Source: an uncultured Phycicoccus sp.
GTDB taxonomy: Bacteria > Actinomycetota > Actinomycetes > Actinomycetales > Dermatophilaceae
Length of the DNA stretch: 64,000 bases
Assembly (NCBI RefSeq): GCF_947495705.1
Contig: NZ_CANLZR010000009.1
Location: forward strand, 62,001-126,000
Direction: 5' to 3'
In this document: positions 1 through 64,000 of the stretch, piece after piece
How positions within the stretch are numbered: the stretch's first letter is position 1
How the letters are laid out: each line of letters begins with the position of its first letter
Position numbers and translations under genes: made by a program
The notes under the pieces: generated by a model
What the model saw: only the letters and a program-made list of their open reading frames with translations
The model's database searches: none
What the model was told of the DNA's origin: nothing

Positions 1-1384
1 CGAGCTCGGCACGCGTGCTGTCGGGGAGAGCGTCCGGGCGGCTGAGCAGGACCGGCATCCCGAGCCGGCCACCGGCAGCGCTGCCGGCGAGGGCGTCGGG
101 GTAGACGGCTCCGGTGGCGACGACGACGTCGCTCGCGCCGTCGGGGTAGGTCGCCCGGCTGACGTTCGCGGCGACGGCGTACCGGTCGGCACCCTGGACC
201 CGGGTGAGCTCGGAGGTGGCGGGCGAGACGCGGACGACCTTGTCGCTGCCGTTGGACGTCGTGAGGTAGAGCCGACCACCGGGTCCGCTCACGGCGCCGC
301 GTAGCCGCCCGTAGGTGCCGTCGTACCGGGTCTCCCCGGCGGTGAGCACCCCGTCGGCGTCGACGTCGAAGACGCGCAGGTCCTGCTGCTTGAGCGTGGG
401 CACGACGAGGTCGCCCTCGAGGTCGCCCCACTGGGCACCGCGCAGGAAGGTGGCCCCGGAGGTGGCGATGGTGGACGTGCCCGACGCCCACGCAGGGGCG
501 AGGTAGGTGTCGCCGTCGTCGCAGCCGGCCGTCTCGGGTCGGTAGCTGAGCCCGGCCCCGGTCTCGCACGGCCAGCCGTAGTTGCCGCCGGGCACGAGGA
601 GGTTGATCTCGTCGTCGACGGAGGGGCCGTGCTCGACGGCGTAGACGCGGTCGGTGCCGGGCTGGAAGGCGAGGCCCTGCGGGTTGCGGTGCCCCATCGA
701 GTAGACGTGGTCCTGGACGCCGTCGATGACGGGGTTGTCCGCGGGGACGCCGCCGGTGCGGGTCAGCCGCAGGACCTTGCCGTTGCGGCTGCTCCGGTCC
801 TGAGCGAGCGCCTCGGTGCCGCCGTCGCCCATCGCCACCCACAGGTGACCGGCGTCGTCCATCTCGAGCGCGCACCCGTTGTGGGTGCGGCCGGCCTTCA
901 TCCCCCCGAGCAGGACCGTCGGGGTGCTCCACGCCGTGGACCCGGCGACGGAGTAGCGGAGGACCTGGTTGACCCAGCCGCCGCTGCCGGGGTACTCGCG
1001 CGACGCGCACACGTAGAGGTACGGGAAGGCTCCGAAGTCGGTGTCGACCGCCACCCCCATGACCCCCGCCTCACCCGTGCCGAGCTCGACGTCGGGGACG
1101 GTGACGGTGCGCTGGAGAGCGGCGTCGGGGCCCCCGTCCGCGTACACCCGGATCCGGCCCGGCCGCTCGGTGGCGACCATCCGACCGTCGGGCAGGAACG
1201 CGAGGTCCCAGGGGACGACGAGCGAGTCGGCGACGATCGCCTCGGTGGGGGCCGGGGCAGCCGCCACCGGCGCGGCCGTGGCCGACGTGGGAGCACCCGC
1301 CGCCGGAGGCGAGCTCAGGGTGGCCGCCACCGCAAGGGCGGAGACGACCGCAAGGGCGGGTCGGGCGATGCGTGAGCCGAGCAT
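1..1384 (-). CDS. Secreted PQQ-type sugar dehydrogenase with CWB2 cell-wall-binding domain, C-terminus cut by window edge
   Basis: The frame opens at ATG (1382-1384) and runs off the left edge without a stop, giving about 461 codons. A signal peptide (Arg, then an Ala/Val-rich core ending near SPPAAGAPTS) leads into a glucose/sorbosone dehydrogenase-type beta-propeller. Its motifs include VPWDLAFLPDGRMVATERPG, MGDGG, HRNPQGLAF and EHGPSVDDEINLL, which are typical of PQQ-dependent soluble aldose dehydrogenases. The last residues in the window (GADRYAVAANVSRATYP, then YPDALAGSAAGG) match cell wall binding repeat 2 (PF04122), so the enzyme is probably surface-anchored. An AGGGGA sequence precedes the start. 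Substrate is unknown and PQQ synthesis genes are not in view. Confidence 0.85.
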   Translation of the reverse strand, partial: MLGSRIARPALAVVSALAVAATLSSPPAAGAPTSATAAPVAAAPAPTEAIVADSLVVPWDLAFLPDGRMVATERPGRIRVYADGGPDAALQRTVTVPDVELGTGEAGVMGVAVDTDFGAFPYLYVCASREYPGSGGWVNQVLRYSVAGSTAWSTPTVLLGGMKAGRTHNGCALEMDDAGHLWVAMGDGGTEALAQDRSSRNGKVLRLTRTGGVPADNPVIDGVQDHVYSMGHRNPQGLAFQPGTDRVYAVEHGPSVDDEINLLVPGGNYGWPCETGAGLSYRPETAGCDDGDTYLAPAWASGTSTIATSGATFLRGAQWGDLEGDLVVPTLKQQDLRVFDVDADGVLTAGETRYDGTYGRLRGAVSGPGGRLYLTTSNGSDKVVRVSPATSELTRVQGADRYAVAANVSRATYPDGASDVVVATGAVYPDALAGSAAGGRLGMPVLLSRPDALPDSTRAEL

Positions 1385-1429
1385 GTGTGTGGGTCCCCTC
1401 AGGTGTGCTGTGCCCGCACCCTAGGCGAG

Positions 1430-2557
1430 TCATCGGACATCCGCGCGGAGCGACGCGGCCGCCCGCTCGACGACGACCTCGGTCACCACGCGGACCGGAC
1501 GGTGGAGGAAGGCACCGGCCGTGGCGGCCCACCCCCCGAGGCCGCGGACGGTGCCGGGTGGCGCCCCCTGGGCGGCCCGGACGGTGTGGACGTACTCGTC
1601 GAGGGCGTGCCGCCGCACGTCGAGCGCCGGACCGTCGCCGGCCCGGACCGTGACCCACCCGTCGCGGTCGGGGCTGGGGGTGAGGTCGAGGGCGGGGACG
1701 GGGTCCTCGCGATGTTCGACCGAGAGCATCCGCACCGTCTCGGCGAGGGGGAAGGCGCCGACCGGGGCGCCCGTGGCGAGGACATGCGTGACCCGGTGCC
1801 GCGACGTGAACGCCCGGTCGGATGCGAGCGCCGCGGCGTGGATGCCGCCCTGGCTGTGCCCGACGAGCAGCACCGGGTCGTCCGCACCGGCCCGGCCCGA
1901 CGCCGCCTTGGCCCGCTCGAGCGCAGCCGCGACGCCCGCCCCGGCGACCGTGGCGTCGCCGGTGAGCGCGCGGACGTCGCTGGTGAGGTCGAAGGGCGCC
2001 GCACCCGCCCGCGGGTCCCACGACTGGGTGCCGGGGACGACGACCACCCACGCCGACCCTCCGGACCCGTCGTCGAGCTCGAGGACGCGCACCCGCCCGC
2101 CCTCGAGGCCGGCGCCGAGGGCGACGAGGTCGGCCGGGCCCGTGAGGGGCCGGGGGGCCCACCGCGGCCGGACCTCGCGCAGGACGGGCGCGGCGTCACC
2201 GTCGGTGAGCAGCCCGCCGCGAGCGGCGACGTCTGCCGCGCGCCCGACCGCCCGGAGCACGGCAGCGACGCCGCGCTCGACCTCCTGGTAGCCCCGGGCC
2301 GCGGCGGCCAGCCGGACCGCGAGGACGTCGAGGGCCAGCCCGGCCCCCCAGAGCCCGCCCGGCCCGACGACCGCGGCGCCGCGCGCCTCGAGGTGCACCC
2401 ACCCCGGCACCCGGTGCGGTGCGAGGAGCCCGGGCGATCGGCACCGGACCAGCGCCGACGCGACCGCCGAGGCCTCGCAGCGCAGGACCTCTGCGGACTC
2501 CCCCAGCCGGGCCGCCGCGTTCGCGAGCGCGTCGGACCGCACGGACACCGACGTCAT
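1430..2557 (-). CDS. Alpha/beta hydrolase with N-terminal helical domain (DUF1023-like)
   Basis: This is a 375-residue protein. Residues 1-130 are helical and Ala/Arg-rich, and resemble the helical front half of type VII-associated proteins. Residues 165-300 form a hydrolase core with VVVVPGTQSW and the nucleophile elbow GHSQGG (Ser235). I chose ATG 2557 because it overlaps the stop of the upstream WXG-like gene as ATGA, indicating translational coupling. No ordinary signal peptide is visible. The family resemblance is to PF06259-type actinobacterial hydrolases of unknown substrate. Type VII export is an inference from the partner gene, since no EccC or other secretion gene lies in the window. 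Confidence 0.75.
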   Translation of the reverse strand: MTSVSVRSDALANAAARLGESAEVLRCEASAVASALVRCRSPGLLAPHRVPGWVHLEARGAAVVGPGGLWGAGLALDVLAVRLAAAARGYQEVERGVAAVLRAVGRAADVAARGGLLTDGDAAPVLREVRPRWAPRPLTGPADLVALGAGLEGGRVRVLELDDGSGGSAWVVVVPGTQSWDPRAGAAPFDLTSDVRALTGDATVAGAGVAAALERAKAASGRAGADDPVLLVGHSQGGIHAAALASDRAFTSRHRVTHVLATGAPVGAFPLAETVRMLSVEHREDPVPALDLTPSPDRDGWVTVRAGDGPALDVRRHALDEYVHTVRAAQGAPPGTVRGLGGWAATAGAFLHRPVRVVTEVVVERAAASLRADVR

Positions 2558-2829
2558 GACGCCTCGGGAACGCCCCGCAGCGGCGCTGCCTCGGCTCGCG
2601 CCGCGGCTGCCAGCGCGAGCACCGACTCCTCGAGCCACCCCAGCTCGTCGGCGAGCCGACCGAGCGCGGCCCGCCGCTCGTCGACGAGCGCGCGGTAGCG
2701 GTCGGCCGCGGCCCCGTGCCACCACACGAGCGCGTAGCGGGAGAGGGCCACCCGGCGCGCCCGGACCGTGCCACGGGCCTCGTGCAGCCGCATTGCGAGC
2801 CGCTCCAGCTCCTGGATCTCGGCCTCCAT
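2554..2829 (-). CDS. Small WXG100-like helical protein
   Basis: This 91-residue protein is predicted to be two helices with a central Trp37-His38-Gly39 turn (the WXG motif), followed by an AAADRYR segment. Length and layout match WXG100 proteins exported by type VII secretion. The stop overlaps the start of the downstream hydrolase gene as ATGA. A purine-rich stretch (GAAAGGGGGGCC) lies just before the ATG. It may form a heterodimer with, or guide export of, the hydrolase; this is inference. A non-secreted structural role is possible. Confidence 0.65.
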   Translation of the reverse strand: MEAEIQELERLAMRLHEARGTVRARRVALSRYALVWWHGAAADRYRALVDERRAALGRLADELGWLEESVLALAAAARAEAAPLRGVPEAS

Positions 2830-2961
2830 CCGGCCCCCCTTTCGCTGCGACCACTCCACCCCGCGGGCGAGGCGGCGCACCACCCCGGGCGGCGAGGATG
2901 TGGACGAAGCGGCCCGGACCCACCGCCTGTGGACGGCCGTGACGACACCTACGCTGACCGC

Positions 2962-4353
2962 ATGCCCCACCACGACCTCGTCATCATCGGCAGCGGCTCG
3001 GGCAACTCGCTGCTCACCCGCGAGCTCCACGGCCTCGACATCGCGATCGTCGAGAAGGGGGTCTTCGGGGGCACGTGCCTCAATGTCGGGTGCATCCCGA
3101 CGAAGATGTTCGTGCTGCCCGCCGACCGCGTCGTCGAGGCCGAGGACGCCCACCGCCTCGGCGTGCGGTTCGCCGCGCCGAGCGTGGACTGGCCCGCGAT
3201 CCGCGACCGCATCTTCGGGCGCATCGACCCGATCAGCCGGAGCGGCGAGGAGTACCGCGCCGGCCAGGACGACGTCACCCTCTACCGCAGTCGCGCCCGG
3301 TTCACCGGCGAGCGCCGGCTGGTCCTGGACACCGGTGAGGAGGTCACCGCCGACCGTATCGTCGTGGCCGCCGGCAGCCGCGCGGTCGGCCTCCCCGTCG
3401 ACGGGCTGACCGAGCCCGACCCCGACCGCGGCGTCCACACCTCCGACACGGTGATGCGGATGGATGCCCTCCCGGCCCGGATGGCGATCATCGGAGGCGG
3501 GTTCGTCGCGTGCGAGATGGCGCACGTGTTCTCCGCGCTCGGGGTCCACGTCACGCAGGTCCAGCGCTCGGGCCGGCTCCTCATGGCCGAGGAGTTCGAG
3601 GTGTCCGAGCGGTACACCGAGGTGGCGCGTCGCCGGTACGACGTGCGCCTCTCGACGACGGTGGGCTCCGCCGAGCACGTCGGCGGCGTGTGGCGGCTCC
3701 GGACCGACGGCCCGGAGGGACACGCCCACGTCGAGGCCGAGACCGTCCTCCTCGCCGTCGGCCGTCGACCCAACACCGACCTCCTCGAGGCGGTCGCGGG
3801 CGGCCTCGAGACCCACCCCGACGGCCGTCTCGTCGTCGACGCCCAGCAGCGCACGACGGTGCCGGGGGTGTGGGCCCTCGGGGACATCAGCTCGGTGCAC
3901 CAGCTGAAGCACGTGGCCAACGGCGAGGCCCGGCTCGTCGCGCACAACGTCGCCGTCGACGCCGGCCGCGCCGCCGGCCCACCCCTGGACACCGATGACC
4001 GGCCCGTGCCGCACGCCGTGTTCGGCCACCCCCAGGTTGCCGCGTTCGGCCCGACCGCCGCCCAGCTGACCGCCAGCGGAACCGACTTCGTCACGGCCAC
4101 CCAGTCGGTGGGGGACGTGGCCTACGGCTGGGCGCTGGAGGACACCACCGGGGTGCTCACGGTCCACGCGTCGCCCGACGGTCGCGTCCTCGCCGCGCAC
4201 GCGCTCGGCCCGCACGCCTCCACGGTGATCCAGCCGCTCATCCAGGCGGCGACCTTCGGCCAGCACGCCCACGACGTCGCGCGCGGCCAGTACTGGATCC
4301 ATCCCGCGCTGTCCGAGGTCGTCGAGAACGCCCTGCTCGGCCTGCCGCTCTGA
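2962..4353 (+). CDS. mtr: Mycothione reductase
   Basis: This is a 463-residue flavoprotein disulfide reductase that regenerates mycothiol from mycothione with NADPH in the cytosol. It has an FAD-binding start (IIGSGSGNS, residues 8-16), the redox-active pair Cys39/Cys44 in GGTCLNVGCIPTK, a second nucleotide fold (AIIGGGFVACEMA), the ALGDIS flavin motif, and a C-terminal IHPALSE segment carrying the catalytic His-Glu. Sequence details (LLTREL, IPTKMFV) fit mycothione reductase better than lipoamide dehydrogenase. A TACGCT -10 hexamer ends six bases before the ATG, so the mRNA is probably leaderless. It converges on the heliorhodopsin gene with only 16 bases between the stops. Confidence 0.92.
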   Translation: MPHHDLVIIGSGSGNSLLTRELHGLDIAIVEKGVFGGTCLNVGCIPTKMFVLPADRVVEAEDAHRLGVRFAAPSVDWPAIRDRIFGRIDPISRSGEEYRAGQDDVTLYRSRARFTGERRLVLDTGEEVTADRIVVAAGSRAVGLPVDGLTEPDPDRGVHTSDTVMRMDALPARMAIIGGGFVACEMAHVFSALGVHVTQVQRSGRLLMAEEFEVSERYTEVARRRYDVRLSTTVGSAEHVGGVWRLRTDGPEGHAHVEAETVLLAVGRRPNTDLLEAVAGGLETHPDGRLVVDAQQRTTVPGVWALGDISSVHQLKHVANGEARLVAHNVAVDAGRAAGPPLDTDDRPVPHAVFGHPQVAAFGPTAAQLTASGTDFVTATQSVGDVAYGWALEDTTGVLTVHASPDGRVLAAHALGPHASTVIQPLIQAATFGQHAHDVARGQYWIHPALSEVVENALLGLPL

Positions 4354-4369
4354 CCGGGCGCCGCCGCGC

Positions 4370-5215
4370 TTACGGGATGAGGGTGTTCGCGAAGATCTGC
4401 CAGGCGAGCACCGACTTGGCGACGAGGCTGAGGATGATGTACTGGCGCTCGCCGAAGAGGTAGTTGCGCCAGCGTCCGACCTGCCGGTACTGGAGCCACT
4501 GGTTGATGGCGAAGGTGTTGAACAGGACGAAGAGGCTGAGAATGATGCCCCAGACGAACCCGGGCGGCCCGGCGCCGTCGTTGACGGCGATGTTCACCCA
4601 GAGGTAGGCCGCGATCGCTGCCCACGGCCCCACGCCGGCGACGCAGCCGAACCAGAACGGCGTCCACCAGGCCCGCTCCCCCCGCTCCGAGGTGCCACCC
4701 GGACCCCGCATGAGGCCGTTGTTCGTCATCTCCATGAGCCAGCCGAAGAGGATCATCGCGACGTTCGCGAACCCCAGCCCGATGAGCGCGGCGAGGTCGG
4801 TGATGCCGGTGACGAGGGCGATGAGGACGATCATGAGCGTCGACGACAGGGAGTACTCCACCCAGCGGAAGCGGTTACGTCCCCGCCCGAGCTCACCGAC
4901 GTACCGGCGGAAGCCCCACGGCGAGGCGATGAGGAAGTGGAAGAACGCCGACAGGAAGAGGAAGGACGCGGTCGCCCAGGCCAGCGGGACGTCGGCCACC
5001 CCGGACAGCACCCCGTCGGCGAGCGGGGTCCCCGGCGGACCCATGAGGGCGAAGGTCGACACCGGGAGGGTGAAGTCGGAGCTCAGGGCCACCATCGCCC
5101 CACCGGAGACGAGGTGGAGCACCCCCATGACGGCGTTGAAGACGCGCAGGGAGCGCGCCGTGCGGTCGGGGACCTCGACGGATCGGGTGGTCAGCTGCAG
5201 CGGGAGGGCGCTCAT
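4370..5215 (-). CDS. Heliorhodopsin
   Basis: This 281-residue protein has seven hydrophobic segments. The hallmark residues of heliorhodopsins are present: the retinal Schiff-base lysine Lys267 in TM7 (SLVAKSVLAWQIFANTL), counterion Glu120 in TM3 (RWVEYSLSSTLMI), and His34 and His93. The His93-Glu120 spacing of 27 equals His80-Glu107 in the founding protein 48C12. TM5 to TM6 contains WWTPFWFGCVAG. It is about 28 residues longer than 48C12, mostly in the N-terminus and the TM4-TM5 loop (GPGGTSERGERAW). Heliorhodopsins bind retinal, have inverted topology and slow photocycles, and are not proton pumps. No retinal synthesis gene is present here, so retinal would come from elsewhere. The neighbour mtr suggests a redox or light-stress context. 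Confidence 0.93.
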   Translation of the reverse strand: MSALPLQLTTRSVEVPDRTARSLRVFNAVMGVLHLVSGGAMVALSSDFTLPVSTFALMGPPGTPLADGVLSGVADVPLAWATASFLFLSAFFHFLIASPWGFRRYVGELGRGRNRFRWVEYSLSSTLMIVLIALVTGITDLAALIGLGFANVAMILFGWLMEMTNNGLMRGPGGTSERGERAWWTPFWFGCVAGVGPWAAIAAYLWVNIAVNDGAGPPGFVWGIILSLFVLFNTFAINQWLQYRQVGRWRNYLFGERQYIILSLVAKSVLAWQIFANTLIP

Positions 5216-5302
5216 ACCGGTGATTCTGGCCGGTCCAGCGTTTCGGATGCACTCGGCGGGGCCCGAGCGCAGGTCAGGGCGCGCGTCGGGGGCCGGATCC
5301 GG

Positions 5303-6301
5303 TCACTCCCTCGAGCCGTCGAGGTGGGCATGGGCCGCGGCGACCCGGGACCACCACCAGGTGGCCCGCTCGGGAGGCGCAGCCCAGCGGTCCAGGAGGT
5401 CCTCGTCCGCGACGACCGGCCGTGGCGCCAGCATTCCCCCGTCCGGTACGAGCGGCTCGGCGGTGACGTCGCCCTGCAGCAGGGCGACCGTCCCAAGGCC
5501 GCAGGCGTGCTCCAGCGTCGGCATCGCGGCCGCCAGGGCCACGCCCCCCGCGATACCGACGCTCGTGTCGAGGGCTGACGACACGACGGCCGGCAGCCCG
5601 CACGCCTCGACGACCGCGAGCGCCCGACGCACCCCGCCCAGGGGTGCCACCTTGACCACGATGATGTCGGCGGCCCCGAGGGCACGTACCCGGAGCGGGT
5701 CCTCTGCCTTGCGGATCGACTCGTCGGCCGCCACCGGCACGTCGACCCCGCGGTGGGCGAGGAGCAGGCGCAGGTCGCGCAGCTCCTTGACGGCGGCACA
5801 CGGCTGCTCGGCGTACTCGAGGTCGTAGCGGCGCAGCCGGGCCAGCGCGTCCGCCGCCTGGTCGACCGTCCAGGCCCCGTTGGCGTCCACCCGGATCCGC
5901 GCCCCGCGACCCATGGCGTCGCGCACCGCGGCCACCCGGGCCACGTCGTCCCGCAGCGACTGGCCCCGCTCGGCGACCTTCACCTTCGCCGTCGCGCAGC
6001 CGGGGAACCGGGCGAGGACCTCCGGCACCTCCTCGGGGCGCACGGCGGGGACGGTGGCGTTGACCGGCACGGACCCGCGCACCGGCTCCGGCCACCCGTC
6101 CCACGCGGCCTCGACGGCCGCGGCGAGCCAGCGCGCGGACTCGGCCGGCCCGTACTCGAGGAACGGCGCGAACTCGCCCCAGCCCGCCGGCCCCACGACG
6201 ACGACGGCCTCGCGCACCCGGACGCCGCGGAACGGCACCCGCATCGGGATGGCGACGACGCGCAGACCCTCGAGGAGGTCGGCGAGCGGCGGAACGGTCA
6301 C
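5303..6301 (-). CDS. menC: o-Succinylbenzoate synthase (menaquinone pathway)
   Basis: This 332-residue enolase-superfamily enzyme dehydrates SHCHC to o-succinylbenzoate. Catalytic landmarks are KVK (Lys106, Lys108), metal ligands Asp139 (RVDANG), Glu165 (EYAEQP) and Asp193-Glu194 (AADES), and the second base Lys217 (VVKVAPLGG). The GTG at 6301 gives a normal N-terminus (VTVPPLADLL). It lies in the same men cluster as menB, menE and menA, although on the minus strand. Enolase-superfamily members can racemise N-acyl amino acids, but the context makes MenC the best call. Confidence 0.9.
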   Translation of the reverse strand: MTVPPLADLLEGLRVVAIPMRVPFRGVRVREAVVVVGPAGWGEFAPFLEYGPAESARWLAAAVEAAWDGWPEPVRGSVPVNATVPAVRPEEVPEVLARFPGCATAKVKVAERGQSLRDDVARVAAVRDAMGRGARIRVDANGAWTVDQAADALARLRRYDLEYAEQPCAAVKELRDLRLLLAHRGVDVPVAADESIRKAEDPLRVRALGAADIIVVKVAPLGGVRRALAVVEACGLPAVVSSALDTSVGIAGGVALAAAMPTLEHACGLGTVALLQGDVTAEPLVPDGGMLAPRPVVADEDLLDRWAAPPERATWWWSRVAAAHAHLDGSRE

Positions 6302-6324
6302 GAGCCCACCGTAGGCCCGTGGCC

Positions 6325-7584
6325 TCAGAGCTTCGCCAGCTGCTTCTGCAGCTCGGTTGCGGCGAGGACGACGAAGGTGAGCGCCGTGATGCCCATCCAC
6401 ACGTTGGACCACAGGCTGTTGCGCCATTCCCCGGGCACCCGGTCGGAGTTGAGGAGCCACAGCAGGGTCACCGCCAGGAACGGCATGAAGAACGCCCCGA
6501 GGACGCCGTAGGCGAGGATGAGCCAGATCGGCTGGCCGACGAGGATGAGGACGACCGGCGGCACCGTGAGCCACAGGATGTAGGCCTTGTACCAGCGCCC
6601 GCCGATGTGCCGGTCGGGGTGCTCGTCGGCGAGGCCGCGCACGTGCCCGACGAAGTCGGCGAACATCAGCGAGACGCCGTTCCACACGCCGAGGAGCGAG
6701 GACATCGCGGCCGACCAGAACCCGACGAGGAAGACCTTGCTCGCCCAGGAGCCGTAGCGGTCGTCCAGGACGTTCGCGAGGTCGAGCAGCCCCTTGTCGC
6801 CGGTCTGGACCGCGATCTGCGCCGAGTACAGCAGCTCGGCGCCGACGACGAGGGTGGCGACGACGAAGATGCCGGTGACGAGGTAGGCGATCCGGTTGTC
6901 GAGCCGCATGACACGCATGAACCGCGGTGTCGTCCAGCCCTTCTCACGGATCCAGTAGCCGTAGGCGGCAAGGGTGATGGTGCCGCCGACACCGCCGGCG
7001 ACGGACAGGACGTTGAGGATCGACCCGCTCGGCACCGTGGGGACGAGACCGACGAGGAGGTCGGGGAGGTTCGGCACCGTCAGCGCGGCCGCACCGACCA
7101 CCGTGACGAACATCAGGGCGACGAGGGCGGCGCACACCTTCTCGAACAGCTCGTAGCGGCCGAACCAGACCAGGACCGCGCCGACCACGCCCGAGGCGAT
7201 GCCCCACACCTCCACCGGGACGGCGGGGAACAGGGAGTGCAGCGGCAGGCCGGTGCCGGCCATCGCCGCGGCGCCGTAGACGAAGCCCCACACGACGATG
7301 TACGGGCCGAAGTAGAAGAACGTCCACCGGCCCAGGCTCGCCCAGCCCTCGTAGATCGTCGTGCCGCTCGCGAGGGTCCACCGGCCGGCGCCCTCGACGA
7401 GGACGATCTTCATGAGGCAGCCGACGACGACCGCCCACAGCAGGGCGTAGCCGTACTTCTGGCCGGCGATGAGAGTCGCGACGAGGTCGACGGCGCCGAC
7501 CCCGGTGGCGGCGACGACGAGCCCGGGGCCGACGAGGCGCCAGCGGGGGGACGCGTCCTGAGTGGTCGAGGTGGCGGTGGTCAT
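6325..7584 (-). CDS. Nramp-like transporter lacking the canonical metal-binding motifs
   Basis: This 419-residue membrane protein has about eleven hydrophobic segments and Nramp-like features such as GPGLVVAATGVGAVD in TM1 and AAYGYWIREKGW near TM6. Canonical Nramp Mn/Fe transporters carry DPGN in TM1 and MPH in TM6 as metal ligands. Here the corresponding places read GAVD and YGYW, so transition-metal transport is not assured. It lies 23 bases upstream of the menC start on the same strand and may be co-transcribed with it. The ATG at 7584 begins MTTATSTTQD, which is a plausible cytosolic leader. Substrate is unknown. Confidence 0.7.
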   Translation of the reverse strand: MTTATSTTQDASPRWRLVGPGLVVAATGVGAVDLVATLIAGQKYGYALLWAVVVGCLMKIVLVEGAGRWTLASGTTIYEGWASLGRWTFFYFGPYIVVWGFVYGAAAMAGTGLPLHSLFPAVPVEVWGIASGVVGAVLVWFGRYELFEKVCAALVALMFVTVVGAAALTVPNLPDLLVGLVPTVPSGSILNVLSVAGGVGGTITLAAYGYWIREKGWTTPRFMRVMRLDNRIAYLVTGIFVVATLVVGAELLYSAQIAVQTGDKGLLDLANVLDDRYGSWASKVFLVGFWSAAMSSLLGVWNGVSLMFADFVGHVRGLADEHPDRHIGGRWYKAYILWLTVPPVVLILVGQPIWLILAYGVLGAFFMPFLAVTLLWLLNSDRVPGEWRNSLWSNVWMGITALTFVVLAATELQKQLAKL

Positions 7585-7664
7585 GGGCGTACACCCTGCC
7601 GGATCGGCTGCGGGAGCGGGGCTTTGGCGCACACAGGCCGCCTCCCCGGGGCGCCCGGCCCGGC

Positions 7665-7684
7665 GCTAGCCGACCGCGGCTAGC
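7665..7684. promoter_or_regulatory. Perfect palindrome over the menB promoter
   Basis: GCTAGCCG (7665-7672) and CGGCTAGC (7677-7684) form an 8-base perfect inverted repeat with a 4-base spacer. It overlaps TAGCCT (7681-7686), a probable -10 hexamer that ends seven bases before the menB GTG. The site also lies 81 bases upstream of the divergent Nramp-like gene. It could be an operator for either gene; no cognate regulator is evident. Confidence 0.45.
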
Positions 7685-7693
7685 CTTGCGCAC

Positions 7694-8635
7694 GTGAGCG
7701 CGATCGACGGAGTCAGCGAGACCTTCGACCCCGGGGCGTGGCAGGACGTCCCCGGCTTCGAGGACCTCACCGACGTCACCTACCACCGGGCGGCGGGGCT
7801 CGGCGCGGTCCGGGTGGCCTTCGACCGGCCCGAGGTGCTCAACGCGTTCCGCCCGCACACCGTCGACGAGCTCTACCGCGTCCTGGACCACGCCCGCCGC
7901 AGCGCCGACGTCGGGGTCGTCCTCCTCACCGGCAACGGGCCGGGCCCGGCGGGAACCGGGTCGCACGACAAGTGGGCCTTCTGCACCGGCGGCGACCAGC
8001 GCATCCGGGGCCGCTCCGGATACCAGTACGCCGAGGGCACGACGGCCGACACGGTCGACGAGCGCCGGGTCAAGGCCGAGGGCGGGCGCCTGCACATCCT
8101 CGAGGTGCAGCGCCTCATCCGGACGATGCCGAAGGTCGTCGTGGCGGTCGTGGGCGGCTGGGCGGCCGGCGGCGGGCACAGCCTGCACGTCGTCTGCGAC
8201 CTGACCATCGCCAGCCGGGAGCACGCCCGGTTCAAGCAGACCGACGCCGACGTCGGCAGCTTCGACGGCGGGTACGGCAGCGCCTACCTCGCGAAGATGG
8301 TGGGGCAGAAGTTCGCCCGCGAGATCTTCTTCCTCGGGCGCACCTACTCGGCCGAGGACATGCACCGGATGGGGGCGGTCAACCTCGTCGCCGACCACGC
8401 CGACCTCGAGTCGACGGCGCTCGAGGTCGCCCGGGAGGTCATGGGCAAGAGCCCCCAGGCGCAGCGGATGCTGAAGTTCGCGTTCAACCTCCTCGACGAC
8501 GGGCTCATGGGCCAGCAGGTCTTCGCCGGCGAGGCGACCCGGCTCGCGTACATGACCGACGAGGCCGTCGAGGGCCGCGACCGGTTCCTCGAGAAGCGTG
8601 ACCCCGACTGGTCACCCTTCCCCTGGTACTTCTGA
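7694..8635 (+). CDS. menB: 1,4-Dihydroxy-2-naphthoyl-CoA synthase
   Basis: This 313-residue crotonase-fold enzyme closes the second ring of the naphthoquinone. The long MenB-specific N-terminus (ITYHR-like VTYHRAAGLGAVRVAFDRPEV), the oxyanion segment WAFCTGGDQRIRG, GWAAGGGHSLHVVCDLTIAS, and a C-terminus ending PDWSPFPWYF all match MenB. The start is GTG 7694, seven bases after a TAGCCT -10 hexamer, so translation is probably leaderless. It is divergent from the Nramp-like gene and near menC and menE. Confidence 0.95.
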   Translation: MSAIDGVSETFDPGAWQDVPGFEDLTDVTYHRAAGLGAVRVAFDRPEVLNAFRPHTVDELYRVLDHARRSADVGVVLLTGNGPGPAGTGSHDKWAFCTGGDQRIRGRSGYQYAEGTTADTVDERRVKAEGGRLHILEVQRLIRTMPKVVVAVVGGWAAGGGHSLHVVCDLTIASREHARFKQTDADVGSFDGGYGSAYLAKMVGQKFAREIFFLGRTYSAEDMHRMGAVNLVADHADLESTALEVAREVMGKSPQAQRMLKFAFNLLDDGLMGQQVFAGEATRLAYMTDEAVEGRDRFLEKRDPDWSPFPWYF

Positions 8636-8669
8636 GGCCGCACCCGCCGCCACCCGTCGGGGTGACCCC

Positions 8670-9125
8670 TCAGCCCGAGCCGCCCAGGTCGACGTCGTAG
8701 GCCTCGAAGACGAGGTCGGACGCGCGCTGCCGGTGGCGGGCCAGCCGGCCCAGCAGCACCGTCGCCGCCTCCCGATGGGCATGCACCGCCTCCCGGCTCT
8801 TGATCCCCTCGTCCCGCTCCGCGAGGAGGCGGTCGATCTCGGCGAGGAGCTCGGCGTGCTCGGTGACCTGGGTGTCGACCTCGCGCGACAGGCGGGGGGC
8901 CCGCGCGCGCAGGTCGGCGTACAGACCGTCGGGGGCCTCGGTGAGCGTCATGTGGTCGCGCATGTCGTGGGCCAGCTCGGTGAGCGCGGCCCGGACCCGC
9001 CCGCGCCAGACCCCGCCCAGCCCGATGGGGTTCGACAGCGCGTCGTCCAGGGCCGCCATCGCCTCGCCCAGCTCGGCGCGTTGGGCACGGACCCGCTCGA
9101 GGTGCGTCGTCACCGCCTCGTCCAT
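8670..9125 (-). CDS. Hypothetical helical protein in the men cluster
   Basis: I do not recognise this 151-residue protein. It is almost entirely predicted helix with repeated charged heptads (HLERVRAQRAELGEAM; EIDRLLAERDEGIKSRE). It holds several His and acidic residues in a His-Asp-Met-Arg-Asp-His run near residue 55, later EHAEL and HAHREAATVLL, which could suggest a hemerythrin-like or ferritin-like bundle. It sits on the minus strand between menB and menE and is divergent from menE. The function is unknown. Confidence 0.6.
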   Translation of the reverse strand: MDEAVTTHLERVRAQRAELGEAMAALDDALSNPIGLGGVWRGRVRAALTELAHDMRDHMTLTEAPDGLYADLRARAPRLSREVDTQVTEHAELLAEIDRLLAERDEGIKSREAVHAHREAATVLLGRLARHRQRASDLVFEAYDVDLGGSG

Positions 9126-9215
9126 CGTCGACCTCCTCCGGTCCCCCCATGGTCCCCGAAATGCGACCCGGGGGCCATGGGTGCCGAGGCCGGCCGTCCT
9201 CCTAGAGTGAGCGGC

Positions 9216-10382
9216 ATGGAGGTCGACGCACTCGCGGTGCCCGCGGGGCCTGCCGCCGCGGCGGTCCTCCCCCGGCTCGCCGCCGCCCTGGCCGGCGGGG
9301 GGCCGGTCGCGCCGTACCCGGCCGAGGCCTCCCCGCCCGTGCTGCCCCGGCACTCCGCCGCCGGCCTGCCCGACGACCTCGCCGTCGTCATCGGGACCTC
9401 CGGCTCGACGGGCTCCCCGAAGCTCGCGATGCTCGGGGCGGCGGCCCTGACGGCGAGCGCCCGCGCCACCCACGCCCGGCTGGGCGGACCCGGCCAGTGG
9501 CTGCTCACGCTCCCGGCCGGCCATGTCGCCGGGGTCCAGGTGCTCCTGCGCAGCCTCGACGCCGACACCGAGCCCGTCGTCACCGACCTGACCGGTGGCT
9601 TCACTCCCGCGGCGTTCGCGGCGTCCGCCGCCCGGCTCGACCCGCGGCACCGCCACTACACCGCCCTCGTCCCGACCCAGCTCGCCCGGGTCCTCGACGA
9701 CCCCCGACCCGCCCGGGCCCTGGCGACGTTCGCCGCGGTCCTCGTGGGCGGGGCGGCGACGCCCGCGCCCCTGCGCCGCCGTGCCGAGGCGGCCGGGGTC
9801 CGGGTCGTCACCACCTACGGGATGAGCGAGACCGCCGGCGGCTGCGTCTACGACGGCCGCGCCCTGACCGGCACGAGGGTCCGGGTCGACGACGCCGGGC
9901 GGGTCCATCTCGGCGGGGCGACCCTGGCCCACGGGTACCTCGGCAGGCCCGACCTCACCTTCGCGGCGTTCACCGTCGACCCCGACGGCTCCCGGTGGTT
10001 CCGCACCGACGATGCCGGGCGCCTCGACGACGACGGCGTGCTCCACGTCGAGGGCCGCCTCGACGACCTCGTCGTGACCGGGGGGATGAAGGTCGCTCCC
10101 CGGGTCGTCGAGGAGGCAGCGCTCGAGCACGTCCCGGGGGTCGGCGAGGCGGTCGTCGTCGGGGTCCCGGACCCGGAGTGGGGACAGGCCGTGAGCCTCC
10201 TCGTCGTCCCGGCGCCGGGAGCCCGGCCGCTGTCCCTCGCCGAGATCCGGGACCACCTGCGGGGGCACTTGCCGGACCACGCCCTCCCCCGGCGCGTCAC
10301 GAGCGCACCCGCGGTCCCCCTCCGCGGCCCGGGCAAGCCGGACCGGGGCGCCGTCGCCGCGCTCTTCGACGTGGGAGAATAG
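9216..10382 (+). CDS. menE: o-Succinylbenzoate-CoA ligase
   Basis: This 388-residue acyl-adenylate-forming enzyme activates o-succinylbenzoate for MenB. Visible motifs are the P-loop TSGSTGSPK (residues 61-69), TTYGMSETAGG, the hinge region RTDDAGRLDDDGVLHVEGRLDD and the catalytic C-terminal lysine in GPGKPDRGAV. It is shorter than enterobacterial MenE, as is usual in actinobacteria, because the N-terminal domain is reduced. TAGAGT (9203-9208) ends seven bases before the ATG, consistent with a leaderless transcript. The next gene follows after four bases. Confidence 0.92.
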   Translation: MEVDALAVPAGPAAAAVLPRLAAALAGGGPVAPYPAEASPPVLPRHSAAGLPDDLAVVIGTSGSTGSPKLAMLGAAALTASARATHARLGGPGQWLLTLPAGHVAGVQVLLRSLDADTEPVVTDLTGGFTPAAFAASAARLDPRHRHYTALVPTQLARVLDDPRPARALATFAAVLVGGAATPAPLRRRAEAAGVRVVTTYGMSETAGGCVYDGRALTGTRVRVDDAGRVHLGGATLAHGYLGRPDLTFAAFTVDPDGSRWFRTDDAGRLDDDGVLHVEGRLDDLVVTGGMKVAPRVVEEAALEHVPGVGEAVVVGVPDPEWGQAVSLLVVPAPGARPLSLAEIRDHLRGHLPDHALPRRVTSAPAVPLRGPGKPDRGAVAALFDVGE

Positions 10383-10386
10383 GGAC

Positions 10387-10695
10387 GTGCTGCGGTACCT
10401 GCCCTTCCTCCTGAGCCTCGCGCTCACGGTCTACTGCCTCGTCGACGCCATCCAGGCCGACGAGGCCGGCATCCGCAACCTCCCGAAGCTCCTGTGGATC
10501 CTCCTCATCGTGCTCTTCCCCGTCGTCGGCCCCGTCGCGTGGCTCGTCGCCGGGCGTCCCGCCGGTGGCGGGGGCTCTCGGTACGCCCCGCAGCAGCAGC
10601 GCTGGGGCGGCGACCCCGGGCGCCGCGGCCAGCAGCGCGGGCAGCGCCCGCCGCGCGGGCCCGACGACGACCCCGACTTCCTCAAGGGCCTCTGA
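10387..10695 (+). CDS. Small membrane protein with PLDc_N-type domain
   Basis: This 102-residue protein has two hydrophobic segments (YLPFLLSLALTVYCLVDAI and LLWILLIVLFPVVGPVAWLVAG) followed by a Gly/Arg/Gln-rich tail. The layout matches the phospholipase-D-nuclease N-terminal domain found alone in many actinobacterial membrane proteins. The GTG start lies four bases after menE and the stop six bases before menA, so it belongs to the menE-menA transcript. Its role is unknown; a supporting role in the membrane is a guess. Confidence 0.75.
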   Translation: MLRYLPFLLSLALTVYCLVDAIQADEAGIRNLPKLLWILLIVLFPVVGPVAWLVAGRPAGGGGSRYAPQQQRWGGDPGRRGQQRGQRPPRGPDDDPDFLKGL

Positions 10696-10701
10696 CCCTC
10701 G

Positions 10702-11586
10702 ATGGCCACCACCGCCCAGTGGGTGGCCGGCGCCCGCCCGCGCACCCTGCCGGCCGCCGTCGCCCCCGTCCTCCTCGGTACCGCGGCGGCGCTGCGTGTC
10801 GGTGAGGCCGACGCCGTCCGCGCGCTGCTCGCCCTGGCCGTCGCCCTCGCCCTCCAGGTGGGCGTCAACTACGCCAACGACTACTCGGACGGGATCCGCG
10901 GCACCGACGAGGTCCGGGCCGGCCCGGTCCGGCTCGTCGGCCAACGGCTCGCCGCGCCGCGCGCCGTCAAGCGGGCGGCGTTCGCCTCCTTCGCCGTCGC
11001 CGGCGTCCTCGGGCTCCTGCTCGTCGTCCTCGCGCAGGCGTGGGTGATGCTGCCGCTCGGTGCGCTGGCGGTCCTCGCCGCCTGGCGCTACACCGGCGGC
11101 GACAACCCCTACGGCTACCGCGGTCTCGGCGAGGTCTACGTGTTCCTCTTCTTCGGGCTCATGGCCACCATCGGTACCGAGTACACCCAGACCCTGTCGG
11201 TCTCGTGGTTCGGGGTCGCGGGCGCCGTCGGGGTCGGAGCCGTCGCCTCGGCGATCCTCGTCGCGAACAACCTGCGCGACATCCCCACCGACACCGAGCA
11301 CGGCAAGCACACCCTGGCGGTCCGGCTGGGGGACGCCCGGACCCGCACGTTCTACGTCGCGCTCGTCGGCGCCTCGGTGGTGGCGCTCGTCGTCATGGCC
11401 TGGTGGGAGCCCTGGGCGCTGCTCGCGCTCGGCTCACTCGCCCTCGCGTGGCGCGGTGTCCGCGTCGTGCGGGCCGGGACCACAGGGCCGGGGCTCGTCC
11501 CGGTCCTCGCCGCGACCGGCGTGTACGAGGTGGTCTACGCCGTCCTCGTCCTCGCCGGTGTCGGGATCGCCGCCGGGCTCGGCTGA
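10702..11586 (+). CDS. menA: 1,4-Dihydroxy-2-naphthoate polyprenyltransferase
   Basis: This 294-residue UbiA-family membrane enzyme attaches the isoprenoid tail to dihydroxynaphthoate, giving demethylmenaquinone. Two aspartate-rich substrate sites are visible: NYANDYSDGIRGTDE in the first half and DIPTDTEHGKHTLAVRLGD in the second. About eight or nine hydrophobic helices surround them. It is the last gene of the menE operon, and its stop faces the convergent DUF4229 gene across two bases. No menG or menD lies in the window. Confidence 0.94.
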   Translation: MATTAQWVAGARPRTLPAAVAPVLLGTAAALRVGEADAVRALLALAVALALQVGVNYANDYSDGIRGTDEVRAGPVRLVGQRLAAPRAVKRAAFASFAVAGVLGLLLVVLAQAWVMLPLGALAVLAAWRYTGGDNPYGYRGLGEVYVFLFFGLMATIGTEYTQTLSVSWFGVAGAVGVGAVASAILVANNLRDIPTDTEHGKHTLAVRLGDARTRTFYVALVGASVVALVVMAWWEPWALLALGSLALAWRGVRVVRAGTTGPGLVPVLAATGVYEVVYAVLVLAGVGIAAGLG

Positions 11587-11588
11587 CG

Positions 11589-11906
11589 TCAGCGGAAGTC
11601 GCCGTCGTCGCGGGCGGTCTCGGGCCGGACCGACTCCTCGTCCTCGGCCTGCTCGTCGGTGCGCACGTCCCCGCCCCGCTCACGGCGGTCCTCCGTGCGC
11701 TTCTCGATCGACGACGCGAGCTGCGCCGAGTAGTCCTCCCGGAAGCGCCGGAGCGCGAAGTACGAGACGACCATCGACAGCAGCGCGGCCAGGACGACGA
11801 GCAGCAGGCGCTGCTCCTCGCCGCGGAGCCCGACGAGCCAGAGCAGGAGGAGGCAGCCGAGGAAGACGAGCAGGCGCAGGACTGTGTAGCGGAGGAACGC
11901 GTTCAT
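11589..11906 (-). CDS. DUF4229-type small membrane protein
   Basis: This 105-residue protein has two closely spaced transmembrane helices (residues about 8-26 and 32-50), then a charged Arg/Glu/Asp-rich cytosolic tail. The TM-TM-RRFREDYS arrangement matches the actinobacterial DUF4229 family. It lies at the end of the cytochrome c maturation run, 16 bases after ccsB, and converges on menA. Function is unknown; conserved position next to ccsB suggests an accessory membrane role. Confidence 0.72.
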   Translation of the reverse strand: MNAFLRYTVLRLLVFLGCLLLLWLVGLRGEEQRLLLVVLAALLSMVVSYFALRRFREDYSAQLASSIEKRTEDRRERGGDVRTDEQAEDEESVRPETARDDGDFR

Positions 11907-11922
11907 CGTGGTGCCCCGCCCC

Positions 11923-12933
11923 TCACAGACCCGAGTAGGAGTGCTGGCCGACGAAGTACACGTTGACGACGGCGAAGTTGAGGATGACGCAGACGAACCC
12001 CGCGAGGGCGATCCACACCGCGTTCTGGCGCTTCCACCCGGTCGTCGCGCGGGCGTGCAGGTAGGCCGCGTAGACGGTCCAGATGACGAAGCTCCAGACC
12101 TCCTTGGGGTCCCAGTTCCAGTACGAGCCCCAGGCCTGGCGGGCCCAGATGGCGCCGGCGATGACGGTGAAGGTCCACATCGGGAACGCGACGACGTGCG
12201 CGGCGTAGGTGAGCCGCTCCAGCGCCCGCGCGGAGGGCAGGCGCGCCATGAACGACCGGCGCGCACCGCCGCCGGCCTCGAGCCGGTCCTGGACGAGGTA
12301 CAGCACGCCGAGCGCGGCGCCGATGGTGAAGACGGCGACGGTCATCGTGGCGACGGTGACGTGGATGGCGAGCCAGTACGACTTCAGCGACGGCATGAGC
12401 TCGGAGGCGTCGGTGTACCAGACGACGACGGCGGCACCGAGGGTGAGGAGCACCGGCGTGACGACGAAGAGCCCGAGCCAGCGCAGGTCGCGGCGGGTGG
12501 ACCACCCGATGAACCCGAGCAGGGTGAACATCGCACCGACGAGCGCGAACTCGTACATGTTGCCCAGCGGCCAGCGGTGCACCTCGGCGGCCCGCAGGCC
12601 GACGCCCGCCACGAGGAGTGCGGTCCCGAGGAGGGTCAGCGCCCAGCCGACGCCCGCGGCCTGCCGGGCGCCGCGGGGCTCGGCATCGCCCGGTCCGCCG
12701 GTTTGGGCGGCGTCGGGGGCGGCCGGCTCGACGGGCCCGTCCTGGTCGGCGTCGGTGGCGTTCCCGGCGGTGACGAGCCGGCGCTCGCGCACCGCCTCCT
12801 GGGACGCGTCGTCGGCGTGCCCCGGAGCGATCCGGGCCAGGTAGAGCGCGTAGGCGAGCATCGCGAGGGTCAGCACGGCCATCGCGGAGTACACGGCCTG
12901 GTTCGACAGCTGGGCGAGCGAGGTGTCGGTCAT
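11923..12933 (-). CDS. ccsB: Cytochrome c biogenesis protein CcsB/CcsA (haem handling)
   Basis: This 336-residue polytopic membrane protein of system II cytochrome c maturation has the tryptophan-rich WWD signature in SYWNWDPKEVWSFVIW and flanking conserved histidines (IHVTVAT, AHVVAFP). It delivers haem to apocytochromes with ResB on the outer face of the membrane. A linker of about 60 acidic, Ala-rich residues after TM1 is longer than usual. The ATG at 12933 overlaps the resB stop as ATGA. Confidence 0.93.
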   Translation of the reverse strand: MTDTSLAQLSNQAVYSAMAVLTLAMLAYALYLARIAPGHADDASQEAVRERRLVTAGNATDADQDGPVEPAAPDAAQTGGPGDAEPRGARQAAGVGWALTLLGTALLVAGVGLRAAEVHRWPLGNMYEFALVGAMFTLLGFIGWSTRRDLRWLGLFVVTPVLLTLGAAVVVWYTDASELMPSLKSYWLAIHVTVATMTVAVFTIGAALGVLYLVQDRLEAGGGARRSFMARLPSARALERLTYAAHVVAFPMWTFTVIAGAIWARQAWGSYWNWDPKEVWSFVIWTVYAAYLHARATTGWKRQNAVWIALAGFVCVILNFAVVNVYFVGQHSYSGL

Positions 12934-14537
12934 CGGGTTCCTTCTGGTGCGGTGAGCACGGCGGCGACCTCGTCGTCCATGCCCTCGTCGTCGTCCTTCG
13001 CCAGGCCTCCGACGGAGACCACGGTACGTCCTGGCTCGCCTGCGGGGCGAACTCGCACGAACACCCTTCGACGGCGGACGACGAGGCTGAGGACGAGGCC
13101 CCCGAGCGCCAGCAGGGCGGACACGAGGGTCAGCATCTTGCCGGGGTCGGTGCGGATCGAGAGGCCGGCGAACCGCTCGATCCCGTCGAAGGTGATCGAG
13201 CCGCGCCCCTCGGGCAGGTCGAAGGTGTCCCCGGGGCGCAGGAGGATGCGGAGCTGGCCCTCGCCGTCCTTGCCGGGCAGCGGCGTCATCTCGGCGGTGT
13301 CGAGGGTGTACACCGACTGCGGGGCACCGGCGGGGAACAGCGTCCCCTGGAACGCGGTGAGGGCCAGCTGCGGGTCGAGGGTGTCCGGGAAGACCGAGTG
13401 CGGGCCGCGCTCGTCGTCGATGACCCCGGTCGGCAGGAAGAACCCGGCGAAGCCCAGCTGGTCCGGCTGGGCGCCCGCCACCTTGACCGCGCCGACCGAG
13501 GTGTAGTTGTTGTCCTCCGGCAGGAACGGCGTCGCGTCGGAGTAGATCACCGTGCCGTCGGCGTCGCGCACGGTGATGCGCGGGGCGTACCCGTTGCCGA
13601 GCAGGAAGACGGTGCCGTTGCCGGTCTCGAGCGGGCGGTTGACCGCGATCTCGCGCTCTTCCTCGCGGCCCTCCGCGTCGGTGAGGGTGGCGCTCGCCAG
13701 GAAGTCGCGGGGCGCGCCGAACTGGCCGCGGCCGGTGTCCTCGGTCTCGAACTCGACGTCCAGCCGGTCGAGCCGGATCGTGTACGGGTCGAGGTCGGTG
13801 GGGTCGACCCACGGGCCGGGGCTGAAGGTGTCGTAGCGGGACAGGGTGTTCGCGAAGGTCTGCCCCACCGGCAGGATGACGTCCCCCTTCCAGCCCAGCA
13901 GGTGCCCCCAGGCGACCCCGACGAGGACGCCGATGAGCGCCAGGTGGAAGACGAGGTTGCCGCTCTCCTTGAGGTAGCCCTTCTCGGCCGAGAGCGTCAC
14001 CCCGTCGTGCGCGTGGACGCGGTACCGCCGGGAGCGCAGCGCCTGGCGGAGCCGCTCCCGGACCGCGTCCGGGTCGCCCTCCACCTCGAGCTCGCGGTGT
14101 GCGGCGAGCCGCTCGAGACGCCGGGGAGCCCGCGGGGGCCGGGAGCGCATCTGGTGCCAGTGGATGCGGCTGCGCGGGGCCACACAGCCGATGAGGGAGA
14201 CGAAGAGCAGGAGGTAGATGGCGGCGAACCACGGCGAGGCGTAGACCTCGAAGAACCCGAGCCGGTCCAGGATCGGCCCGGCCGTCGGGTGGTCGGTGAG
14301 CCACTGGGCGGTGCGCGCCGCGTCGATCGAGCGTTGCGGGAACGTCGACCCCGGGATGGCGGCGACCGAGAGCAGCAGGAGGAGGAAGAGCGCGGTCCGC
14401 ATGCTCGTCAGCTGGCGCCAGGCGTACCGCAGCCAGCCCACCGGGCCGAGCCGTGGCTGGCTGACCGAGCCGCCGGCCCCGCCGCCGTCGACGGGGGCGG
14501 GCTGGGTGCTCAGGGCGTCGTCGCGCGTCGTGCTCAC
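12930..14537 (-). CDS. resB: Cytochrome c biogenesis protein ResB
   Basis: This 535-residue ResB/Ccs1 protein is the CcsB partner in system II. It has TM helices near residues 45-65, 100-118 and 200-220, a large extracytoplasmic domain, and a final TM ([20 protein letters not shown]) before a charged tail. Typical ResB segments include [20 protein letters not shown] and [23 protein letters not shown]. The start is GTG 14537, overlapping the ccdA stop by GTGA. Confidence 0.93.
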
Positions 14538-15301
14538 AGCGACACCACGAACCCGGCGACGAGCTCGGTCTGGATCCACCGGTTGAGGTGCTCCCAGATG
14601 CCGGTGAGCAGCAGGATCCCGACAGCGACGAGCATGACGCCGCCGACGACCTGGATGCGGCGCTGGTGACGCCGCAGCCACGACGACATCCGGCCCGCCC
14701 GGTCGAGGCCGGCGGCGACGAGGAGGAACGGCAGGCCGAGCCCGAGGCCGTACGCCACGGCCAGGGTCACCCCGCGGGCGACCTGCGGGTCGGCCGAGGC
14801 GGTCGCCATGACGAGGACGGCGGCGAGGGTCGGTCCGGTGCACGGGGCCCAGCCGAGGGCGAACACCGCACCGAGCAGCGGGGCCCCGAGGAGGCCGGCC
14901 CGCGGCCGCCAGCGGATGCGGGCCTCGCGCTGGTTGCCGAGCCCCAGGAACACCAGGCCCATGACGACGACGACGGCGCCGCCGACCCGCATGAGCACGG
15001 TGCGGTGCTCGACGAGCGCCTGCCCGGCCCCCGTCACGAAGATGGACCCGAGGACGAACACGACCGTGAACCCGAGAACGAACAGCAGGGCGCCGGTGAG
15101 CGTCCGGCCGCGGCCGGGGGCCTCCTCGCCGCCGCTGAGCCCCGTGACGTAGCCGAGGAAGCCGGGCACGAGGGGCAGGACGCACGGGCTCGCGAACGAC
15201 ACGAGCCCGGCGAGGGCGGCGACGGCCACGGCCAGGGGCAGCGCGCCGGTGGTCACCGCGTCACCGGCGGCTGTCGCGGCTCCGGTCAGGGCAGGGGTCA
15301 C
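14534..15301 (-). CDS. ccdA: Cytochrome c biogenesis protein CcdA (thiol electron transfer)
   Basis: This 255-residue, six-helix membrane protein passes reducing equivalents from cytosolic thioredoxin to the external ResA-like protein. The redox cysteines lie in [16 protein letters not shown] (TM1) and [15 protein letters not shown] (TM4), the standard CcdA pattern. The GTG at 15301 overlaps the stop of the upstream thioredoxin gene. Its place between that gene and resB is the conserved actinobacterial order. Confidence 0.95.
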
Positions 15302-15897
15302 GACTCGGCGACCACGTCGTCGACGAGGGCCGTGAGCGTGCTCGCCCCGACCGGGCCGTTGACGCGCGCGGCGATCCGGCCCTCGCGGTCGAGGACCAGG
15401 GTGGTGGGCACCGTCGGCGCCTTGCCCTGGAGCCGCAGGATGAGCACCCCCGCCTCGTCGCTGAGGCTCGGGTAGGTGATGCCGGCGCGCGCGACGAACG
15501 CGGCGCCCCGGGCGGCGTCCTCGCGGAAGTCGATGCCCATGAAGGCCACCGGCGCGTCCTTCTCCTGGAGCTGCTCCCACGCCCGCTGCAGGTCGGGGGC
15601 CTCCGCGACGCACGGGGCGCACCAGGAGCCCCAGACGTTGAGGACGACGACCTGGCCGCGGGTGGAGGTGATGTCCCACGGCGTCCCGTCGAGCAGCTCC
15701 CCGGCCATCGTCACGGGCTCGGCACGGTCGGCCGCGGCGATCGTCTCGACCGCACCGTCACCGGACACGTACCCCTTCTGGTCGCCCGCCTTGGCCTGGG
15801 CGGCGACCGAGTTGGGGTCCTGCGAGCAGCCCGCGAGCGTGAGCGCGGCGAGCCCGGCGGCCGCGATGACGCCACGGCGGGGGTGCACTGCGCTCAC
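15298..15897 (-). CDS. ResA/TlpA-like thioredoxin lipoprotein
   Basis: This 199-residue lipoprotein has a basic start, a hydrophobic core and the lipobox LAGC (Cys24). The thioredoxin domain carries WGSWCAPC (Cys93, Cys96) and the cis-Pro segment VPTTLVLD. In system II the protein reduces apocytochrome c haem-binding cysteines outside the membrane, using electrons from CcdA. Both ends overlap neighbours (GTGA), so it is co-translated with the phosphatase upstream and ccdA downstream. Confidence 0.92.
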
Positions 15898-16568
15898 GCG
15901 CCGGCCCCCTTCTGGGCCTGCGGCAGCAGAGCGGCGGCCGGCTCGCAGTAGCTGAGCGAGAGCAGCTCGTCCCCGAGGAAGGTCAGCGAGGTGAGGCTGG
16001 CCAGGGCGCACTCGCGACGGGCCGGGTTGTGCACGAGGGAGCGGCCCTCGGTGGCGAGGCGGATCATCCAGATCGGTGACTGGTGGCTGACGATGACGGC
16101 CTCGTGGCCCCGGGCCGCCGCGCGCGCGTCGACGATCGCGTCGCGCATCCGGAGCACGATGTCGGCGTACGGCTCGCCCCACGACGGCCGGAACGGGTTG
16201 AGCATCTTGACCCACAGCCGGGGGTGGCGCAGCAGCCCCTGACCGCCGGCCACGGGGAGTCCCTGGAAGTCGTTGCGGGCCTCGAGGACCCGGTCGTCGA
16301 CGGTCACGGGGAGCCCGTGCACGGCGGCCAGCGGCTCGGCGGTCTCGCGGGCCCGTTCGAGGGGGCTCGAGACGATGTGCACGATGTCGTGGTCGGCCAG
16401 GTGCGCCGCCGCGACCTCGGCCATCCGGCGGCCGAGGTCGGAGAGGTGGTATCCGGACAGCCGCCCGTAGAGCACCCGGCCCGGGTTGTGGACCTCGCCG
16501 TGGCGCAGGAGGTGCACGGTGGTGCGCTGCGGCTCGTCGGGCGCGGCGTCACCCGGGGTCGGCGTCAT
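15894..16568 (-). CDS. Histidine phosphatase family protein
   Basis: This 224-residue protein has the RHG motif (LLRHGEVHNPG) with the catalytic phosphohistidine, plus SSPLERARETAEPLA and VIVSHQSPI, as in cofactor-independent phosphoglycerate-mutase-like phosphatases. The substrate is unknown. It is consistently found between hemL and the resA-like gene in actinobacteria, as I recall for the M. tuberculosis Rv0524-Rv0529 block. GACAAT ends six bases before the ATG, so it may have its own leaderless promoter 53 bases after hemL. Confidence 0.88.
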   Translation of the reverse strand: MTPTPGDAAPDEPQRTTVHLLRHGEVHNPGRVLYGRLSGYHLSDLGRRMAEVAAAHLADHDIVHIVSSPLERARETAEPLAAVHGLPVTVDDRVLEARNDFQGLPVAGGQGLLRHPRLWVKMLNPFRPSWGEPYADIVLRMRDAIVDARAAARGHEAVIVSHQSPIWMIRLATEGRSLVHNPARRECALASLTSLTFLGDELLSLSYCEPAAALLPQAQKGAGA

Positions 16569-16621
16569 GCCCCGATTGTCGCAAACCCGCCTGAGGATCT
16601 CCGAGCGGGTGCGACCGTCGG

Positions 16622-17947
16622 TCAGCCCGCGGCTGCGGCGGCGGCGCGCGGCAACGCGTCGAGGATCCGCTGCACCGCGGCGTCGTCGTGCGCGGCCGAG
16701 ACGAACCAGCACTCGAACGCGCTCGGCGGCAGGTAGACGCCGGCGTCGAGCATCGCGTGGAAGAAGCGGCCGAACGCCGCGGTGTCCTGGTCGCGGGCCG
16801 CGTCGTAGTCGCGGACCTCACCCTCGCGGAAGAAGACCGAGAACATCGACGAGGCGTACTGGACCCGGTGGGCGACACCGGCGGCCGAGAGCGCCTCGGA
16901 GGCGGCCGTGCTGACGGTGCGGGACACCTCGTCGAGCCGGGCGTACACGGCGTCGTCGCAGTGCTGCAGCGTCGTGAGCCCGGCCGCGGTGGCGACGGGG
17001 TTCCCCGACAGCGTGCCCGCCTGGTAGACGGGGCCGTCGGGGGCGAGCAGGGCCATGACGTCGGCGCGCCCGCCGAACGCGGCCGCGGGGAAGCCGCCGC
17101 CCATGACCTTGCCGAAGGTCATGAGGTCGGGAGCGGCCTCGACGCCCTCATGACCCCACCACCCGGCGCGGCTGCACCGGAAGCCGGTCATCACCTCGTC
17201 CGAGACGAGCAGGGCGCCGTGCTCGGCCGTGACCCGGCGCAGCGCGAGGGTGAAGCCCGGGTCGGGCGGCACGGCGCCCATGTTGCCCGCGGCGGCCTCG
17301 GTGATGACGCAGGCGACCTCCTGGCCGCGAGCCGCGAAAGCCGCCTCGAGGGCCTCGACGTCGTTGTACGGCAGGACGAGGGTCTCGGCGGCCACCTCGG
17401 CGGGCACACCGGCGGAGTCGGGGAGGGCGAGGGTCGCGACGCCGGACCCGGCGGCGACGAGGAGGGAGTCGACGTGCCCGTGGTAGTGGCCCGCGAACTT
17501 CACGACGAGGGAGCGGCCGGTGAACCCGCGGGCCAGCCGGATGGCGCTCATCGTCGCCTCGGTGCCGCTGGAGACGAGGCGCACCTGCTCGACCGGGGCG
17601 ACCCGCGCGACGATCTCCTCGGCGAGCGCGACCTCGTTCTCGCTCGGGGTCCCGAACGAGGTCCCGCGGGAGGCCGCGTCGTGGACGGCGTCGAGCACCG
17701 CGGGGTGGGCGTGCCCGAGGATCATCGGGCCCCAGCTGCCGACGAGGTCGACGTACTCGCGGCCGTCGGCGTCGGTGAGGTACGGGCCGGCCCCGCGGAC
17801 CATGAAACGCGGGGTGCCGCCGACGGATCGGAACGCCCGGACCGGCGAGTTGACCCCGCCCGGCGTGACGGCGCGGGCGCGGGCGAGCAGGGCCGCGGAG
17901 GCGGGGGCGTCGGAGTCGGCGAACTGGCGGGGGGTGGGGTCGCTCAC
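16622..17947 (-). CDS. hemL: Glutamate-1-semialdehyde 2,1-aminomutase
   Basis: This 441-residue PLP enzyme forms 5-aminolevulinate in the C5 haem pathway, after HemA. Visible signatures are [10 protein letters not shown] near the N-terminus, [16 protein letters not shown], the DEVMTGFR segment, and the PLP lysine in [16 protein letters not shown]. The start GTG 17947 overlaps the stop of a marR gene (GTGA). The remaining haem genes lie about 2-6 kb away behind rex. Confidence 0.96.
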
Positions 17948-18444
17948 GGCTCCATTGTCGGGCACGCGGCGGGGTCCGGCGTCGTGGGGTCGGCCTGGTA
18001 CGCGGCGTCGACGGCCAGCATCGCCTCGCCGAGCGCCCGGAACTGGTCGGGCCGGAGGACGTCGACGAGGTGCCGGCGCACGCTCTCGACGTGGGTGACG
18101 GCGAACCGCCGGATCGCGTCGCGGCCCTCGTCGGTGAGCTCGAGCACCACCCCGCGGCCGTCGTCGGGCGCGGGGCGGCGCTGGACCCACCCCCGCCGCT
18201 CGAGGCGGGCCGCGGTGTGGGTGACCCGGCTCCGCGACTGGACGATGAGGTCGGCCAGGGCCGACATCCGCAGCCGGTCGTCGTCGGCCTCGGAGAGCAT
18301 CGAGAGCAGCTCGTACTCGGGGAGGCTGATCCCCTCGCACTGGAGGTCCCGGTCGAGGGCGACCGTGAGCTCGCGCGTGGCCCGCAGGTAGGCGCGCCAG
18401 GACACCTGCTCGTCCGCAGTGAGCCAGCGCGCCTCCGAAGCCAT
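17944..18444 (-). CDS. MarR-family transcriptional regulator
   Basis: This 166-residue regulator has a winged helix in residues about 35-105 ([61 protein letters not shown]), the MarR pattern. I chose ATG 18444 because further upstream in-frame codons lie in the intergenic region and give an un-MarR-like extension. It is divergent from yceI, and a palindrome sits in front of yceI. Its stop overlaps the hemL start, so regulator and haem enzyme are translationally coupled. Confidence 0.87.
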
Positions 18445-18539
18445 GCCCTCATCGTGGCATGCGGCGTCGCACCCTGCGCACCACTCGCCCCACCGGCGGA
18501 CCCCGGCGGACCCGACGGGAATACTTCGGGCATCGGTTA

Positions 18540-18557
18540 TAGTTGAAGCGTCAACTA
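18540..18557. promoter_or_regulatory. MarR-type operator in front of yceI
   Basis: TAGTTGA-AGCG-TCAACTA is a perfect 7-base inverted repeat with a 4-base spacer. It contains TTGA/TCAA half sites of the kind bound by MarR dimers. It overlaps a TATAGT hexamer (18538-18543) that could be the yceI -10. The divergent marR gene starts 96 bases away, making it the likely binding partner. Repression of yceI with release by a ligand is the simplest inference. Confidence 0.65.
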
Positions 18558-18593
18558 CAGCACGTCCACCCACACCCGAGGAGTTCCATCCAC

Positions 18594-19136
18594 ATGAGCA
18601 CCACCGCCATCGCCACCGCCCTCTCCGCCGGCACCTGGACCATCGACCCCACCCACAGCGAGATCGGGTTCGTCGCCCGCCACCTCATGGTGACCAAGGT
18701 CCGCGGCTCCTTCACCGACGTCGCCGGCACCGTCGTGGTCGCCGAGGACCTCGCCGCGTCCACCGCCGAGGTCACGATCAAGACCGCGTCCGTCTCCACC
18801 GGGACCCCCGACCGTGACGCCCACCTGCGCAGCGGGGACTTCTTCGACGCGGAGAACCACCCCGACATGACCTTCCGCTCCACCTCCTTCGACGGCGAGA
18901 CCCTCGTCGGCGACCTCACGATCAAGGGCGTCACGAATCCGGTCACCCTCGACGTCGACTTCGGCGGTGTCGCCACCGACCCGTGGGGCAACGAGAAGGC
19001 GGCGTTCGAGGCCACCGGCGAGATCGACCGCACCGCGTGGGGCCTGACCTGGAACGCCTCCCTCGAGAGGGGCGGCGTGCTGGTCTCGGAGAAGATCAAG
19101 ATCGCGATCGACCTCCAGCTCGCGAAGCAGGCCTGA
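18594..19136 (+). CDS. YceI-family lipocalin-like protein
   Basis: This 180-residue YceI-fold protein begins GTWTIDPTHSEIGFVARHLMVTKVRGSF, the family signature, and keeps RDAHLRSGDFFDAENHPDMTF and FEATGEIDRTAWGL. YceI proteins bind amphiphilic or isoprenoid chains such as polyprenyl quinones. No signal peptide is visible, so it is probably cytosolic. A GAGGAG ribosome-binding site (18578-18583) lies ten bases before the ATG. Regulation by the divergent MarR protein is suggested by the palindrome upstream. Confidence 0.92.
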   Translation: MSTTAIATALSAGTWTIDPTHSEIGFVARHLMVTKVRGSFTDVAGTVVVAEDLAASTAEVTIKTASVSTGTPDRDAHLRSGDFFDAENHPDMTFRSTSFDGETLVGDLTIKGVTNPVTLDVDFGGVATDPWGNEKAAFEATGEIDRTAWGLTWNASLERGGVLVSEKIKIAIDLQLAKQA

Positions 19137-19149
19137 GCCGGGCCACTCC

Positions 19150-19214
19150 GGCTCCGCCCCGGCGGAGCCACCGAGGCCGCCGGCCGCCCGTCACCCCGGG
19201 CGCCGGCGGCCTCG
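19150..19214. terminator. Two GC hairpins between yceI and hemB
   Basis: GGCTCCGCC/GGCGGAGCC (19150-19158 and 19161-19169) is followed by a second hairpin with 13-base arms, CGAGGCCGCCGGC (19172-19184) and GCCGGCGGCCTCG (19202-19214). They fill the 83-base gap between convergent yceI and hemB. Neither has a T tract, so they are GC-hairpin terminators of the kind common in actinobacteria, probably acting on both strands. Confidence 0.6.
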
Positions 19215-19219
19215 ACGCG

Positions 19220-20218
19220 TCAGAGGCGGGCCGCCGCGTCGAGGCCGTGGTACGTGAGGATGACCTGCGCACCCGCCCGGCGGATGCCGAGGAGCGACTC
19301 CATCATCACCCGGTCCCGGTCGATCCAGCCCCGCTCGGCCGCCGCCTCGATCTGCGCGTACTCCCCCGAGATCTGGTAGGCCGCGACAGGCACGGGCGAC
19401 ATCGCGGCGGCCGCGGCGACGACGTCGAGGTGGGGGCCCGCCGGCTTGACCATGACGAGGTCCGCGCCTTCGGCGATGTCGGCCTCGATCTCGCGCAGCG
19501 CCTCCCGCCCGTTGGCGGGGTCCTGCTGGTAGGTGGCCCGGTCCCCGACGAGTGAGGACTGCACGGCCTCCCGGAAGGGCCCGTAGAGGCCCGAGGTGTA
19601 CTTGGCGGCGTACGCGAGGATCGCGGTGTCGGTGTACCCCGCCGCGTCGAGGGCGGCGCGGACATGGCCCACCTGCCCGTCCATCATTCCGGACAGCCCG
19701 AGCACCGGGGTGCCGGTCGCGGCCTGGGCGAGCGCCATCGAGGCGTACCGCTCGAGGGTCGCGTCGTTGTCGACGGCTCCGTCCGTGCGCAGGACGCCAC
19801 AGTGTCCGTGGTCGGTGAACTCGTCGAGACACAGGTCCGACATGACGACGAGGTCGTCACCGACCGCCTCGACGGTCCGGGCGAGCGCGACGTTGAGGAT
19901 CCCGCCGGGGTCGTCGGCGCCGGACCCGCGCGCGTCCTTGGCCTCGGGGACGCCGAAGAGCATGATCCCGCCCAGCCCGGCGTCCACACAGCGACGCGCC
20001 TCGTCGACGAGCGAGCCGAGGGTGTGCTGGACGACCCCGGGCATCGCACCGATCGGGACCGCCGCGTCGATGCCCTCCCGGACGAACACCGGCAGCACCA
20101 GCTCGGCCGGGTGCAGCCTCGTCTCGGCGACGAGCCGGCGCAGCGCCGGGGTGCGGCGCAGCCGACGAGGCCGACCGGCCGGGAACGGCGCCCCGGCGAC
20201 GGGGAGCCCGCGGCTCAC
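19220..20218 (-). CDS. hemB: Delta-aminolevulinic acid dehydratase (porphobilinogen synthase)
   Basis: This 332-residue TIM barrel condenses two 5-aminolevulinates. Schiff-base lysines lie in AYAAKYTSGLYGPFREA and LVMVKPAGPHLD. The metal segment reads DLCLDEFTDHGHCG, with two of the three cysteines found in zinc-dependent enzymes (CxCx7C) and Asp at the middle place, so metal use is not obvious. The start GTG 20218 overlaps the stop of the cobA/hemD fusion. It is the last gene of the rex-hemACDB operon. Confidence 0.96.
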   Translation of the reverse strand: MSRGLPVAGAPFPAGRPRRLRRTPALRRLVAETRLHPAELVLPVFVREGIDAAVPIGAMPGVVQHTLGSLVDEARRCVDAGLGGIMLFGVPEAKDARGSGADDPGGILNVALARTVEAVGDDLVVMSDLCLDEFTDHGHCGVLRTDGAVDNDATLERYASMALAQAATGTPVLGLSGMMDGQVGHVRAALDAAGYTDTAILAYAAKYTSGLYGPFREAVQSSLVGDRATYQQDPANGREALREIEADIAEGADLVMVKPAGPHLDVVAAAAAMSPVPVAAYQISGEYAQIEAAAERGWIDRDRVMMESLLGIRRAGAQVILTYHGLDAAARL

Positions 20219-21834
20219 GTGGCGCGCTTCCGCCCGCCCGGCCGACGCTGGCTCGGCCGCAGCACGTCGTCACCGGCCTCGACGGCCGCGAGGGCCAGCG
20301 AGCGACCGTGGTCGGCGAGCGCGTCGACGAGCGCCTCGGCACTCGGCTCCGGGGCCAGCACGTCGACCCGCAGGCCGTGCTCCTCCGCCGTCTTGGCCGT
20401 GGCCGGGCCGATGCACGCGACGACGGTGCCCGGGTGCGGCTTGCCGGCGATGCCGACGAGGTTGCGCACGGTCGAGGACGACGTGAAGAGCACGGCGTCG
20501 AAGGCCCCGCCCTTGATGGCGTCGCGCACGGGCTGGGGCGGGGGCGCCGCGCGGACGGTGCGGTACGCCGTCACGTCGTCGACCTCCCAGCCGTTCTCCT
20601 GGAGCCCGGCGACGAGGGTGTCGGTGGCGATGTCGGCGCGCGGCAGGAAGACCCGGTCGATGGGGTCGAGGTCGGGGTCGTACGGCGGCCAGGCGTCGAG
20701 CAGGCCCTGAGCCGACTGCTCGTCGGTGGGGACGAGGTCGGGGTTGATGCCCCACTCCCGCAGCGCCTCGGCGGTGACGCCCCCGACTGCTGCGACCTTC
20801 AGCCCGGCGAACGAGCGGGCGTCGAGCCCGAACTCGTCGAACTTCTCACGGATCGCGCGGACGGCGTTGACCGAGGTGAACCCGACCCACTCGTAGCGGC
20901 CGGTGACCATGCCCTTGACGGCCCGCTCGAGCTGCTGCGGGGTGCGCGGCGGCTCGACCGAGATGGTCGGCACGACATCGGCCCGGGCGCCGTGGTGCTC
21001 GAGACGTGCGGTCATCGAGGCGGACTGCTCCTTGGTGCGCGGCACGAGTACCGACCAGCCGAACAGCGGCTTGGTCTCGAACCAGGACAGCGCGTTGCGC
21101 ATCGGCACAGTGTCGCCGACGACCGCCAGCACCGGGAAGTGCCCGGAGGCCATGGCCTCCGGCGCAGCGCCGAGGGTCGTGACGACGGTCCGCTGCTCGA
21201 TGGTGGTGCCGCGCTCGGTGACCGCCACCGGGGTGGCGGCGTCCCGCCCGGCGTCGGCGAGTGCCCGGAGGGCCTCGGCGGCGCGGTCGGGGGCGCCGAG
21301 GACCACGACGGTCGTCGCGGGGTCGAGGCCGCCCGCCACGTCGGGGCGCGACCCGCCCGCGACGATGACGTGGACGCCGCCGGTGGACTTCGAGGTCAGC
21401 GGGACGCCCGCGTACGCCGGGACCGCCGTCAGCGAGCTGACCCCGGGCACGACCTCGAAAGAGATCCCCGCCTTGACGAGGGCCTGGGCCTCCTCGGCGA
21501 GCCCGTTGAACACCGCCGGGTCGCCGTCCATGAGCCGGACGACGAGGCCGCCGGGGTGCGCCTTGGCGGCCCGGACGACGAGCTTGGCGCGGGAGGCCTG
21601 GGTGAGCCGCTCGCCGTGGTCCCCGTGGCCGGCGTCGACGATGTCGACATCGGCCCGGGCGTGGCGGAGCGCGAGGTCCTCGCGCGCGACCTGGTCGAGG
21701 ACGACGGCGTCGGCGGCCGCGAGCAGCTCGGTGGCACGCACCGTGAGCAGAGCGGGGTCACCGGGACCGCCGCCGACGAAGGCGACGCGTGCGGGGACGC
21801 GGGGGGGTCGGGTGGACGAGCGCGTGAGGCTCAC
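20215..21834 (-). CDS. hemD: Uroporphyrinogen-III C-methyltransferase/uroporphyrinogen-III synthase fusion
   Basis: This 539-residue fusion has an N-terminal SUMT (CobA-like) domain, residues about 15-255, with [33 protein letters not shown] and [19 protein letters not shown]. The C-terminal HemD domain (about 275-520) has [27 protein letters not shown] and [12 protein letters not shown]. It closes hydroxymethylbilane to uroporphyrinogen III and can divert it to precorrin-2, for sirohaem or cobalamin. GTG 21834 overlaps the hemC stop. Fusion of these activities is common in actinobacteria. Confidence 0.94.
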
Positions 21835-22781
21835 AGTGCACGCTCCGTGACGTGTCGTTCGGTGGACGTGGGCATGAGGTCGGCGGCACCGTCCAGGAGG
21901 AGGAGCCGCGCGAGACGTCGGCCGAGGTCGGCCGCCGTCGCCGGGTCGCCGGTGAGGGACCGGCGAAGGTCTGCGGTGCCGTCGGGGGCGGCGACGACGG
22001 CGCGGAGCGAGAGCTCGGCCCCGTCCGTGCCCTCGACGACCTCGGCGAGGGCGCCGACCGGCGCCGAGCACCCCGCCTCCAGCTCGGCGAGCAGGGCGCG
22101 CTCGGCGGTGACGCAGGCACGGGTGTCGGGGTCCTCGAGCGCCGCGACGATGCCGTGGGTGGCCTCGTCGTCGGCGCGTACCTCGACGGCGAGCGCCCCC
22201 TGCCCGGGAGCCGGGAGCATCTGCAGCGGGTCGAGCAGCTCGGTGACCTCGTCGGCCCGGCCGAGCCGACGCAGCCCGGCCGCCGCGAGGACGACGGCGT
22301 CGAGCCGCCGCTCGTGAACGTGGCCGAGCCGGGTGTCGACGTTGCCGCGCAGGTCGGTGACCTCGAGGCCGAGCCCGAGGGCGGCGATCTGGGCCCGGCG
22401 CCGGGGCGAGCCGGTGCCGACCCTGGAGCCCGCGGGCAGCTCGGCGAGGGTGAGCCCGTCCCGGGCGACGAGGGCGTCGCGGGCGTCCTCCCGCACCGGG
22501 ACGGCGGCGACGGTGGTCCGCGGGTCCGGGGCGGTCGGGAGGTCCTTGAGGGAGTGCACCGCGAGGTCGACCCGCCCGTCCGCCAGGGCCTCGCGCAGCG
22601 CCGAGACGAAGACCCCGGTGCCGCCGAGCTGGGCCAGCGGCGTGCTGCGGTCACGGTCGCCCTCGGTGGTCACCTCGACGAGCTCGACGTCGTGGCCCAG
22701 AGCGCGGAGCCGGTCGGCCACCCACGTCGACTGCGTCGTCGCGAGGGCCGAGCGGCGGGTGCCGAGGCGCAGGCGGGTCAT
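21831..22781 (-). CDS. hemC: Hydroxymethylbilane synthase (porphobilinogen deaminase)
   Basis: This 316-residue enzyme polymerises four porphobilinogens. It starts [18 protein letters not shown], has VHSLKDLPT and [10 protein letters not shown], and the cofactor-binding cysteine in [15 protein letters not shown]. The ATG overlaps the hemA stop and its own stop overlaps hemD, giving a fully coupled hemA-hemC-hemD-hemB string. Confidence 0.97.
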
Positions 22782-24088
22782 CGCTCCTCCCCCGGGATCG
22801 TCGGCGGCGCCGACACGAGCGAGACGTCGCGCGGGTCGAGGTCGAACAGCTCGGAGAGGGCGCGGGCGTAGCTGCCGCCCTGGCCGTCCTGGGCGAGCTC
22901 CTTGACCCGGACGGTGGGGGTGTGCAGCAGCTTGTCGACGACGCGCTCGACGGACCGGCGCACCTCGGCGCGCTCGGTCGCCCCCATCCCGGGGGTGCGG
23001 CGCTCGAGCCGGGCCATCTCCTGGTCGACGAGCTGGCCGGCCCGGGCGCGCAGCGCGGTCACCGTCGGGGCGACCGCCTGGGTCGACCGCTCGACGAGGT
23101 AGGCGGCGACCTCGGCCGTCACGAGCTCGCGGGCCTCGCTCACCTGCGGGGCGGAGTCCGCCGAGGCGAGGTCCTCGCCGAGCTCGGCGAGCCCGACCCG
23201 GCTGGCGCCGTCGAGGTCGGCGACGGCGAGGTCGATGTCGTGCGGGAGCGCGAGGTCGACGTAGACCTGAGGACGTCCGCCGCGCACGGCGAGCGCGGCC
23301 GCGACGTCGTCGGCGGTCACGAGCTGGCCGCGGGACCCGGTGGACGAGATGACGAGGTCGGCCCCGGCCAGGGCGCTGCCGAGCTCGGCGAGGGGGAGTG
23401 CGCGCCCGCCGACCCGCCCGGCGACTGACCGGGCCCGCGTCTGGTCACGGTTGGCGACGACGACCTCCGCGGCGCCCTGCCGGGCGACGGTCGTCGCCGC
23501 GAGCGCGCCCATCCCGCCGGCCCCGACGACGAGCACCGACAGGTCACCCACCCCGCCGAGCTCGGCCTCGGCGCGGGTGAGCCCGGCCTGCACCAGCGAC
23601 CCGCTGACGAGGTCGATCTCGGTCTCGCTGTGGACCCGCTTGGCGACCCGGAGGGCCTGCTGGACGAGGGCGTTGAGCGCCGGCCCGACGTGGCCCGCCC
23701 GCTGGGCGCGCGAGAGGCTGCGGCGCACCTGGCCGACGATCTGCGCCTCCCCCACGGCCATCGAGTCCAGGCCGGCGGCGACGTTGAACGCGTGGGCGAT
23801 GCCGCGGTCCTCGTAGTGGACGTAGAGGTGGGGCTGGAGCAGGGCACGGTCGAGGTCGCACGCCGCCGCCAGCGCGTTCGTGATGTCGACGAGGGCGCCG
23901 TGGAAGGTGAGGCTCTCGGCGTAGACCTCGGTGCGGTTGCACGTGGACAGCACGACGGCCTCGGTCACGTGGTCCGAGCGCAGGATGACGGACTCGAGGT
24001 CGGAGGCGGTGTCGGGGTCGAGCGCGACGGACTCCAGCAGCGGGAGCGGCGCCTCGTGGTGGGAGAGGCCGAGGATGACGAGGCTCAC
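22778..24088 (-). CDS. hemA: Glutamyl-tRNA reductase
   Basis: This 436-residue enzyme performs the NADPH-dependent first committed step of C5 haem synthesis. The catalytic cysteine is Cys50 in [14 protein letters not shown]. Further landmarks are the specificity stretch [22 protein letters not shown], the NADPH fold [10 protein letters not shown], and a C-terminal helical dimer domain. The start GTG 24088 overlaps the rex stop, so the redox sensor and the first haem enzyme are made together. Confidence 0.97.
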
Positions 24089-24750
24089 GGCGCCACCGCC
24101 TCGGCGACGGCCGAGCGCTGCCCGTGGAAGGCGAGGATCTGCAGCTCGGTCGAGAGGTCGACGTTGCGCACCGTGACGTGCTCGGGCACGGCCAGGACGA
24201 CGGCGGCGAAGTTGAGCACCGAGCGGACCCCGGCCGCGACGAGCCGGTCGCAGGCTGCCTGCGCCCCCTCGGGCGGGGTGGCGATGACCCCGATGGCCAG
24301 GCCCTGCTCGGCGACGAGCGTCGGGAGGTCCTCCATCGGCAGGACCGGGCAGCCGGCGACCTCGTCGCCGACGACGCGCTCGTCGTGGTCCAGGAGCGCG
24401 ATGACCCGGAAGCCGCGCTCGGCGAAGCCCCGGTAGGCGGCGAGCGCCCGGCCGAGGTTCCCCATCCCGACGATCGCGACCGGCCAGTCCTGGGTGAGGC
24501 CGAGGGCGGCGGCGATCTCGGAGGCCAGACGCTCCACGTCGTAGCCGACGCCCCGCACGCCGTAGCTGCCGAGGTGGGACAGGTCCTTGCGCAACATGGC
24601 CGAGCTGACGCCGGACGCGGCGGCGAGCTCCTCGGAGCTCACCAGCCCGATGCCCTCGGCCGCGAGCGCGGTCAGCGCCCGCAGGTACCCCGGGAGTCGG
24701 GCCACCGACGCGTCCGGGACCCCCCGGGGCGTGGCTGCTGCGGTGGACAC
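24085..24750 (-). CDS. rex: Redox-sensing transcriptional repressor Rex
   Basis: This 221-residue repressor has an N-terminal winged helix (LPGYLRALTALAAEGIGLVSSEELAAASGVSSAMLRKDLSHLGSYG, read in two parts; residues 19-63) and a C-terminal Rossmann domain with VAIVGMGNLGRALAAYRGF for NADH. Rex binds DNA at low NADH/NAD ratio and releases genes for respiration as NADH rises. The start is GTG 24750. A strong inverted repeat about 90 bases upstream is a probable autoregulatory operator that would also place hemACDB under Rex control. Confidence 0.95.
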   Translation of the reverse strand: MSTAAATPRGVPDASVARLPGYLRALTALAAEGIGLVSSEELAAASGVSSAMLRKDLSHLGSYGVRGVGYDVERLASEIAAALGLTQDWPVAIVGMGNLGRALAAYRGFAERGFRVIALLDHDERVVGDEVAGCPVLPMEDLPTLVAEQGLAIGVIATPPEGAQAACDRLVAAGVRSVLNFAAVVLAVPEHVTVRNVDLSTELQILAFHGQRSAVAEAVAP

Positions 24751-24837
24751 GAGCGGTCCGGCTCCTTTCGCGTGCCGCGGGCTCGGGCGAGGAGCGGAGG
24801 ACGTGGCTCACGAGCGCACGCGGACCGAACCAGCCTA

Positions 24838-24865
24838 CGACTTTGTGAAGGGAGGCACAAAGTCG
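24838..24865. promoter_or_regulatory. Rex operator upstream of rex-hemACDB
   Basis: CGACTTTGTG (24838-24847) and CACAAAGTCG (24856-24865) form a perfect 10-base inverted repeat around AAGGGAGG. The core TTGTGAA-N6-CACAA (24843-24860) matches the Rex consensus TTGTGAA-N4-TTCACAA in all but two bases of one half. It lies about 90 bases before the rex GTG and 26 bases downstream of nothing coding, in a 153-base intergenic region. Autoregulation of rex through such a site is known in Streptomyces. Confidence 0.8.
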
Positions 24866-24903
24866 CGCGGAGACCCGGTGAGACACCTCACGCCGCGGGT
24901 GTG

Positions 24904-25197
24904 CTAGGCGCTGCCCGGCGCCCCGTCGGGCCGCGGCCGGGCCGGGGCGGCGAGCGCCGCCCGGAGCCGGGTCTCGTCGACCCGCCAGAAGTCGTGCTGC
25001 CGCCCGTCGACGAGAGTCACCGGGACCTCCTCGGACCAGCGCGCCGCGAGCGAGGCGTCGGAGTCGACGTCGATCTCCTCCCAGCGCTCCCCCAGGTCGG
25101 CGCAGACGCGCTCGACCACCTCCCGCGCGGGGATGCACAGGTGGCACCCGGGGCGCACGACGAGGGTGACCCGGGGCGGGTCCTGGCCGGCACCCAT
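24904..25197 (-). CDS. Glutaredoxin-family (DUF836-like) protein
   Basis: This 97-residue thioredoxin-fold protein has a CxxC pair, Cys18-His-Leu-Cys21 (VVRPGCHLCIPA), and a VPVTLVDG cis-Pro segment. The family is often called glutaredoxin-like, and a homologue sits just before hemA in M. tuberculosis (Rv0508, as I recall). The start overlaps the acyltransferase stop by one base (TGATG). The partner is probably a mycothiol-related thiol system; this is inference. Confidence 0.82.
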   Translation of the reverse strand: MGAGQDPPRVTLVVRPGCHLCIPAREVVERVCADLGERWEEIDVDSDASLAARWSEEVPVTLVDGRQHDFWRVDETRLRAALAAPARPRPDGAPGSA

Positions 25198-26627
25198 CAG
25201 AAGAACACCGACCTCCGCTGCATGAGGAGGGTGTAGAGGGTCTGCTGGATCGTCTCGCGGATCTGGTCGGTGAGGTCGAAGACGAGCATCGGGTCCTCGG
25301 CCGCTCCGGCCCCGTGCCCCTCGGTGACGATCGGTTCGCCGAACTCGATGATCCACTTGCTCGGCAGCGGGATGAGGCCGAGCGGGCCGAGCCACGGGAA
25401 GGTCGGGGTGATCGGGGCGTACGGCATGCCGAGGACTCGCGCCAGGGTGCTCATGTTGCCCAGGATCGGGGCGATCTCCTCGGCCCCGACGACGGAGCAG
25501 GGGATGATCGGCACCCCCGCCGCGAGCGCCGCGGCGACGAAGCCGCCACGGCCGAACCGCTGCAGCTTGTACCGCTCGCTGAACGGCTTGCCGGTGCCCT
25601 TGAACCCCTCGGGGAACACCCCGACGAGCTCACCGCGGGCGAACAGCCGCTCGGCGTCCTCGTTCGTCGCGAGCGTCGACCCCGAGCGGCGTGCGATCGT
25701 GCCGACGAACGGGGTCTGGAAGACCAGGTCGGCACCGAGGGCCCGCATCGTGCGCCGGGCCGGGTGCTCGTCGTGGATGGCGAGCTGCACCATGAGCGAG
25801 TCGAGCGCCACCGTGCCCGAGTGGTTGGCGACGATGAGGGCGCCCCCGCCGGCCGGGATGTTCTCGATGCCGCGGACCTCCACCCGGAACCAGTGCCGGT
25901 ACAGCGGCCGGAGCAACGGGTAGAAGACGTTGTCGGTGAAGTGCTCGTCGAAGCCGAAGTCGTCGACCGTGTAGTCGCCGTCGAGCCGGCGGCGCAGGTA
26001 CACCAGCACCTGCGCGACCCGCGCCTCGACGTCCTCGGGGGCGACGCCGGCGGCCTGGGCCGCCAGGCGGAGCCCCGCCACGAGGGCCTCGACGAGCTCG
26101 GCCGCGTCGGGCAGCGGCAGCCCCGAGCGGGTCGGAGCGGCGGCGATGGTGGGGTCCAGGGGAGGCGGCGTCGGCTCGGCGAGCCGCAGGTGCGGGCGCG
26201 GGGTCGCCTCGTCGAGACGCGCCTTCTCGCGCGGCGACAGCCGGCGCCGGCCGGTGCGCTCGCCCGCCTGCGACGTGGCACGGGCGGACGGGGCGGAGGT
26301 GACCCGCGGGTGCGGCCGGTGCTTGCGCCGTGCGGGCGCCGAGGCCGGCACGGGGGCCTGCTCCACGGGCACCGTCGTCGGCTCCGGGGCCTGCTGCGCC
26401 ACCGGCGGCTTCTTCGCTGCCGGGGACTTCTTCGCGGCCGGGGTCTTCTTCGCCGCCGGGGCCTTCTTCGGGGCAGGGGTCTTCCCGGCGGACGCCGTCG
26501 TCGCGGCCGGCGTCGGGCTCGCGGGGGTCTGCGGGGCGTCGGCGCTCAGCAGCGGGGTCGTGCGACGCCGGGCCCGCTCGCCCGTCGCCCGGTCTGCCCC
26601 CGCAGCGAGGGCTCCGCGCCGGGCCAT
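25197..26627 (-). CDS. Lysophospholipid acyltransferase with Lys/Ala/Pro-rich N-terminal region
   Basis: This is a 476-residue protein. Residues about 1-170 are low complexity, with tandem PAAKK-type repeats (KKAPAAKKTPAAKKSPAAKK) followed by Arg-rich linkers. The C-terminal half is a PlsC-type acyltransferase with VANHSGTVALDSLM (NHxxxxD), PEGFKGTGKPFSERY (block III) and VPIIPCSVVGAEEI (block IV). The product is probably a phospholipid or glycolipid precursor at the membrane. It overlaps the epimerase gene upstream and the glutaredoxin gene downstream by TGATG. A homologue (Rv0502) occupies the same place in mycobacteria, without my knowing the repeat region there. Confidence 0.87.
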   Translation of the reverse strand: MARRGALAAGADRATGERARRRTTPLLSADAPQTPASPTPAATTASAGKTPAPKKAPAAKKTPAAKKSPAAKKPPVAQQAPEPTTVPVEQAPVPASAPARRKHRPHPRVTSAPSARATSQAGERTGRRRLSPREKARLDEATPRPHLRLAEPTPPPLDPTIAAAPTRSGLPLPDAAELVEALVAGLRLAAQAAGVAPEDVEARVAQVLVYLRRRLDGDYTVDDFGFDEHFTDNVFYPLLRPLYRHWFRVEVRGIENIPAGGGALIVANHSGTVALDSLMVQLAIHDEHPARRTMRALGADLVFQTPFVGTIARRSGSTLATNEDAERLFARGELVGVFPEGFKGTGKPFSERYKLQRFGRGGFVAAALAAGVPIIPCSVVGAEEIAPILGNMSTLARVLGMPYAPITPTFPWLGPLGLIPLPSKWIIEFGEPIVTEGHGAGAAEDPMLVFDLTDQIRETIQQTLYTLLMQRRSVFF

Positions 26628-27676
26628 CAGCGGCCCTGCCCGGTGCCGAGCGCACGGAGGACGGCCGCGCTGGCGGTGCCGGCGAGCCCGCTGACGGCGT
26701 CGCCGACCACCTGGCCGCCGGGCACCGCGGGACGCAGCGTCCGGGCGAAGTCGCCGAAGGCCTCCAGGGAGGTGAACCGCGGCTCGAACCCCAGCTCGGT
26801 CCGCATCCTCGTCGTGTCGAGGCCTCGCCCGAACGCGAGGAAGGACATCTGGTCCGGCGAGAAGTCGGCCAGGCCGACGCGGCGCGCGACCCCGCCGACG
26901 AAGCCCGCGCTCTGGAGCGGGATGGGCAGCACTGCGCGGCCGGCGAGCGCGACGGCCTGGTACACGGTCACCACGCCGTCGCCGGCGACGTTGACGACCC
27001 CGGTGGCCGACCCCGACCCGCCGAGGACCAGGGCGTCGATGGCGTCGTCCTCGTGGACGAACTGCATCCGGGCGTCGTAGCCGAGCGGCACCGGCACGAC
27101 GGGGAGGGAGAAGTAGTCGGTGATCGAGGTGCGGATCCGCGGTCCGATGACGTTGGCGAAGCGGAGCATGAGGATCTCGGTGTCGGGGCGGCGACGCGCG
27201 AAGCCACGGACGTACCCCTCGACCTCGATGGAGTCCTTGCCGAAGCCCCCGCTCGGGGTACGGCGGGCGCTCATGTCCTCGGTGAAGAGCGCGGGATCGC
27301 GTGCGGTCGACCCGTAGACGGCGGCCGAGGACTTGACGACGAGACGTCGGACGGTGCGGGACTTCTGGCAGGCCGCGAGGAGCTGCATCGTCCCGATGAC
27401 GTTGATCTCCTTCTGCGGGGTGCGCCCCCCGACGAACGTCGGTGTCGCGATGACGTTCATGTGGACGACGGTGTCGACGCCGGCCTGCTCGATGACCCGG
27501 GAGATCATCGGGTTGCGGATGTCGGCGCGGACGAACTCGACGTCGCCGATGTCGTGCGGGGGCGGGATGACGTCGACCCCGACGACGTGGTCGACGCCCG
27601 GCTCGGCCGCGAGCCGGCGCGCGAGGAGGCCGCCGAGGTACCGGGACACCCCCGTCACGAGAACGACACTCGCCAC
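26627..27676 (-). CDS. NAD-dependent epimerase/dehydratase (extended SDR)
   Basis: This 349-residue extended short-chain dehydrogenase has an N-terminal nucleotide site VLVTGVSRYLGGLLARRL with Tyr-x3-Lys-like features later (SSAAVYGS, FGKDSIEVEGYV). The start GTG 27676 is set by AAGGAG (27683-27688), six bases away. Rv0501 (annotated galE2) occupies the equivalent place in M. tuberculosis, but its substrate is not established. It is followed by the acyltransferase with a one-base overlap, suggesting a shared envelope lipid or sugar role. Confidence 0.85.
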   Translation of the reverse strand: MASVVLVTGVSRYLGGLLARRLAAEPGVDHVVGVDVIPPPHDIGDVEFVRADIRNPMISRVIEQAGVDTVVHMNVIATPTFVGGRTPQKEINVIGTMQLLAACQKSRTVRRLVVKSSAAVYGSTARDPALFTEDMSARRTPSGGFGKDSIEVEGYVRGFARRRPDTEILMLRFANVIGPRIRTSITDYFSLPVVPVPLGYDARMQFVHEDDAIDALVLGGSGSATGVVNVAGDGVVTVYQAVALAGRAVLPIPLQSAGFVGGVARRVGLADFSPDQMSFLAFGRGLDTTRMRTELGFEPRFTSLEAFGDFARTLRPAVPGGQVVGDAVSGLAGTASAAVLRALGTGQGR

Positions 27677-27787
27677 CGTCTGCTCCTTCACCTGTGGGCC
27701 GACGCCTCCGACCCTACCCACTCACCGCGGGCCGGGCTCACCCGGGACGGCCGGCCGGACCGCGGGGCGCCGGTCGGGGACACGACA

Positions 27788-27814
27788 AAGGCCCCCGGCG
27801 CGGCCGGGGACCTT
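27788..27814. terminator. Hairpin terminator after the bS22 gene
   Basis: AAGGCCCCCGGC (27788-27799) pairs with GCCGGGGACCTT (27803-27814) with one mismatch and a 3-base loop. It lies 24 bases beyond the bS22 stop on the minus strand, where it is followed by TTTGT. It would end the bS22 transcript before the epimerase operon begins. Confidence 0.6.
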
Positions 27815-27837
27815 CGGCGGTCAGAGGTGACGCTGGG

Positions 27838-27936
27838 TCACTTCTTGTTGCGACGCTGGTGACGCGTCTTGCGCAGCAGCTTGCGGTGCTTCTTCTTCGC
27901 CATCCGCTTGCGCCGCTTCTTGATGACTGAACCCAT
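27838..27936 (-). CDS. Small basic ribosomal protein bS22 (AURKAIP1/COX24-like)
   Basis: This 32-residue, extremely basic peptide starts [19 protein letters not shown] and ends HQRRNKK. It matches the actinobacterial COX24/AURKAIP1-domain proteins, which were found in mycobacterial ribosomes at the decoding centre and named bS22. It is flanked by a hairpin terminator and the small HTH gene, the same order as Rv0500A-Rv0500B-Rv0501. Such short genes are often missed. Confidence 0.92.
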
Positions 27937-28024
27937 GCGATGTCCCTCGTCGTGGAGCTGGAAGTACGGCTGCCCACCCTACCGCCGTGGAGCGGAACCG
28001 CCCAAATGAAGGCCCCGGACGGCC

Positions 28025-28063
28025 CCGAGGGGCCGCCCCCTCCGTGGATGGGCGGCCCCTCGG
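28025..28063. terminator. Strong hairpin downstream of the small HTH gene
   Basis: CCGAGGGGCCGCCC (28025-28038) and GGGCGGCCCCTCGG (28050-28063) are perfect 14-base arms around an 11-base loop. The hairpin starts 22 bases after the minus-strand HTH gene ends. No U tract follows, as is usual for actinobacterial terminators. It also lies about 89 bases upstream of the bS22 start. Confidence 0.7.
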
Positions 28064-28084
28064 GCGCCGGGGCGGACGCCGCCG

Positions 28085-28285
28085 TCAGGCGGTGTCGACG
28101 AACGAGCTGCGCAGGTAGGTGTGCACCTCGTCCTCGGGGACCCGGAACGACCGGCCGACCCGAATGGCCGGGAGCTCCCCGGCGTGGACCATGCGGTAGA
28201 CCGTCATCTTCGAGACGCGCATGATCGTGGCGACCTCGGCGACAGTGAGGAACCGCACCTCGCCGAGCTGGCGCTCCGTGGACAT
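28085..28285 (-). CDS. Small excisionase-like helix-turn-helix DNA-binding protein
   Basis: This 66-residue MerR/excisionase-type winged helix reads FLTVAEVATIMRVSKMTVYRM followed by VHAGELPAIRVGRSFRVPEDEVHTYL. The ATG at 28285 has GAGG five bases upstream; a longer GTG start is possible. The gene is a homologue of the chromosomal HTH protein next to proC and bS22 in mycobacteria (Rv0500A). It is not linked to an integrase, so it is a regulator rather than a phage excisionase. Confidence 0.85.
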   Translation of the reverse strand: MSTERQLGEVRFLTVAEVATIMRVSKMTVYRMVHAGELPAIRVGRSFRVPEDEVHTYLRSSFVDTA

Positions 28286-28489
28286 TGTGACCTCGATCTT
28301 CTGCACCTCGCAGCGCCGGACATCAGCCCCGGCTTGGCTCCCTGCGTCGTGCTGTCGCAACCATAGGGGCAGTTGTGACCATAGTGAAGGCCAATGAGCC
28401 GAATTCACTCCGAAAGTCCAGCCGACACGCCGTGTGGCCAGGGCCGGAGCCGATCCTGTGCTGGGGGCGGAGCGGTTCGCTCCGCGGGC

Positions 28490-29680
28490 TCAGTCGAACC
28501 AGGGGTCCAGGCCGTGCGCGGGGAACACCGCCTGCCGGGTCGCGAAGACCGAGCGGTCCAGCGGGTGGTCGGGGTTGTGCCCCATCGACCAGGGCTGCAC
28601 CCAGATGGGCAGCCGGTCGGCGGGCAGGTCACCCATCCGCGCGGGCCCGGGCCGGCCGAGGGTGCGCTGCACGTGGTCCCGCCACTCCTGCGGCACCGGG
28701 GTGAACGGGTCGACGGGCACGTGGGCGGCGATCGCGGTCAGGTGCGCCCAGGACCGGGGGACGACGTCGACGAGCTCGTAGCCGCCGCCGCCGAGAGCCA
28801 CCCACCGCCCCTCGCACACCTCGTGCGCGAGGGTGTGCAGCTCGTCGTGGGCGCGGCGCTGGGCGTCGACGGTGATGGCGAGGTGGGCGAGCGGGTCCTC
28901 GAGGTGGGTGTCACAGCCGTGCTGGGTCACGAGGACCTCGGGGGCGAAGGCGCGCACGAGCGGCGGGACGACGGCGTCGATGGCCCGCAGCCACGACGCG
29001 TCGGTGGTCCCCGGTGGCAGCGCCACGTTCGCCACGCTCCCCCGGGCGTCCGGCCCACCGATGTCACCGGGCCACCCGGTGCCCGGGAACAGGTGCCGAC
29101 CGCTCTCGTGCAGCGAGATCGTGAGGACGCGGGGGTCGTTCCAGAAGATGCGTTCCACCCCGTCGCCGTGGTGGACGTCGATGTCGACGTAGGCGACCCG
29201 CTCGACCCCCTGGTCGAGCAGCCACTGGATGCCGACCGCGATGTCGTTGTAGATGCAGAAGCCGCTGGCATGGGTGCGCATCGCGTGGTGGAGCCCGCCG
29301 CAGTAGTTGACGCCGTGGTCGGTCTCGCCCTGCCACACCCGGCGGCACACGTCGACGGTGCCCTGGACGATCCGCGCCGACGCCTCGTGCATGCCGGCGA
29401 ACGCGGGGTCGTCGTCGGTCCCGAGGCCGCGATGGAGGTCGGCGGCGGCGGGGTCGGCGGATGCGTCCTTGACCGCCTGGACGTAGACGGGGTCGTGCAC
29501 CGTCGCGAGCAGCGCGTCGTCGGCCACGCCCGGGCTGAGGACGTCCACGTCGTCGAGAACGCCGAGCTCGCGAGCGAGCCGCGTGGTGAGGTCGAGACGC
29601 ACCGGGCCCATCGGGTGCTCGGGCCCGAAGTCGTACGCGCAGAACCCGTCGTCCCAGATGACGGTCGTCCGATGGGCCAT
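28490..29680 (-). CDS. acuC: Histone-deacetylase-like hydrolase AcuC
   Basis: This 396-residue zinc-dependent deacetylase fold protein has FGPEHPMGPVRLDL, the metal motif YVDIDVHHGDGVERIF, HESGRHLFPGTG, QHGCDTHLEDPL and GGGGYELVDVVPRSWA. The family includes AcuC, a protein lysine deacetylase that acts on acetyl-CoA synthetase; polyamine deacetylases are alternatives. No acetoin genes are nearby, so the name reflects similarity only. A TAGCGT -10 ends six bases before the ATG. It is divergent from ktrA. Confidence 0.88.
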   Translation of the reverse strand: MAHRTTVIWDDGFCAYDFGPEHPMGPVRLDLTTRLARELGVLDDVDVLSPGVADDALLATVHDPVYVQAVKDASADPAAADLHRGLGTDDDPAFAGMHEASARIVQGTVDVCRRVWQGETDHGVNYCGGLHHAMRTHASGFCIYNDIAVGIQWLLDQGVERVAYVDIDVHHGDGVERIFWNDPRVLTISLHESGRHLFPGTGWPGDIGGPDARGSVANVALPPGTTDASWLRAIDAVVPPLVRAFAPEVLVTQHGCDTHLEDPLAHLAITVDAQRRAHDELHTLAHEVCEGRWVALGGGGYELVDVVPRSWAHLTAIAAHVPVDPFTPVPQEWRDHVQRTLGRPGPARMGDLPADRLPIWVQPWSMGHNPDHPLDRSVFATRQAVFPAHGLDPWFD

Positions 29681-29754
29681 GGCTGCACGCTACTCGGTGG
29701 GCCCGCGTGGCAGGCTGGACCCGTCCCGACCCCGACCGACCCGGAGGACCGACG

Positions 29755-30423
29755 ATGGCCAAAGGCGTTCGCACCGAAGACGAGGTGCTCGTCATCGGGC
29801 TCGGCCGCTTCGGCGCTGCCGCTGCCCTCGAGCTGCGCCGGCTCGGGCACAAGGTCACCGCGATCGAGAAGGACGGCTTCCTCGCCGAGAAGTTCCTCGG
29901 CCGGATCAGCCAGGTCGTCCACGGCGACGCGAGCGACGTCGGCGTCATCCGGGACGCCAAGGCCGGCAAGTTCCGGATCGCGGTCGTCGCGATCGGCTCG
30001 TCGGTGGAGGCCTCCGTCCTCGCCGGCGCCAACCTCGTGGACGCCGGGGTGCCCGACATCTGGGCCAAGGCCCTCTCGCCGGAGCACGCGAGGATCCTCG
30101 ACCGGATCGGCGTGCACCACATCGTGCGCCCCGAGGCCGACACCGGCCGACGCGTCGCCCACCTCGTCGGCGGGCGGATGCAGGACTACATCGAGTTCGA
30201 CGACGGCTTCGCGATCGTCAAGATGCGCCCGCCCACCGAGACCGTCGGCTTCACCCTGGAGCAGAGCGCGGTCCGCAGCAAGTACGGCGTGACGATCGTC
30301 GGGATCAAGACCCCCGGCGAGGACTTCACCTACGCCGTGCCCTCGACGAAGATCTCGGCGCACGACACTCTCATCGTCAGCGGCCCGACGACCCTCATCG
30401 AGCGGCTCGCCGCCCGCCCCTGA
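29755..30423 (+). CDS. TrkA/KtrA-type RCK potassium-channel regulator
   Basis: This 222-residue protein has an RCK_N Rossmann domain (VLVIGLGRFGAAAALELRRLGHKVTAIEKD) and an RCK_C domain from about residue 140. Such proteins bind nucleotides and gate KtrB/TrkH potassium channels at the inner membrane face. No channel gene is in the window. An AGGA-type site (GGAGGACCGACG) precedes the ATG. It could equally serve another RCK-gated channel. Confidence 0.9.
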   Translation: MAKGVRTEDEVLVIGLGRFGAAAALELRRLGHKVTAIEKDGFLAEKFLGRISQVVHGDASDVGVIRDAKAGKFRIAVVAIGSSVEASVLAGANLVDAGVPDIWAKALSPEHARILDRIGVHHIVRPEADTGRRVAHLVGGRMQDYIEFDDGFAIVKMRPPTETVGFTLEQSAVRSKYGVTIVGIKTPGEDFTYAVPSTKISAHDTLIVSGPTTLIERLAARP

Positions 30424-30427
30424 CGCC

Positions 30428-30955
30428 TCAGAAGTCGGGGATGCCGCCGCGGTCGCCGACGAGCGGGAGGGTCATCGCGACCTCCTCCTCGCCGTCGTCC
30501 TCGGAGACCACGCGCATCGGGCGCCGCAGCCCCGTGGGCCGGAAGCCGAAGCCGCTCGCGAACGCCACGGCCCGGCCGTTGTCGGTGCCGACCCAGTAGT
30601 ACATCTGGGTCCGACCCTGCTCGGCCGCGACCCTGGCCGCCGACCGCACGAGGGCGGCCGCCACCCCGGACCCCCGGGCCTCGGGGCGCACCCAGAGGCC
30701 GAAGAGCTGGGCGATGTCGGGCTTGTCGCCGCCGGCGGTGCCGACACTGGCGATGCCGAGCGGCTGGCCGTCGCGTTCGGCGAGCAGGCGCACGGACCGT
30801 TCCATCCGGGTGCGCCAGAACTCCTCGGGCTCGGCCTCCTCGTCGGCGTGCGCCGCGACGAAGGCCTCGGGGGACTCTTCCAGGGCGCTGAGCCGGACGG
30901 CGCGGTACAGCTCCCAGTCCTCGACGCCCAGCGGACGCACCGTGATCTCGCTCAT
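30428..30955 (-). CDS. GNAT-family N-acetyltransferase (copy 1)
   Basis: This 175-residue GNAT protein has the acetyl-CoA loop region LWVRPEARGSGVAAALVRSA and GFGFRPTGLRR near the C-terminus. Its N-terminus (WELYRAVRLSALEESPEAF) closely resembles that of the next gene (WRAYRDVRLAALIDSPRAF), so the pair probably arose by tandem duplication. Substrate is unknown. The end faces ktrA across four bases. Confidence 0.85.
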   Translation of the reverse strand: MSEITVRPLGVEDWELYRAVRLSALEESPEAFVAAHADEEAEPEEFWRTRMERSVRLLAERDGQPLGIASVGTAGGDKPDIAQLFGLWVRPEARGSGVAAALVRSAARVAAEQGRTQMYYWVGTDNGRAVAFASGFGFRPTGLRRPMRVVSEDDGEEEVAMTLPLVGDRGGIPDF

Positions 30956-31041
30956 GGCACGTCACTCTCCCACGATGGGCCGGGGGTGCGACAACCGGGG
31001 CGGACGGACGCGCCGGGCGGCTCCGGGAACCCGCACGGGGG

Positions 31042-31575
31042 TCAGCCCGGACCGGGCAGGTCGAGCACCATCCGCTCCTCGACACACGTCGGGTCCCAGG
31101 GCATCGCCCCGGTCCGGCCCGTCGGGACGAAGCCGCACCGCAGGTAGAACCGGCGCGCTCGGGGGTTCTCGCGGGCCACGTCCAGGGCGACCCGCCGGCG
31201 CCCCTCGGACCGCGCCTCGGCGACGGCGGCGTCGACGAGCTCGCGGGCCGCACCGGAGCCCCGAGCCGTCGACGCGACCCACATGCCGACGAGGTACACC
31301 TCGTCGGCGGGCTGGTCGTCGGCGTGCCACAGCCCGACGGTGCCGACCGGGAGGTCGCCGTCCCAGGCGAGCCACAGCGCGGGCCCGCGGGCGACCATGG
31401 CCCGCCAGTCGTCGTCGGACCGCTCGGCGGCCTCGGCGTAGCGCGTCCAGAAGGCCCGGGGGCTGTCGATGAGGGCCGCGAGCCGCACGTCGCGGTAGGC
31501 CCGCCACATCGCGTCGTCCACCCGTGCGACGCCCCGCTGCGGCGCGAGACCCGGCTCAGCCACCGGCCAGCTCAC
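31042..31575 (-). CDS. GNAT-family N-acetyltransferase (copy 2)
   Basis: This 177-residue GNAT protein has VGMWVASTARGSGAARELVDAA (CoA loop, quoted in two parts: residues near 97-118) and RRFYLRCGFVPTG. The GTG at 31575 overlaps the proC stop by 20 bases; a downstream start would remove the overlap but shorten the first strand. It is a paralogue of the neighbouring GNAT gene. Substrate is unknown, and the overlap ties it to proC expression. Confidence 0.82.
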   Translation of the reverse strand: MSWPVAEPGLAPQRGVARVDDAMWRAYRDVRLAALIDSPRAFWTRYAEAAERSDDDWRAMVARGPALWLAWDGDLPVGTVGLWHADDQPADEVYLVGMWVASTARGSGAARELVDAAVAEARSEGRRRVALDVARENPRARRFYLRCGFVPTGRTGAMPWDPTCVEERMVLDLPGPG

Positions 31576-32356
31576 GGCTGCGGATGGCAGCGGCCTCCAT
31601 GGCGCGGATGAACGCCGCGCGCACCTTGTGGTCGTCGAGCTCGCGCAGGGCAGCGGCCGTCGTGCCGCCCGGCGAGGTGACCTGCTCGCGCAGGACCGTG
31701 GGGTGCTGGCCGGTCTCCTTGATCATCGTGGCCGCCCCGTAGAGGGTCTGCACGACGAGCTCGGTGGCGGTCGCGCGGGGCATCCCCAGGACCACGCCGG
31801 CCTCGATCATCGCCTCGACGACGTAGAAGATGTACGCCGGGCCGCTGCCGGAGATGGCGGTGACGGCGTCCTGGAGGGACTCGGGGACCTCGAGCACCTT
31901 GCCCGTGGCGGCCAGCAGCTGCTGGGCCTCGGCGAGGTGCTGGGGCGGGCAGTGCGCCCCGCCGGACACCGCCGCCATGCCCTGGTCGACGAGCGCCGGG
32001 GTGTTGGGCATGACCCGCACCACGGACCGCCCCGCCGGCAGGTGCGCCTCCAGGAAGGCTGTGGTGATGCCGGCGGCGAGGCTGACGACGAGGTTGTCGG
32101 GCTCGACGTGCGCCGCCACCTCCTCGAGGAGGGCGCCCATGTCCTGCGGCTTGACGACGAGGACCAGGGTGTCGGCCTCGGCCGCGGCCGCCGCGTTGTC
32201 GAGCACCCGGACGCCGTAACGCTCGGCGAGCTCGGCCGCCCGGTCGGGCCGGCGCTCGGTGATGACGAGGCTGTCGGCCGGCCGCCCGGCGCGCAGCAGC
32301 CCCGAGAGGAGCGTCTCGCCCATGACACCGGCACCGAAGATCGCGACCGTACCCAT
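31556..32356 (-). CDS. proC: Pyrroline-5-carboxylate reductase
   Basis: This 266-residue enzyme makes proline from pyrroline-5-carboxylate with NAD(P)H. It starts VAIFGAGVMGETLLSGLL, has VVRVMPNTPALVDQGMAAV and the C-terminal signature SPGGTTAAALRELDDHKVRAAF (residues near 225-246). TAGGGT ends six bases before the ATG, indicating a leaderless start. The gene next to it, upstream on the same strand, degrades proline. Confidence 0.95.
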   Translation of the reverse strand: MGTVAIFGAGVMGETLLSGLLRAGRPADSLVITERRPDRAAELAERYGVRVLDNAAAAAEADTLVLVVKPQDMGALLEEVAAHVEPDNLVVSLAAGITTAFLEAHLPAGRSVVRVMPNTPALVDQGMAAVSGGAHCPPQHLAEAQQLLAATGKVLEVPESLQDAVTAISGSGPAYIFYVVEAMIEAGVVLGMPRATATELVVQTLYGAATMIKETGQHPTVLREQVTSPGGTTAAALRELDDHKVRAAFIRAMEAAAIRSRELAGG

Positions 32357-32373
32357 GACGCGACCCTACGGCC

Positions 32374-33327
32374 TCACCCGTTGGAGGCGAGGGACCGCAG
32401 GAAGAAGCGGACGTTCGCGGGGCGCTCGGCGAGGCGCCGCACGAGGTAGCCGTACCAGTCCTCGCCGAAGGGGACGTACACGCGCATCTGGTGGCCGCGG
32501 TCGGCGATGCGCTTCTGCTCGAGGTCGCGGACGCCGAGGAGCATCTGGAACTCGTAGGAGTCCGGCCGGCGGTCGTGGTGCCCGGCCAGGGCCTGGGCGA
32601 TCTCGACGAGCCGGGGGTCGTGGGTGGCCACCATCGGGTACCCGTCGCCGGCCATGAGGACCTTGAGGCACCGCACGTACGACAGGTCGACGTCGCGGCC
32701 GCCCTGGAAGGCGACCGACTCGGGCTCCTTGTAGGCGCCCTTGCACAGCCGGACCCGGCTGCCCTCGGTGGCGAGGTCCCGGCAGTCGGCCTCGGTGCGG
32801 CGCAGGTAGGCCTGCAGCACCGCGCCCACCCACGGGAAGTCGGCCCGCAGGGTCCGCAGCGTCTCGAGGGTGCGGTCGGTGGTGGTGTGGTCCTCCATGT
32901 CGAGGGTGACCGTGGTGCCCACCCGCTCGGCCGTCTCGCAGATGGCGCGCGCGTTCTCGAGGGCGATGGCGTCGCCGTCGCCGGGGATCGCCTGCCCGAC
33001 CGCGCTCAGCTTGACGCTGACCTCACCGGCGCCGAACCGGGCGAGGTCGGCCTCCGCGAGGGCCTCGAGCAGGGCGAGGTAGGTGTCGCGGGTCTGCTCG
33101 GCCTGGGCCCGGTCGGTGACGTCCTCGCCGAGGTGGTCGATGGTGACGAGGCGGTTGCTGCCCCGCAGGTCGGCGGTGGTCGAGACGGCGTCGGCCACGG
33201 ACTCGCCGGCGACGTACCGGGCCACGACGGCCCGGCTCATCGGCGCCTTCTCGACGACCGTGCGCACGGTGTCGGAGTCGGAGATGTGCAGCAGTGCACC
33301 ACGGAGCAGGTCGGAAGCGTCCACCAC
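32374..33327 (-). CDS. Monofunctional proline dehydrogenase
   Basis: This 317-residue PRODH TIM barrel oxidises proline to pyrroline-5-carboxylate with FAD and passes electrons to quinone. Conserved parts are VSVKLSAVGQ, LDMEDHTTTD, LQAYLRRTEAD, LCKGAYKEP and YVPFGEDWYGYLVRRLAERP with the substrate arginines. TAGCCT (33331-33336) suggests a leaderless start; GTG 33324 would sit at the usual six bases, and GTG 33327 at three. Next to proC it could form a proline cycle. The partner P5C dehydrogenase is not in view. Confidence 0.93.
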   Translation of the reverse strand: MVDASDLLRGALLHISDSDTVRTVVEKAPMSRAVVARYVAGESVADAVSTTADLRGSNRLVTIDHLGEDVTDRAQAEQTRDTYLALLEALAEADLARFGAGEVSVKLSAVGQAIPGDGDAIALENARAICETAERVGTTVTLDMEDHTTTDRTLETLRTLRADFPWVGAVLQAYLRRTEADCRDLATEGSRVRLCKGAYKEPESVAFQGGRDVDLSYVRCLKVLMAGDGYPMVATHDPRLVEIAQALAGHHDRRPDSYEFQMLLGVRDLEQKRIADRGHQMRVYVPFGEDWYGYLVRRLAERPANVRFFLRSLASNG

Positions 33328-33344
33328 GGCAGGCTAGCGGCTGC

Positions 33345-34085
33345 TCACGGGGTGCGACGGCGGAGGGTGAGGCTGCCGAGGGTCAGCGCGAGCGCGATCC
33401 ACCCGACGATGACCGCCAGGTCCGGCAGGATCTCGCCCAGTGGGTCGGCGTTGGTCGTGACCTCCTGCATCGCGTCGACGGCGTACGAGAGGGGCAGGAC
33501 GTCCGAGACGAGCTCGAGCGGGCGCGGCATCGCGTCGCGCGGCAGCAGCAGCCCGCACAGCAGGAACTGGGGCAGGACGAAGGCCGGCATGAACTGCACC
33601 GCCTGGAACTCGCTGCGCGCGAACCCGCTGGCGAGGAGCCCGAGCGCGGTGCCGAGCAGGGCGTCCACGAGCGCCACGACGACGAGCGCCCAGACCGGGC
33701 CGACGATGTCGAGCCCGAACACCCACACCGCGAAGGTGGTGGCGACCAGGGCCTGCAGGACCGCCATCGCCCCGAAGGCGAGGGCGTACCCGAGCATGAG
33801 GTCCCCCTTGCCGAGGGGGGTCGTGAGGAGCCGCTCGAGGGTGCCCGAGGTGCGCTCGCGCAAGGTCGCGATGCTCGTGACGACGAACATGACGACGAAC
33901 GGGAAGACCCCGAGCAGGGACGGCCCGATCCGGTTGAACGTGTCGCCCGGCGAGTCGACGTAGATCCACGCGAGCAGGCCGAGGAGGACGACCGGCACGA
34001 CGAGCATCAGCGCCACCGTGCGGTGGTCGCCGCGCAGCTGCCGCAGGATCCGGGCGGCGGTGGTCAGCGTGATGCGGGCGTTCAT
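33345..34085 (-). CDS. ABC-2 type exporter permease
   Basis: This 246-residue integral membrane protein has six hydrophobic segments, a RERTSGTLERLLTTPL motif after TM2 and GLLLPRDAMPRPLELVSDVLPLSYAVDAM near the C-terminus (residues about 183-211), as in DrrB-like permeases. It follows its ATPase with an ATGA overlap. The exported substance is unknown; candidates are drugs or lipids. Confidence 0.9.
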   Translation of the reverse strand: MNARITLTTAARILRQLRGDHRTVALMLVVPVVLLGLLAWIYVDSPGDTFNRIGPSLLGVFPFVVMFVVTSIATLRERTSGTLERLLTTPLGKGDLMLGYALAFGAMAVLQALVATTFAVWVFGLDIVGPVWALVVVALVDALLGTALGLLASGFARSEFQAVQFMPAFVLPQFLLCGLLLPRDAMPRPLELVSDVLPLSYAVDAMQEVTTNADPLGEILPDLAVIVGWIALALTLGSLTLRRRTP

Positions 34086-34885
34086 CGCGGGCTCCCGTCG
34101 CCGGTCGGCGGGTGCGGGGGCGGGGGCGCGACGTGCCGGCCGACGTGCGGTGGCGGGACGTCGTGGTGCCGGCCGGCCGCCTCGTCGACGAGCGTGAGGA
34201 AGGCCTGCTCGGCGTCCTCGGTGCCGGTGCGCTCGAGCAGCTCGGGCAGCGTCGAGTCGCTGAGGATCTGGCCCTCGCGGAGCAGGAGCAGCCGGTCGCA
34301 CCGGGTCGCCTCGTCCATGACGTGGCTCGAGACGAGGAGGGTGTGACCATCGGCCGCCAGCCGCCGGAACATCGTCCACAGGTCGCGGCGCAGGACGGGG
34401 TCGAGGCCGACGGTGGGTTCGTCGAGGACGAGCATCTCGGGGTTCCCGACGAGGACGCACGCGAGGCTGGCCCGCGACAGCTGGCCCCCCGAGAGCGCGT
34501 CGACCCGCGCCCCGGAGTAGTCGCCGAGCTCGACCGCCTCGATCGCGGCGTCGACGGCGTGCGGACCGGCGTCCACCACCCGGGCGAAGTACCGGACGTT
34601 GTCGCGCACGGTGAGGTCGCCGTAGACGCTCGGGGCCTGGGTGAGGTAGCCGACGCGCCGCCGCAATGCGGGGGTCCCGGCGGGCTCGCCGAGCACGGTC
34701 ACGGTGCCGCTCTCGACGACCTGGACGCCGACGACGGACCGCATCAGGGTCGACTTGCCGCCACCGCTGGGGCCGAGGAGACCGACGACCTGACCGGCCG
34801 GGACCCGGACCGACAGGTCGGGCAGCACCTCCCGGCCCCCACGGACCACGCGGAGGTTCTCGACGACGATCGCGTCATTCGCCAT
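34082..34885 (-). CDS. ABC exporter ATP-binding protein
   Basis: This 267-residue ATPase has Walker A GPSGGGKST, the Q-loop YLTQAPSVYGDLTV, signature LSGGQLSRASLA, Walker B MLVLDEPTVGLDP and the H-loop VSSHVMDEA. A Pro/His-rich tail (PPPHVGRHVAPPPPHPPTG) is unusual. CAGGGT lies six bases before the ATG. It is coupled to the permease downstream by ATGA. The exported substance is unknown. Confidence 0.93.
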   Translation of the reverse strand: MANDAIVVENLRVVRGGREVLPDLSVRVPAGQVVGLLGPSGGGKSTLMRSVVGVQVVESGTVTVLGEPAGTPALRRRVGYLTQAPSVYGDLTVRDNVRYFARVVDAGPHAVDAAIEAVELGDYSGARVDALSGGQLSRASLACVLVGNPEMLVLDEPTVGLDPVLRRDLWTMFRRLAADGHTLLVSSHVMDEATRCDRLLLLREGQILSDSTLPELLERTGTEDAEQAFLTLVDEAAGRHHDVPPPHVGRHVAPPPPHPPTGDGSPR

Positions 34886-34949
34886 GGCTCGACCCTGGCA
34901 TCGACCGCGTCGGCTGTCGAGGGACGCGCCCGGCTGCGGGCCCGGCGCG

Positions 34950-35759
34950 TCAGCCGGCGACCGGTGCCAGGTGGAGCCGGGCGAAGGCCAGCGACTCGGC
35001 GAGGTCGACCTCGCGGCGCTCCTCGTCGCCGCGCCGGGTCCCGACCTCGACGACCACGTCGCCGGCGTAGCCCGCGCCGGCCAGGGTCTCGAGGACCTCA
35101 CCGCACGGCTGGGTGCCCCGGCCCGGGACGAGGTGCTCGTCGCGGGCCGAGCCGGACCCGTCGGCGAGGTGCAGGTGCGCGAGCCGCGGGCCGAGCCGCC
35201 GCACCATGTCGAGGGCGTCCGACCCGGCGGTCGCCGTGTGCGACAGGTCCAGCGTCACGTGCTCGTACGGCTGGGGCACCGGGTCCCAGTGCGGCAGGTA
35301 CGCCTCGACCTCGCGCGCTCGCGGCGCCCGCCACGGGTACATGTTCTCGACGGCGAGCCGGACCCCGGTGGCCTCCTCGCGCTCGGCCACCCCGTCGGCG
35401 AACCCCCGCGCGTAGCCGCGCTGCCAGCGGAAGGGTGGGTGGAGCACGACGGTGCCCGCACCGACCTCGAGCGCGAGGTCGACCGACCGGTCGACCTTGT
35501 CCCAGGGGTCGCTGCCCCAGACCCGCTGGGTGACCAGCAGCGTCGGCGCGTGCACCGACAGCACCGGCACGCCGTGGTGCTCGGCGAGCGAGCGCAACGC
35601 CCCGGCCTCCTGCGTCAACGGGTCGGTCCACACCATGACCTCGACCCCGTCGTACCCGAGCCGGGCCGCCGTGGCGAACGCCGAGGCCGCACCCTCGGGG
35701 TACACCGCGGCGCTCGACAGCCCGATCCTGGCCTCGCCGGCGTCCGGGGCCACCCTCAC
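34950..35759 (-). CDS. Sugar phosphate isomerase/epimerase-like TIM barrel
   Basis: This 269-residue xylose-isomerase-like TIM barrel (AP endonuclease 2 family fold) has [38 protein letters not shown] and [10 protein letters not shown], giving the His/Glu/Asp metal site pattern. The GTG 35759 overlaps the ppx stop. It corresponds in place to mycobacterial Rv0498 beside ppx. The substrate is not known. Confidence 0.85.
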
Positions 35760-36682
35760 CCCATCCGGTCGAGGTGGCGCAGCAGGATGCCCTCGCGCAG
35801 CGCCCACGGGCAGATCTCGAGCTGGTCGAGCCCGAGCAGGTCCATCGTCGCCTCCGCGACGATGGCCCCGGCCAGCAGCTGCCGCGCCCGCGACGTCGAG
35901 ACGCCCGGCAGGTCGGCGCGTTCGGCGGCGCTCATCGTCGCGATCTGCGGCAGCCGGGCGGACAGCGCCTCGCGCGACAGCACGCGCGGCGCGTACATGC
36001 CCTCCGAGCTCGGTGCGGCCCCGCAGATCCGCGCGAGGGAGCGCATCGTCTTCGAGGTGCCGACGGCCTTGTCCGGCGCGCCGTTCTTGGCGATCGGGCG
36101 GAGCTCCTTGGCGATCGTCGCCCGGACGACGCGTCGTGCCTCGCGGGCGTCGTCGAGGGACGGCGGGTCCCCCGGCAGCAGGTCGCGGGTGACCCGGCCG
36201 GCGCCGAGCGGGACGGACACGGCGGCGTCGGGGTCCTCGTCCATCCCGACGGCGAGCTCGAGGCTGCCGCCGCCGATGTCGGCGACGAGCAGGGTGCCCG
36301 CGGACCAGCCGAACCAGCGCCGGACGGCGAGGAAGGTGAGCCGCGCCTCGTCCTCGCCCGGGAGCACGTCGAGGAGGACCCCTGTCCGCTCGGCGACGTG
36401 GGCGAGCACGTCGGCGCCGTTCGGGGCCTCACGCAGGGCGCTCGTCACGAAACCCTTGAGGTCCTCGACACCCTGGTCCTCGGCGACGGCGAGGCACTCG
36501 GAGACGAACTGCGCGAGCCGGTCACGGCCCTCGTCGGCGATCCGGCCGTCGTCCATGACGTGCTCGGACAGCCGCAGCTCGATCTTGTGCTTGCTCGCCG
36601 GCAGGGGCTGGGCCCCCGGGTGCGCGTCGACGACCAGGAGGTGGACCGTGTTGGATCCGACGTCGATGACCCCGAGTCGCAT
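35756..36682 (-). CDS. ppx: Ppx/GppA-family exopolyphosphatase
   Basis: This 308-residue ASKHA-fold phosphatase has the first phosphate loop [17 protein letters not shown], the catalytic acid region [12 protein letters not shown], and the second loop [15 protein letters not shown]. At about 310 residues it is the short actinobacterial form without an HD domain, as in Rv0496. It hydrolyses polyphosphate or (p)ppGpp. TACCTT ends six bases before the ATG, so it is probably leaderless. It is divergent from the cysteine-rich gene. Confidence 0.92.
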
Positions 36683-36750
36683 GCGCCCAAGGTAGCCGGT
36701 CCGGCGTGGGCGGCCCACGGAAGGTGCGATGCGCTGCATAGGGTGGGCGC

Positions 36751-37656
36751 GTGCCCGAAGCGCCGCTCGACATCCCTCGTACGTGGGCCGAGTTCGCCGA
36801 CCCCGAGAACGAGGGGCAGCGGTTCCGGGTCGACCTGACGTTCCTCACCTCGAGCTGGACGTGCATCTTCGGGTCCGGGTGCCGGGGCATCTACGCCGAC
36901 CGGCCGGACGACGGCTGCTGCACCCTGGGCGCCCACTTCACCGACGGTGACGACGTCGAGCGGGTGCGCGCCGTCGTCGCCGAGCTCGGCGAGGACGAGT
37001 GGGAGCACCACCCCGGGCACGGGAAGCGCGGCGACAAGGACCCCGCCCGGCTGTCGGCGTGGACCGAGAAGGAGGACGGAGCCCGCAAGACGAAGGTCGT
37101 CGACGGCGCGTGCATCTTCCTCAACCGCCCGGGCTTCCCGGCCGGCGCGGGCTGCGCGCTGCACCAGCACGCCGTCCTCACCGGGACGCCACCCCACGCG
37201 GCCAAGCCCGACGTCTGCTGGCAGCTGCCGATCCGGCGCACCTACCGCACGGTGACGCAGCCGGACGACTCGTCCTACCTCGAGGTCTCGATCGCCGAGT
37301 ACGACCGGCGCGGGTGGGGGCCGGGCGGGCACGACCTCGACTGGTACTGCTCGAGCAACTCCGAGGCGCACGTCGGGCGCGAGCCGGTGTTCCGCGGCAG
37401 CCGCGCCGAGCTCGTCGAGCTCATGGGCCAGGGCGGCTACGACGAGCTCGCCGTGCGGTGCGAGGCGCATCTGGCGATGGTCAAGCACACCCGCTCGGCC
37501 GGGGCCCGCCCGCTCATCCCGCTCCTCGTGCACCCCGCGACGGTCGAGGCCGGGACGATCGGCGGCCGCCGTGAGCGGGTGAAGCGCCGCACGGGGACCA
37601 CGGCGCTGCCCGCGGGCAGCAACGAGCCGGCACACCCGACCGAGGGTCCGCGCTGA
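36751..37656 (+). CDS. Cysteine-rich DUF3109-like protein
   Basis: This 301-residue protein resembles M. tuberculosis Rv0495c, also divergent from ppx. Cysteines at 38, 44, 56, 57, 121, 135, 156 and 200 ([34 protein letters not shown]) look like a metal-binding cluster of the zinc/iron-chelating kind. Function is unknown. TAGGGT (36739-36744) ends six bases before GTG 36751, implying leaderless translation. The stop overlaps the probable CTG start of the methyltransferase downstream. Confidence 0.8.
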
Positions 37657-38351
37657 CCCGGTCGGCAGCCCCGATCCCCAGCCCGAACATCTGGGACACC
37701 CCGGAGGTCTACGAGCTCGAGAACCTCGCCTCCGACCGGGCCGGGGTCATCGACGGCGCCGTCGAGGCGCTGCACCCGCTGGCCGGCGCCGACCTGCTCG
37801 ACGTCGGCTGCGGCACCGGGTTCCACCTCCCGCGCTTCGCGGACCGGGGCGCGCGCCCCGTCGGGGTCGAGCCCCACCTGCCGCTCGCCCGACGGGCCGC
37901 CCGTCGGGTGCTGCCGGACGGGCGCCCCGCCCGGGTCGTGGCCGGGAGCGCCGAGGCGCTGCCGCTGGCGGACGCCTCGGTCGACGTCGCGCACGCGCGG
38001 TGGGCGTACTTCTTCGGCCCGGGATGCGAGCCGGGCCTGGCCGAGCTGGCGCGGGTCCTGCGCCCGGGGGGCGTCGCGTGCCTCGTCGACAACGACGCGA
38101 CCCGCTCGACGTTCGGGGCGTGGTTCACCCGCGCGTACCCGGCGTACGACCCGGTCGCCGTGCAGCGGTTCTGGGACCGCCAGGGATTCCGCACCGAGGC
38201 GCTGACCATCCGGTGGACCTTCGAGCACCGGGAGGACCTCGAGGCGGTCGTGCGCATCGAGCTGCCACCGGGTCCTGCCGAGGCGGCCCTGGCCGAGCAC
38301 GACGGGCTCGCGGTCGACTACGCCGTGGCGCTGCGCTGGCGCCGCTACTGA
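37653..38351 (+). CDS. SAM-dependent methyltransferase with probable CTG start
   Basis: This is a 232-residue class I methyltransferase. The reading frame is open only after a stop at 37572-37574, and contains no ATG, GTG or TTG before the SAM motif. Conserved [18 protein letters not shown] precedes [15 protein letters not shown] (motif I) and [18 protein letters not shown] 37653 overlaps the upstream TGA as CTGA and has GAGGG (37642-37646) six bases before it, so CTG is the likely start. The first ATG or GTG-based call would begin mid-domain near 37908 and lose motif I. The substrate is unknown. Confidence 0.8.
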
Positions 38352-38355
38352 CCCG

Positions 38356-38823
38356 CTACCGCGCGAGCCGGGTCGGGCCCTCATGGGTGGCGGCCGTTCT
38401 GACCCGGTCGAGGTGCATCGGTGACATCGCCGGGAGGGCGGCGAGCGGGAACCACCGGACCTCCGAGGACTCCTCGTCGGCCGCGTACGCCTCACCCGAG
38501 ACGTACCGGCAGCGGAAGGTGTGGTCGACGAACCGGGTGCGGTCGCCGTTCGGGTAGACGACGGGGTCGGTGACGCCCACGACGGCCAGCACCTCGACGT
38601 CGCACTCGACCCCGGTCTCCTCCAGGCACTCCCGGACCGCCGTGTCGGCCGGGTGCTCCCCCGGGTCGCAGATCCCCGTGACGGGGGTCCAGGCGCCGGT
38701 GTCGGAGCGCCGGACGAGCAGGACCCGGTCGCCGTCGAGGACCACGGCGGTGATCCCCGGGAGCCACAGCAGGTCGGTGCCGATCCGCTCGCGCAGGCGC
38801 ACGATGAACTCGGGGGTCGCCAT
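38356..38823 (-). CDS. NUDIX hydrolase
   Basis: This 155-residue NUDIX protein has GICDPGEHPADTAVRECLEETGVEC (residues about 48-72), matching GX5EX7REUXEEXGU. The family cleaves nucleoside diphosphate-linked compounds. The N-terminus TPEFIVRLRERIGTDLLWLPG is typical of actinobacterial NUDIX proteins. TAGGGT ends seven bases before the ATG, suggesting a leaderless transcript. It converges on the methyltransferase. Confidence 0.93.
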   Translation of the reverse strand: MATPEFIVRLRERIGTDLLWLPGITAVVLDGDRVLLVRRSDTGAWTPVTGICDPGEHPADTAVRECLEETGVECDVEVLAVVGVTDPVVYPNGDRTRFVDHTFRCRYVSGEAYAADEESSEVRWFPLAALPAMSPMHLDRVRTAATHEGPTRLAR

Positions 38824-38857
38824 GCGCCCCACCCTAGGTCCGCCCCACCCCCGGGCT

Positions 38858-38938
38858 TTCCCCACTTTTCATGCCCCGGTCCGCCGACACGCCGTGACAG
38901 GGCGCTGTGGCGCGGACGCCAGCATGAGAAGTGGGGAA
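38858..38938. repeat. Intergenic 16-base inverted repeat
   Basis: TTCCCCACTTTTCATG (38858-38873) and CATGAGAAGTGGGGAA (38923-38938) pair at 15 of 16 positions around a 49-base loop. The loop has a nested GTCCGC/GCGGAC pair. It fills the gap between the nudix start and the SRPBCC stop. It could be a terminator of the SRPBCC-nadC-nadB transcript or a dispersed palindromic repeat; no target-site duplication is visible. Confidence 0.55.
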
Positions 38939-38946
38939 GGGGGCGG

Positions 38947-39396
38947 TCAGCCGGGCCGGGCCTCGAGCACCGCCTTGAGCGCGGCGAGGTCCTTGGTGTT
39001 GGCGCGGGCGATGGCGGCCCGCATCATCGGCGCGGCGACCGCGCCGAACCCCGAGGGGGTCCCGTGGTTGCGCAGCCCGACGAGGGTCCGCGCGTCCCCG
39101 GCGGCCTCGAACGTGTACTCGGTCGTCATGGGGAACGGGCCCTGGGCGGTCGACATCACCATCCGCTCGCCGGGCACGAGGTCGACCACCTCGTAGGTGT
39201 AGTCGAGCCGCCGGCCGAGGAACGCCGCGACGAAGCGCATCCGGCTGCCGACCCCCACCGGCTCCCCCGTGAGCAGCTCCACGGACCGGATGTTCGCGTA
39301 CCACTGCGGGGCGTTGCGCGGGTCGCACGTGTACGCCGCGACCTGCGCGACCGGACGGTCGACCACGATGTCGGTGCTGACGTCGACGGCGGGCAT
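38947..39396 (-). CDS. SRPBCC-fold lipid-binding-like protein
   Basis: This 149-residue START/Bet v1-type protein has DIVVDRPVAQVAAYTCDPRNAPQWYANIRSVELLT (residues about 8-42), GSRMRFVAAFLGRRLDYTYEV and MTTEYTFEAAG. It resembles polyketide cyclase/dehydrase-type proteins that bind hydrophobic ligands. The ATG overlaps the nadC stop as TGATG. Its role in NAD synthesis, if any, is unknown. Confidence 0.8.
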   Translation of the reverse strand: MPAVDVSTDIVVDRPVAQVAAYTCDPRNAPQWYANIRSVELLTGEPVGVGSRMRFVAAFLGRRLDYTYEVVDLVPGERMVMSTAQGPFPMTTEYTFEAAGDARTLVGLRNHGTPSGFGAVAAPMMRAAIARANTKDLAALKAVLEARPG

Positions 39397-40286
39397 CAGG
39401 CTCCTTCGGGGTCGAGGTCGAGGGCGATGTCGACGATCGGCGAGGAGTGCGTGAGCCCGCCCACGGAGAGGTAGTCGACCCCGGTGGCCGCATAGTCCCG
39501 CGCCACCTCGAGGGTCAGGCCCCCGGTGGCCTCCACCTCCACCCGCTCCCCCGTGGCCCGGACCGCCCGGACCGTCTCGCGGAGCAGCGCCGGGGACATG
39601 TTGTCGCACAGGAGGAACCGTGCACCGGCGGCGACGGACTCCAGCGCCTCGGCCGTCGTCGTCACCTCGACCTGGACGTCGACGTCCGGGTAGGCCGCAC
39701 GGATCGCGTCGTACGCCTCGGTGAGCCCACCCGCGGCGAGCTTGTGGTTGTCCTTGACCATCGCGACGTCGTAGAGACCCATCCGCTTGTTCGTCCCGCC
39801 GCCGCACCGCACGGCGTACTTCTCGAGCGCCCGCAGGCCGGGTGTCGTCTTGCGGGTGTCCAGCACCGTGGCGCCGGTGCCGTCGAGCGCATCGGCCCAG
39901 CGCCGCGTATGGGTCGCGACGCCCGAGGTCCGCGACAGCACGTTGAGGATGGTCCGCTCGGCGATGAGCGTCGTGCGGGTCGAGCCCCGCAGCGTCGCGA
40001 GGTGGTCGCCGCGTGCGACTCGCGCACCGTCCTCGACGTGGACGTCGACGCGCACAGCTCCGGTCCCGAGCCGCCGCTGCACCGCATCGAGCACCAGCGC
40101 GGCGACCGGCAGCCCGGCCACCACCCCGTCGGCCCGGGCGACGACGTGCGACGTCGAGCGCTGGGCGGCGGGGACCGTCGCGAGCGTCGTCACGTCCCGT
40201 CCGCCGTCGGCCGTCCCGAGGTCCTCGTCGAGGGCACGCTCGACGACGAGGAGCGCCTCGGTACGGGGGAACGCGAACCCGGTCAC
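39396..40286 (-). CDS. nadC: Nicotinate-nucleotide pyrophosphorylase (carboxylating)
   Basis: This 296-residue quinolinate phosphoribosyltransferase forms NaMN. Diagnostic stretches are ERTILNVLSRTSGVATHTRRW, LDTRKTTPGLRALEKYAVRCGGG, NHRMGLYD-like NKRMGLYDVAMVKDNH, and the C-terminal VEATGGLT and YLSVGGLTHS. GTG 40286 overlaps the nadB stop (GTGA). It works directly after NadB; nadA is not in the window. Confidence 0.96.
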   Translation of the reverse strand: MTGFAFPRTEALLVVERALDEDLGTADGGRDVTTLATVPAAQRSTSHVVARADGVVAGLPVAALVLDAVQRRLGTGAVRVDVHVEDGARVARGDHLATLRGSTRTTLIAERTILNVLSRTSGVATHTRRWADALDGTGATVLDTRKTTPGLRALEKYAVRCGGGTNKRMGLYDVAMVKDNHKLAAGGLTEAYDAIRAAYPDVDVQVEVTTTAEALESVAAGARFLLCDNMSPALLRETVRAVRATGERVEVEATGGLTLEVARDYAATGVDYLSVGGLTHSSPIVDIALDLDPEGA

Positions 40287-41974
40287 GACCGGACCCCCAT
40301 GGGCCGCGACACCGGGCGCTCGCCGAGGACCAGCCGGCCGTCGGCGCCCCGGGCCAGCTCCTGGTGCACGAGCCAGCGCTCGTCGTCCCGCTCCGGAGCG
40401 TCGGTTCGGATGTGCCCCCCGCGCGTCTCCTCCCGCCGGTGCGCCAGCAGCGCGAGCGCCTGGCCGAGATGGAGCAGGTTCGTCGTCTCCCAGGTGAAGG
40501 GCCCCGGCTCGGCCGCGCTGGGCGGCAGCGCGGCGAGGGCCTCCAGCGCCGCGGCGGCGGCCGCGGTCGAGGTGGCGCTGCGCAGCGGGCCGCAGCCGCG
40601 GGTCATCGCCCGCTGGACCTCGATCCGGTGGCTCGCGTCGAGCAGGTCCGCGGGTGCGTCGGCCGCCGCCGGGGTGCGGAGTGCGAGCTCGCCGTCGTCG
40701 AGCCGGGCGGCCACGTCGTCGGCGATCCGGTGCGCGAAGACGAGACCCTCGAGCAGGGAGTTGGACGCGAGCCGGTTGGCCCCGTGGACCCCCGTGCACG
40801 ACACCTCCCCGCACGCGTACAGGCCGTCGAGGCTCGTGCGTCCGCGCAGGTCGGTCTCGACCCCGCCCGACGCGTAGTGCTGGGCCGGCGCCACCGGCAG
40901 CGGCTCGGTCGCCGGGTCGAAGCCGAGCTCGCGGCACCGGGCCACGATCGAGGGGAACCGCTGCTCGAGGAAGTCCCGGCCGAGGTGCCGCGCGTCGAGC
41001 CAGACGTGGTCGAGGCCGCGCTCGGCCATGACGTCGAGGATCCCCCGCGCGACGATGTCCCGCGGCGCGAGGTCCGCGAGCTCGTGGCGGCCCTGCATGA
41101 AGCGTCGGCCGGTGTCGTCGACGAGGACCGCGCCCTCGCCACGGACCGCCTCGGAGATCAGCGGCTGCTGGCCCGTCGAGCCCTCGCCGAGGAAGAGCAC
41201 CGTGGGGTGGAACTGGACGAACTCCAGGTCGGCCACCCGGGCCCCGGCCCGCAGCGCCGCGGCGATCCCGTCCCCCGTCGCGACGTGCGGGTTCGTCGTC
41301 GAGGTGTAGATCTGCCCGAAGCCGCCGGTCGCGAGCACGACGGCACGGGCATGGGCGGCGCCGATGCCGTCGATCTGCCCCTCGCCGATGACGTGCAGCG
41401 TCACCCCGCACACCGCGCGCTCGTCGTCGGTGAGCAGGTCGACGACGAGCGCGTGCTCGATGACCTCGATGCCCGGGTCGTCGAGCACGCGCTGAAGGGC
41501 GGTGATGAGCGCGCGGGAGATCTCGGCCCCGGTGGCGTCCCCGCCGGCGTGGGCGATCCGGTCGCGGTGGTGACCGCCCTCGCGGGTCAGCTTGATCTCG
41601 CCGCCGGCGTCGAGGTCGAACTGGGCGCCGAGCGCGACGAGCTCGCGCACCCGGTCCGGGCCCTCGGTCACCAGGGTCCGCACGGCCTCCACGTCGCACA
41701 GGCCGACCCCCGCCACGAGGGTGTCCTCGAGGTGCTCCTGGGCGGTGTCGTCGGGGTCGAGCGCGGCGGCGATGCCGCCCTGCGCCCAGCCGGTGGACCC
41801 CGCCGACAGCACGGTCTTGGTCACGAGGAGCACCCGGTCCACACGGCGGCGCAGCCGCAGTGCGCAGGTGAGCCCGGCGATCCCCGACCCGACGACGACG
41901 ACGTCGGCCTCGGCCGTCCAGCCCGGGGCGGCGGCGGCGAGGCGGCGCGGCAGCGTGACGTCGATGGCGGCCAT
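40283..41974 (-). CDS. nadB: L-aspartate oxidase
   Basis: This 563-residue FAD enzyme oxidises L-aspartate to iminoaspartate for quinolinate synthesis. It has ADVVVVGSGIAGLTCALRL, STGWAQGGIAAALD, the catalytic TREGGHHRDRIAHAGGDATG region, FVQFHPTVLF and GLYACGEVSCTGVHGANRLASNSLLEGLV (residues about 360-390). It is coupled by GTGA to nadC, and its start lies eight bases after panC. Confidence 0.95.
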   Translation of the reverse strand: MAAIDVTLPRRLAAAAPGWTAEADVVVVGSGIAGLTCALRLRRRVDRVLLVTKTVLSAGSTGWAQGGIAAALDPDDTAQEHLEDTLVAGVGLCDVEAVRTLVTEGPDRVRELVALGAQFDLDAGGEIKLTREGGHHRDRIAHAGGDATGAEISRALITALQRVLDDPGIEVIEHALVVDLLTDDERAVCGVTLHVIGEGQIDGIGAAHARAVVLATGGFGQIYTSTTNPHVATGDGIAAALRAGARVADLEFVQFHPTVLFLGEGSTGQQPLISEAVRGEGAVLVDDTGRRFMQGRHELADLAPRDIVARGILDVMAERGLDHVWLDARHLGRDFLEQRFPSIVARCRELGFDPATEPLPVAPAQHYASGGVETDLRGRTSLDGLYACGEVSCTGVHGANRLASNSLLEGLVFAHRIADDVAARLDDGELALRTPAAADAPADLLDASHRIEVQRAMTRGCGPLRSATSTAAAAAALEALAALPPSAAEPGPFTWETTNLLHLGQALALLAHRREETRGGHIRTDAPERDDERWLVHQELARGADGRLVLGERPVSRPMGVRS

Positions 41975-41981
41975 CCCCGGG

Positions 41982-42899
41982 TCAGACGTCCGCGCGGGCG
42001 TGGGGTGCCTCGGAGAACACGTCGACCGCGCCGCCGCCGGGGCCCAGGACGACGGGCGTGTTGTCGATGAGGCGCGTCGTGCCGATCCGCGCGGCAACCG
42101 CGAGCAGCGCCTCCCCGCGGTACCACTCGGGCACGTCCGCGAGGGTGTCCGGGTGGACGAGGACGAGGTAGTCGACGAGGGCGAGGGGCTCCTCGACGAG
42201 CACCTCGCGCGCGGCCCGGCGCACCGCCGACGGCCCGTACGGTGCGGCCTCCGAGCCGGCGCGCAGCGACCGGCTCAGGCAGAGCGCGACGGCCCGGTCC
42301 GACTCGGTGAGGTAGGTGTTGCGGCTGCTCATCGCCAGCCCGTCCGGCTCGCGCACGGTCGGCACCGACACGATGTCGACGGGGAAGTCGAGGTCGCGGA
42401 CCATCCGCCGGATGAGCAGCAGCTGCTGGGCGTCCTTCTGGCCGAAGTACGCGCTGCGGGCCGCGGTCAGGTGCAGCAGCTTGCCGACGACGGTGAGCAC
42501 CCCGTCGAAGTGCCCCGCCCGGGAGGCGCCCTCGAGCACCTCGCCGAGCGGGCCGGCGGACACCCGCACGCCGGGGTCGCCGTCGGGGTACACGACGTCG
42601 GGGGTAGGGGCGAAGACGATGTCGACGCCGGCCGCCGAGCAGATCCGCATGTCGGAGTCGAACGTGCGCGGGTAGCGCGACAGGTCCTCCTTCGGCCCGA
42701 ACTGGAGCGGGTTGAGGAAGATCGTGACGACGACGTGGTCGTGCCGGCTGCGCGCCGCCCGGATGAGCTGGGCGTGCCCGTCGTGCAGGGCGCCCATCGT
42801 CATGACGACGGCGACGTCACGGCTCGGGAGGGCCTCACGGGCGGCCTTCAGCTCGTCGCGGGTGTGCGCGACGACGGGGGTGGCGGTCGTGGTGGTCAC
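41982..42899 (-). CDS. panC: Pantoate--beta-alanine ligase
   Basis: This 305-residue nucleotidylyltransferase-fold enzyme has MTMGALHDGHAQLIRAAR (the HxGH ATP motif), TIFLNPLQFGPKEDLSRYPR and YFGQKDAQQLLLIRRMVRDL and the KMSKS-like AMSSRNTYLT. The GTG 42899 directly follows the upstream stop. It is the last step of pantothenate synthesis for CoA. The upstream gene occupies the conserved partner position. Confidence 0.95.
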   Translation of the reverse strand: MTTTTATPVVAHTRDELKAAREALPSRDVAVVMTMGALHDGHAQLIRAARSRHDHVVVTIFLNPLQFGPKEDLSRYPRTFDSDMRICSAAGVDIVFAPTPDVVYPDGDPGVRVSAGPLGEVLEGASRAGHFDGVLTVVGKLLHLTAARSAYFGQKDAQQLLLIRRMVRDLDFPVDIVSVPTVREPDGLAMSSRNTYLTESDRAVALCLSRSLRAGSEAAPYGPSAVRRAAREVLVEEPLALVDYLVLVHPDTLADVPEWYRGEALLAVAARIGTTRLIDNTPVVLGPGGGAVDVFSEAPHARADV

Positions 42900-43781
42900 T
42901 CAGCGCTCCTGGTCGGAGAGGATGTCGAGGAGGGGCTCGGCCACCGCGGGGCGGAGCCGGCCGTCGTCGAGGGCGCGCAGCGCGGTGGCCCTGGCGAGCG
43001 CCACGTAGGTCCTCCGGATGTCGGGGGCGAGCCGGTCCAGCTCGCGCAGGTGTGCCCTCACCGTACCGACGTCGCCGCGGGCCACGGGCCCGGTGAGGGC
43101 GGCGTCCCCCATCCGCAGCGCGTTGTCCACCGCGGCGTGCAGCAGCGGGGCCAGGACGGCGCGGGGGTCCTCGACCCCGGCGCGGGTGAGCACGTCCATC
43201 GCCTCCACGGTCAGCGTCACGAGGTGGTTGGCCCCGTGGGCGAGCGCCGCGTGGTAGGCGAGGCGGTCCTCCTCCTCCACCCAGACCGGCGAGCCACCCA
43301 TCTCGAGGACGAGCGCCTCGGCCACCGCGCGCAGCGCCTCGTCAGCGGTGACGCCGAAGGTGCAGTCGGCGAGGCGGTCGAGGTCCATCGCGGTGCCGGT
43401 GAAGGTCATCGCGGGGTGGAGGGCGAGGGGCATCGCGTGGTGCGCGCGCACGGGGTCCAGGACGGCGGTGCCCGAGCGTCCGCTCGTGTGGACGACGATC
43501 TGCCCCGCCTGCCAGCCGCCGGTGGCCGAGAGCCCCGCCACCAGGTCGGCGAGGGCGTCGTCGGGCACGGCGAGGATGACGAGCTCCGCACCGGCGACGA
43601 CGGTGGCGACGTCCTCGACGGGCACGCCGGGCAGCAGGGCCGCGGCGCGGGCGAGGCTGGCGTCCGAGACGGCGTACGCGCCCGTGACGCGATGGCCGGC
43701 CCGGGCGAGGGCCGCGCCGAGCACGGCACCGACGCGTCCGGCCCCGACGACACCGACGGTGAGCCGGGCGGGGTGCTCCAT
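42900..43781 (-). CDS. Rossmann-like and DUF2520 domain protein
   Basis: This 293-residue protein has a dinucleotide fold VGVVGAGRVGAVLGAALARAG and a helical C-terminal DUF2520 domain with HPAMTFTG and YHAALAHGANHLVTLTVEAM. Such genes precede panC throughout actinobacteria (Rv3603c in M. tuberculosis, as I recall). A role as a ketopantoate reductase has been suggested by context but is unproven here. ATG 43781 is favoured over GTG 43790. Confidence 0.85.
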   Translation of the reverse strand: MEHPARLTVGVVGAGRVGAVLGAALARAGHRVTGAYAVSDASLARAAALLPGVPVEDVATVVAGAELVILAVPDDALADLVAGLSATGGWQAGQIVVHTSGRSGTAVLDPVRAHHAMPLALHPAMTFTGTAMDLDRLADCTFGVTADEALRAVAEALVLEMGGSPVWVEEEDRLAYHAALAHGANHLVTLTVEAMDVLTRAGVEDPRAVLAPLLHAAVDNALRMGDAALTGPVARGDVGTVRAHLRELDRLAPDIRRTYVALARATALRALDDGRLRPAVAEPLLDILSDQER

Positions 43782-43913
43782 GCCGTCCACGAGCGAGCAC
43801 GCTACCCCTCCGCGCCCGACGCCCCCGGCCCCTCCCCGCCCCGCCCCTCCCGTCCGCCGGTCCGACGCCGTGCCGGGCGACGCGCCCGCTCGCGGGGGAC
43901 ACGGACCCGCGAC

Positions 43914-43954
43914 GACAAGCGAACTTGACATATGGAAAGGTCGCTTGTCATAGT
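43914..43954 (+). promoter_or_regulatory. Promoter and operator of the membrane protein/XRE pair
   Basis: TTGACA (43925-43930) and CATAGT (43949-43954) are 18 bases apart and end six bases before ATG 43961, so the transcript is probably leaderless. GACAAGCGA (43914-43922) and TCGCTTGTC (43941-43949) form a perfect 9-base inverted repeat that brackets the -35 and touches the -10. Binding there would block polymerase; the downstream XRE regulator is the likely ligand. Confidence 0.7.
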
Positions 43955-43960
43955 CCTGCC

Positions 43961-44359
43961 ATGCACACGACACGACCGATCAGCTGGTTCAACCGAGTCC
44001 TGCTCACCGTCCTCGTCGCTGGGGCCGTCTGGTGCGCGGTCACCGGGGTGTGGCTCCTCGCCGTCGTCCTCGCCGCTGCCGTGGCGTACCTCGGGCTCAG
44101 CATCGCGCGGGCGAGGCGCGGATCGGGCTCGGACCGGAGCCGCGTCAACGCGGTCCAGCCCTTCGACGAGCGCGAGCGCGACGCCTCCACCCGGGCGCTC
44201 GCCCTGGTCGGCCAGACCTCGATCATCGCGCTCATGAGCATCTTCATCGCCCAGGCCGCGACCCGCGACGGCCGGGTGGACCCGGTCGTCGCGGGTGTCC
44301 TCATCGTCCTCGCGGCGGTCTGGGGCGTCGGGATCCAGGTCGCCGTCCGGAGGGGCTGA
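43961..44359 (+). CDS. Two- to four-helix membrane protein paired with XRE regulator
   Basis: This 132-residue protein has hydrophobic segments near residues 12-45 and 85-130 flanking a cytosolic stretch RVNAVQPFDERERDASTRAL. DUF2178/DUF3796-like membrane proteins of this size are often encoded directly before a small XRE regulator. The ATG at 43961 lies at the probable transcription start. An upstream ATG (43932) would overlap the -35/-10 region and is rejected. Function unknown. Confidence 0.75.
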   Translation: MHTTRPISWFNRVLLTVLVAGAVWCAVTGVWLLAVVLAAAVAYLGLSIARARRGSGSDRSRVNAVQPFDERERDASTRALALVGQTSIIALMSIFIAQAATRDGRVDPVVAGVLIVLAAVWGVGIQVAVRRG

Positions 44360-44360
44360 G

Positions 44361-44576
44361 GTGGACAACGAGGTCCGCAGGCTGCGCACCGAGCGCGGGC
44401 TGTCGCAGGCCGCGCTCGGTGCGGCGCTCGGCGTCTCCCGGCAGACCATCAACTCGCTGGAGGCCGGCCGGTACGACCCGTCGCTGCCGCTGGCCATCCT
44501 CCTCGCACGGTTCTTCGCGACCCCGGTGGAGTCGCTGTTCCACCTCCCCGACGAGTCGGGTCCCGGCCGAGGCTGA
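44361..44576 (+). CDS. Small XRE/Cro-type transcriptional regulator
   Basis: This 71-residue helix-turn-helix protein reads LRTERGLSQAALGAALGVSRQTINSLEAGRYDPSLPLAI (residues 8-46), the YozG/Cro-like family with an LF-domain tail (FFATPVESLFHL). GTG 44361 follows the upstream stop by one base, with GGAGG as ribosome-binding site. It probably autoregulates the pair through the inverted repeat upstream. Confidence 0.9.
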   Translation: MDNEVRRLRTERGLSQAALGAALGVSRQTINSLEAGRYDPSLPLAILLARFFATPVESLFHLPDESGPGRG

Positions 44577-44600
44577 GCGCGCGGCCGCTACCGTGCCGGG

Positions 44601-45566
44601 GTGAGCTCACTGCCCTGGCGCGAGGCGTGGCAGGCAGCCCTGTACGGCCCCGACGGGTTCTACCGCGCCGAACCAGGGCCCGTCGGCCACTTCACGACCT
44701 CCACCCACGGCCCGCTCGGCGCCGTGTTCGCCGAGGCGATCGCGGCCCTAGCCGACCGCGAGGGAGCGACGCACGTCGTCGACGTCGGAGCCGGACGCGG
44801 AGAGCTGCTCGTCGCCCTGCACCGTGGCCGCCCCGACCTCGACCTGACCGGCGTGGACGTCGTCGACCGGCCCACGGCGCTGCCGGGGTCGGTGCGGTGG
44901 CTCGTCTCCCCCGGCGGGGCGGAGCTGCCCACTGACCTCGTAGACCTGGACGGGGTCCTCGTCGTCGCCCACGAGTGGCTGGACGTCGTGCCCTGCACGA
45001 TCGTCGAGGTCCTCGACGACGGGACGCCGCGCACCGTCTCCGTCGACGCGGGGGCACGCACCGAGAGCCTCGTCGGCGAGCTGTCCCCCAAGGACGCGGC
45101 ATGGTGCGCCGCGCACTGGCCGATGGACGGGATGCCGCGTCGCGGGCACCGGGTCGAGGTCGGGCTGGCGCGCGACCGGGCGTGGAGCGACCTCGTCTCA
45201 CGGGTCCGCCGCGGCACGCTCCTCGCCGTGGACTACGGCCACACCCGCGACACCCGGCCGCCGTCGGGAACGCTCGTCGGCTACCGGGACGGCACCGCCG
45301 TCCCCGCGCTGCCCGACGGGACGTGCGACCTCACCGCCCACGTCGCCGTCGACAGCCTGGAGCAGGACGAGCGGTGGACCCAGCGGGAGGCGCTGCACCG
45401 GCTCCTCGGCCGGCCCGGCGTGCCCGACCACGCCCTCGCGACCACCGACCCCGCGGCGTACGTCGCCGGCCTCGCCCGAGCCGGCGCCCTGCGCGCGCTC
45501 ACCGCGCCCGGCGGCCTCGGCGACTTCCACTGGGTGGTCCGCCGGTGCGGCAGACTGACCGGGTGA
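44601..45566 (+). CDS. MidA/NDUFAF7-type SAM-dependent methyltransferase
   Basis: This 321-residue protein carries the MidA (DUF185) layout: [16 protein letters not shown] (PGYY-like start), [21 protein letters not shown], the SAM motif [27 protein letters not shown] (N/H-E-x-x-D loop) and [14 protein letters not shown]7, the mitochondrial member, dimethylates an arginine in NDUFS2, the NuoD counterpart. Here its stop overlaps the start of a NuoD gene (GTGA). TACCGT (44589-44594) ends six bases before the GTG. Its length, about 320, is shorter than typical MidA (about 360-400). Confidence 0.85.
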
Positions 45567-46741
45567 CCTCCGACGCCCCCGCCGGCCCAAGGGCGCTCGA
45601 CGTCGCCGTCGGGGCGGGGGGCCTGGCCACGGCGGACATGGTCCTGAACATCGGGCCGCAGCATCCCGCGACGCACGGCGTCCTCCGGCTCAAGGTCGTC
45701 CTCGACGGCGAGCGCATCCTCAGCGCCGAGCCGGTCATCGGCTACATGCACCGCGGCGCCGAGAAGCTGTTCGAGGTGCGCGACTACCGGCAGATCACCG
45801 TGCTCGCGAACCGGCACGACTGGCTGTCCGCGTTCTCCAGCGAGCTCGGCGTCGTCCTCGGCGTCGAGGCGATGCTCGGCATGGAGGTGCCCGAGCGCGC
45901 GGTCTGGCTCCGGACCCTGCTAGCCGAGCTCAACCGCGTTCTCTCCCACCTGATGTTCCTCGGCTCCTACCCCCTCGAGCTCGGCGCCATCACCCCCGTC
46001 TTCTACGCCTTCCGGGAGCGCGAGGAGCTGCAGGCCGTCATGGAGGAGGCCTCCGGCGGGCGGATGCACTACATGTTCAACCGGGTCGGCGGCCTCAAGG
46101 AGGACGTGCCCGCGGGGTGGCTCGGGCGGGTCGAGGCGGCCCTGTCGTCGGTGCGCCGCCGGCTGCCCGAGCTGGAGTCGCTGCTCGTCGGCAACGAGAT
46201 CCTCCTGGCCCGCACGCGGGGGGTCGGCGTGCTCGACGAGGCCACCTGCCTCGCGTACGGCGTCTCGGGCCCGATCGCCCGGGCCAGCGGCATCGACCTC
46301 GACCTGCGCCGCGACGACCCCTACCTCGCGTACGGCGAGCTGTTCGCCCCCGGCGGGCCCGGCCGGGTCGTCACCCGCACCGAGGGCGACTGCCTCGCCC
46401 GGCTGGAGGTGCTCATCGAGCAGGTGCACGTGAGCCTCGACCTCGCCGACGCCTGCGTCGACCGGCTCCGCTCGCTCCCCGCGGGCCCGGTCAACCAGCG
46501 CCTGCCCAAGGTGCTCAAGGTCCCCGAGGGCGAGCGGTACACCGCCACCGAGAACCCGCTCGGTCTCAACGGCTACTACCTCGTCTCGCGCGGCGAGAAG
46601 ACGCCGTGGCGGCTCAAGCTGCGCTCGGCGTCCTTCGGCAACGTCCAGGTGCTCTCGGAGGTGCTGCCGGGCTGCATCGTCGCCGACATGGTCGCCGTGC
46701 TCGGGTCGATGTTCTTCGTCGTCGGCGACGTCGACAAGTAG
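45563..46741 (+). CDS. nuoD: Orphan NADH-quinone oxidoreductase subunit D-like protein
   Basis: This 392-residue NuoD/Nqo4-type 49-kDa subunit has [17 protein letters not shown] (His34, His38), [12 protein letters not shown] (Arg64) and [35 protein letters not shown] (C-terminus). It is encoded alone, outside any nuo operon, and translationally coupled to a MidA methyltransferase. At the conserved quinone-headgroup Tyr (Tyr87 of T. thermophilus Nqo4, in RLDY) this protein has Trp87 (NRHDWLSAF). It may be a second complex I subunit or a divergent paralogue. Confidence 0.85.
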
Positions 46742-46759
46742 CGCCGCGGTCGTCCTCTG

Positions 46760-47233
46760 TCAGTCGGGGTCGCGCGTCGGCGGCTCGCCGTTCTCGTCGA
46801 TGCGGCACCACGCCTGCGCGACCATGCCGCACACGGCCAGCGCGACCGAGGCGAGGAGCATGAGCCCGAACGGCACCAGCCGCTCCCGGTTCGCGACGAG
46901 CGAGAGGTCGCTGAGCAGCACGATGACGGCGCCGAGGTACCAGCCGGCGACGGCGGCCCCGGTGAGCGCGGCCGCCTGCGACAGCACCACCGTGCGGGCC
47001 GCCCGGAGCGCGTCGAGCGAGGTCCTGGCCCCGCTGCGTAGGTGCCGCCGCACCGGGCGGGCGATCCACAGCACCAGCCCCCCCATGACGAGCAGGAGTA
47101 CGCCGGCCGCCCACTGCGGACGCTGCAGCAGCGCGCCGTCACGGGTGATGACCAGGCTCGCGCCGTAGCCGAGCACCGTCAGGACGGCGGCGACGAGGAC
47201 GAGGGTCTGGACGCGGATGCCGTCGCGGCTCAC
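46760..47233 (-). CDS. DUF3180 membrane protein
   Basis: This 157-residue protein has four hydrophobic helices (TLVLVAAVLTVLGYGASLVI; WAAGVLLLVMGGLVLWIA; ALTGAAVAGWYLGAVIVLL; LMLLASVALAVCGMVAQAW). It matches DUF3180, always next to folK in actinobacteria, such as Rv3605c. The GTG 47233 overlaps the folB/K stop. Function unknown. Confidence 0.88.
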   Translation of the reverse strand: MSRDGIRVQTLVLVAAVLTVLGYGASLVITRDGALLQRPQWAAGVLLLVMGGLVLWIARPVRRHLRSGARTSLDALRAARTVVLSQAAALTGAAVAGWYLGAVIVLLSDLSLVANRERLVPFGLMLLASVALAVCGMVAQAWCRIDENGEPPTRDPD

Positions 47234-48138
47234 TGCTGGCCTTCCTGGGCGGTGGCGGGACCGCGGCGGCGGACCCCGGAGGTGTCGAGGCCGCGGACGA
47301 GGTCGGCGACCCGCACCGGCGCGCCGTCGTGCCGGAGCACGGCGTCGGGGTCGGCGTCGAGCCACGGGACGAGGACGAAGCCACGCTCGTGGGCGCGCGG
47401 GTGCGGCAGGGTGAGCGCGGGCGCGTCGGACACGACGTCCCGCCCGGTCCGTGGGTCGCCGTACTGGACGAGGTCGACGTCGAGGGTCCGCGGCCCCCAC
47501 CGCACCTCCCTCGTCCGCGCGAACATGAACTCGACGACGTGCAGCATCTCGAGCAATGTCGCGGGCGAGAGCGTCGTCGTCGCGGTGACGACCGCGTTGA
47601 CGAACACCGGCTGTTCCGGGCCACCGACCGGGTCGGTCTCGTACAGGGAGGAGACGACCATGTCGTCGAGCTCGGCCAGGGGCTCGAGCTGCTCGAGCGC
47701 GTCGACGACTGTCTCCGCGGGCGTGCCGTCACCGTGCGGCAGGTTGGCCCCGAGCGCGATGACGACCGGCGCCGGCCGCCGGGTGCGCGTCACGGTGACC
47801 GCGACGTCCCCGAACGGGACCGGCACCGGGGCCTGCGGCTTGTGGACGGTGACCTCGACCTCGTCCACCCGCACGTCGTCGAGCACGTCGTCGGCGATGA
47901 CCGCCGCCAGCCGCTCGATGAGGTCGAACGGCTCGCCCTCGATCCGGGCGACGACGGCCGACGCCAGCCCGCCGTAGTCCACCGTCTCGGCGAGCTCGTC
48001 GGTCTGCCCGGCCCTGGTGAGGTCGAGCGCGAGGACGACGTCGACGACGAACTCCTGCCCGTCGCGCTTCTCGTGCTCGAACACCCCGTGGTACCCGGTG
48101 GCCCGGACCCCGCGCAGCGCGATGCGGTCGCCGGTCAC
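47230..48138 (-). CDS. folK: Dihydroneopterin aldolase/HPPK fusion
   Basis: This 302-residue bifunctional folate enzyme joins an N-terminal FolB domain (residues 1-118: ALRGVRATGYHGVFEHEKRDGQEFVVDV, ETVDYGGLA, FDLIERLA) to a C-terminal FolK pyrophosphokinase (about 125-290: PVVIALGANLPHGDGTP, ETDPVGGPEQPVFVNAVV, RWGPRTLDVDLV, LPHPRAHERGFVL). M. tuberculosis keeps the two as separate adjacent genes. GTG 48138 overlaps folP. Confidence 0.95.
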   Translation of the reverse strand: MTGDRIALRGVRATGYHGVFEHEKRDGQEFVVDVVLALDLTRAGQTDELAETVDYGGLASAVVARIEGEPFDLIERLAAVIADDVLDDVRVDEVEVTVHKPQAPVPVPFGDVAVTVTRTRRPAPVVIALGANLPHGDGTPAETVVDALEQLEPLAELDDMVVSSLYETDPVGGPEQPVFVNAVVTATTTLSPATLLEMLHVVEFMFARTREVRWGPRTLDVDLVQYGDPRTGRDVVSDAPALTLPHPRAHERGFVLVPWLDADPDAVLRHDGAPVRVADLVRGLDTSGVRRRGPATAQEGQQ

Positions 48139-48980
48139 GATGCATCACCGCCGAGCGCGGCGACGACGTCGAGCGCGTCGACGGCGGCCACGACGTCGTG
48201 GACCCGGACGCACCAGGCGCCCAGGCGCGCGGCGTGCGCCGTCGTGACGGCCGTGGCGACGTCCCGCTCGAGCGGGGGCCGCTCGGCACCCGGCTCTCGC
48301 CCGACCTTGCCGAGGAACGCCTTGCGTGAGGTCCCGACGAGCACCGGATGCCCGAGCGCGAGCACCTCCTCGAGGCGGCGCAGGAGCTGCCAGTTGTGCT
48401 CGGCGGTCTTCGCGAAGCCGAACCCGGGGTCGAGCACCAGCCGCTGCGGCGCCACCCCCGCCGCGACGAGGGCCTCGGCCCGTTCGGCCAGCTCGCGGCA
48501 CACGTCGGCGACGACGTCGTCGTAGACCGCCCGCTCCTGCATGCCGGCGCTGTGCCCACGCCAGTGCATCGCGATGAAGGGGACGCCTCGCTCGGCGACG
48601 AGGGGCACCATGTCGGGGTCGGCGAGCCCACCCGACACGTCGTTGACCAGCGTGGCTCCCACGTCCAGGGCGGCCGCCGCCACCGAGGCGCGCATCGTGT
48701 CGATCGACACCGGGCCGAGCCCGGCCAGCCCCTCGACGACCGGCAGGACCCGGCGCAGCTCCTCGGCCTCGGAGGGACGCTCGGCCCCGGGGCGGGTCGA
48801 CTCGCCGCCGACGTCAAGGACGTCGGCCCCCTGGCCGCGCAGCGCCCGCCCGTGCGCGAGCGCGTCCCCGGGCTGGAACCACGCCCCGCCGTCGCTGAAG
48901 GAGTCGGGGGTCACGTTGACGACCCCCATGACGACGGGCCGCCCGGGGCGCCCGACCGGCAGCTCCGTCGCCGGGGTCAC
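48135..48980 (-). CDS. folP: Dihydropteroate synthase
   Basis: This 281-residue TIM barrel joins pABA to the pterin pyrophosphate, the sulfonamide target. It has [59 protein letters not shown] and [11 protein letters not shown]. The start GTG 48980 overlaps the folE stop (GTGA). It is coupled to folB/K downstream. Confidence 0.96.
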
Positions 48981-49600
48981 CGCTTGCCGCCGAGCAGGAG
49001 CGACATCGCCTCCGCCCGCGTCGCGGGGTCCCGCAGCTGGCCGCGGACGGCCGAGGTGATGGTGCGCGAGCCGGGCTTCTGCACGCCGCGCATCGACATG
49101 CACAGGTGCTCGGCCTCGACGACGACGATGACGCCCTGGACCCCCAGATGCTCGACGAGCGCGTCGGCCACCTGCGTCGTGATCTGCTCCTGGACCTGCG
49201 GGCGGCGGGCGAAGACCTCGACGAGGCGCCCGAGCTTGGACAGGCCGGTCACGCGGCCGTCGGACCCGGGGATGTACCCGATGTGGGCCTCACCGTGGAA
49301 CGGCAGCAGGTGGTGCTCACACGTCGAGTACATCGGGATGTCCCGGACGATGATGAGCTCTTCGTGCTCGATGGGGAAGGTCGTGGCGAGCACGTCGGAG
49401 GCCTCCTGCCACAGCCCGGCGTAGAGCTCGTGGGCTGCCCTGGCGACCCTGGCCGGGGTCTCGGCCAGGCCGTGCCGGTCGGGGTCCTCGCCGATCGCGA
49501 GCAGGAACTCACGCACCGCCGCCTCGGCTCGAGGCACGTCGACCGGCGGCCGCTGGGCCGCCGCCGACGAGCCGACCGGGTCAGGGGTCGACACGTCCAC
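48977..49600 (-). CDS. folE: GTP cyclohydrolase I
   Basis: This 207-residue enzyme opens GTP to dihydroneopterin triphosphate. It has [38 protein letters not shown] (zinc ligands Cys and His), [25 protein letters not shown] (residues about 117-141) and [15 protein letters not shown]. The start is GTG 49600, with GAGG nine bases upstream, overlapping the ftsH end by 20 bases; GTG 49594 is an alternative. FolE, folP and folB/K are read together. Confidence 0.95.
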
Positions 49601-51683
49601 CGTCCGGAACCTCGATGACCTTGGTCGGCGGGTTCTCGTCCGGTGCCGACGAGGCGCCTTCCTCGGCGCGGGCGTCGATGGCGGCCTGGGTGGCCGGGTC
49701 GCCGGGGGTGACGACCGAGCCCTCGGGCGCGGCGGAACCGTTGCGGCCGGCGAGGGCGGCCTGCTCGGCGGGAGTGAGGACCGGCGGGATGTCGGACAGG
49801 GTGCGGTGCTCGCTGGAGAGCCACGCCTCACGCTGCGGGCGCTTGACGATGTCCTTGAAGATCTCGGCCAGCTCGGCGGCGTTCAGGGTCTCCTTCTCGA
49901 GGAGCTCGAGCACCAGCCGGTCCAGGACGTCACGGTTGTCGTTGACGACGTGCCACGCCTCGTCGTGCGCGTCGTCGATGAGCTTGCGGACCTCCTCGTC
50001 GACGACCGCGGCGACCTGCTCGGAGTAGTCGCGCTCGTGACCCATGTCGCGGCCCATGAACGGCTCGCCCTGGGACTGCCCCAGCTTGATCGCCCCGACC
50101 CGCTCGCTCATCCCGTACTCGGTGACCATCTTGCGGGCCATCGCCGTGGCCTTCTCGATGTCGTTGGCGGCCCCGGTGGTGGGGTCGTGGAAGATGATCT
50201 CCTCCGCGACCCGGCCGCCGAGGGCGTACGCGAGCTGGTCGAGGATCTCGTTGCGGGTCGTCGAGTACTTGTCGTCGAGCGGCATGACCATCGTGTAGCC
50301 GAGGGCCCGCCCACGCGGCAGGATCGTCACCTTCGTCACGGGGTCGAGGTGGTTCATCCCGCTCGCGACGAGCGCGTGACCGCCCTCGTGGTAGGCGGTG
50401 ATCTTGCGCTCCTTGGCCGACATGATGCGGGTGCGCTTCTGCGGGCCGGCGATGACGCGGTCGATGGCCTCGTCGAGGACCTCGTCGTCGATGAGCTTCT
50501 TGCTCGTGCGGGCGGTGAGCAGCGCCGCCTCGTTGAGGACGTTCGCGAGGTCGGCGCCGGTGAAGCCCGGCGTGCGGCGCGCGACGGCGAGGAGGTCGAC
50601 CCCGGCCGCCATCGGCTTGCCCTGGCCGTGCACCTGGAGGATCTTGTGACGCCCGATCATGTCGGGGTTCTCGACGGCGATCTGGCGGTCGAAGCGGCCC
50701 GGACGCAGGAGGGCGGGGTCGAGGATGTCGGGCCGGTTCGTGGCCGCGATGAGGATGACGTTGGTCTTGACGTCGAAGCCGTCCATCTCGACGAGCAGCT
50801 GGTTCAGCGTCTGCTCGCGCTCGTCGTGGCCGCCGCCCATGCCGGCGCCGCGGTGGCGGCCGACGGCGTCGATCTCGTCGACGAAGACGATGGCGGGCGC
50901 GTTGGCCTTGGCCTGCTCGAAGAGGTCGCGCACGCGGCTGGCCCCGACACCGACGAACATCTCGACGAAGTCCGAGCCGGAGATCGAGTAGAACGGCACG
51001 CCGGCCTCACCGGCGACGGCCCGCGCGAGCAGGGTCTTGCCGGTGCCGGGCTGGCCGTAGAGCAGGACGCCCTTGGGGATCTTGGCGCCCACGGCGAGGA
51101 ACTTGGCGGGCTCACGGAGGAACTCGACGATCTCGTGGAGCTCCTCGACGGCCTCGTCGGCACCCGCGACGTCGTCGAAGGTGACCTTCGGGGTGTCCTT
51201 CGTGGCGAGCTTGGCGCGGGACTTGCCGAACTGCATGACCCGCGAGCCACCGCCCTGGGCCTGGGTCATGAGCCACCAGAAGAGGCCGACGAGCAGCAGG
51301 ACGGGGAAGAAGCTGATGAAGATGGTCCAGAACGTGCTGTCGCCCTCGACCTTGTCGTCGTAGCCGTCGGGCAGGTTGGTCTTGAGCTCCTCGACGAGCG
51401 ACTCGGCCCGGGCGTCCACGTACTCGGCGCGGACCTGGGTGGCCCCGGAGATGTTCTTCTCCTCGTCCGAGAAGGACTGGCCCTCCTTGAGGTCGAGCGA
51501 GATGACGTTGTCGGTCGTCATCACCGCGGACGCGACCTTCTTGTCGGTGATGAGCTTCTCGGCCTGGGCCGTCGTGATCGTCGTGTACCCGCCGTCGCCG
51601 CCCGTGGTGAAGACGAGCAGCAGCAGCACGAGCGCGGCGAGCACCCAGAAGACGGGGGCCCGGAGAATGCGTTTGAAGTCCAT
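49581..51683 (-). CDS. ftsH: ATP-dependent zinc metalloprotease FtsH
   Basis: This 700-residue membrane AAA+ protease degrades membrane and regulatory proteins. It has two N-terminal TM helices (residues about 9-25 and 110-140), Walker A GQPGTGKT, Walker [12 protein letters not shown], the second region of homology, and the zinc site HEGGH. The usual HEAGH reads HEGGH, still fitting HExxH. A C-terminal tail of about 70 residues is acidic and Gly/Ala-rich. It is the first gene before folE in the fol operon. Confidence 0.97.
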
Positions 51684-51810
51684 CTGGCTACGAGGCTCGC
51701 GCCCCGACCTTCCTGCTCGTCGTCATCTGGCCCGGCGGGGCACACGACCTCCCGGACTGGTACACGCTAGCAACGAGCCCCGACCGGCCGGTGTTCCGCG
51801 GGGTGCCGCG

Positions 51811-52362
<552 letters not shown>

Positions 52363-52396
52363 TGCGGCTCCTGGGTAGGGCTGGGGGTGGTCGGGG

Positions 52397-53398
52397 CTAT
52401 TCAACCCGAGGCACGGGGTCGATGGACACCCGGTGGTCGGATCTCCTGACCTGCAGCGGCCCGGGGGCATGCACCGCCCCCTGGCCGTGCCAGTGCGTGA
52501 GGAGCCGGTCACAGGCGTCGACGTGGCGGCTCGACAGCTGACCGGCGGGGGCTCCGGCGGCCAGCAGGAGCCGGCGCCACACCCGGGTGCGGACGGCTCG
52601 CGGCAGGTCGGCCAGCGCGGGGGCGGGCCACGGCCCGGGCCCGAGGGCCTCGGTCGCCGCTGCCGCGAGCGCGTCGAGGTGGTCGGCGTCCGCGCGCAGG
52701 AGGTCGGCGCTGCGGGCGAGGGCGGCGGGCAGCCCGGGCCCGAGGTCGCGCTCGAGGTCCGCGAGGGCACGCCGGGCCCGGACCCGGGCGAACGCGGGGT
52801 CCTCGTTCATCGGGTCGTCCCACCACGCGATGCCCTCGGCGGCGCAGGCCGCCCGGGTCTGCTCCCGGGTGACGTCGAGGAGCGGCCGCCGGTAGACGCC
52901 GCGGGCCGCCGGCATCCCGGCGAGCGACCGCGCCCCCGACCCGCGGGCGAGCCCGAGCAGGACCTGCTCGGCCTGGTCGTCGCGGGTGTGCCCCAACAGG
53001 AGGAGACGCGCGCCGTGCCGGTCCCGGGCGGCGTCCAGCGCCCGGTAGCGCGCTGCCCGGGCCGCCGCCTCGAGCCCGCCGCCGCCCGGCACCGCCGCGC
53101 TCGCGACGACGTCGACGGGGTCGAGCCCCCGGGCCCGCAGCTGGGTGCCGGCACCGGCCGCGACCTCGTCCGAGCCCGGCTGGAGGCCGTGGTCGACGAC
53201 GACCGCCCCGACCCGCAGCCCGAGCCTGGTCCCCTCGAACCGGGCGGCGGCGGCGAGGGCGCTGGAGTCCGCTCCGCCGCTGCACGCCACGAGGACGAGG
53301 TCCCCCGGGTCGCACTCGGCGAGCACGGAGCGGACCGCCGAGCGCACGGCAGCGACGGCGGCGGGCGGCTTCCCCCACGGCCGGGCCTGCTCCGTCAC
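52397..53398 (-). CDS. tilS: tRNA(Ile)-lysidine synthetase
   Basis: This 333-residue N-type ATP pyrophosphatase modifies the CAU anticodon of isoleucine tRNA with lysine. The PP-loop SGGADS sits at residues 40-45 ([17 protein letters not shown]), followed by [24 protein letters not shown] and [19 protein letters not shown]. It has the short actinobacterial C-terminus. The start GTG 53398 lies 20 bases after the upstream metalloprotease stop. Confidence 0.94.
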
Positions 53399-53417
53399 CC
53401 CGGGGACCGTCGCGGGC

Positions 53418-54458
53418 TCAGGCGTGGACGCGCCGGACCCACGCGGCGGGGTCGGCGATCTCGCGGGGCTGCGGGAGGGTGTCGGGCGAGGTCCACACGG
53501 CGTTGAAGCCGTCGACGCCGACCTCGTCCTGCACGGCCCGCACGAAGACGGCGCCGTCCCGGTACTGCCGCATCTTCGCCTCGAGGCCGAGCAGGCGCCG
53601 GAGCAGCCGGTCGGCGGAGCCGGCGCCCTTGCGGCGCGCGGTGAACTTGCGGCGGATCTCGGCGACCGAGGCGATGTGCGCCGGGCCCACGTCGTCCATG
53701 ACGACGTCGGCGTGCCCCTCCAGCAGCGACATGACCGCGGTGAGCCGGGCCAGCTGCTCGCGCTGCTCGGGAGTGGTGAAGAGGTCGGCGACGCCCGTGC
53801 TGCCCTCGGCGAAGAGCTCGGGCAGACGCTCGGTGAACCGCGAGGCGATCTCCTGCATCCGCTCCTGGTCCGGCGCGAGGTCGATGGCGAGGTGCCGCGC
53901 CTGGGAGATGACGTGCTCGCGCAGCCACGGGTTGGCGGTGAACTGCACGCGGTGGGTCTCCTCGTGCATGCACACCCAGCGCCGGAAGTCGTCGGGGTCG
54001 ACGTTGAGCTCGCGGGCCGTCGCCACGAGGTTCGGGGCGACGAGCAGCAGCGCCGGGGTGCCGCCGGGGGCGATGTCGTACTGACCGAGCACCTTGCTCG
54101 ACATGAACGCGAGCAGCGCTCCGGCCTCGGCACCGGTGACCTTGCTGCCGACGGCCTGCGCGGCCGGACCGGGCGTCACGTTCCGCTTGCTGACGATCGC
54201 CTCGACGGCCGGGTCGAGCAGGGCGGCCATCGAGTCGGCGTTGACGGCGATCCACGTCGCGCGGTCGACGACGAGGGCGGCCGGAGCCTCGGGCGGGGTG
54301 TGCATCCGCGCGGTGTCGGCCACCGGCTGGCGGGCCTCACGGGCGGCCTCCCGGATGGCCTCCACCTCGGCCCGGGCCTCGGCGGGCGAGACCACCGGCC
54401 CGGCCGGGACGAGCGTGCGTCCCGTCGTCTTCGCGAACTCCCAGTCGACATATGCCAC
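53418..54458 (-). CDS. Zinc-dependent metalloprotease-like protein (DUF2342, F420-biosynthesis-associated)
   Basis: This 346-residue protein belongs to the actinobacterial DUF2342 family, often labelled F420-biosynthesis associated from genome context. It has a zincin motif MHEETHRVQFTANPWLREHV, then a downstream Glu-rich segment SLLEGHADVVMDDVGPAHI likely carrying the third ligand. No signal peptide is present. Its substrate is unknown. It lies between dacB and tilS as in M. tuberculosis (Rv3626c). Confidence 0.88.
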   Translation of the reverse strand: MAYVDWEFAKTTGRTLVPAGPVVSPAEARAEVEAIREAAREARQPVADTARMHTPPEAPAALVVDRATWIAVNADSMAALLDPAVEAIVSKRNVTPGPAAQAVGSKVTGAEAGALLAFMSSKVLGQYDIAPGGTPALLLVAPNLVATARELNVDPDDFRRWVCMHEETHRVQFTANPWLREHVISQARHLAIDLAPDQERMQEIASRFTERLPELFAEGSTGVADLFTTPEQREQLARLTAVMSLLEGHADVVMDDVGPAHIASVAEIRRKFTARRKGAGSADRLLRRLLGLEAKMRQYRDGAVFVRAVQDEVGVDGFNAVWTSPDTLPQPREIADPAAWVRRVHA

Positions 54459-54491
54459 GACGTCAGCCTCTCATCCCGGGTTCCGGCCCGG

Positions 54492-55931
54492 TCACCGGCA
54501 GCCGCATCGGGTGATGGCGGCGACGATCCGGTCCAACGCCGCGCGGGCGCGCAGGGTTCCACCGTAGGTCCGCGGGAAGCCGTCGACCTGCACGGCGAAG
54601 AGCAGGGGCCTGCCGTCGGCGGTCACCGTGGTGCCGGCCAGCGACGAGCCGGCGCGCAGGGTCCCGGTCTTCGCGCGGGGGACGCCCACGACGTCCGAGG
54701 TCGCGTCGGTGCTGAACCGGCCACCGAGGGTCCCGTCGAGCCCCGACACCGGCAGGCCCGCCATGAGCCCCCGCAGCGGCCCGGACGTCTCGACCGCCCG
54801 GGCCAGGACCGCCGTCAGCGTGACCGGCGCGACGCGCTGGTCGGGGCTCAGGCCGCTCGCGTCGGTGAGGACGAGCCCGGGCGTCGGGATCGCGTCGGCC
54901 TCGAGCCGGGAGCGGATGAAGGCTCCGTTGGCTCCGGACTCCTGGGTCGGTGCCCCCACGGTCGCGGCGGCCTGGCGGACGAGGCTCTCGGCGAGCGCGT
55001 TGTCGCTGACGTCGATCGCGTGGTCGCACAGCTCGCCGTAGGTCGCGGACTCGACGACGCCGAGCTCCTCGGAGTCCTCGGCCGCCGGGGTGCTCCAGGT
55101 CTTGAGCGGTCGCAGCCGCGCCTCGACGCCGCGGTCGGCGAGCCGGGCGGCGAAGGCCTTGGCCACGAGCACCTCCGGGTCCTCCGGCGCGGGGCGGGCG
55201 GGGGTGGCCCGCCGGCTCGCCAGCCCGGTCATGACGACGGGCCCTGCGAAGCCGTCCCGGACGTCGTTGGGGTTCCACGTCGGCGGGACGCGCGGTCCGG
55301 GGGCGAACGAGAGGTCGAGCCGGAGGGTGACCTCGGTGCGCCCGGAGGCCCGCAGGACGGGCGCCACCTGGCCGGCGAGGTCACCGAGGCCGGCCCGGCC
55401 GACGACGGCGTCGGGGTCCCCCTCGTCCGCGGCGAGGAGCATGTCGCCGCGGGCCACGAGCACGAGGTCGCTCGAGCCTGGCTCGGCGACGACCGCCGTC
55501 GGGATGCGCTGCTGGAGGTCGAGGGTGTCGGCGACCGCGACCGCGGCGAGCAGCTTCGCCGTGGACGCCGGCACCCGGGGCTCCTCGGCCTCCAGCCCCC
55601 ACAGCTCGGCACCGGTGACGCCGTCGCGCACGCTCACCCCGAGGGCGCCGTCGAGGGCCTCGTCGTCGGACGCCTCCCGCACGGCCTGCTCGAGCCCCTC
55701 CGCCGTCGGCGCGGGGGCGTCGGTCCCGGTGGCGGTCAGCACCGGGTCGCCGGGGCCGGCCGTCGGCAGCAGCACCGGGGCGGGGGTTCCCGAGACCGTC
55801 GGGGTGGGGACCGGCGAGGGGCGGTCGAGGGTGAGGACTCCCGGGGCGACGTCGAGCACGTCCGCGGCCACGTAGCCGCCCGCGGCGACGACGCACAGCC
55901 CGGCCGCGCCGGCCGCCATGACACGTCTCAC
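54492..55931 (-). CDS. dacB: D-alanyl-D-alanine carboxypeptidase/endopeptidase (PBP4/DacB)
   Basis: This 479-residue secreted penicillin-binding protein starts [23 protein letters not shown] as a signal peptide. A Pro/Thr-rich linker precedes the catalytic domain: Ser123-Thr-Ala-Lys126 (PASTAKLLA), DVSDNALAE (SDN) and AKTGTLRAG (KTG). It trims peptidoglycan cross-links. The GTG 55931 has AAGGGAG five bases upstream. It is divergent from ppa. Confidence 0.95.
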
Positions 55932-56016
55932 CCCGACTCCCTTCGTGCCCCGGTCCCTCGATGCGCCAGACTGTGGTCCGAGGGTAGGTCACGCAACCAA
56001 GAGGAGCCGGTGCACC

Positions 56017-56652
56017 GTGGAGTTCGACGTCACGATCGAGATCCCCAAGGGGCATCGCAACAAGTACGAGGTCGACCACGAGTCGGGGCGCATCCGGCTC
56101 GACCGGATGCTGTTCACGGCGATGTCGTACCCGTCGGACTACGGGTACATCGAGGACTCCCTCGGCGAGGACGGCGACCCGCTCGACGCGCTGGTGCTCC
56201 TCGACGAGCCGACGTTCCCCGGCTGTCTCGTCCGGGCGCGGCCCATCGGCATGTTCCACATGCGCGACGAGGCCGGCGGCGACGACAAGATCCTGTGCAT
56301 CCCGGCCGGTGACCCCCGCAAGGCGCACATCAAGGAGCTCAGCGACATCACCGAGTTCGACCAGCTCGAGATCCAGCACTTCTTCGAGACGTACAAGGAC
56401 CTCGAGCCCGGCAAGTCCGTCGAGGGCGCGCACTGGGCCGGACGCGACGAGGCCGAGAAGTGCATCGCCGAGGCGCTGGAGCGAGCCCGGGCCGCGGGGC
56501 TGTCGACGGCGCGCTGGCGCATGCCGGCGCACGCCGCCGACCTCGCGGCCGAGGCCGTCTCGTCGGGGCACACCCCGGAGGAGCTCGAGGAGGCCGCCGA
56601 GAAGGCCCGGGCCGAGCTGGCGACCAAGGAGAAGCCGCTCAGCGACGACTGA
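56017..56652 (+). CDS. ppa: Inorganic pyrophosphatase with extended C-terminus
   Basis: This 211-residue family I PPase has the metal site [11 protein letters not shown], the N-terminal [16 protein letters not shown] and YPSDYGYIE. The start GTG 56017 has GAGGAG (56001-56006) ten bases before it. Standard actinobacterial enzymes end near residue 165. Here about 45 further residues follow, charged and helical ([20 protein letters not shown]), whose role is unknown. It is divergent from dacB. Confidence 0.94.
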
Positions 56653-56680
56653 TCCCCCGTCCTGGAGGACCGGCCGCGGG

Positions 56681-57178
56681 CTACCAGCCCCAGGTGCCGG
56701 GCTCGCCCTTGAACGGGCCGACGACCCGGCTCGTCACCCAGCCGCCGTAGAAGCCACCGGCCTGCGGGGTCACCACCTCGCCGTCGACGACGCACTTCTC
56801 GACAGCGCCGGGCATCACGGCGACGTGGCCGCGCACCGCCGTGAATCCCGGTGTCGGGTCGGGGTAGGTCCACGCCGCGCGTTCGGCCACCTCACCGCCG
56901 CCGAGGACGTCGAAGTACGCGGCCTCGCCCTTCCACTCGCAGTACGAGGACCCGGCCGTCGGCCGCAGCGCCCCGTCGACGAAGTCCTCGACCGGGATGT
57001 AGTACGTCGGCGGGTGGCTCGTCTCGAGGACCCGCAGCGTCCGCGTCGAGGCGGCGACCCGCGCCCCGCCGAGCCACACCTCGACAGGCTCGCGGCTCGG
57101 CTCGACCGCCGGGGGTCGCGGGTAGTCCCACACCGACTCCTGGCCAGGCCCGGGCGGCTCCGGCCGTGGCCTTCTCAT
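56681..57178 (-). CDS. DUF427 protein
   Basis: This 165-residue protein shows DUF427 features: VRVLGG-like VWLGGARVAASTRTLRVLETSHPPTYYIP (residues about 33-63), DGALRPTAGSSYCEWKGEAAYFDV and PTPGFTAVRGHVAVMPGAV. The domain has an all-beta fold of unknown activity. It overlaps the downstream part of the 57175-57561 gene by ATGA and converges on ppa. Confidence 0.9.
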   Translation of the reverse strand: MRRPRPEPPGPGQESVWDYPRPPAVEPSREPVEVWLGGARVAASTRTLRVLETSHPPTYYIPVEDFVDGALRPTAGSSYCEWKGEAAYFDVLGGGEVAERAAWTYPDPTPGFTAVRGHVAVMPGAVEKCVVDGEVVTPQAGGFYGGWVTSRVVGPFKGEPGTWGW

Positions 57179-57561
57179 GCCGTCGCTTCGGCGGCGAGTG
57201 CGCTGCGCAGGGCTGCGCCGACGTCCTCGACACGCCCGTGCGCCGCGGCGAGCCGGCTCGCCGGGACGAGCGTGGTGAGTGTGCCGTCGGCGCGGACCCC
57301 GAGGAGGACGGGCAGCCCGGCCGCGGCGGCTGCAGCGCGCTCGGCCGTGGTCGTCTCGTTGCGGTGCACGAGCCGGACGGGCACGGGCAGCCCCGCGACC
57401 ATCTCGTCCCACTCGGGTCGACGGCGGACCCCACCGTGGGTCACGTCGCACAGGGAGCACTCGGCCCGCCCCAGGACGTGCCCGATGACGTACGCCAGCT
57501 CGCCGAGCACCCCGCCGTCGGCGTTGTAGACCCCGACGACCTCGACGATGGGCTCACTCAT
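57175..57561 (-). CDS. Conserved hypothetical protein with CSLCDVTHG motif
   Basis: I do not recognise the family. This 128-residue protein has a CSLC-DVTHG stretch (Cys35, Cys38) and later [21 protein letters not shown]. Cys-x2-Cys and His could bind a metal or flavin. It overlaps the DUF427 gene (ATGA) and is probably co-transcribed. Function unknown. Confidence 0.65.
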   Translation of the reverse strand: MSEPIVEVVGVYNADGGVLGELAYVIGHVLGRAECSLCDVTHGGVRRRPEWDEMVAGLPVPVRLVHRNETTTAERAAAAAAGLPVLLGVRADGTLTTLVPASRLAAAHGRVEDVGAALRSALAAEATA

Positions 57562-57724
57562 CCTCCGAGGCTATGCGACGGGCGGGCCCTGCCCTACCTG
57601 CTGTCGAACCCTGCGGAGGGCCCTCCGGCGGCGTGCGGAGTCCGGTCCCGGCGGGGTCTTACGGCCCGGGTCTACGGTGGGAGCGTCGGTCCTCGACCCG
57701 AGGACCACGACCGAGGAGTGGATC

Positions 57725-58090
57725 ATGGCGCACGGAGACATCACCCACATCGAGATCCCGGTGACCAACCAGGCCGAGGCCGCCGCCTTCTACGGCACGG
57801 TGTTCGGCTGGGACATCCAGGAGGCACCCGGCTTCGAGGGGTACCCCATGTGGCAGGCACCGAACAAGATCAGCGGCGGTGGCCTCGTGGCCCGCTCCAA
57901 CGCGTCCGAGAAGCCCGTCAGCTTCGTCGAGGTGGACTCGATCGACGACACCCTGGCCAAGGTCGTCGAGCTCGGCGGCAGCGTCGTCAAGCCCAAGCAG
58001 CCGATCAGCGAGTCGAGCTGGTGGGCGAGCGTGCTCGACCCGGACGGCAACCAGCTGGGGCTGTACGAAGGCACCACCGACACGGAGTGA
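57725..58090 (+). CDS. VOC-family (glyoxalase/dioxygenase fold) protein
   Basis: This 121-residue VOC protein reads ITHIEIPVTNQAEAAAFYGTVFGW and WWASVLDPDGNQLGLYEGT, two paired beta-alpha-beta units giving a metal site (His8, Glu). The ATG follows GAGGAGTGGATC. The substrate is not deducible; this small PF00903 form is common in actinobacteria. A terminator hairpin follows 49 bases after the stop. Confidence 0.88.
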   Translation: MAHGDITHIEIPVTNQAEAAAFYGTVFGWDIQEAPGFEGYPMWQAPNKISGGGLVARSNASEKPVSFVEVDSIDDTLAKVVELGGSVVKPKQPISESSWWASVLDPDGNQLGLYEGTTDTE

Positions 58091-58138
58091 GCCCGGCTCG
58101 GGATGGGAGCACGAGACACCGCGGGGGGGCAGCGGAAA

Positions 58139-58166
58139 GGCCCCCTCGACGGGCGTCGAGGGGGCC
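58139..58166. terminator. Hairpin terminator after tRNA-Thr
   Basis: GGCCCCCTCGAC (58139-58150) and GTCGAGGGGGCC (58155-58166) are perfect 12-base arms around GGGC. It lies 18 bases beyond the tRNA 3' end on the minus strand, followed there by TTTCC, and 49 bases after the convergent VOC gene, so it may serve both strands. Confidence 0.75.
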
Positions 58167-58186
58167 TGACCTGCGGTACTGCGTGG

Positions 58187-58260
58187 AGCCGCCTATCGGA
58201 ATCGAACCGATGACCTATTCATTACGAGTGAATCGCTCTGGCCGACTGAGCTAAGGCGGC
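58187..58260 (-). tRNA. tRNA-Thr, anticodon CGT
   Basis: The minus strand folds as a complete 74-base cloverleaf. The acceptor stem is GCCGCCT/AGGCGGC, the D arm GCTC-GAGC, the anticodon stem ATTCA/TGAAT around CTCGTAA (anticodon CGT at 58224-58226), and the T arm ATCGG-TTCGATT-CCGAT. The discriminator is T and CCA is encoded (58184-58186). Confidence 0.97.
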
Positions 58261-58348
58261 ATGCGCCCGACCGGGGCCGGACACGTCGCACGAGTATAGG
58301 GAGACGGACGCCGCGTTCGCGAATCCGCGCCGCGTCACCGCACCGGGC

Positions 58349-59896
58349 TCAACAGCGCAGCCCGTCCTCGGGCAGGGTGCCCTCGAGGTAGTAGGCGTCG
58401 ACGGCGTCGTCGACGCAGGCGTTGGACCGGGTGTACGCGGTGTGGCCGTCCCCGTCGTAGGTGATGAGCGCGGCCTCGGCGAGCTGGTCGCGCAGCCGGA
58501 CCGCCCACTCGTACGGCGTCGCCGGGTCCCGGGTCGTGCCGATGACGACGATCGGCTCGGCACCCTCGGCCGTGACGAGGTGGGGCTCCCCGGCGGGCGG
58601 CACCGGCCAGTAGCCGCACGGGAGCGAGCTCCACATGAGGTACGGACCCCACGTCGGCGCCTCCGCGGCCGCCTCCTCGGCCAGCCGCGCGTGCTCCTCG
58701 ACCGAGTCGGACTCCGGCTTGTCGAGGCAGTTGACCGCGTAGATGACCTCCATGATGTTGCCCGCGTACCCGCCACCGGGGTTGCGGTCGGCGTACTGGT
58801 CGGCCAGCTGCATCAGCGCCGTCCCGTCGCCGGCCACGGCATCGTCCAGCGCGTCGACGAGGGTGCGCCAGGCACCCTGGTCGTACATCGCGGCGGCGAT
58901 ACCGAGCGATGCCCACCCCTCGGTGAGCTGCGGCACCTGGCCGTCCCCGGTCTTGGGGACCGGCCGCTCGTCGACGTCCGTGAGGAACTCGCGCAGGTTC
59001 TCCATGACGGTGTCGACCGAGTCGCCGAGCGGGCAGTCGCCCTCGTCGACGCAGTAGTCGGCCCAGGTGCGGGTCGCGAGCTCGAAGCCCTTGGCCTGTC
59101 CGAGGTTGATCTCCTCGCTCGTGAGGTCGGGGGCCACGACACCGTCGAGGACGAACCGGCCCACCTGCTCGGGGAAGAGGTCGGCGTACGTGGCACCGAG
59201 GTACGTGCCGTACGACTTGCCGAGGTAGGTCAGCTTCTCCTCACCGAGGACGGCCCGCAGGACGTCGAGGTCGCGGGCGACGTCCTCGGTGGAGACGTGC
59301 GGGAGCAGCGGGCCGGCGGTGGTGCCGCAGGCCCGCGCGAAGTCGGCCGCACCCCGGGCGAAGCTCCGCTGCTCCGCGGTGTCGTCGGGGGTGGGGTCCG
59401 AGCCGAGGAAGGCGTCGAGCTGGGTGTCGGTGAGGCAGTCGATGGGCGCGGAGCGGCCGACCCCACGGGGGTCGAACCCCACGACGTCATAGGCGGCGCG
59501 CACGCCGGGGCCGACGATGAAGTCGGCCGCCCGCGCGTAGTCGACCCCGGACCCGCCCGGTCCGCCCGGGTTGACCACGAGGGACCCGATGCGCTGCCCG
59601 GCGCGCTTCGCGGGCACCCGGAGCAGGGCGATGTCGATGGTCCCGCCCGCGGGCTCCGCGTAGTCGAGCGGGACGGTCATCGTCGCGCATTCGGCGCCCG
59701 AGCAGTCGGACCACTCGAGGCCCTGCTCGTAGAAGCGGTCGAGGCCTTCGGACCCCGGCGGCGGGGGCTGCGGGCTGACCGTGACCGACGGGCGGGCCTG
59801 GACCCGGTCGCGCACGTCCGCCACGACGGAGCACCCGGCGAGCGCGGTCGCGGCCGCGGCGGCAGCGGCGACGAGGGCGAGGGGGCGCAGGGTCAT
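58349..59896 (-). CDS. Secreted TAP-like alpha/beta hydrolase lipoprotein
   Basis: This 515-residue lipoprotein has a signal peptide ending ALAGC (Cys22). The hydrolase core reads LVVNPGGPGGSGVDYAR, GKSYGTYLGATYADLFPE (nucleophile Ser in GKSYG) and GDGHTAYTRSNACVDD, the C-terminal TAP domain. Homologues are tripeptidyl aminopeptidases and peptide hydrolases of actinobacteria. It starts 63 bases downstream of holB on the minus strand. Confidence 0.92.
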   Translation of the reverse strand: MTLRPLALVAAAAAAATALAGCSVVADVRDRVQARPSVTVSPQPPPPGSEGLDRFYEQGLEWSDCSGAECATMTVPLDYAEPAGGTIDIALLRVPAKRAGQRIGSLVVNPGGPGGSGVDYARAADFIVGPGVRAAYDVVGFDPRGVGRSAPIDCLTDTQLDAFLGSDPTPDDTAEQRSFARGAADFARACGTTAGPLLPHVSTEDVARDLDVLRAVLGEEKLTYLGKSYGTYLGATYADLFPEQVGRFVLDGVVAPDLTSEEINLGQAKGFELATRTWADYCVDEGDCPLGDSVDTVMENLREFLTDVDERPVPKTGDGQVPQLTEGWASLGIAAAMYDQGAWRTLVDALDDAVAGDGTALMQLADQYADRNPGGGYAGNIMEVIYAVNCLDKPESDSVEEHARLAEEAAAEAPTWGPYLMWSSLPCGYWPVPPAGEPHLVTAEGAEPIVVIGTTRDPATPYEWAVRLRDQLAEAALITYDGDGHTAYTRSNACVDDAVDAYYLEGTLPEDGLRC

Positions 59897-59959
59897 GGGC
59901 GCACGATATGGGAGTCGTCCGGGCGGCTCCGCCGGGAGGTGGTCACGATCCGGCAGCGA

Positions 59960-61099
59960 TCAGCGGGGCAGGCGCAGGTCCAGGGCCATCGCCTCGAGCG
60001 CGAGGAGCGGGGACACGTTGGCGTCGATCCGGGTCCGGGCCGTGCCGATGGCGTCCATCGCCCCGAGCAGCTGTTCGGCGGACAGCACCTCCGCCACCCG
60101 GGTGACGACCTGGCGGCTGTCCTCGTTGACGAGGTCGCTGCCGGCGCCCGCGCGCAGCACGAGTGCGTCGCGGTACACCGAGAGGAGGTCGACCAGCGCC
60201 CGGTCGACGACGTCGCGGGTGAAGCGGGTGGCGCGTGCCTTCTGCTCGCGTTCGAGCGCGGCGACCTGGGACCGCACGTGCGGCGGCTGGGTGCGGGCCG
60301 TGGCGTCGGCGCCGAGGACCTCCAGGAGCCGGGCCTTCTCGGCGGCGTCGCGCTCGCCGGACGCCGCGGCGGACTCCTCCTGGGCGATGGTGACGATGTC
60401 GGCGGCCGCCCCGACGGCCTCGCCCACGGACGTGATGCGCGTGGCGAGGGCGACGACGTCGTGACGACGGATCCGCGCGTGCTCGTCGCGAGCCAGCCGG
60501 CGCGCGAGCCCGACGTGCGACTGGGCCGCCCGGGCCGCGTACAGCGCCATCGGGTGGTCGACGCCGTCGCGCCGGACGAGGAGGTCGGCGACGGCCTCGA
60601 CCGACGGGGTGCGCAGCCGGACATGCCGCGAGCGCGAGCGGATCGTGATGATGACGTCCTCGACCGACGGCGCGCACAGCATCCAGACGGTGCGCGGCGT
60701 GGGCTCCTCGAGCGCCTTGAGCAGGGCGTCGGCGGCCCGCTCGGTGAGCCGGTCGGCGTCCTCGACGACGATCACCCGGTAGCGCCCCACGGAGGGCCGG
60801 CGCGCGGCGAGGCCGACGAGGTCGCGGGCCTGTTCGACCTTGATGGACAGGCCCTCGGTGGCGACGACGTCGACGTCGGCGTGGGTGGCGTCCAGGGCGG
60901 TGCGGCACTCGCGGCACTCGCCGCAGCCACCCTGCGGGCACAGCAGGGCGGCAGCGAAGGCGCGCGCGGCGACCGAACGCCCGGAGCCCGGCGGCCCGGT
61001 GAACAGCCACGCGTGGGTCATCGCGGAGGGGTCGCGGACCGCCTGCTCGAGGGTGGCGACCGCGCGCTCCTGGCCGATGACGTCGCGCCAGACGGTCAC
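59960..61099 (-). CDS. holB: DNA polymerase III subunit delta'
   Basis: This 379-residue clamp-loader subunit has a RFC-like AAA+ domain. The Walker A reads GPPGSGRS with Arg41 where lysine is usual, so it may not bind ATP, as known for delta' proteins. Four cysteines (Cys54, 59, 62, 65: CPQGGCGECREC) form a zinc module, and the arginine-finger region reads IRSRSRH. Start GTG 61099 overlaps tmk. Confidence 0.94.
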   Translation of the reverse strand: MTVWRDVIGQERAVATLEQAVRDPSAMTHAWLFTGPPGSGRSVAARAFAAALLCPQGGCGECRECRTALDATHADVDVVATEGLSIKVEQARDLVGLAARRPSVGRYRVIVVEDADRLTERAADALLKALEEPTPRTVWMLCAPSVEDVIITIRSRSRHVRLRTPSVEAVADLLVRRDGVDHPMALYAARAAQSHVGLARRLARDEHARIRRHDVVALATRITSVGEAVGAAADIVTIAQEESAAASGERDAAEKARLLEVLGADATARTQPPHVRSQVAALEREQKARATRFTRDVVDRALVDLLSVYRDALVLRAGAGSDLVNEDSRQVVTRVAEVLSAEQLLGAMDAIGTARTRIDANVSPLLALEAMALDLRLPR

Positions 61100-61740
61100 G
61101 GGGCTGCCCCGCCGCCGGGCCCGACGGACGACAGTGCCTCGATGCGGCCGAGGATGTCGGCGTGGATGTCGTCGGGCGGGCGGGTGCCGTCGACCACGAG
61201 GTAGCGCTCGGGGTTGCCGCGGGCCATCGCGAGGAAGTGGGCCCGGATGGAGGCGTGGAAGTCGTCGGTCTCGGCCTCGAGCCGGTCGTGGACCTCACCG
61301 CGGCGCCGCTTGCCCTCCTCGGGTGGGACGTCGACCACGACGGTGAGGTCGGGGACGAGGTCGCCGACGGCCCACATCTGCAGGTCGTGCACCTCGTCCG
61401 CGCCGAGGTCGCGACCGGCGCCCTGGTACGCGACGGAGGAGTCGGTGTAGCGGTCGGTGACGACGACCTGGCCCGCCGCGAGCGCGGGCCGGATGACGAG
61501 GTCGACGTGGTGGGCCTTGTCGGCGGCGAAGAGCAGCGCCTCGGCCCGCGGTGAGACGTGGTCGCCGTGCAGGACGAGGTCACGGATGCTGGCGCCGAGC
61601 GGGGTGCCGCCGGGCTGGCGGGTGACGAGGACCTCCCGGCCCCGGGCGCGCAGGGCCTCGGCGAGGAGCCGCACCTGGGTCGACTTGCCCGCGCCGTCGC
61701 CCCCCTCGAAGGCGATGAAGACCCCGTTCCGTCCGCTCAC
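61096..61740 (-). CDS. tmk: Thymidylate kinase
   Basis: This 214-residue kinase phosphorylates dTMP. P-loop FEGGDGAGKST, TRQPGGTPLGASIRDLVL, and DRYTDSSVAYQGAGRDLG are visible. TAGGCT ends seven bases before GTG 61740. It overlaps holB. The tmk-holB pair lies near topA as in most actinobacteria. Confidence 0.96.
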   Translation of the reverse strand: MSGRNGVFIAFEGGDGAGKSTQVRLLAEALRARGREVLVTRQPGGTPLGASIRDLVLHGDHVSPRAEALLFAADKAHHVDLVIRPALAAGQVVVTDRYTDSSVAYQGAGRDLGADEVHDLQMWAVGDLVPDLTVVVDVPPEEGKRRRGEVHDRLEAETDDFHASIRAHFLAMARGNPERYLVVDGTRPPDDIHADILGRIEALSSVGPGGGAAP

Positions 61741-61799
61741 GCCAGCGAGCCTAGGCCAGCCCGGGGACGGCCGAGGCCACCGCCCGCGTGCGGACCCGG

Positions 61800-62591
61800 T
61801 CAGCCGGCGTCGTGCCGGTCCGCGTTCGCGTGGATGGCGTCGTGGACGTACTGCGCGAGGCCAGGTGCGAGGTCCTCGTAGGTCGCGGTGAAGCGGGGGT
61901 CGGCGAGGTACATGTCGGCGAGCCCGCGGTGGGAGGCGTGGTCGAGGTCGTAGAACCGCTCGTGGATGTGCACCCGGTGGGCCTCGGCGGCCTCCATCGC
62001 GCGCTCCGAGGTGGCCGGTGCGCCCGAACGCAGGGCCGCGACGAGCGCGTCGTTGACGCGGTCCTGGTCGGCCTTGACCTGCGCCCAGTCGGCCTTCGTG
62101 TAGGCCGCGGTACGCCGCGTGGACTGGGTCCAGGCATCGGTCTCGCCCCAGCGTTCCTCGGCCTCGGCCTGGTACTCGTCGCGGTAGCCGTCGCCGAAGA
62201 GCTCCTTGAGGTCCTCGGTCGTGGTAGGTCGTTCGTTCATCTCTCGCTCCAGTGCTCGGTCGATGGCCGTGACGAGCTGCTCGAGCTCGCCCAGCCGGGA
62301 GATGACCACCTCACGCTGCCGGCGCAGATGCTCCGCGGCCGAACCGTCGCCGTCGAGCAGTGCCCGCACCTCACCGAGGGCCAGGCCCAGTCGCCGGTAC
62401 GTGACGACGGTCGACAGCCGGACCAGGTCCGCGTCGGTGTAGAGGCGGTACCCGGCGTGGCTGCGGGCGGACGGGACGACGAGGCCGATCGCGTCGTAGT
62501 GGTGCAGCGTGCGCACCGTGACGCCGAAGGTCCCGGCGACCTGCCCGACGGTGAGCTCCATCAGCGCAGTGTGCTGGCCCGTCGTGGTCAT
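61800..62591 (-). CDS. MerR-family regulator with TipAS-type C-terminal domain
   Basis: This 263-residue TipA-like regulator has an N-terminal MerR winged helix (LTVGQVAGTFGVTVRTLHHYDAIGL, GYRLYTDADLVRLSTVV), a coiled coil (residues about 95-130) and a TipAS domain with YRDEYQAEAEERWGETDAW and HIHERFYDLDHASHRGLADMYL. TipAS domains bind thiopeptide-type drugs. ATG 62591 is at the probable transcription start of a 19-base-spaced promoter. Confidence 0.9.
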   Translation of the reverse strand: MTTTGQHTALMELTVGQVAGTFGVTVRTLHHYDAIGLVVPSARSHAGYRLYTDADLVRLSTVVTYRRLGLALGEVRALLDGDGSAAEHLRRQREVVISRLGELEQLVTAIDRALEREMNERPTTTEDLKELFGDGYRDEYQAEAEERWGETDAWTQSTRRTAAYTKADWAQVKADQDRVNDALVAALRSGAPATSERAMEAAEAHRVHIHERFYDLDHASHRGLADMYLADPRFTATYEDLAPGLAQYVHDAIHANADRHDAG

Positions 62592-62598
62592 GTCATCC

Positions 62599-62629
62599 AC
62601 GATGCCGCCTCACGCCACGTGAGGGTCAA
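62599..62629 (-). promoter_or_regulatory. MerR-type promoter with 19-base spacer
   Basis: On the minus strand TTGACC (62624-62629) and CATCGT (62599-62604) are 19 bases apart. That over-long spacer is the hallmark of MerR-controlled promoters. CCTCACG (62608-62614) and CGTGAGG (62618-62624) form a perfect inverted repeat with a 3-base centre inside it. The -10 ends seven bases before ATG 62591, so the message is probably leaderless and autoregulated. Confidence 0.8.
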
Positions 62630-62670
62630 GCCGGTTCGCGCAGGATGCCGGCGCGGTGACCTTGCCGCCG

Positions 62671-63120
62671 TCAGGCCTTGGGGGTCTCGAACCAGGTCCC
62701 GAGCGCGGAGGCCAGGCCGAGGTCGCCGCGCGCCTTGATCTTGCCCATCATGAACATCATCGCGGGGTTGCCGGTGCCGGCGATGAGCTTGAGGAACTCG
62801 GCCGGGCCCGCCTTGAGCGACAGCTGCGGCTCGGCGCTCGGAGCCTTCTCGACCGCGCAGGTCCCCCGGTCGACGACGACCGCGTAGGTGTCGCTGGAGC
62901 CCCCCGGGCCCCCGGTGACCTCGAAGTCGATCCGCGCGCTGCGGTCCCCCGCCTTCTCGGCGCGGAACTGCTCGGGGAACCGGTCGAAGACGGCGTCGAG
63001 GAGCGCCTCCCGGTGCTCGCCGCCGAACGCGTCACGGATCTCGCCGTCGGACGCCGTCTTGACGGTGGCGACGAACTCCGCGGGCGAGGCGGTCGTCAGG
63101 AACTGCGGGTCGAGAGCCAT
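62671..63120 (-). CDS. SCP2 sterol-binding-domain protein
   Basis: This 149-residue protein has an SCP2-like fold. It reads ARIDFEVTGGPGGSSDTYAVVVDRGTCAVE and AGPAEFLKLIAGTGNPAMMFMMGKIKARGDLGLASAL (residues about 105-142), the lipid-binding region. It could carry hydrophobic acyl or sterol-like ligands. It lies 79 bases upstream of the MerR start. Function is not known. Confidence 0.85.
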   Translation of the reverse strand: MALDPQFLTTASPAEFVATVKTASDGEIRDAFGGEHREALLDAVFDRFPEQFRAEKAGDRSARIDFEVTGGPGGSSDTYAVVVDRGTCAVEKAPSAEPQLSLKAGPAEFLKLIAGTGNPAMMFMMGKIKARGDLGLASALGTWFETPKA

Positions 63121-63171
63121 ACGAGACAACCTACTCAGCGGTAACCCCGGGCGCCAGCCGGGGCCACCGGG

Positions 63172-64000
63172 TCAGGCCTTCTTCGCCGTGCTCGCCTTCT
63201 TGGTTCCCGAGGTCTTGGCGGCGGTCTTCTTCGCCGCCTTCTTGGTCGCCGCCTTCTTCGTGGTGGCCTTCTTCGTCGCCTTCTTGCGCGCCGTCTTCTT
63301 GGCCGGGCCCTTGGCGCGCTTGTCGGCGAGCAGCTCGTACCCCCGCTCGGGGGTGATCTGCTCGGGGTCGTCGTCCTTGCGCAGCGTCGCGTTCGTCTCG
63401 CCGTCGGTGACGTACGGCCCGAACCGCCCGTCCTTGACGACGACGGGCTTGCCCGAGACGGGGTCGGTGCCGAGCTCGGCCAGGGGCGGCTTGGCGGCGG
63501 CCCGGCCGCGCTGCTTGGGCTGGGCGTAGATGGCGAGCGCCTCGTCGAGGGTGATGTCGAACAGCTGCTGCTCGGAGGTCAGCGAGCGCGAGTCCGACCC
63601 CTTCTTGAGGTACGGGCCGTACCGGCCGTTCTGGGCCGTGATGTCCTCGCCGGACTCGGGGTCGACGCCGACGACGCGGGGCAGCGACAGCAGGCGCAGC
63701 GCGGTCTCGAGCTCGATGGTCTTGAGGTCCATGTCGGCGAACAGCGAGGCGGTGCGCGGCTTGACCTTGGCCTTGCCCTTGCCGCCCGCCTCGTCCTCGG
63801 GGAGCACCTCGGTGACGTACGGCCCGTACCGGCCGGCCTTGGCGACGATGTCGCGGCCGGTGTCGGGGTCCTGCCCGAGGACCCGCCCGTCGTCGGCGGC
63901 CTGCTCGAGCAGCTCGCGGGCCATCGCGGGGGTCAGCTCGTCGGGGGCGACGTCGTCGGTGATCGACGCGCGGCGCGGCTGGCCCTCGCCGGTGGCGGTG
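63172..64000 (-). CDS. topA: DNA topoisomerase I, C-terminal part (runs off the window)
   Basis: The frame continues through the right edge, so only the C-terminal 275 residues are seen. They hold three repeats with GRYGPYV, GRYGPYL and GRFGPYV signatures of the actinobacterial topoisomerase I C-terminal (Topo_C) domains, then a tail of about 40 residues dense in Lys/Ala/Thr (KKATKKATTKKAATKKAAKK). Such basic tails aid DNA binding and processivity in actinobacteria. The catalytic Toprim domain lies beyond the window. Confidence 0.94.
   Translation of the reverse strand, partial: TATGEGQPRRASITDDVAPDELTPAMARELLEQAADDGRVLGQDPDTGRDIVAKAGRYGPYVTEVLPEDEAGGKGKAKVKPRTASLFADMDLKTIELETALRLLSLPRVVGVDPESGEDITAQNGRYGPYLKKGSDSRSLTSEQQLFDITLDEALAIYAQPKQRGRAAAKPPLAELGTDPVSGKPVVVKDGRFGPYVTDGETNATLRKDDDPEQITPERGYELLADKRAKGPAKKTARKKATKKATTKKAATKKAAKKTAAKTSGTKKASTAKKA

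Follow-up and report, generated by a model that had tools for sequence, protein, structure and literature searches.

Two overlapping genes in the window, that is, the whole stretch of 64,000 bp analysed here (C9:62001-126000), encode a methyltransferase of the MidA family and a D subunit of complex I, here called NuoD2. We think it likely that the pair represents the displaced D subunit of a second complex I of the 11-subunit type together with its own MidA-type arginine methyltransferase, working by the mechanism outlined below. Two new lines of evidence weigh most: an arginine switch between two complexes within one cell, and the finding that MidA and NuoD2 tend to be present in the same genomes. 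A separated nuoD2 is already known from passages of two Streptomyces papers (PMC8388888, PMC9239103); new here are the tie to MidA, the division of the D/B switch by complex, the Trp87 clade, the association with KorAB and the probable loss of the membrane arm in relatives.

The gene pair in the window

The pair and its direct neighbours comprise the following features.

44601..45566, plus strand: SAM methyltransferase of the MidA/NDUFAF7 family (COG1565, PF02636), 321 aa, GTG at 44601 to TGA at 45566 (Pfam, profile, AF2 fold)
45563..46741, plus strand: NuoD2, 392 aa, GTG start, R64/W87 type, putative D subunit of nuo2 (PF00346, tree, nuo2 without a D gene)
45563..45566, plus strand: GTGA overlap of the NuoD2 start and the methyltransferase stop (sequence)
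45752..45754, plus strand: Arg64 codon (cgc), corresponding to bovine Arg85 and Yarrowia Arg121; Thr64 in Thermus (alignment; passages of PMC3829151 and PMC8042128)
45821..45823, plus strand: Trp87 codon (tgg), at the site of Tyr87 of Thermus Nqo4, which contacts the quinone head group (alignment)
42900..43973, minus strand: neighbouring Rossmann/DUF2520 protein, open frame with provisional start (PF10727 6.8e-36 and PF10728 1e-37 on 42903-43787)
46760..47323, minus strand: neighbouring DUF3180 membrane protein, stretch searched, start provisional (PF11377 5.3e-27)

The initial annotation had claimed that the methyltransferase stop overlaps the NuoD2 start, and this GTGA is indeed seen in the sequence. 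Comparison of 81 loci (the window and 80 named relatives) reveals that the linkage of the two genes is wider than this overlap, which is a local feature. The 4-base overlap occurs at 6 of the 81 loci, the window included, and all six belong to the 13 loci where the MidA stop lies no more than 60 nt from the first aligned NuoD2 residue. A distance of 1-6 kb separates the MidA stop from NuoD2 at 50 loci, and at 15 no MidA was found on the NuoD2 strand in the DNA examined. MidA is present in the loci of 67 of the 80 named relatives, in 65 of them on the same strand as NuoD2. The neighbourhood of the pair (window positions 39396-51683) is preserved around it in many Actinomycetes; its DUF2520 and DUF3180 genes were assigned by Pfam (a DUF3180 label from our own HMM, which concerned another frame, was set aside), and from their sequences we take further genes in it to be NadB, NadC, PanC, FolK/B, FolP, FolE and FtsH; HepT is a neighbour labelled in the same way.

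By family profile and fold the methyltransferase belongs to MidA/NDUFAF7 (COG1565, PF02636). Its Pfam match to PF02636 (2.4e-18) covers only profile positions 77-235 of 249. A 25-row profile finds in the PDB the COG1565 structures 4f3n (1.7e-18) and 1zkd (1.9e-13) as well as MidA itself (5ztz, 2.4e-07), and the AF2 model (pLDDT 93.7) matches 4g67, 4f3n, 5zu0 and 5ztz with E values of 6e-17 to 3e-16 and TM scores of 0.71-0.73 at 17-24% identity. The SAM-binding glycine motif and the family motifs, whose meaning in MidA we presume, are found in the window protein and are mostly conserved over the 25 rows. The N-terminal motif of the window enzyme reads GHF, in place of the GDF which we take to be usual in MidA/NDUFAF7 proteins. 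This change and the incomplete Pfam match count against our reading of the pair. According to passages of PMC3750175 and PMC3829151, NDUFAF7 is the human writer of the dimethylation of an arginine in the D subunit (Arg85 of NDUFS2), and this dimethylation occurs in mammals, Pichia and Paracoccus and is absent in E. coli. The window pair shares with this system the methyltransferase family, the fold and the arginine in HRGxEK beside cluster N2. It differs in that the methyltransferase goes with one D paralogue out of the two in the same cell, and in that symmetric dimethylation is here a prediction.

Judged by its domain and motifs NuoD2 appears to be a complex I D subunit (NuoD/NDUFS2): it contains the Complex1_49kDa domain (PF00346, 3.5e-70 in Pfam) and the motifs GPQHPATHG and HRGxEK. 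Over the key region its numbering equals that of Thermus Nqo4. As the initial annotation had stated, there is an Arg64 within HRGAEKL, which aligns with Thr64 of Nqo4, and a tryptophan, not a tyrosine, opposite Tyr87. NuoD2 thus lacks the quinone-binding tyrosine of a D subunit, and Trp87 is found in 109 of 155 distinct D rows. These rows divide into 107 with Arg64/Trp87, 38 with Thr64/Tyr87, 7 with Arg64/Tyr87, one with Ser64/Tyr87 and two with a gap at 64 and Trp87. Among the rows read, the Thr64 and Ser64 ones are the D subunits of the nuo1 type, and NuoD1 of the same genome has Thr64/Tyr87. In a tree of 117 of the 155 rows (rows more than 88% identical to another and rows shorter than 300 residues were dropped) a branch with support 99 separates the R64/W87 rows (81 of the 117) from all others; treekit flagged long branches in this tree, including the reduced-lineage rows L253 and L254. 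A passage of PMC8119997 calls the quinone tyrosine strictly conserved; this does not hold in the R64/W87 clade.

NuoD2 is 41% identical to NuoD1 of its own genome over the best stretch and lacks a segment of canonical NuoD. Its alignments to FpoD, to the NuoD model PRK12322 and to the D homologues from 6u8y, 6cfw and 7z0s (membrane-bound hydrogenases or related enzymes) each run as a single stretch, and those to the remaining chains compared fall into two. Despite this common trait, NuoD2 scores 265 bits on canonical D subunits and 184 on 6u8y, presumably MBX, and it scores higher on NuoD models than on FpoD. The AF2 model of NuoD2 has a pLDDT of 53, and we left its structure out of the argument. 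That NuoD2 is a decaying leftover we regard as extremely improbable: an internal TAG interrupts the copy of G016 (L011, in a fragmented assembly), but the protein is found at full length and 94% identical in a Phycicoccus, its nearest named relative, from which the host is taken to be Phycicoccus-like, and R64, W87, H34 and H38 are invariant over 16 rows.

A second nuo cluster without a D gene

Within the window no further nuo gene was matched by HMMs of our own for NuoA, B, C, H, I, J, K and L/M/N. The same contig, however, carries two nuo clusters. The standard cluster, nuo1, which contains NuoD1, spans roughly C9:40-54.5 kb and is cut at the low end of the stretch examined; Pfam confirms NuoF and NuoG in it. 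The other, nuo2, lies at C9:21.2-30.3 kb, about 32 kb before the window, and consists of tightly packed genes for A, B, C, H, I, J, K and three L/M/N-type subunits. There is no D gene between C and H, and the packing leaves no room for E, F or G within the cluster. In this nuo2, B and I were assigned by NCBIfam, C by Pfam, H by PF00146 and the others by our own HMMs; the labels A, J, K and L/M/N are what we take these sequences to be. Together with NuoD2 of the window, nuo2 supplies the complete gene set of a complex I of 11 subunits free of an NADH module (A-D and H-N). The initial annotation had described NuoD2 as an orphan with no other nuo gene present. This stands for the window (models for A, B, C and H-N) but not for the genome with its nuo1 and D-less nuo2 on the same contig. 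The genome does hold a standard nuo operon with a D gene of its own, NuoD1, and nuo2 comes in part to the case which the initial annotation had set against its own reading, namely a complex with NuoD2 as its only D subunit.

In members of other classes within the phylum, D genes of this type stand inside intact A-B-C-D-H-I-J-K-L/M/N operons with MidA at the end (L159, L160). Here, then, the D gene and the methyltransferase gene stand next to each other, and both are separated from the rest of the complex. NuoD2 is best read as the displaced D subunit of nuo2. A free-standing orphan NuoD2 was rejected, given the D-less nuo2 in its own genome and the intact operons of relatives.

Streptomyces likewise has a second, incomplete nuo cluster, as described in passages on S. 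ambofaciens (PMC8388888), where nuoD2 is encoded apart from nuo2, and on S. coelicolor (SCO4599-4608, PMC9239103), where the function of nuo2 is stated as unclear. In these passages MidA, Trp87, the arginine switch, KorAB and a loss of the membrane arm are not mentioned, and among the papers listed by our literature searches none was seen to tie MidA to nuoD2. NuoC is said to be missing in a passage of PMC9239103, whereas a gene of the NuoC family is present here in 19 of 20 nuo2 loci, the twentieth being a contig piece which starts at H. The gene set described here makes the role of the Streptomyces nuo2 testable with respect to the pairing of D and B, the electron donor and the reason why a methyltransferase travels along.

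The arginine switch and the co-occurrence of MidA with NuoD2

A passage of PMC8042128 describes an intersubunit switch: in Yarrowia the arginine is in NDUFS2 and a threonine in NDUFS7, in Thermus the threonine is in Nqo4 and the arginine (Arg83) in Nqo6, and both arginines occupy the same space beside N2. We find the same switch, but with both states side by side in one genome. NuoB adjoining an Arg64-type D has threonine in 22 of 22 cases; NuoB adjoining a Thr/Ser64-type D has arginine in 26 of 28, the other two being gaps. Threonine is also found in NuoB of the D-less nuo2 and of clusters reduced to B-C-I (see below). The NuoB rows without an adjacent D row comprise 42 with threonine, 24 with arginine, one with alanine and one gap. 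Those with arginine and the gap come from nuo1-type clusters in which D either ran into the locus edge or was removed by de-duplication, the alanine row (L299) belongs to a hydrogenase-like cluster, and three of the threonine rows (L084, L086, L090) lie in intact operons. The residue was read by alignment column, which gives threonine at two loci where a loose text pattern read 'A'.

The switch separates the complexes, with NuoD2-Arg and NuoB2-Thr on the one side and NuoD1-Thr and NuoB1-Arg on the other. Thus only NuoD2 offers an arginine which could be methylated, and the switch gives independent evidence for pairing NuoD2 with NuoB2. This argues against an exchange in which, in certain conditions, NuoD2 takes the place of NuoD1 in the standard Nuo1 and MidA helps it to mature. 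Most sampled NuoD2 genomes also carry NuoD1, and a hybrid machinery from nuo and nuo2 products is suggested for Streptomyces in a passage of PMC9239103. In such an exchange, however, Arg64 would face the own arginine of NuoB1, NuoD2 is 41% identical to NuoD1 over the best stretch and lacks one of its segments, and one genome, G050, keeps NuoD2 and MidA without any match to a D, H or B subunit of the nuo1 type. We therefore consider the exchange highly unlikely. A cell in which just one of two D subunits has the arginine offers a natural experiment on the purpose of the arginine methylation of NDUFS2.

The presence of MidA follows that of NuoD2. In a sample of the order, NuoD2 was found in 12 of 59 genomes and MidA (PF02636) in exactly those 12. 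Among 197 genomes of the class, 86 have NuoD2, 79 MidA and 74 both (Fisher 8e-35, shared descent ignored); 12 carry NuoD2 without a MidA match, one of which (G050) is a false negative, and five MidA without NuoD2. G050 was negative in a first-look search, which can miss MidA, and its MidA was found by later searches. Among 296 genomes of the phylum, 105 have a D of the W type, 89 MidA and 72 both, again with shared descent ignored; in 48 of the 72 the two lie on the same contig (45 within 10 kb) and in 24 on different contigs. The 105 W-type and 86 NuoD2 genomes were assigned from full-length matches, the residues being read at the 155 distinct rows only. In the phylum sample 33 W-type genomes are without a MidA match and 17 MidA genomes without a W-type D; several genomes of both groups are incomplete.

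These counts bear on the view of the initial annotation that the two genes form a dedicated writer-substrate pair. It is strongly, if indirectly, supported by the identical 12 of 59 genomes, by the presence of NuoD2 in 74 of the 79 MidA genomes of the class and by the threonine (one serine) at the target position of the NuoD1 rows. Orphan status of NuoD2 in the genome and a tie between Trp87 and methylation are not supported. Because intact operons and genomes lacking a MidA match also contain D subunits of the R64/W87 type, Trp87 looks like a trait of the complex, that is, a clade marker, and not of the MidA-NuoD2 pair or of methylation. MidA could also act on another Nuo2 subunit or on an unrelated protein and owe its position to inertia of the neighbourhood. 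The spacing of 1-6 kb at 50 of 81 loci, within surroundings which are themselves conserved, would fit this, but MidA stands at the end of the intact operon in other classes and its presence follows NuoD2 in the order and class samples. We judge a different target to be unlikely.

Two genomes of the same family illustrate the association. G034 has NuoD1 with one NuoB and one NuoH beside it and neither NuoD2 nor MidA. In G050, whose genome is rated 100% complete, NuoD2 and MidA are present and NuoD1 gives no match; its single NuoB and single NuoH both belong to a nuo2 cluster that lacks D. Nuo2 may thus be the sole complex I with which G050 respires. Its NuoB2 (L162, G050:C1:265001-285000, about 12720-13390, minus strand) has a long, repetitive and charged C-terminal tail with repeats of about DDERAARIAEARRKARERKAE.

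Electron donor, proposed mechanism and reduced clusters

Divergent from nuo2 of the window host and about 3 kb off are genes for KorAB, a probable 2-oxoacid:ferredoxin oxidoreductase (KorA, matched by the 2-oxoacid:acceptor oxidoreductase alpha subunit model TIGR03710 with 640 bits; KorB, the TPP-binding beta subunit); a Pfam search between nuo2 and KorAB gave no match. In the DNA examined KorAB is found at 7 of 20 nuo2 loci, 11 of 16 B-C-I loci (in one case KorB alone) and 6 of 8 further loci, some of these being cut by contig ends. Of the two donors to be expected for an 11-subunit complex I, ferredoxin and F420H2, this linkage suggests ferredoxin for Nuo2. Since KorAB is seen at part of the loci and not in the DNA examined at the nuo2 locus of G050, a donor other than ferredoxin made by KorAB is possible. 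For the 11-subunit enzyme of Desulfitobacterium, which like Nuo2 has no NADH module, ferredoxin is proposed as donor in a passage of PMC11238625; this organism is a strict anaerobe, and neither NuoD nor a methyltransferase is named in that text (0 occurrences).

From gene content, co-occurrence, linkage, residue switch and clade we infer donor, methylation, assembly role and acceptor as follows. Nuo2 would be composed of A, B, C, D, H, I, J, K and three L/M/N-type subunits without an NADH module. Reduced ferredoxin, made at least partly by KorAB, probably feeds the complex, and the electrons would pass through the clusters of NuoI2 to N2 in NuoB2. The most likely task of MidA is to dimethylate Arg64 of NuoD2, either before NuoD2 docks to NuoB2 or while it does so. 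From the D side Arg64 would fill the place which in the standard complex is taken by the own arginine of NuoB1, and it could hold the NuoD2-NuoB2 pair and cluster N2 together. Tyrosine can donate a proton, and tryptophan cannot do so in that way. With Trp87 in place of the quinone tyrosine in the whole clade, the quinone, presumably menaquinone, might be bound or protonated differently. In W-type genomes without a MidA match Arg64 may be unmethylated, as a passage of PMC3750175 reports for E. coli.

In several relatives nuo2 is smaller. In 16 genomes of the class, with one locus each, it consists of B-C-I only, without A, H, J and K of its own, and G369 shows the same. Near some of these loci there are L/M/N genes and, once, a K gene, which by place and strand appear to be the end of nuo1. 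In the tree the D2 rows of this group fall into a single clade with support 98; of its 16 rows, 15 come from B-C-I genomes and the sixteenth from G402. Of the 17 genomes of the reduced group, 16 give a single NuoH match and G355 gives two, with best E values of at least 2e-62, as compared to 2e-106 or lower for full matches of the NuoH2 type. G480, a one-contig genome, also has B-C-I only, with no A, H, J, K or L/M/N beside it, while its congeners G419 and G461 retain the full cluster; the contig of G360 stops after C (NuoH candidates scored: 11 of 15 in G480, 11 of 13 in G360). In the one-contig genome G001 (L165, G001:C1:446000-464000, 6532-8939) A, B, C and a fragment of H are followed by I, and J, K and L/M/N are missing from the locus; this nuo2 remnant looks to be decaying. 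Total loss of nuo2 in genomes without an NuoH2-type match was rejected where followed up, as a second NuoB and B-C-I clusters were found. From the gene contents the membrane arm was probably lost three separate times, that is, in the group of 16 loci with G369, in G480 and in G001.

The reduced clusters keep their Fe-S cysteines. In all 18 loci checked (the 16, G480 and G001) the cysteine motifs of NuoB and the two 4-Cys motifs of NuoI are retained, and NuoD2 of the reduced group has Arg64, Trp87 and both histidines in the rows read; position 139 (Glu in the window) is changed in most. The MidA gene is present in the reduced genomes (partial at the contig edge in G363). All four MidA motifs are matched by loose text patterns in 6 of the 16 reduced-lineage copies checked, and for this reason the methyltransferase may be altered or failing in some of these lineages. 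It is conceivable, though less likely than not, that the B-C-D-I core, with its possibly methylated arginine and its Trp87, is an electron-transfer unit separable from its own arm, with several actinobacterial lineages keeping a ferredoxin-fed NuoBCDI, soluble or docked to Nuo1, together with MidA. That this core is a unit of its own also explains the pair, with MidA serving the core, seems rather doubtful to us, although it is compatible with the preferred reading of a displaced D subunit of a complete Nuo2. The reduced clusters, the conserved motifs and the weaker NuoH matches favour it; yet this evidence comes from relatives while the window host retains the membrane arm, the missing genes may sit elsewhere in draft genomes, and several reduced lineages have a MidA with altered motifs. 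If true, the losses would mean that the quinone module of complex I can exist without its own pump.

In two nuo2 loci (L386 and L387, about 6200-10200) NuoI2 and NuoH2 are separated by some 4 kb of additional DNA; L300 has a similar gap between C and I.
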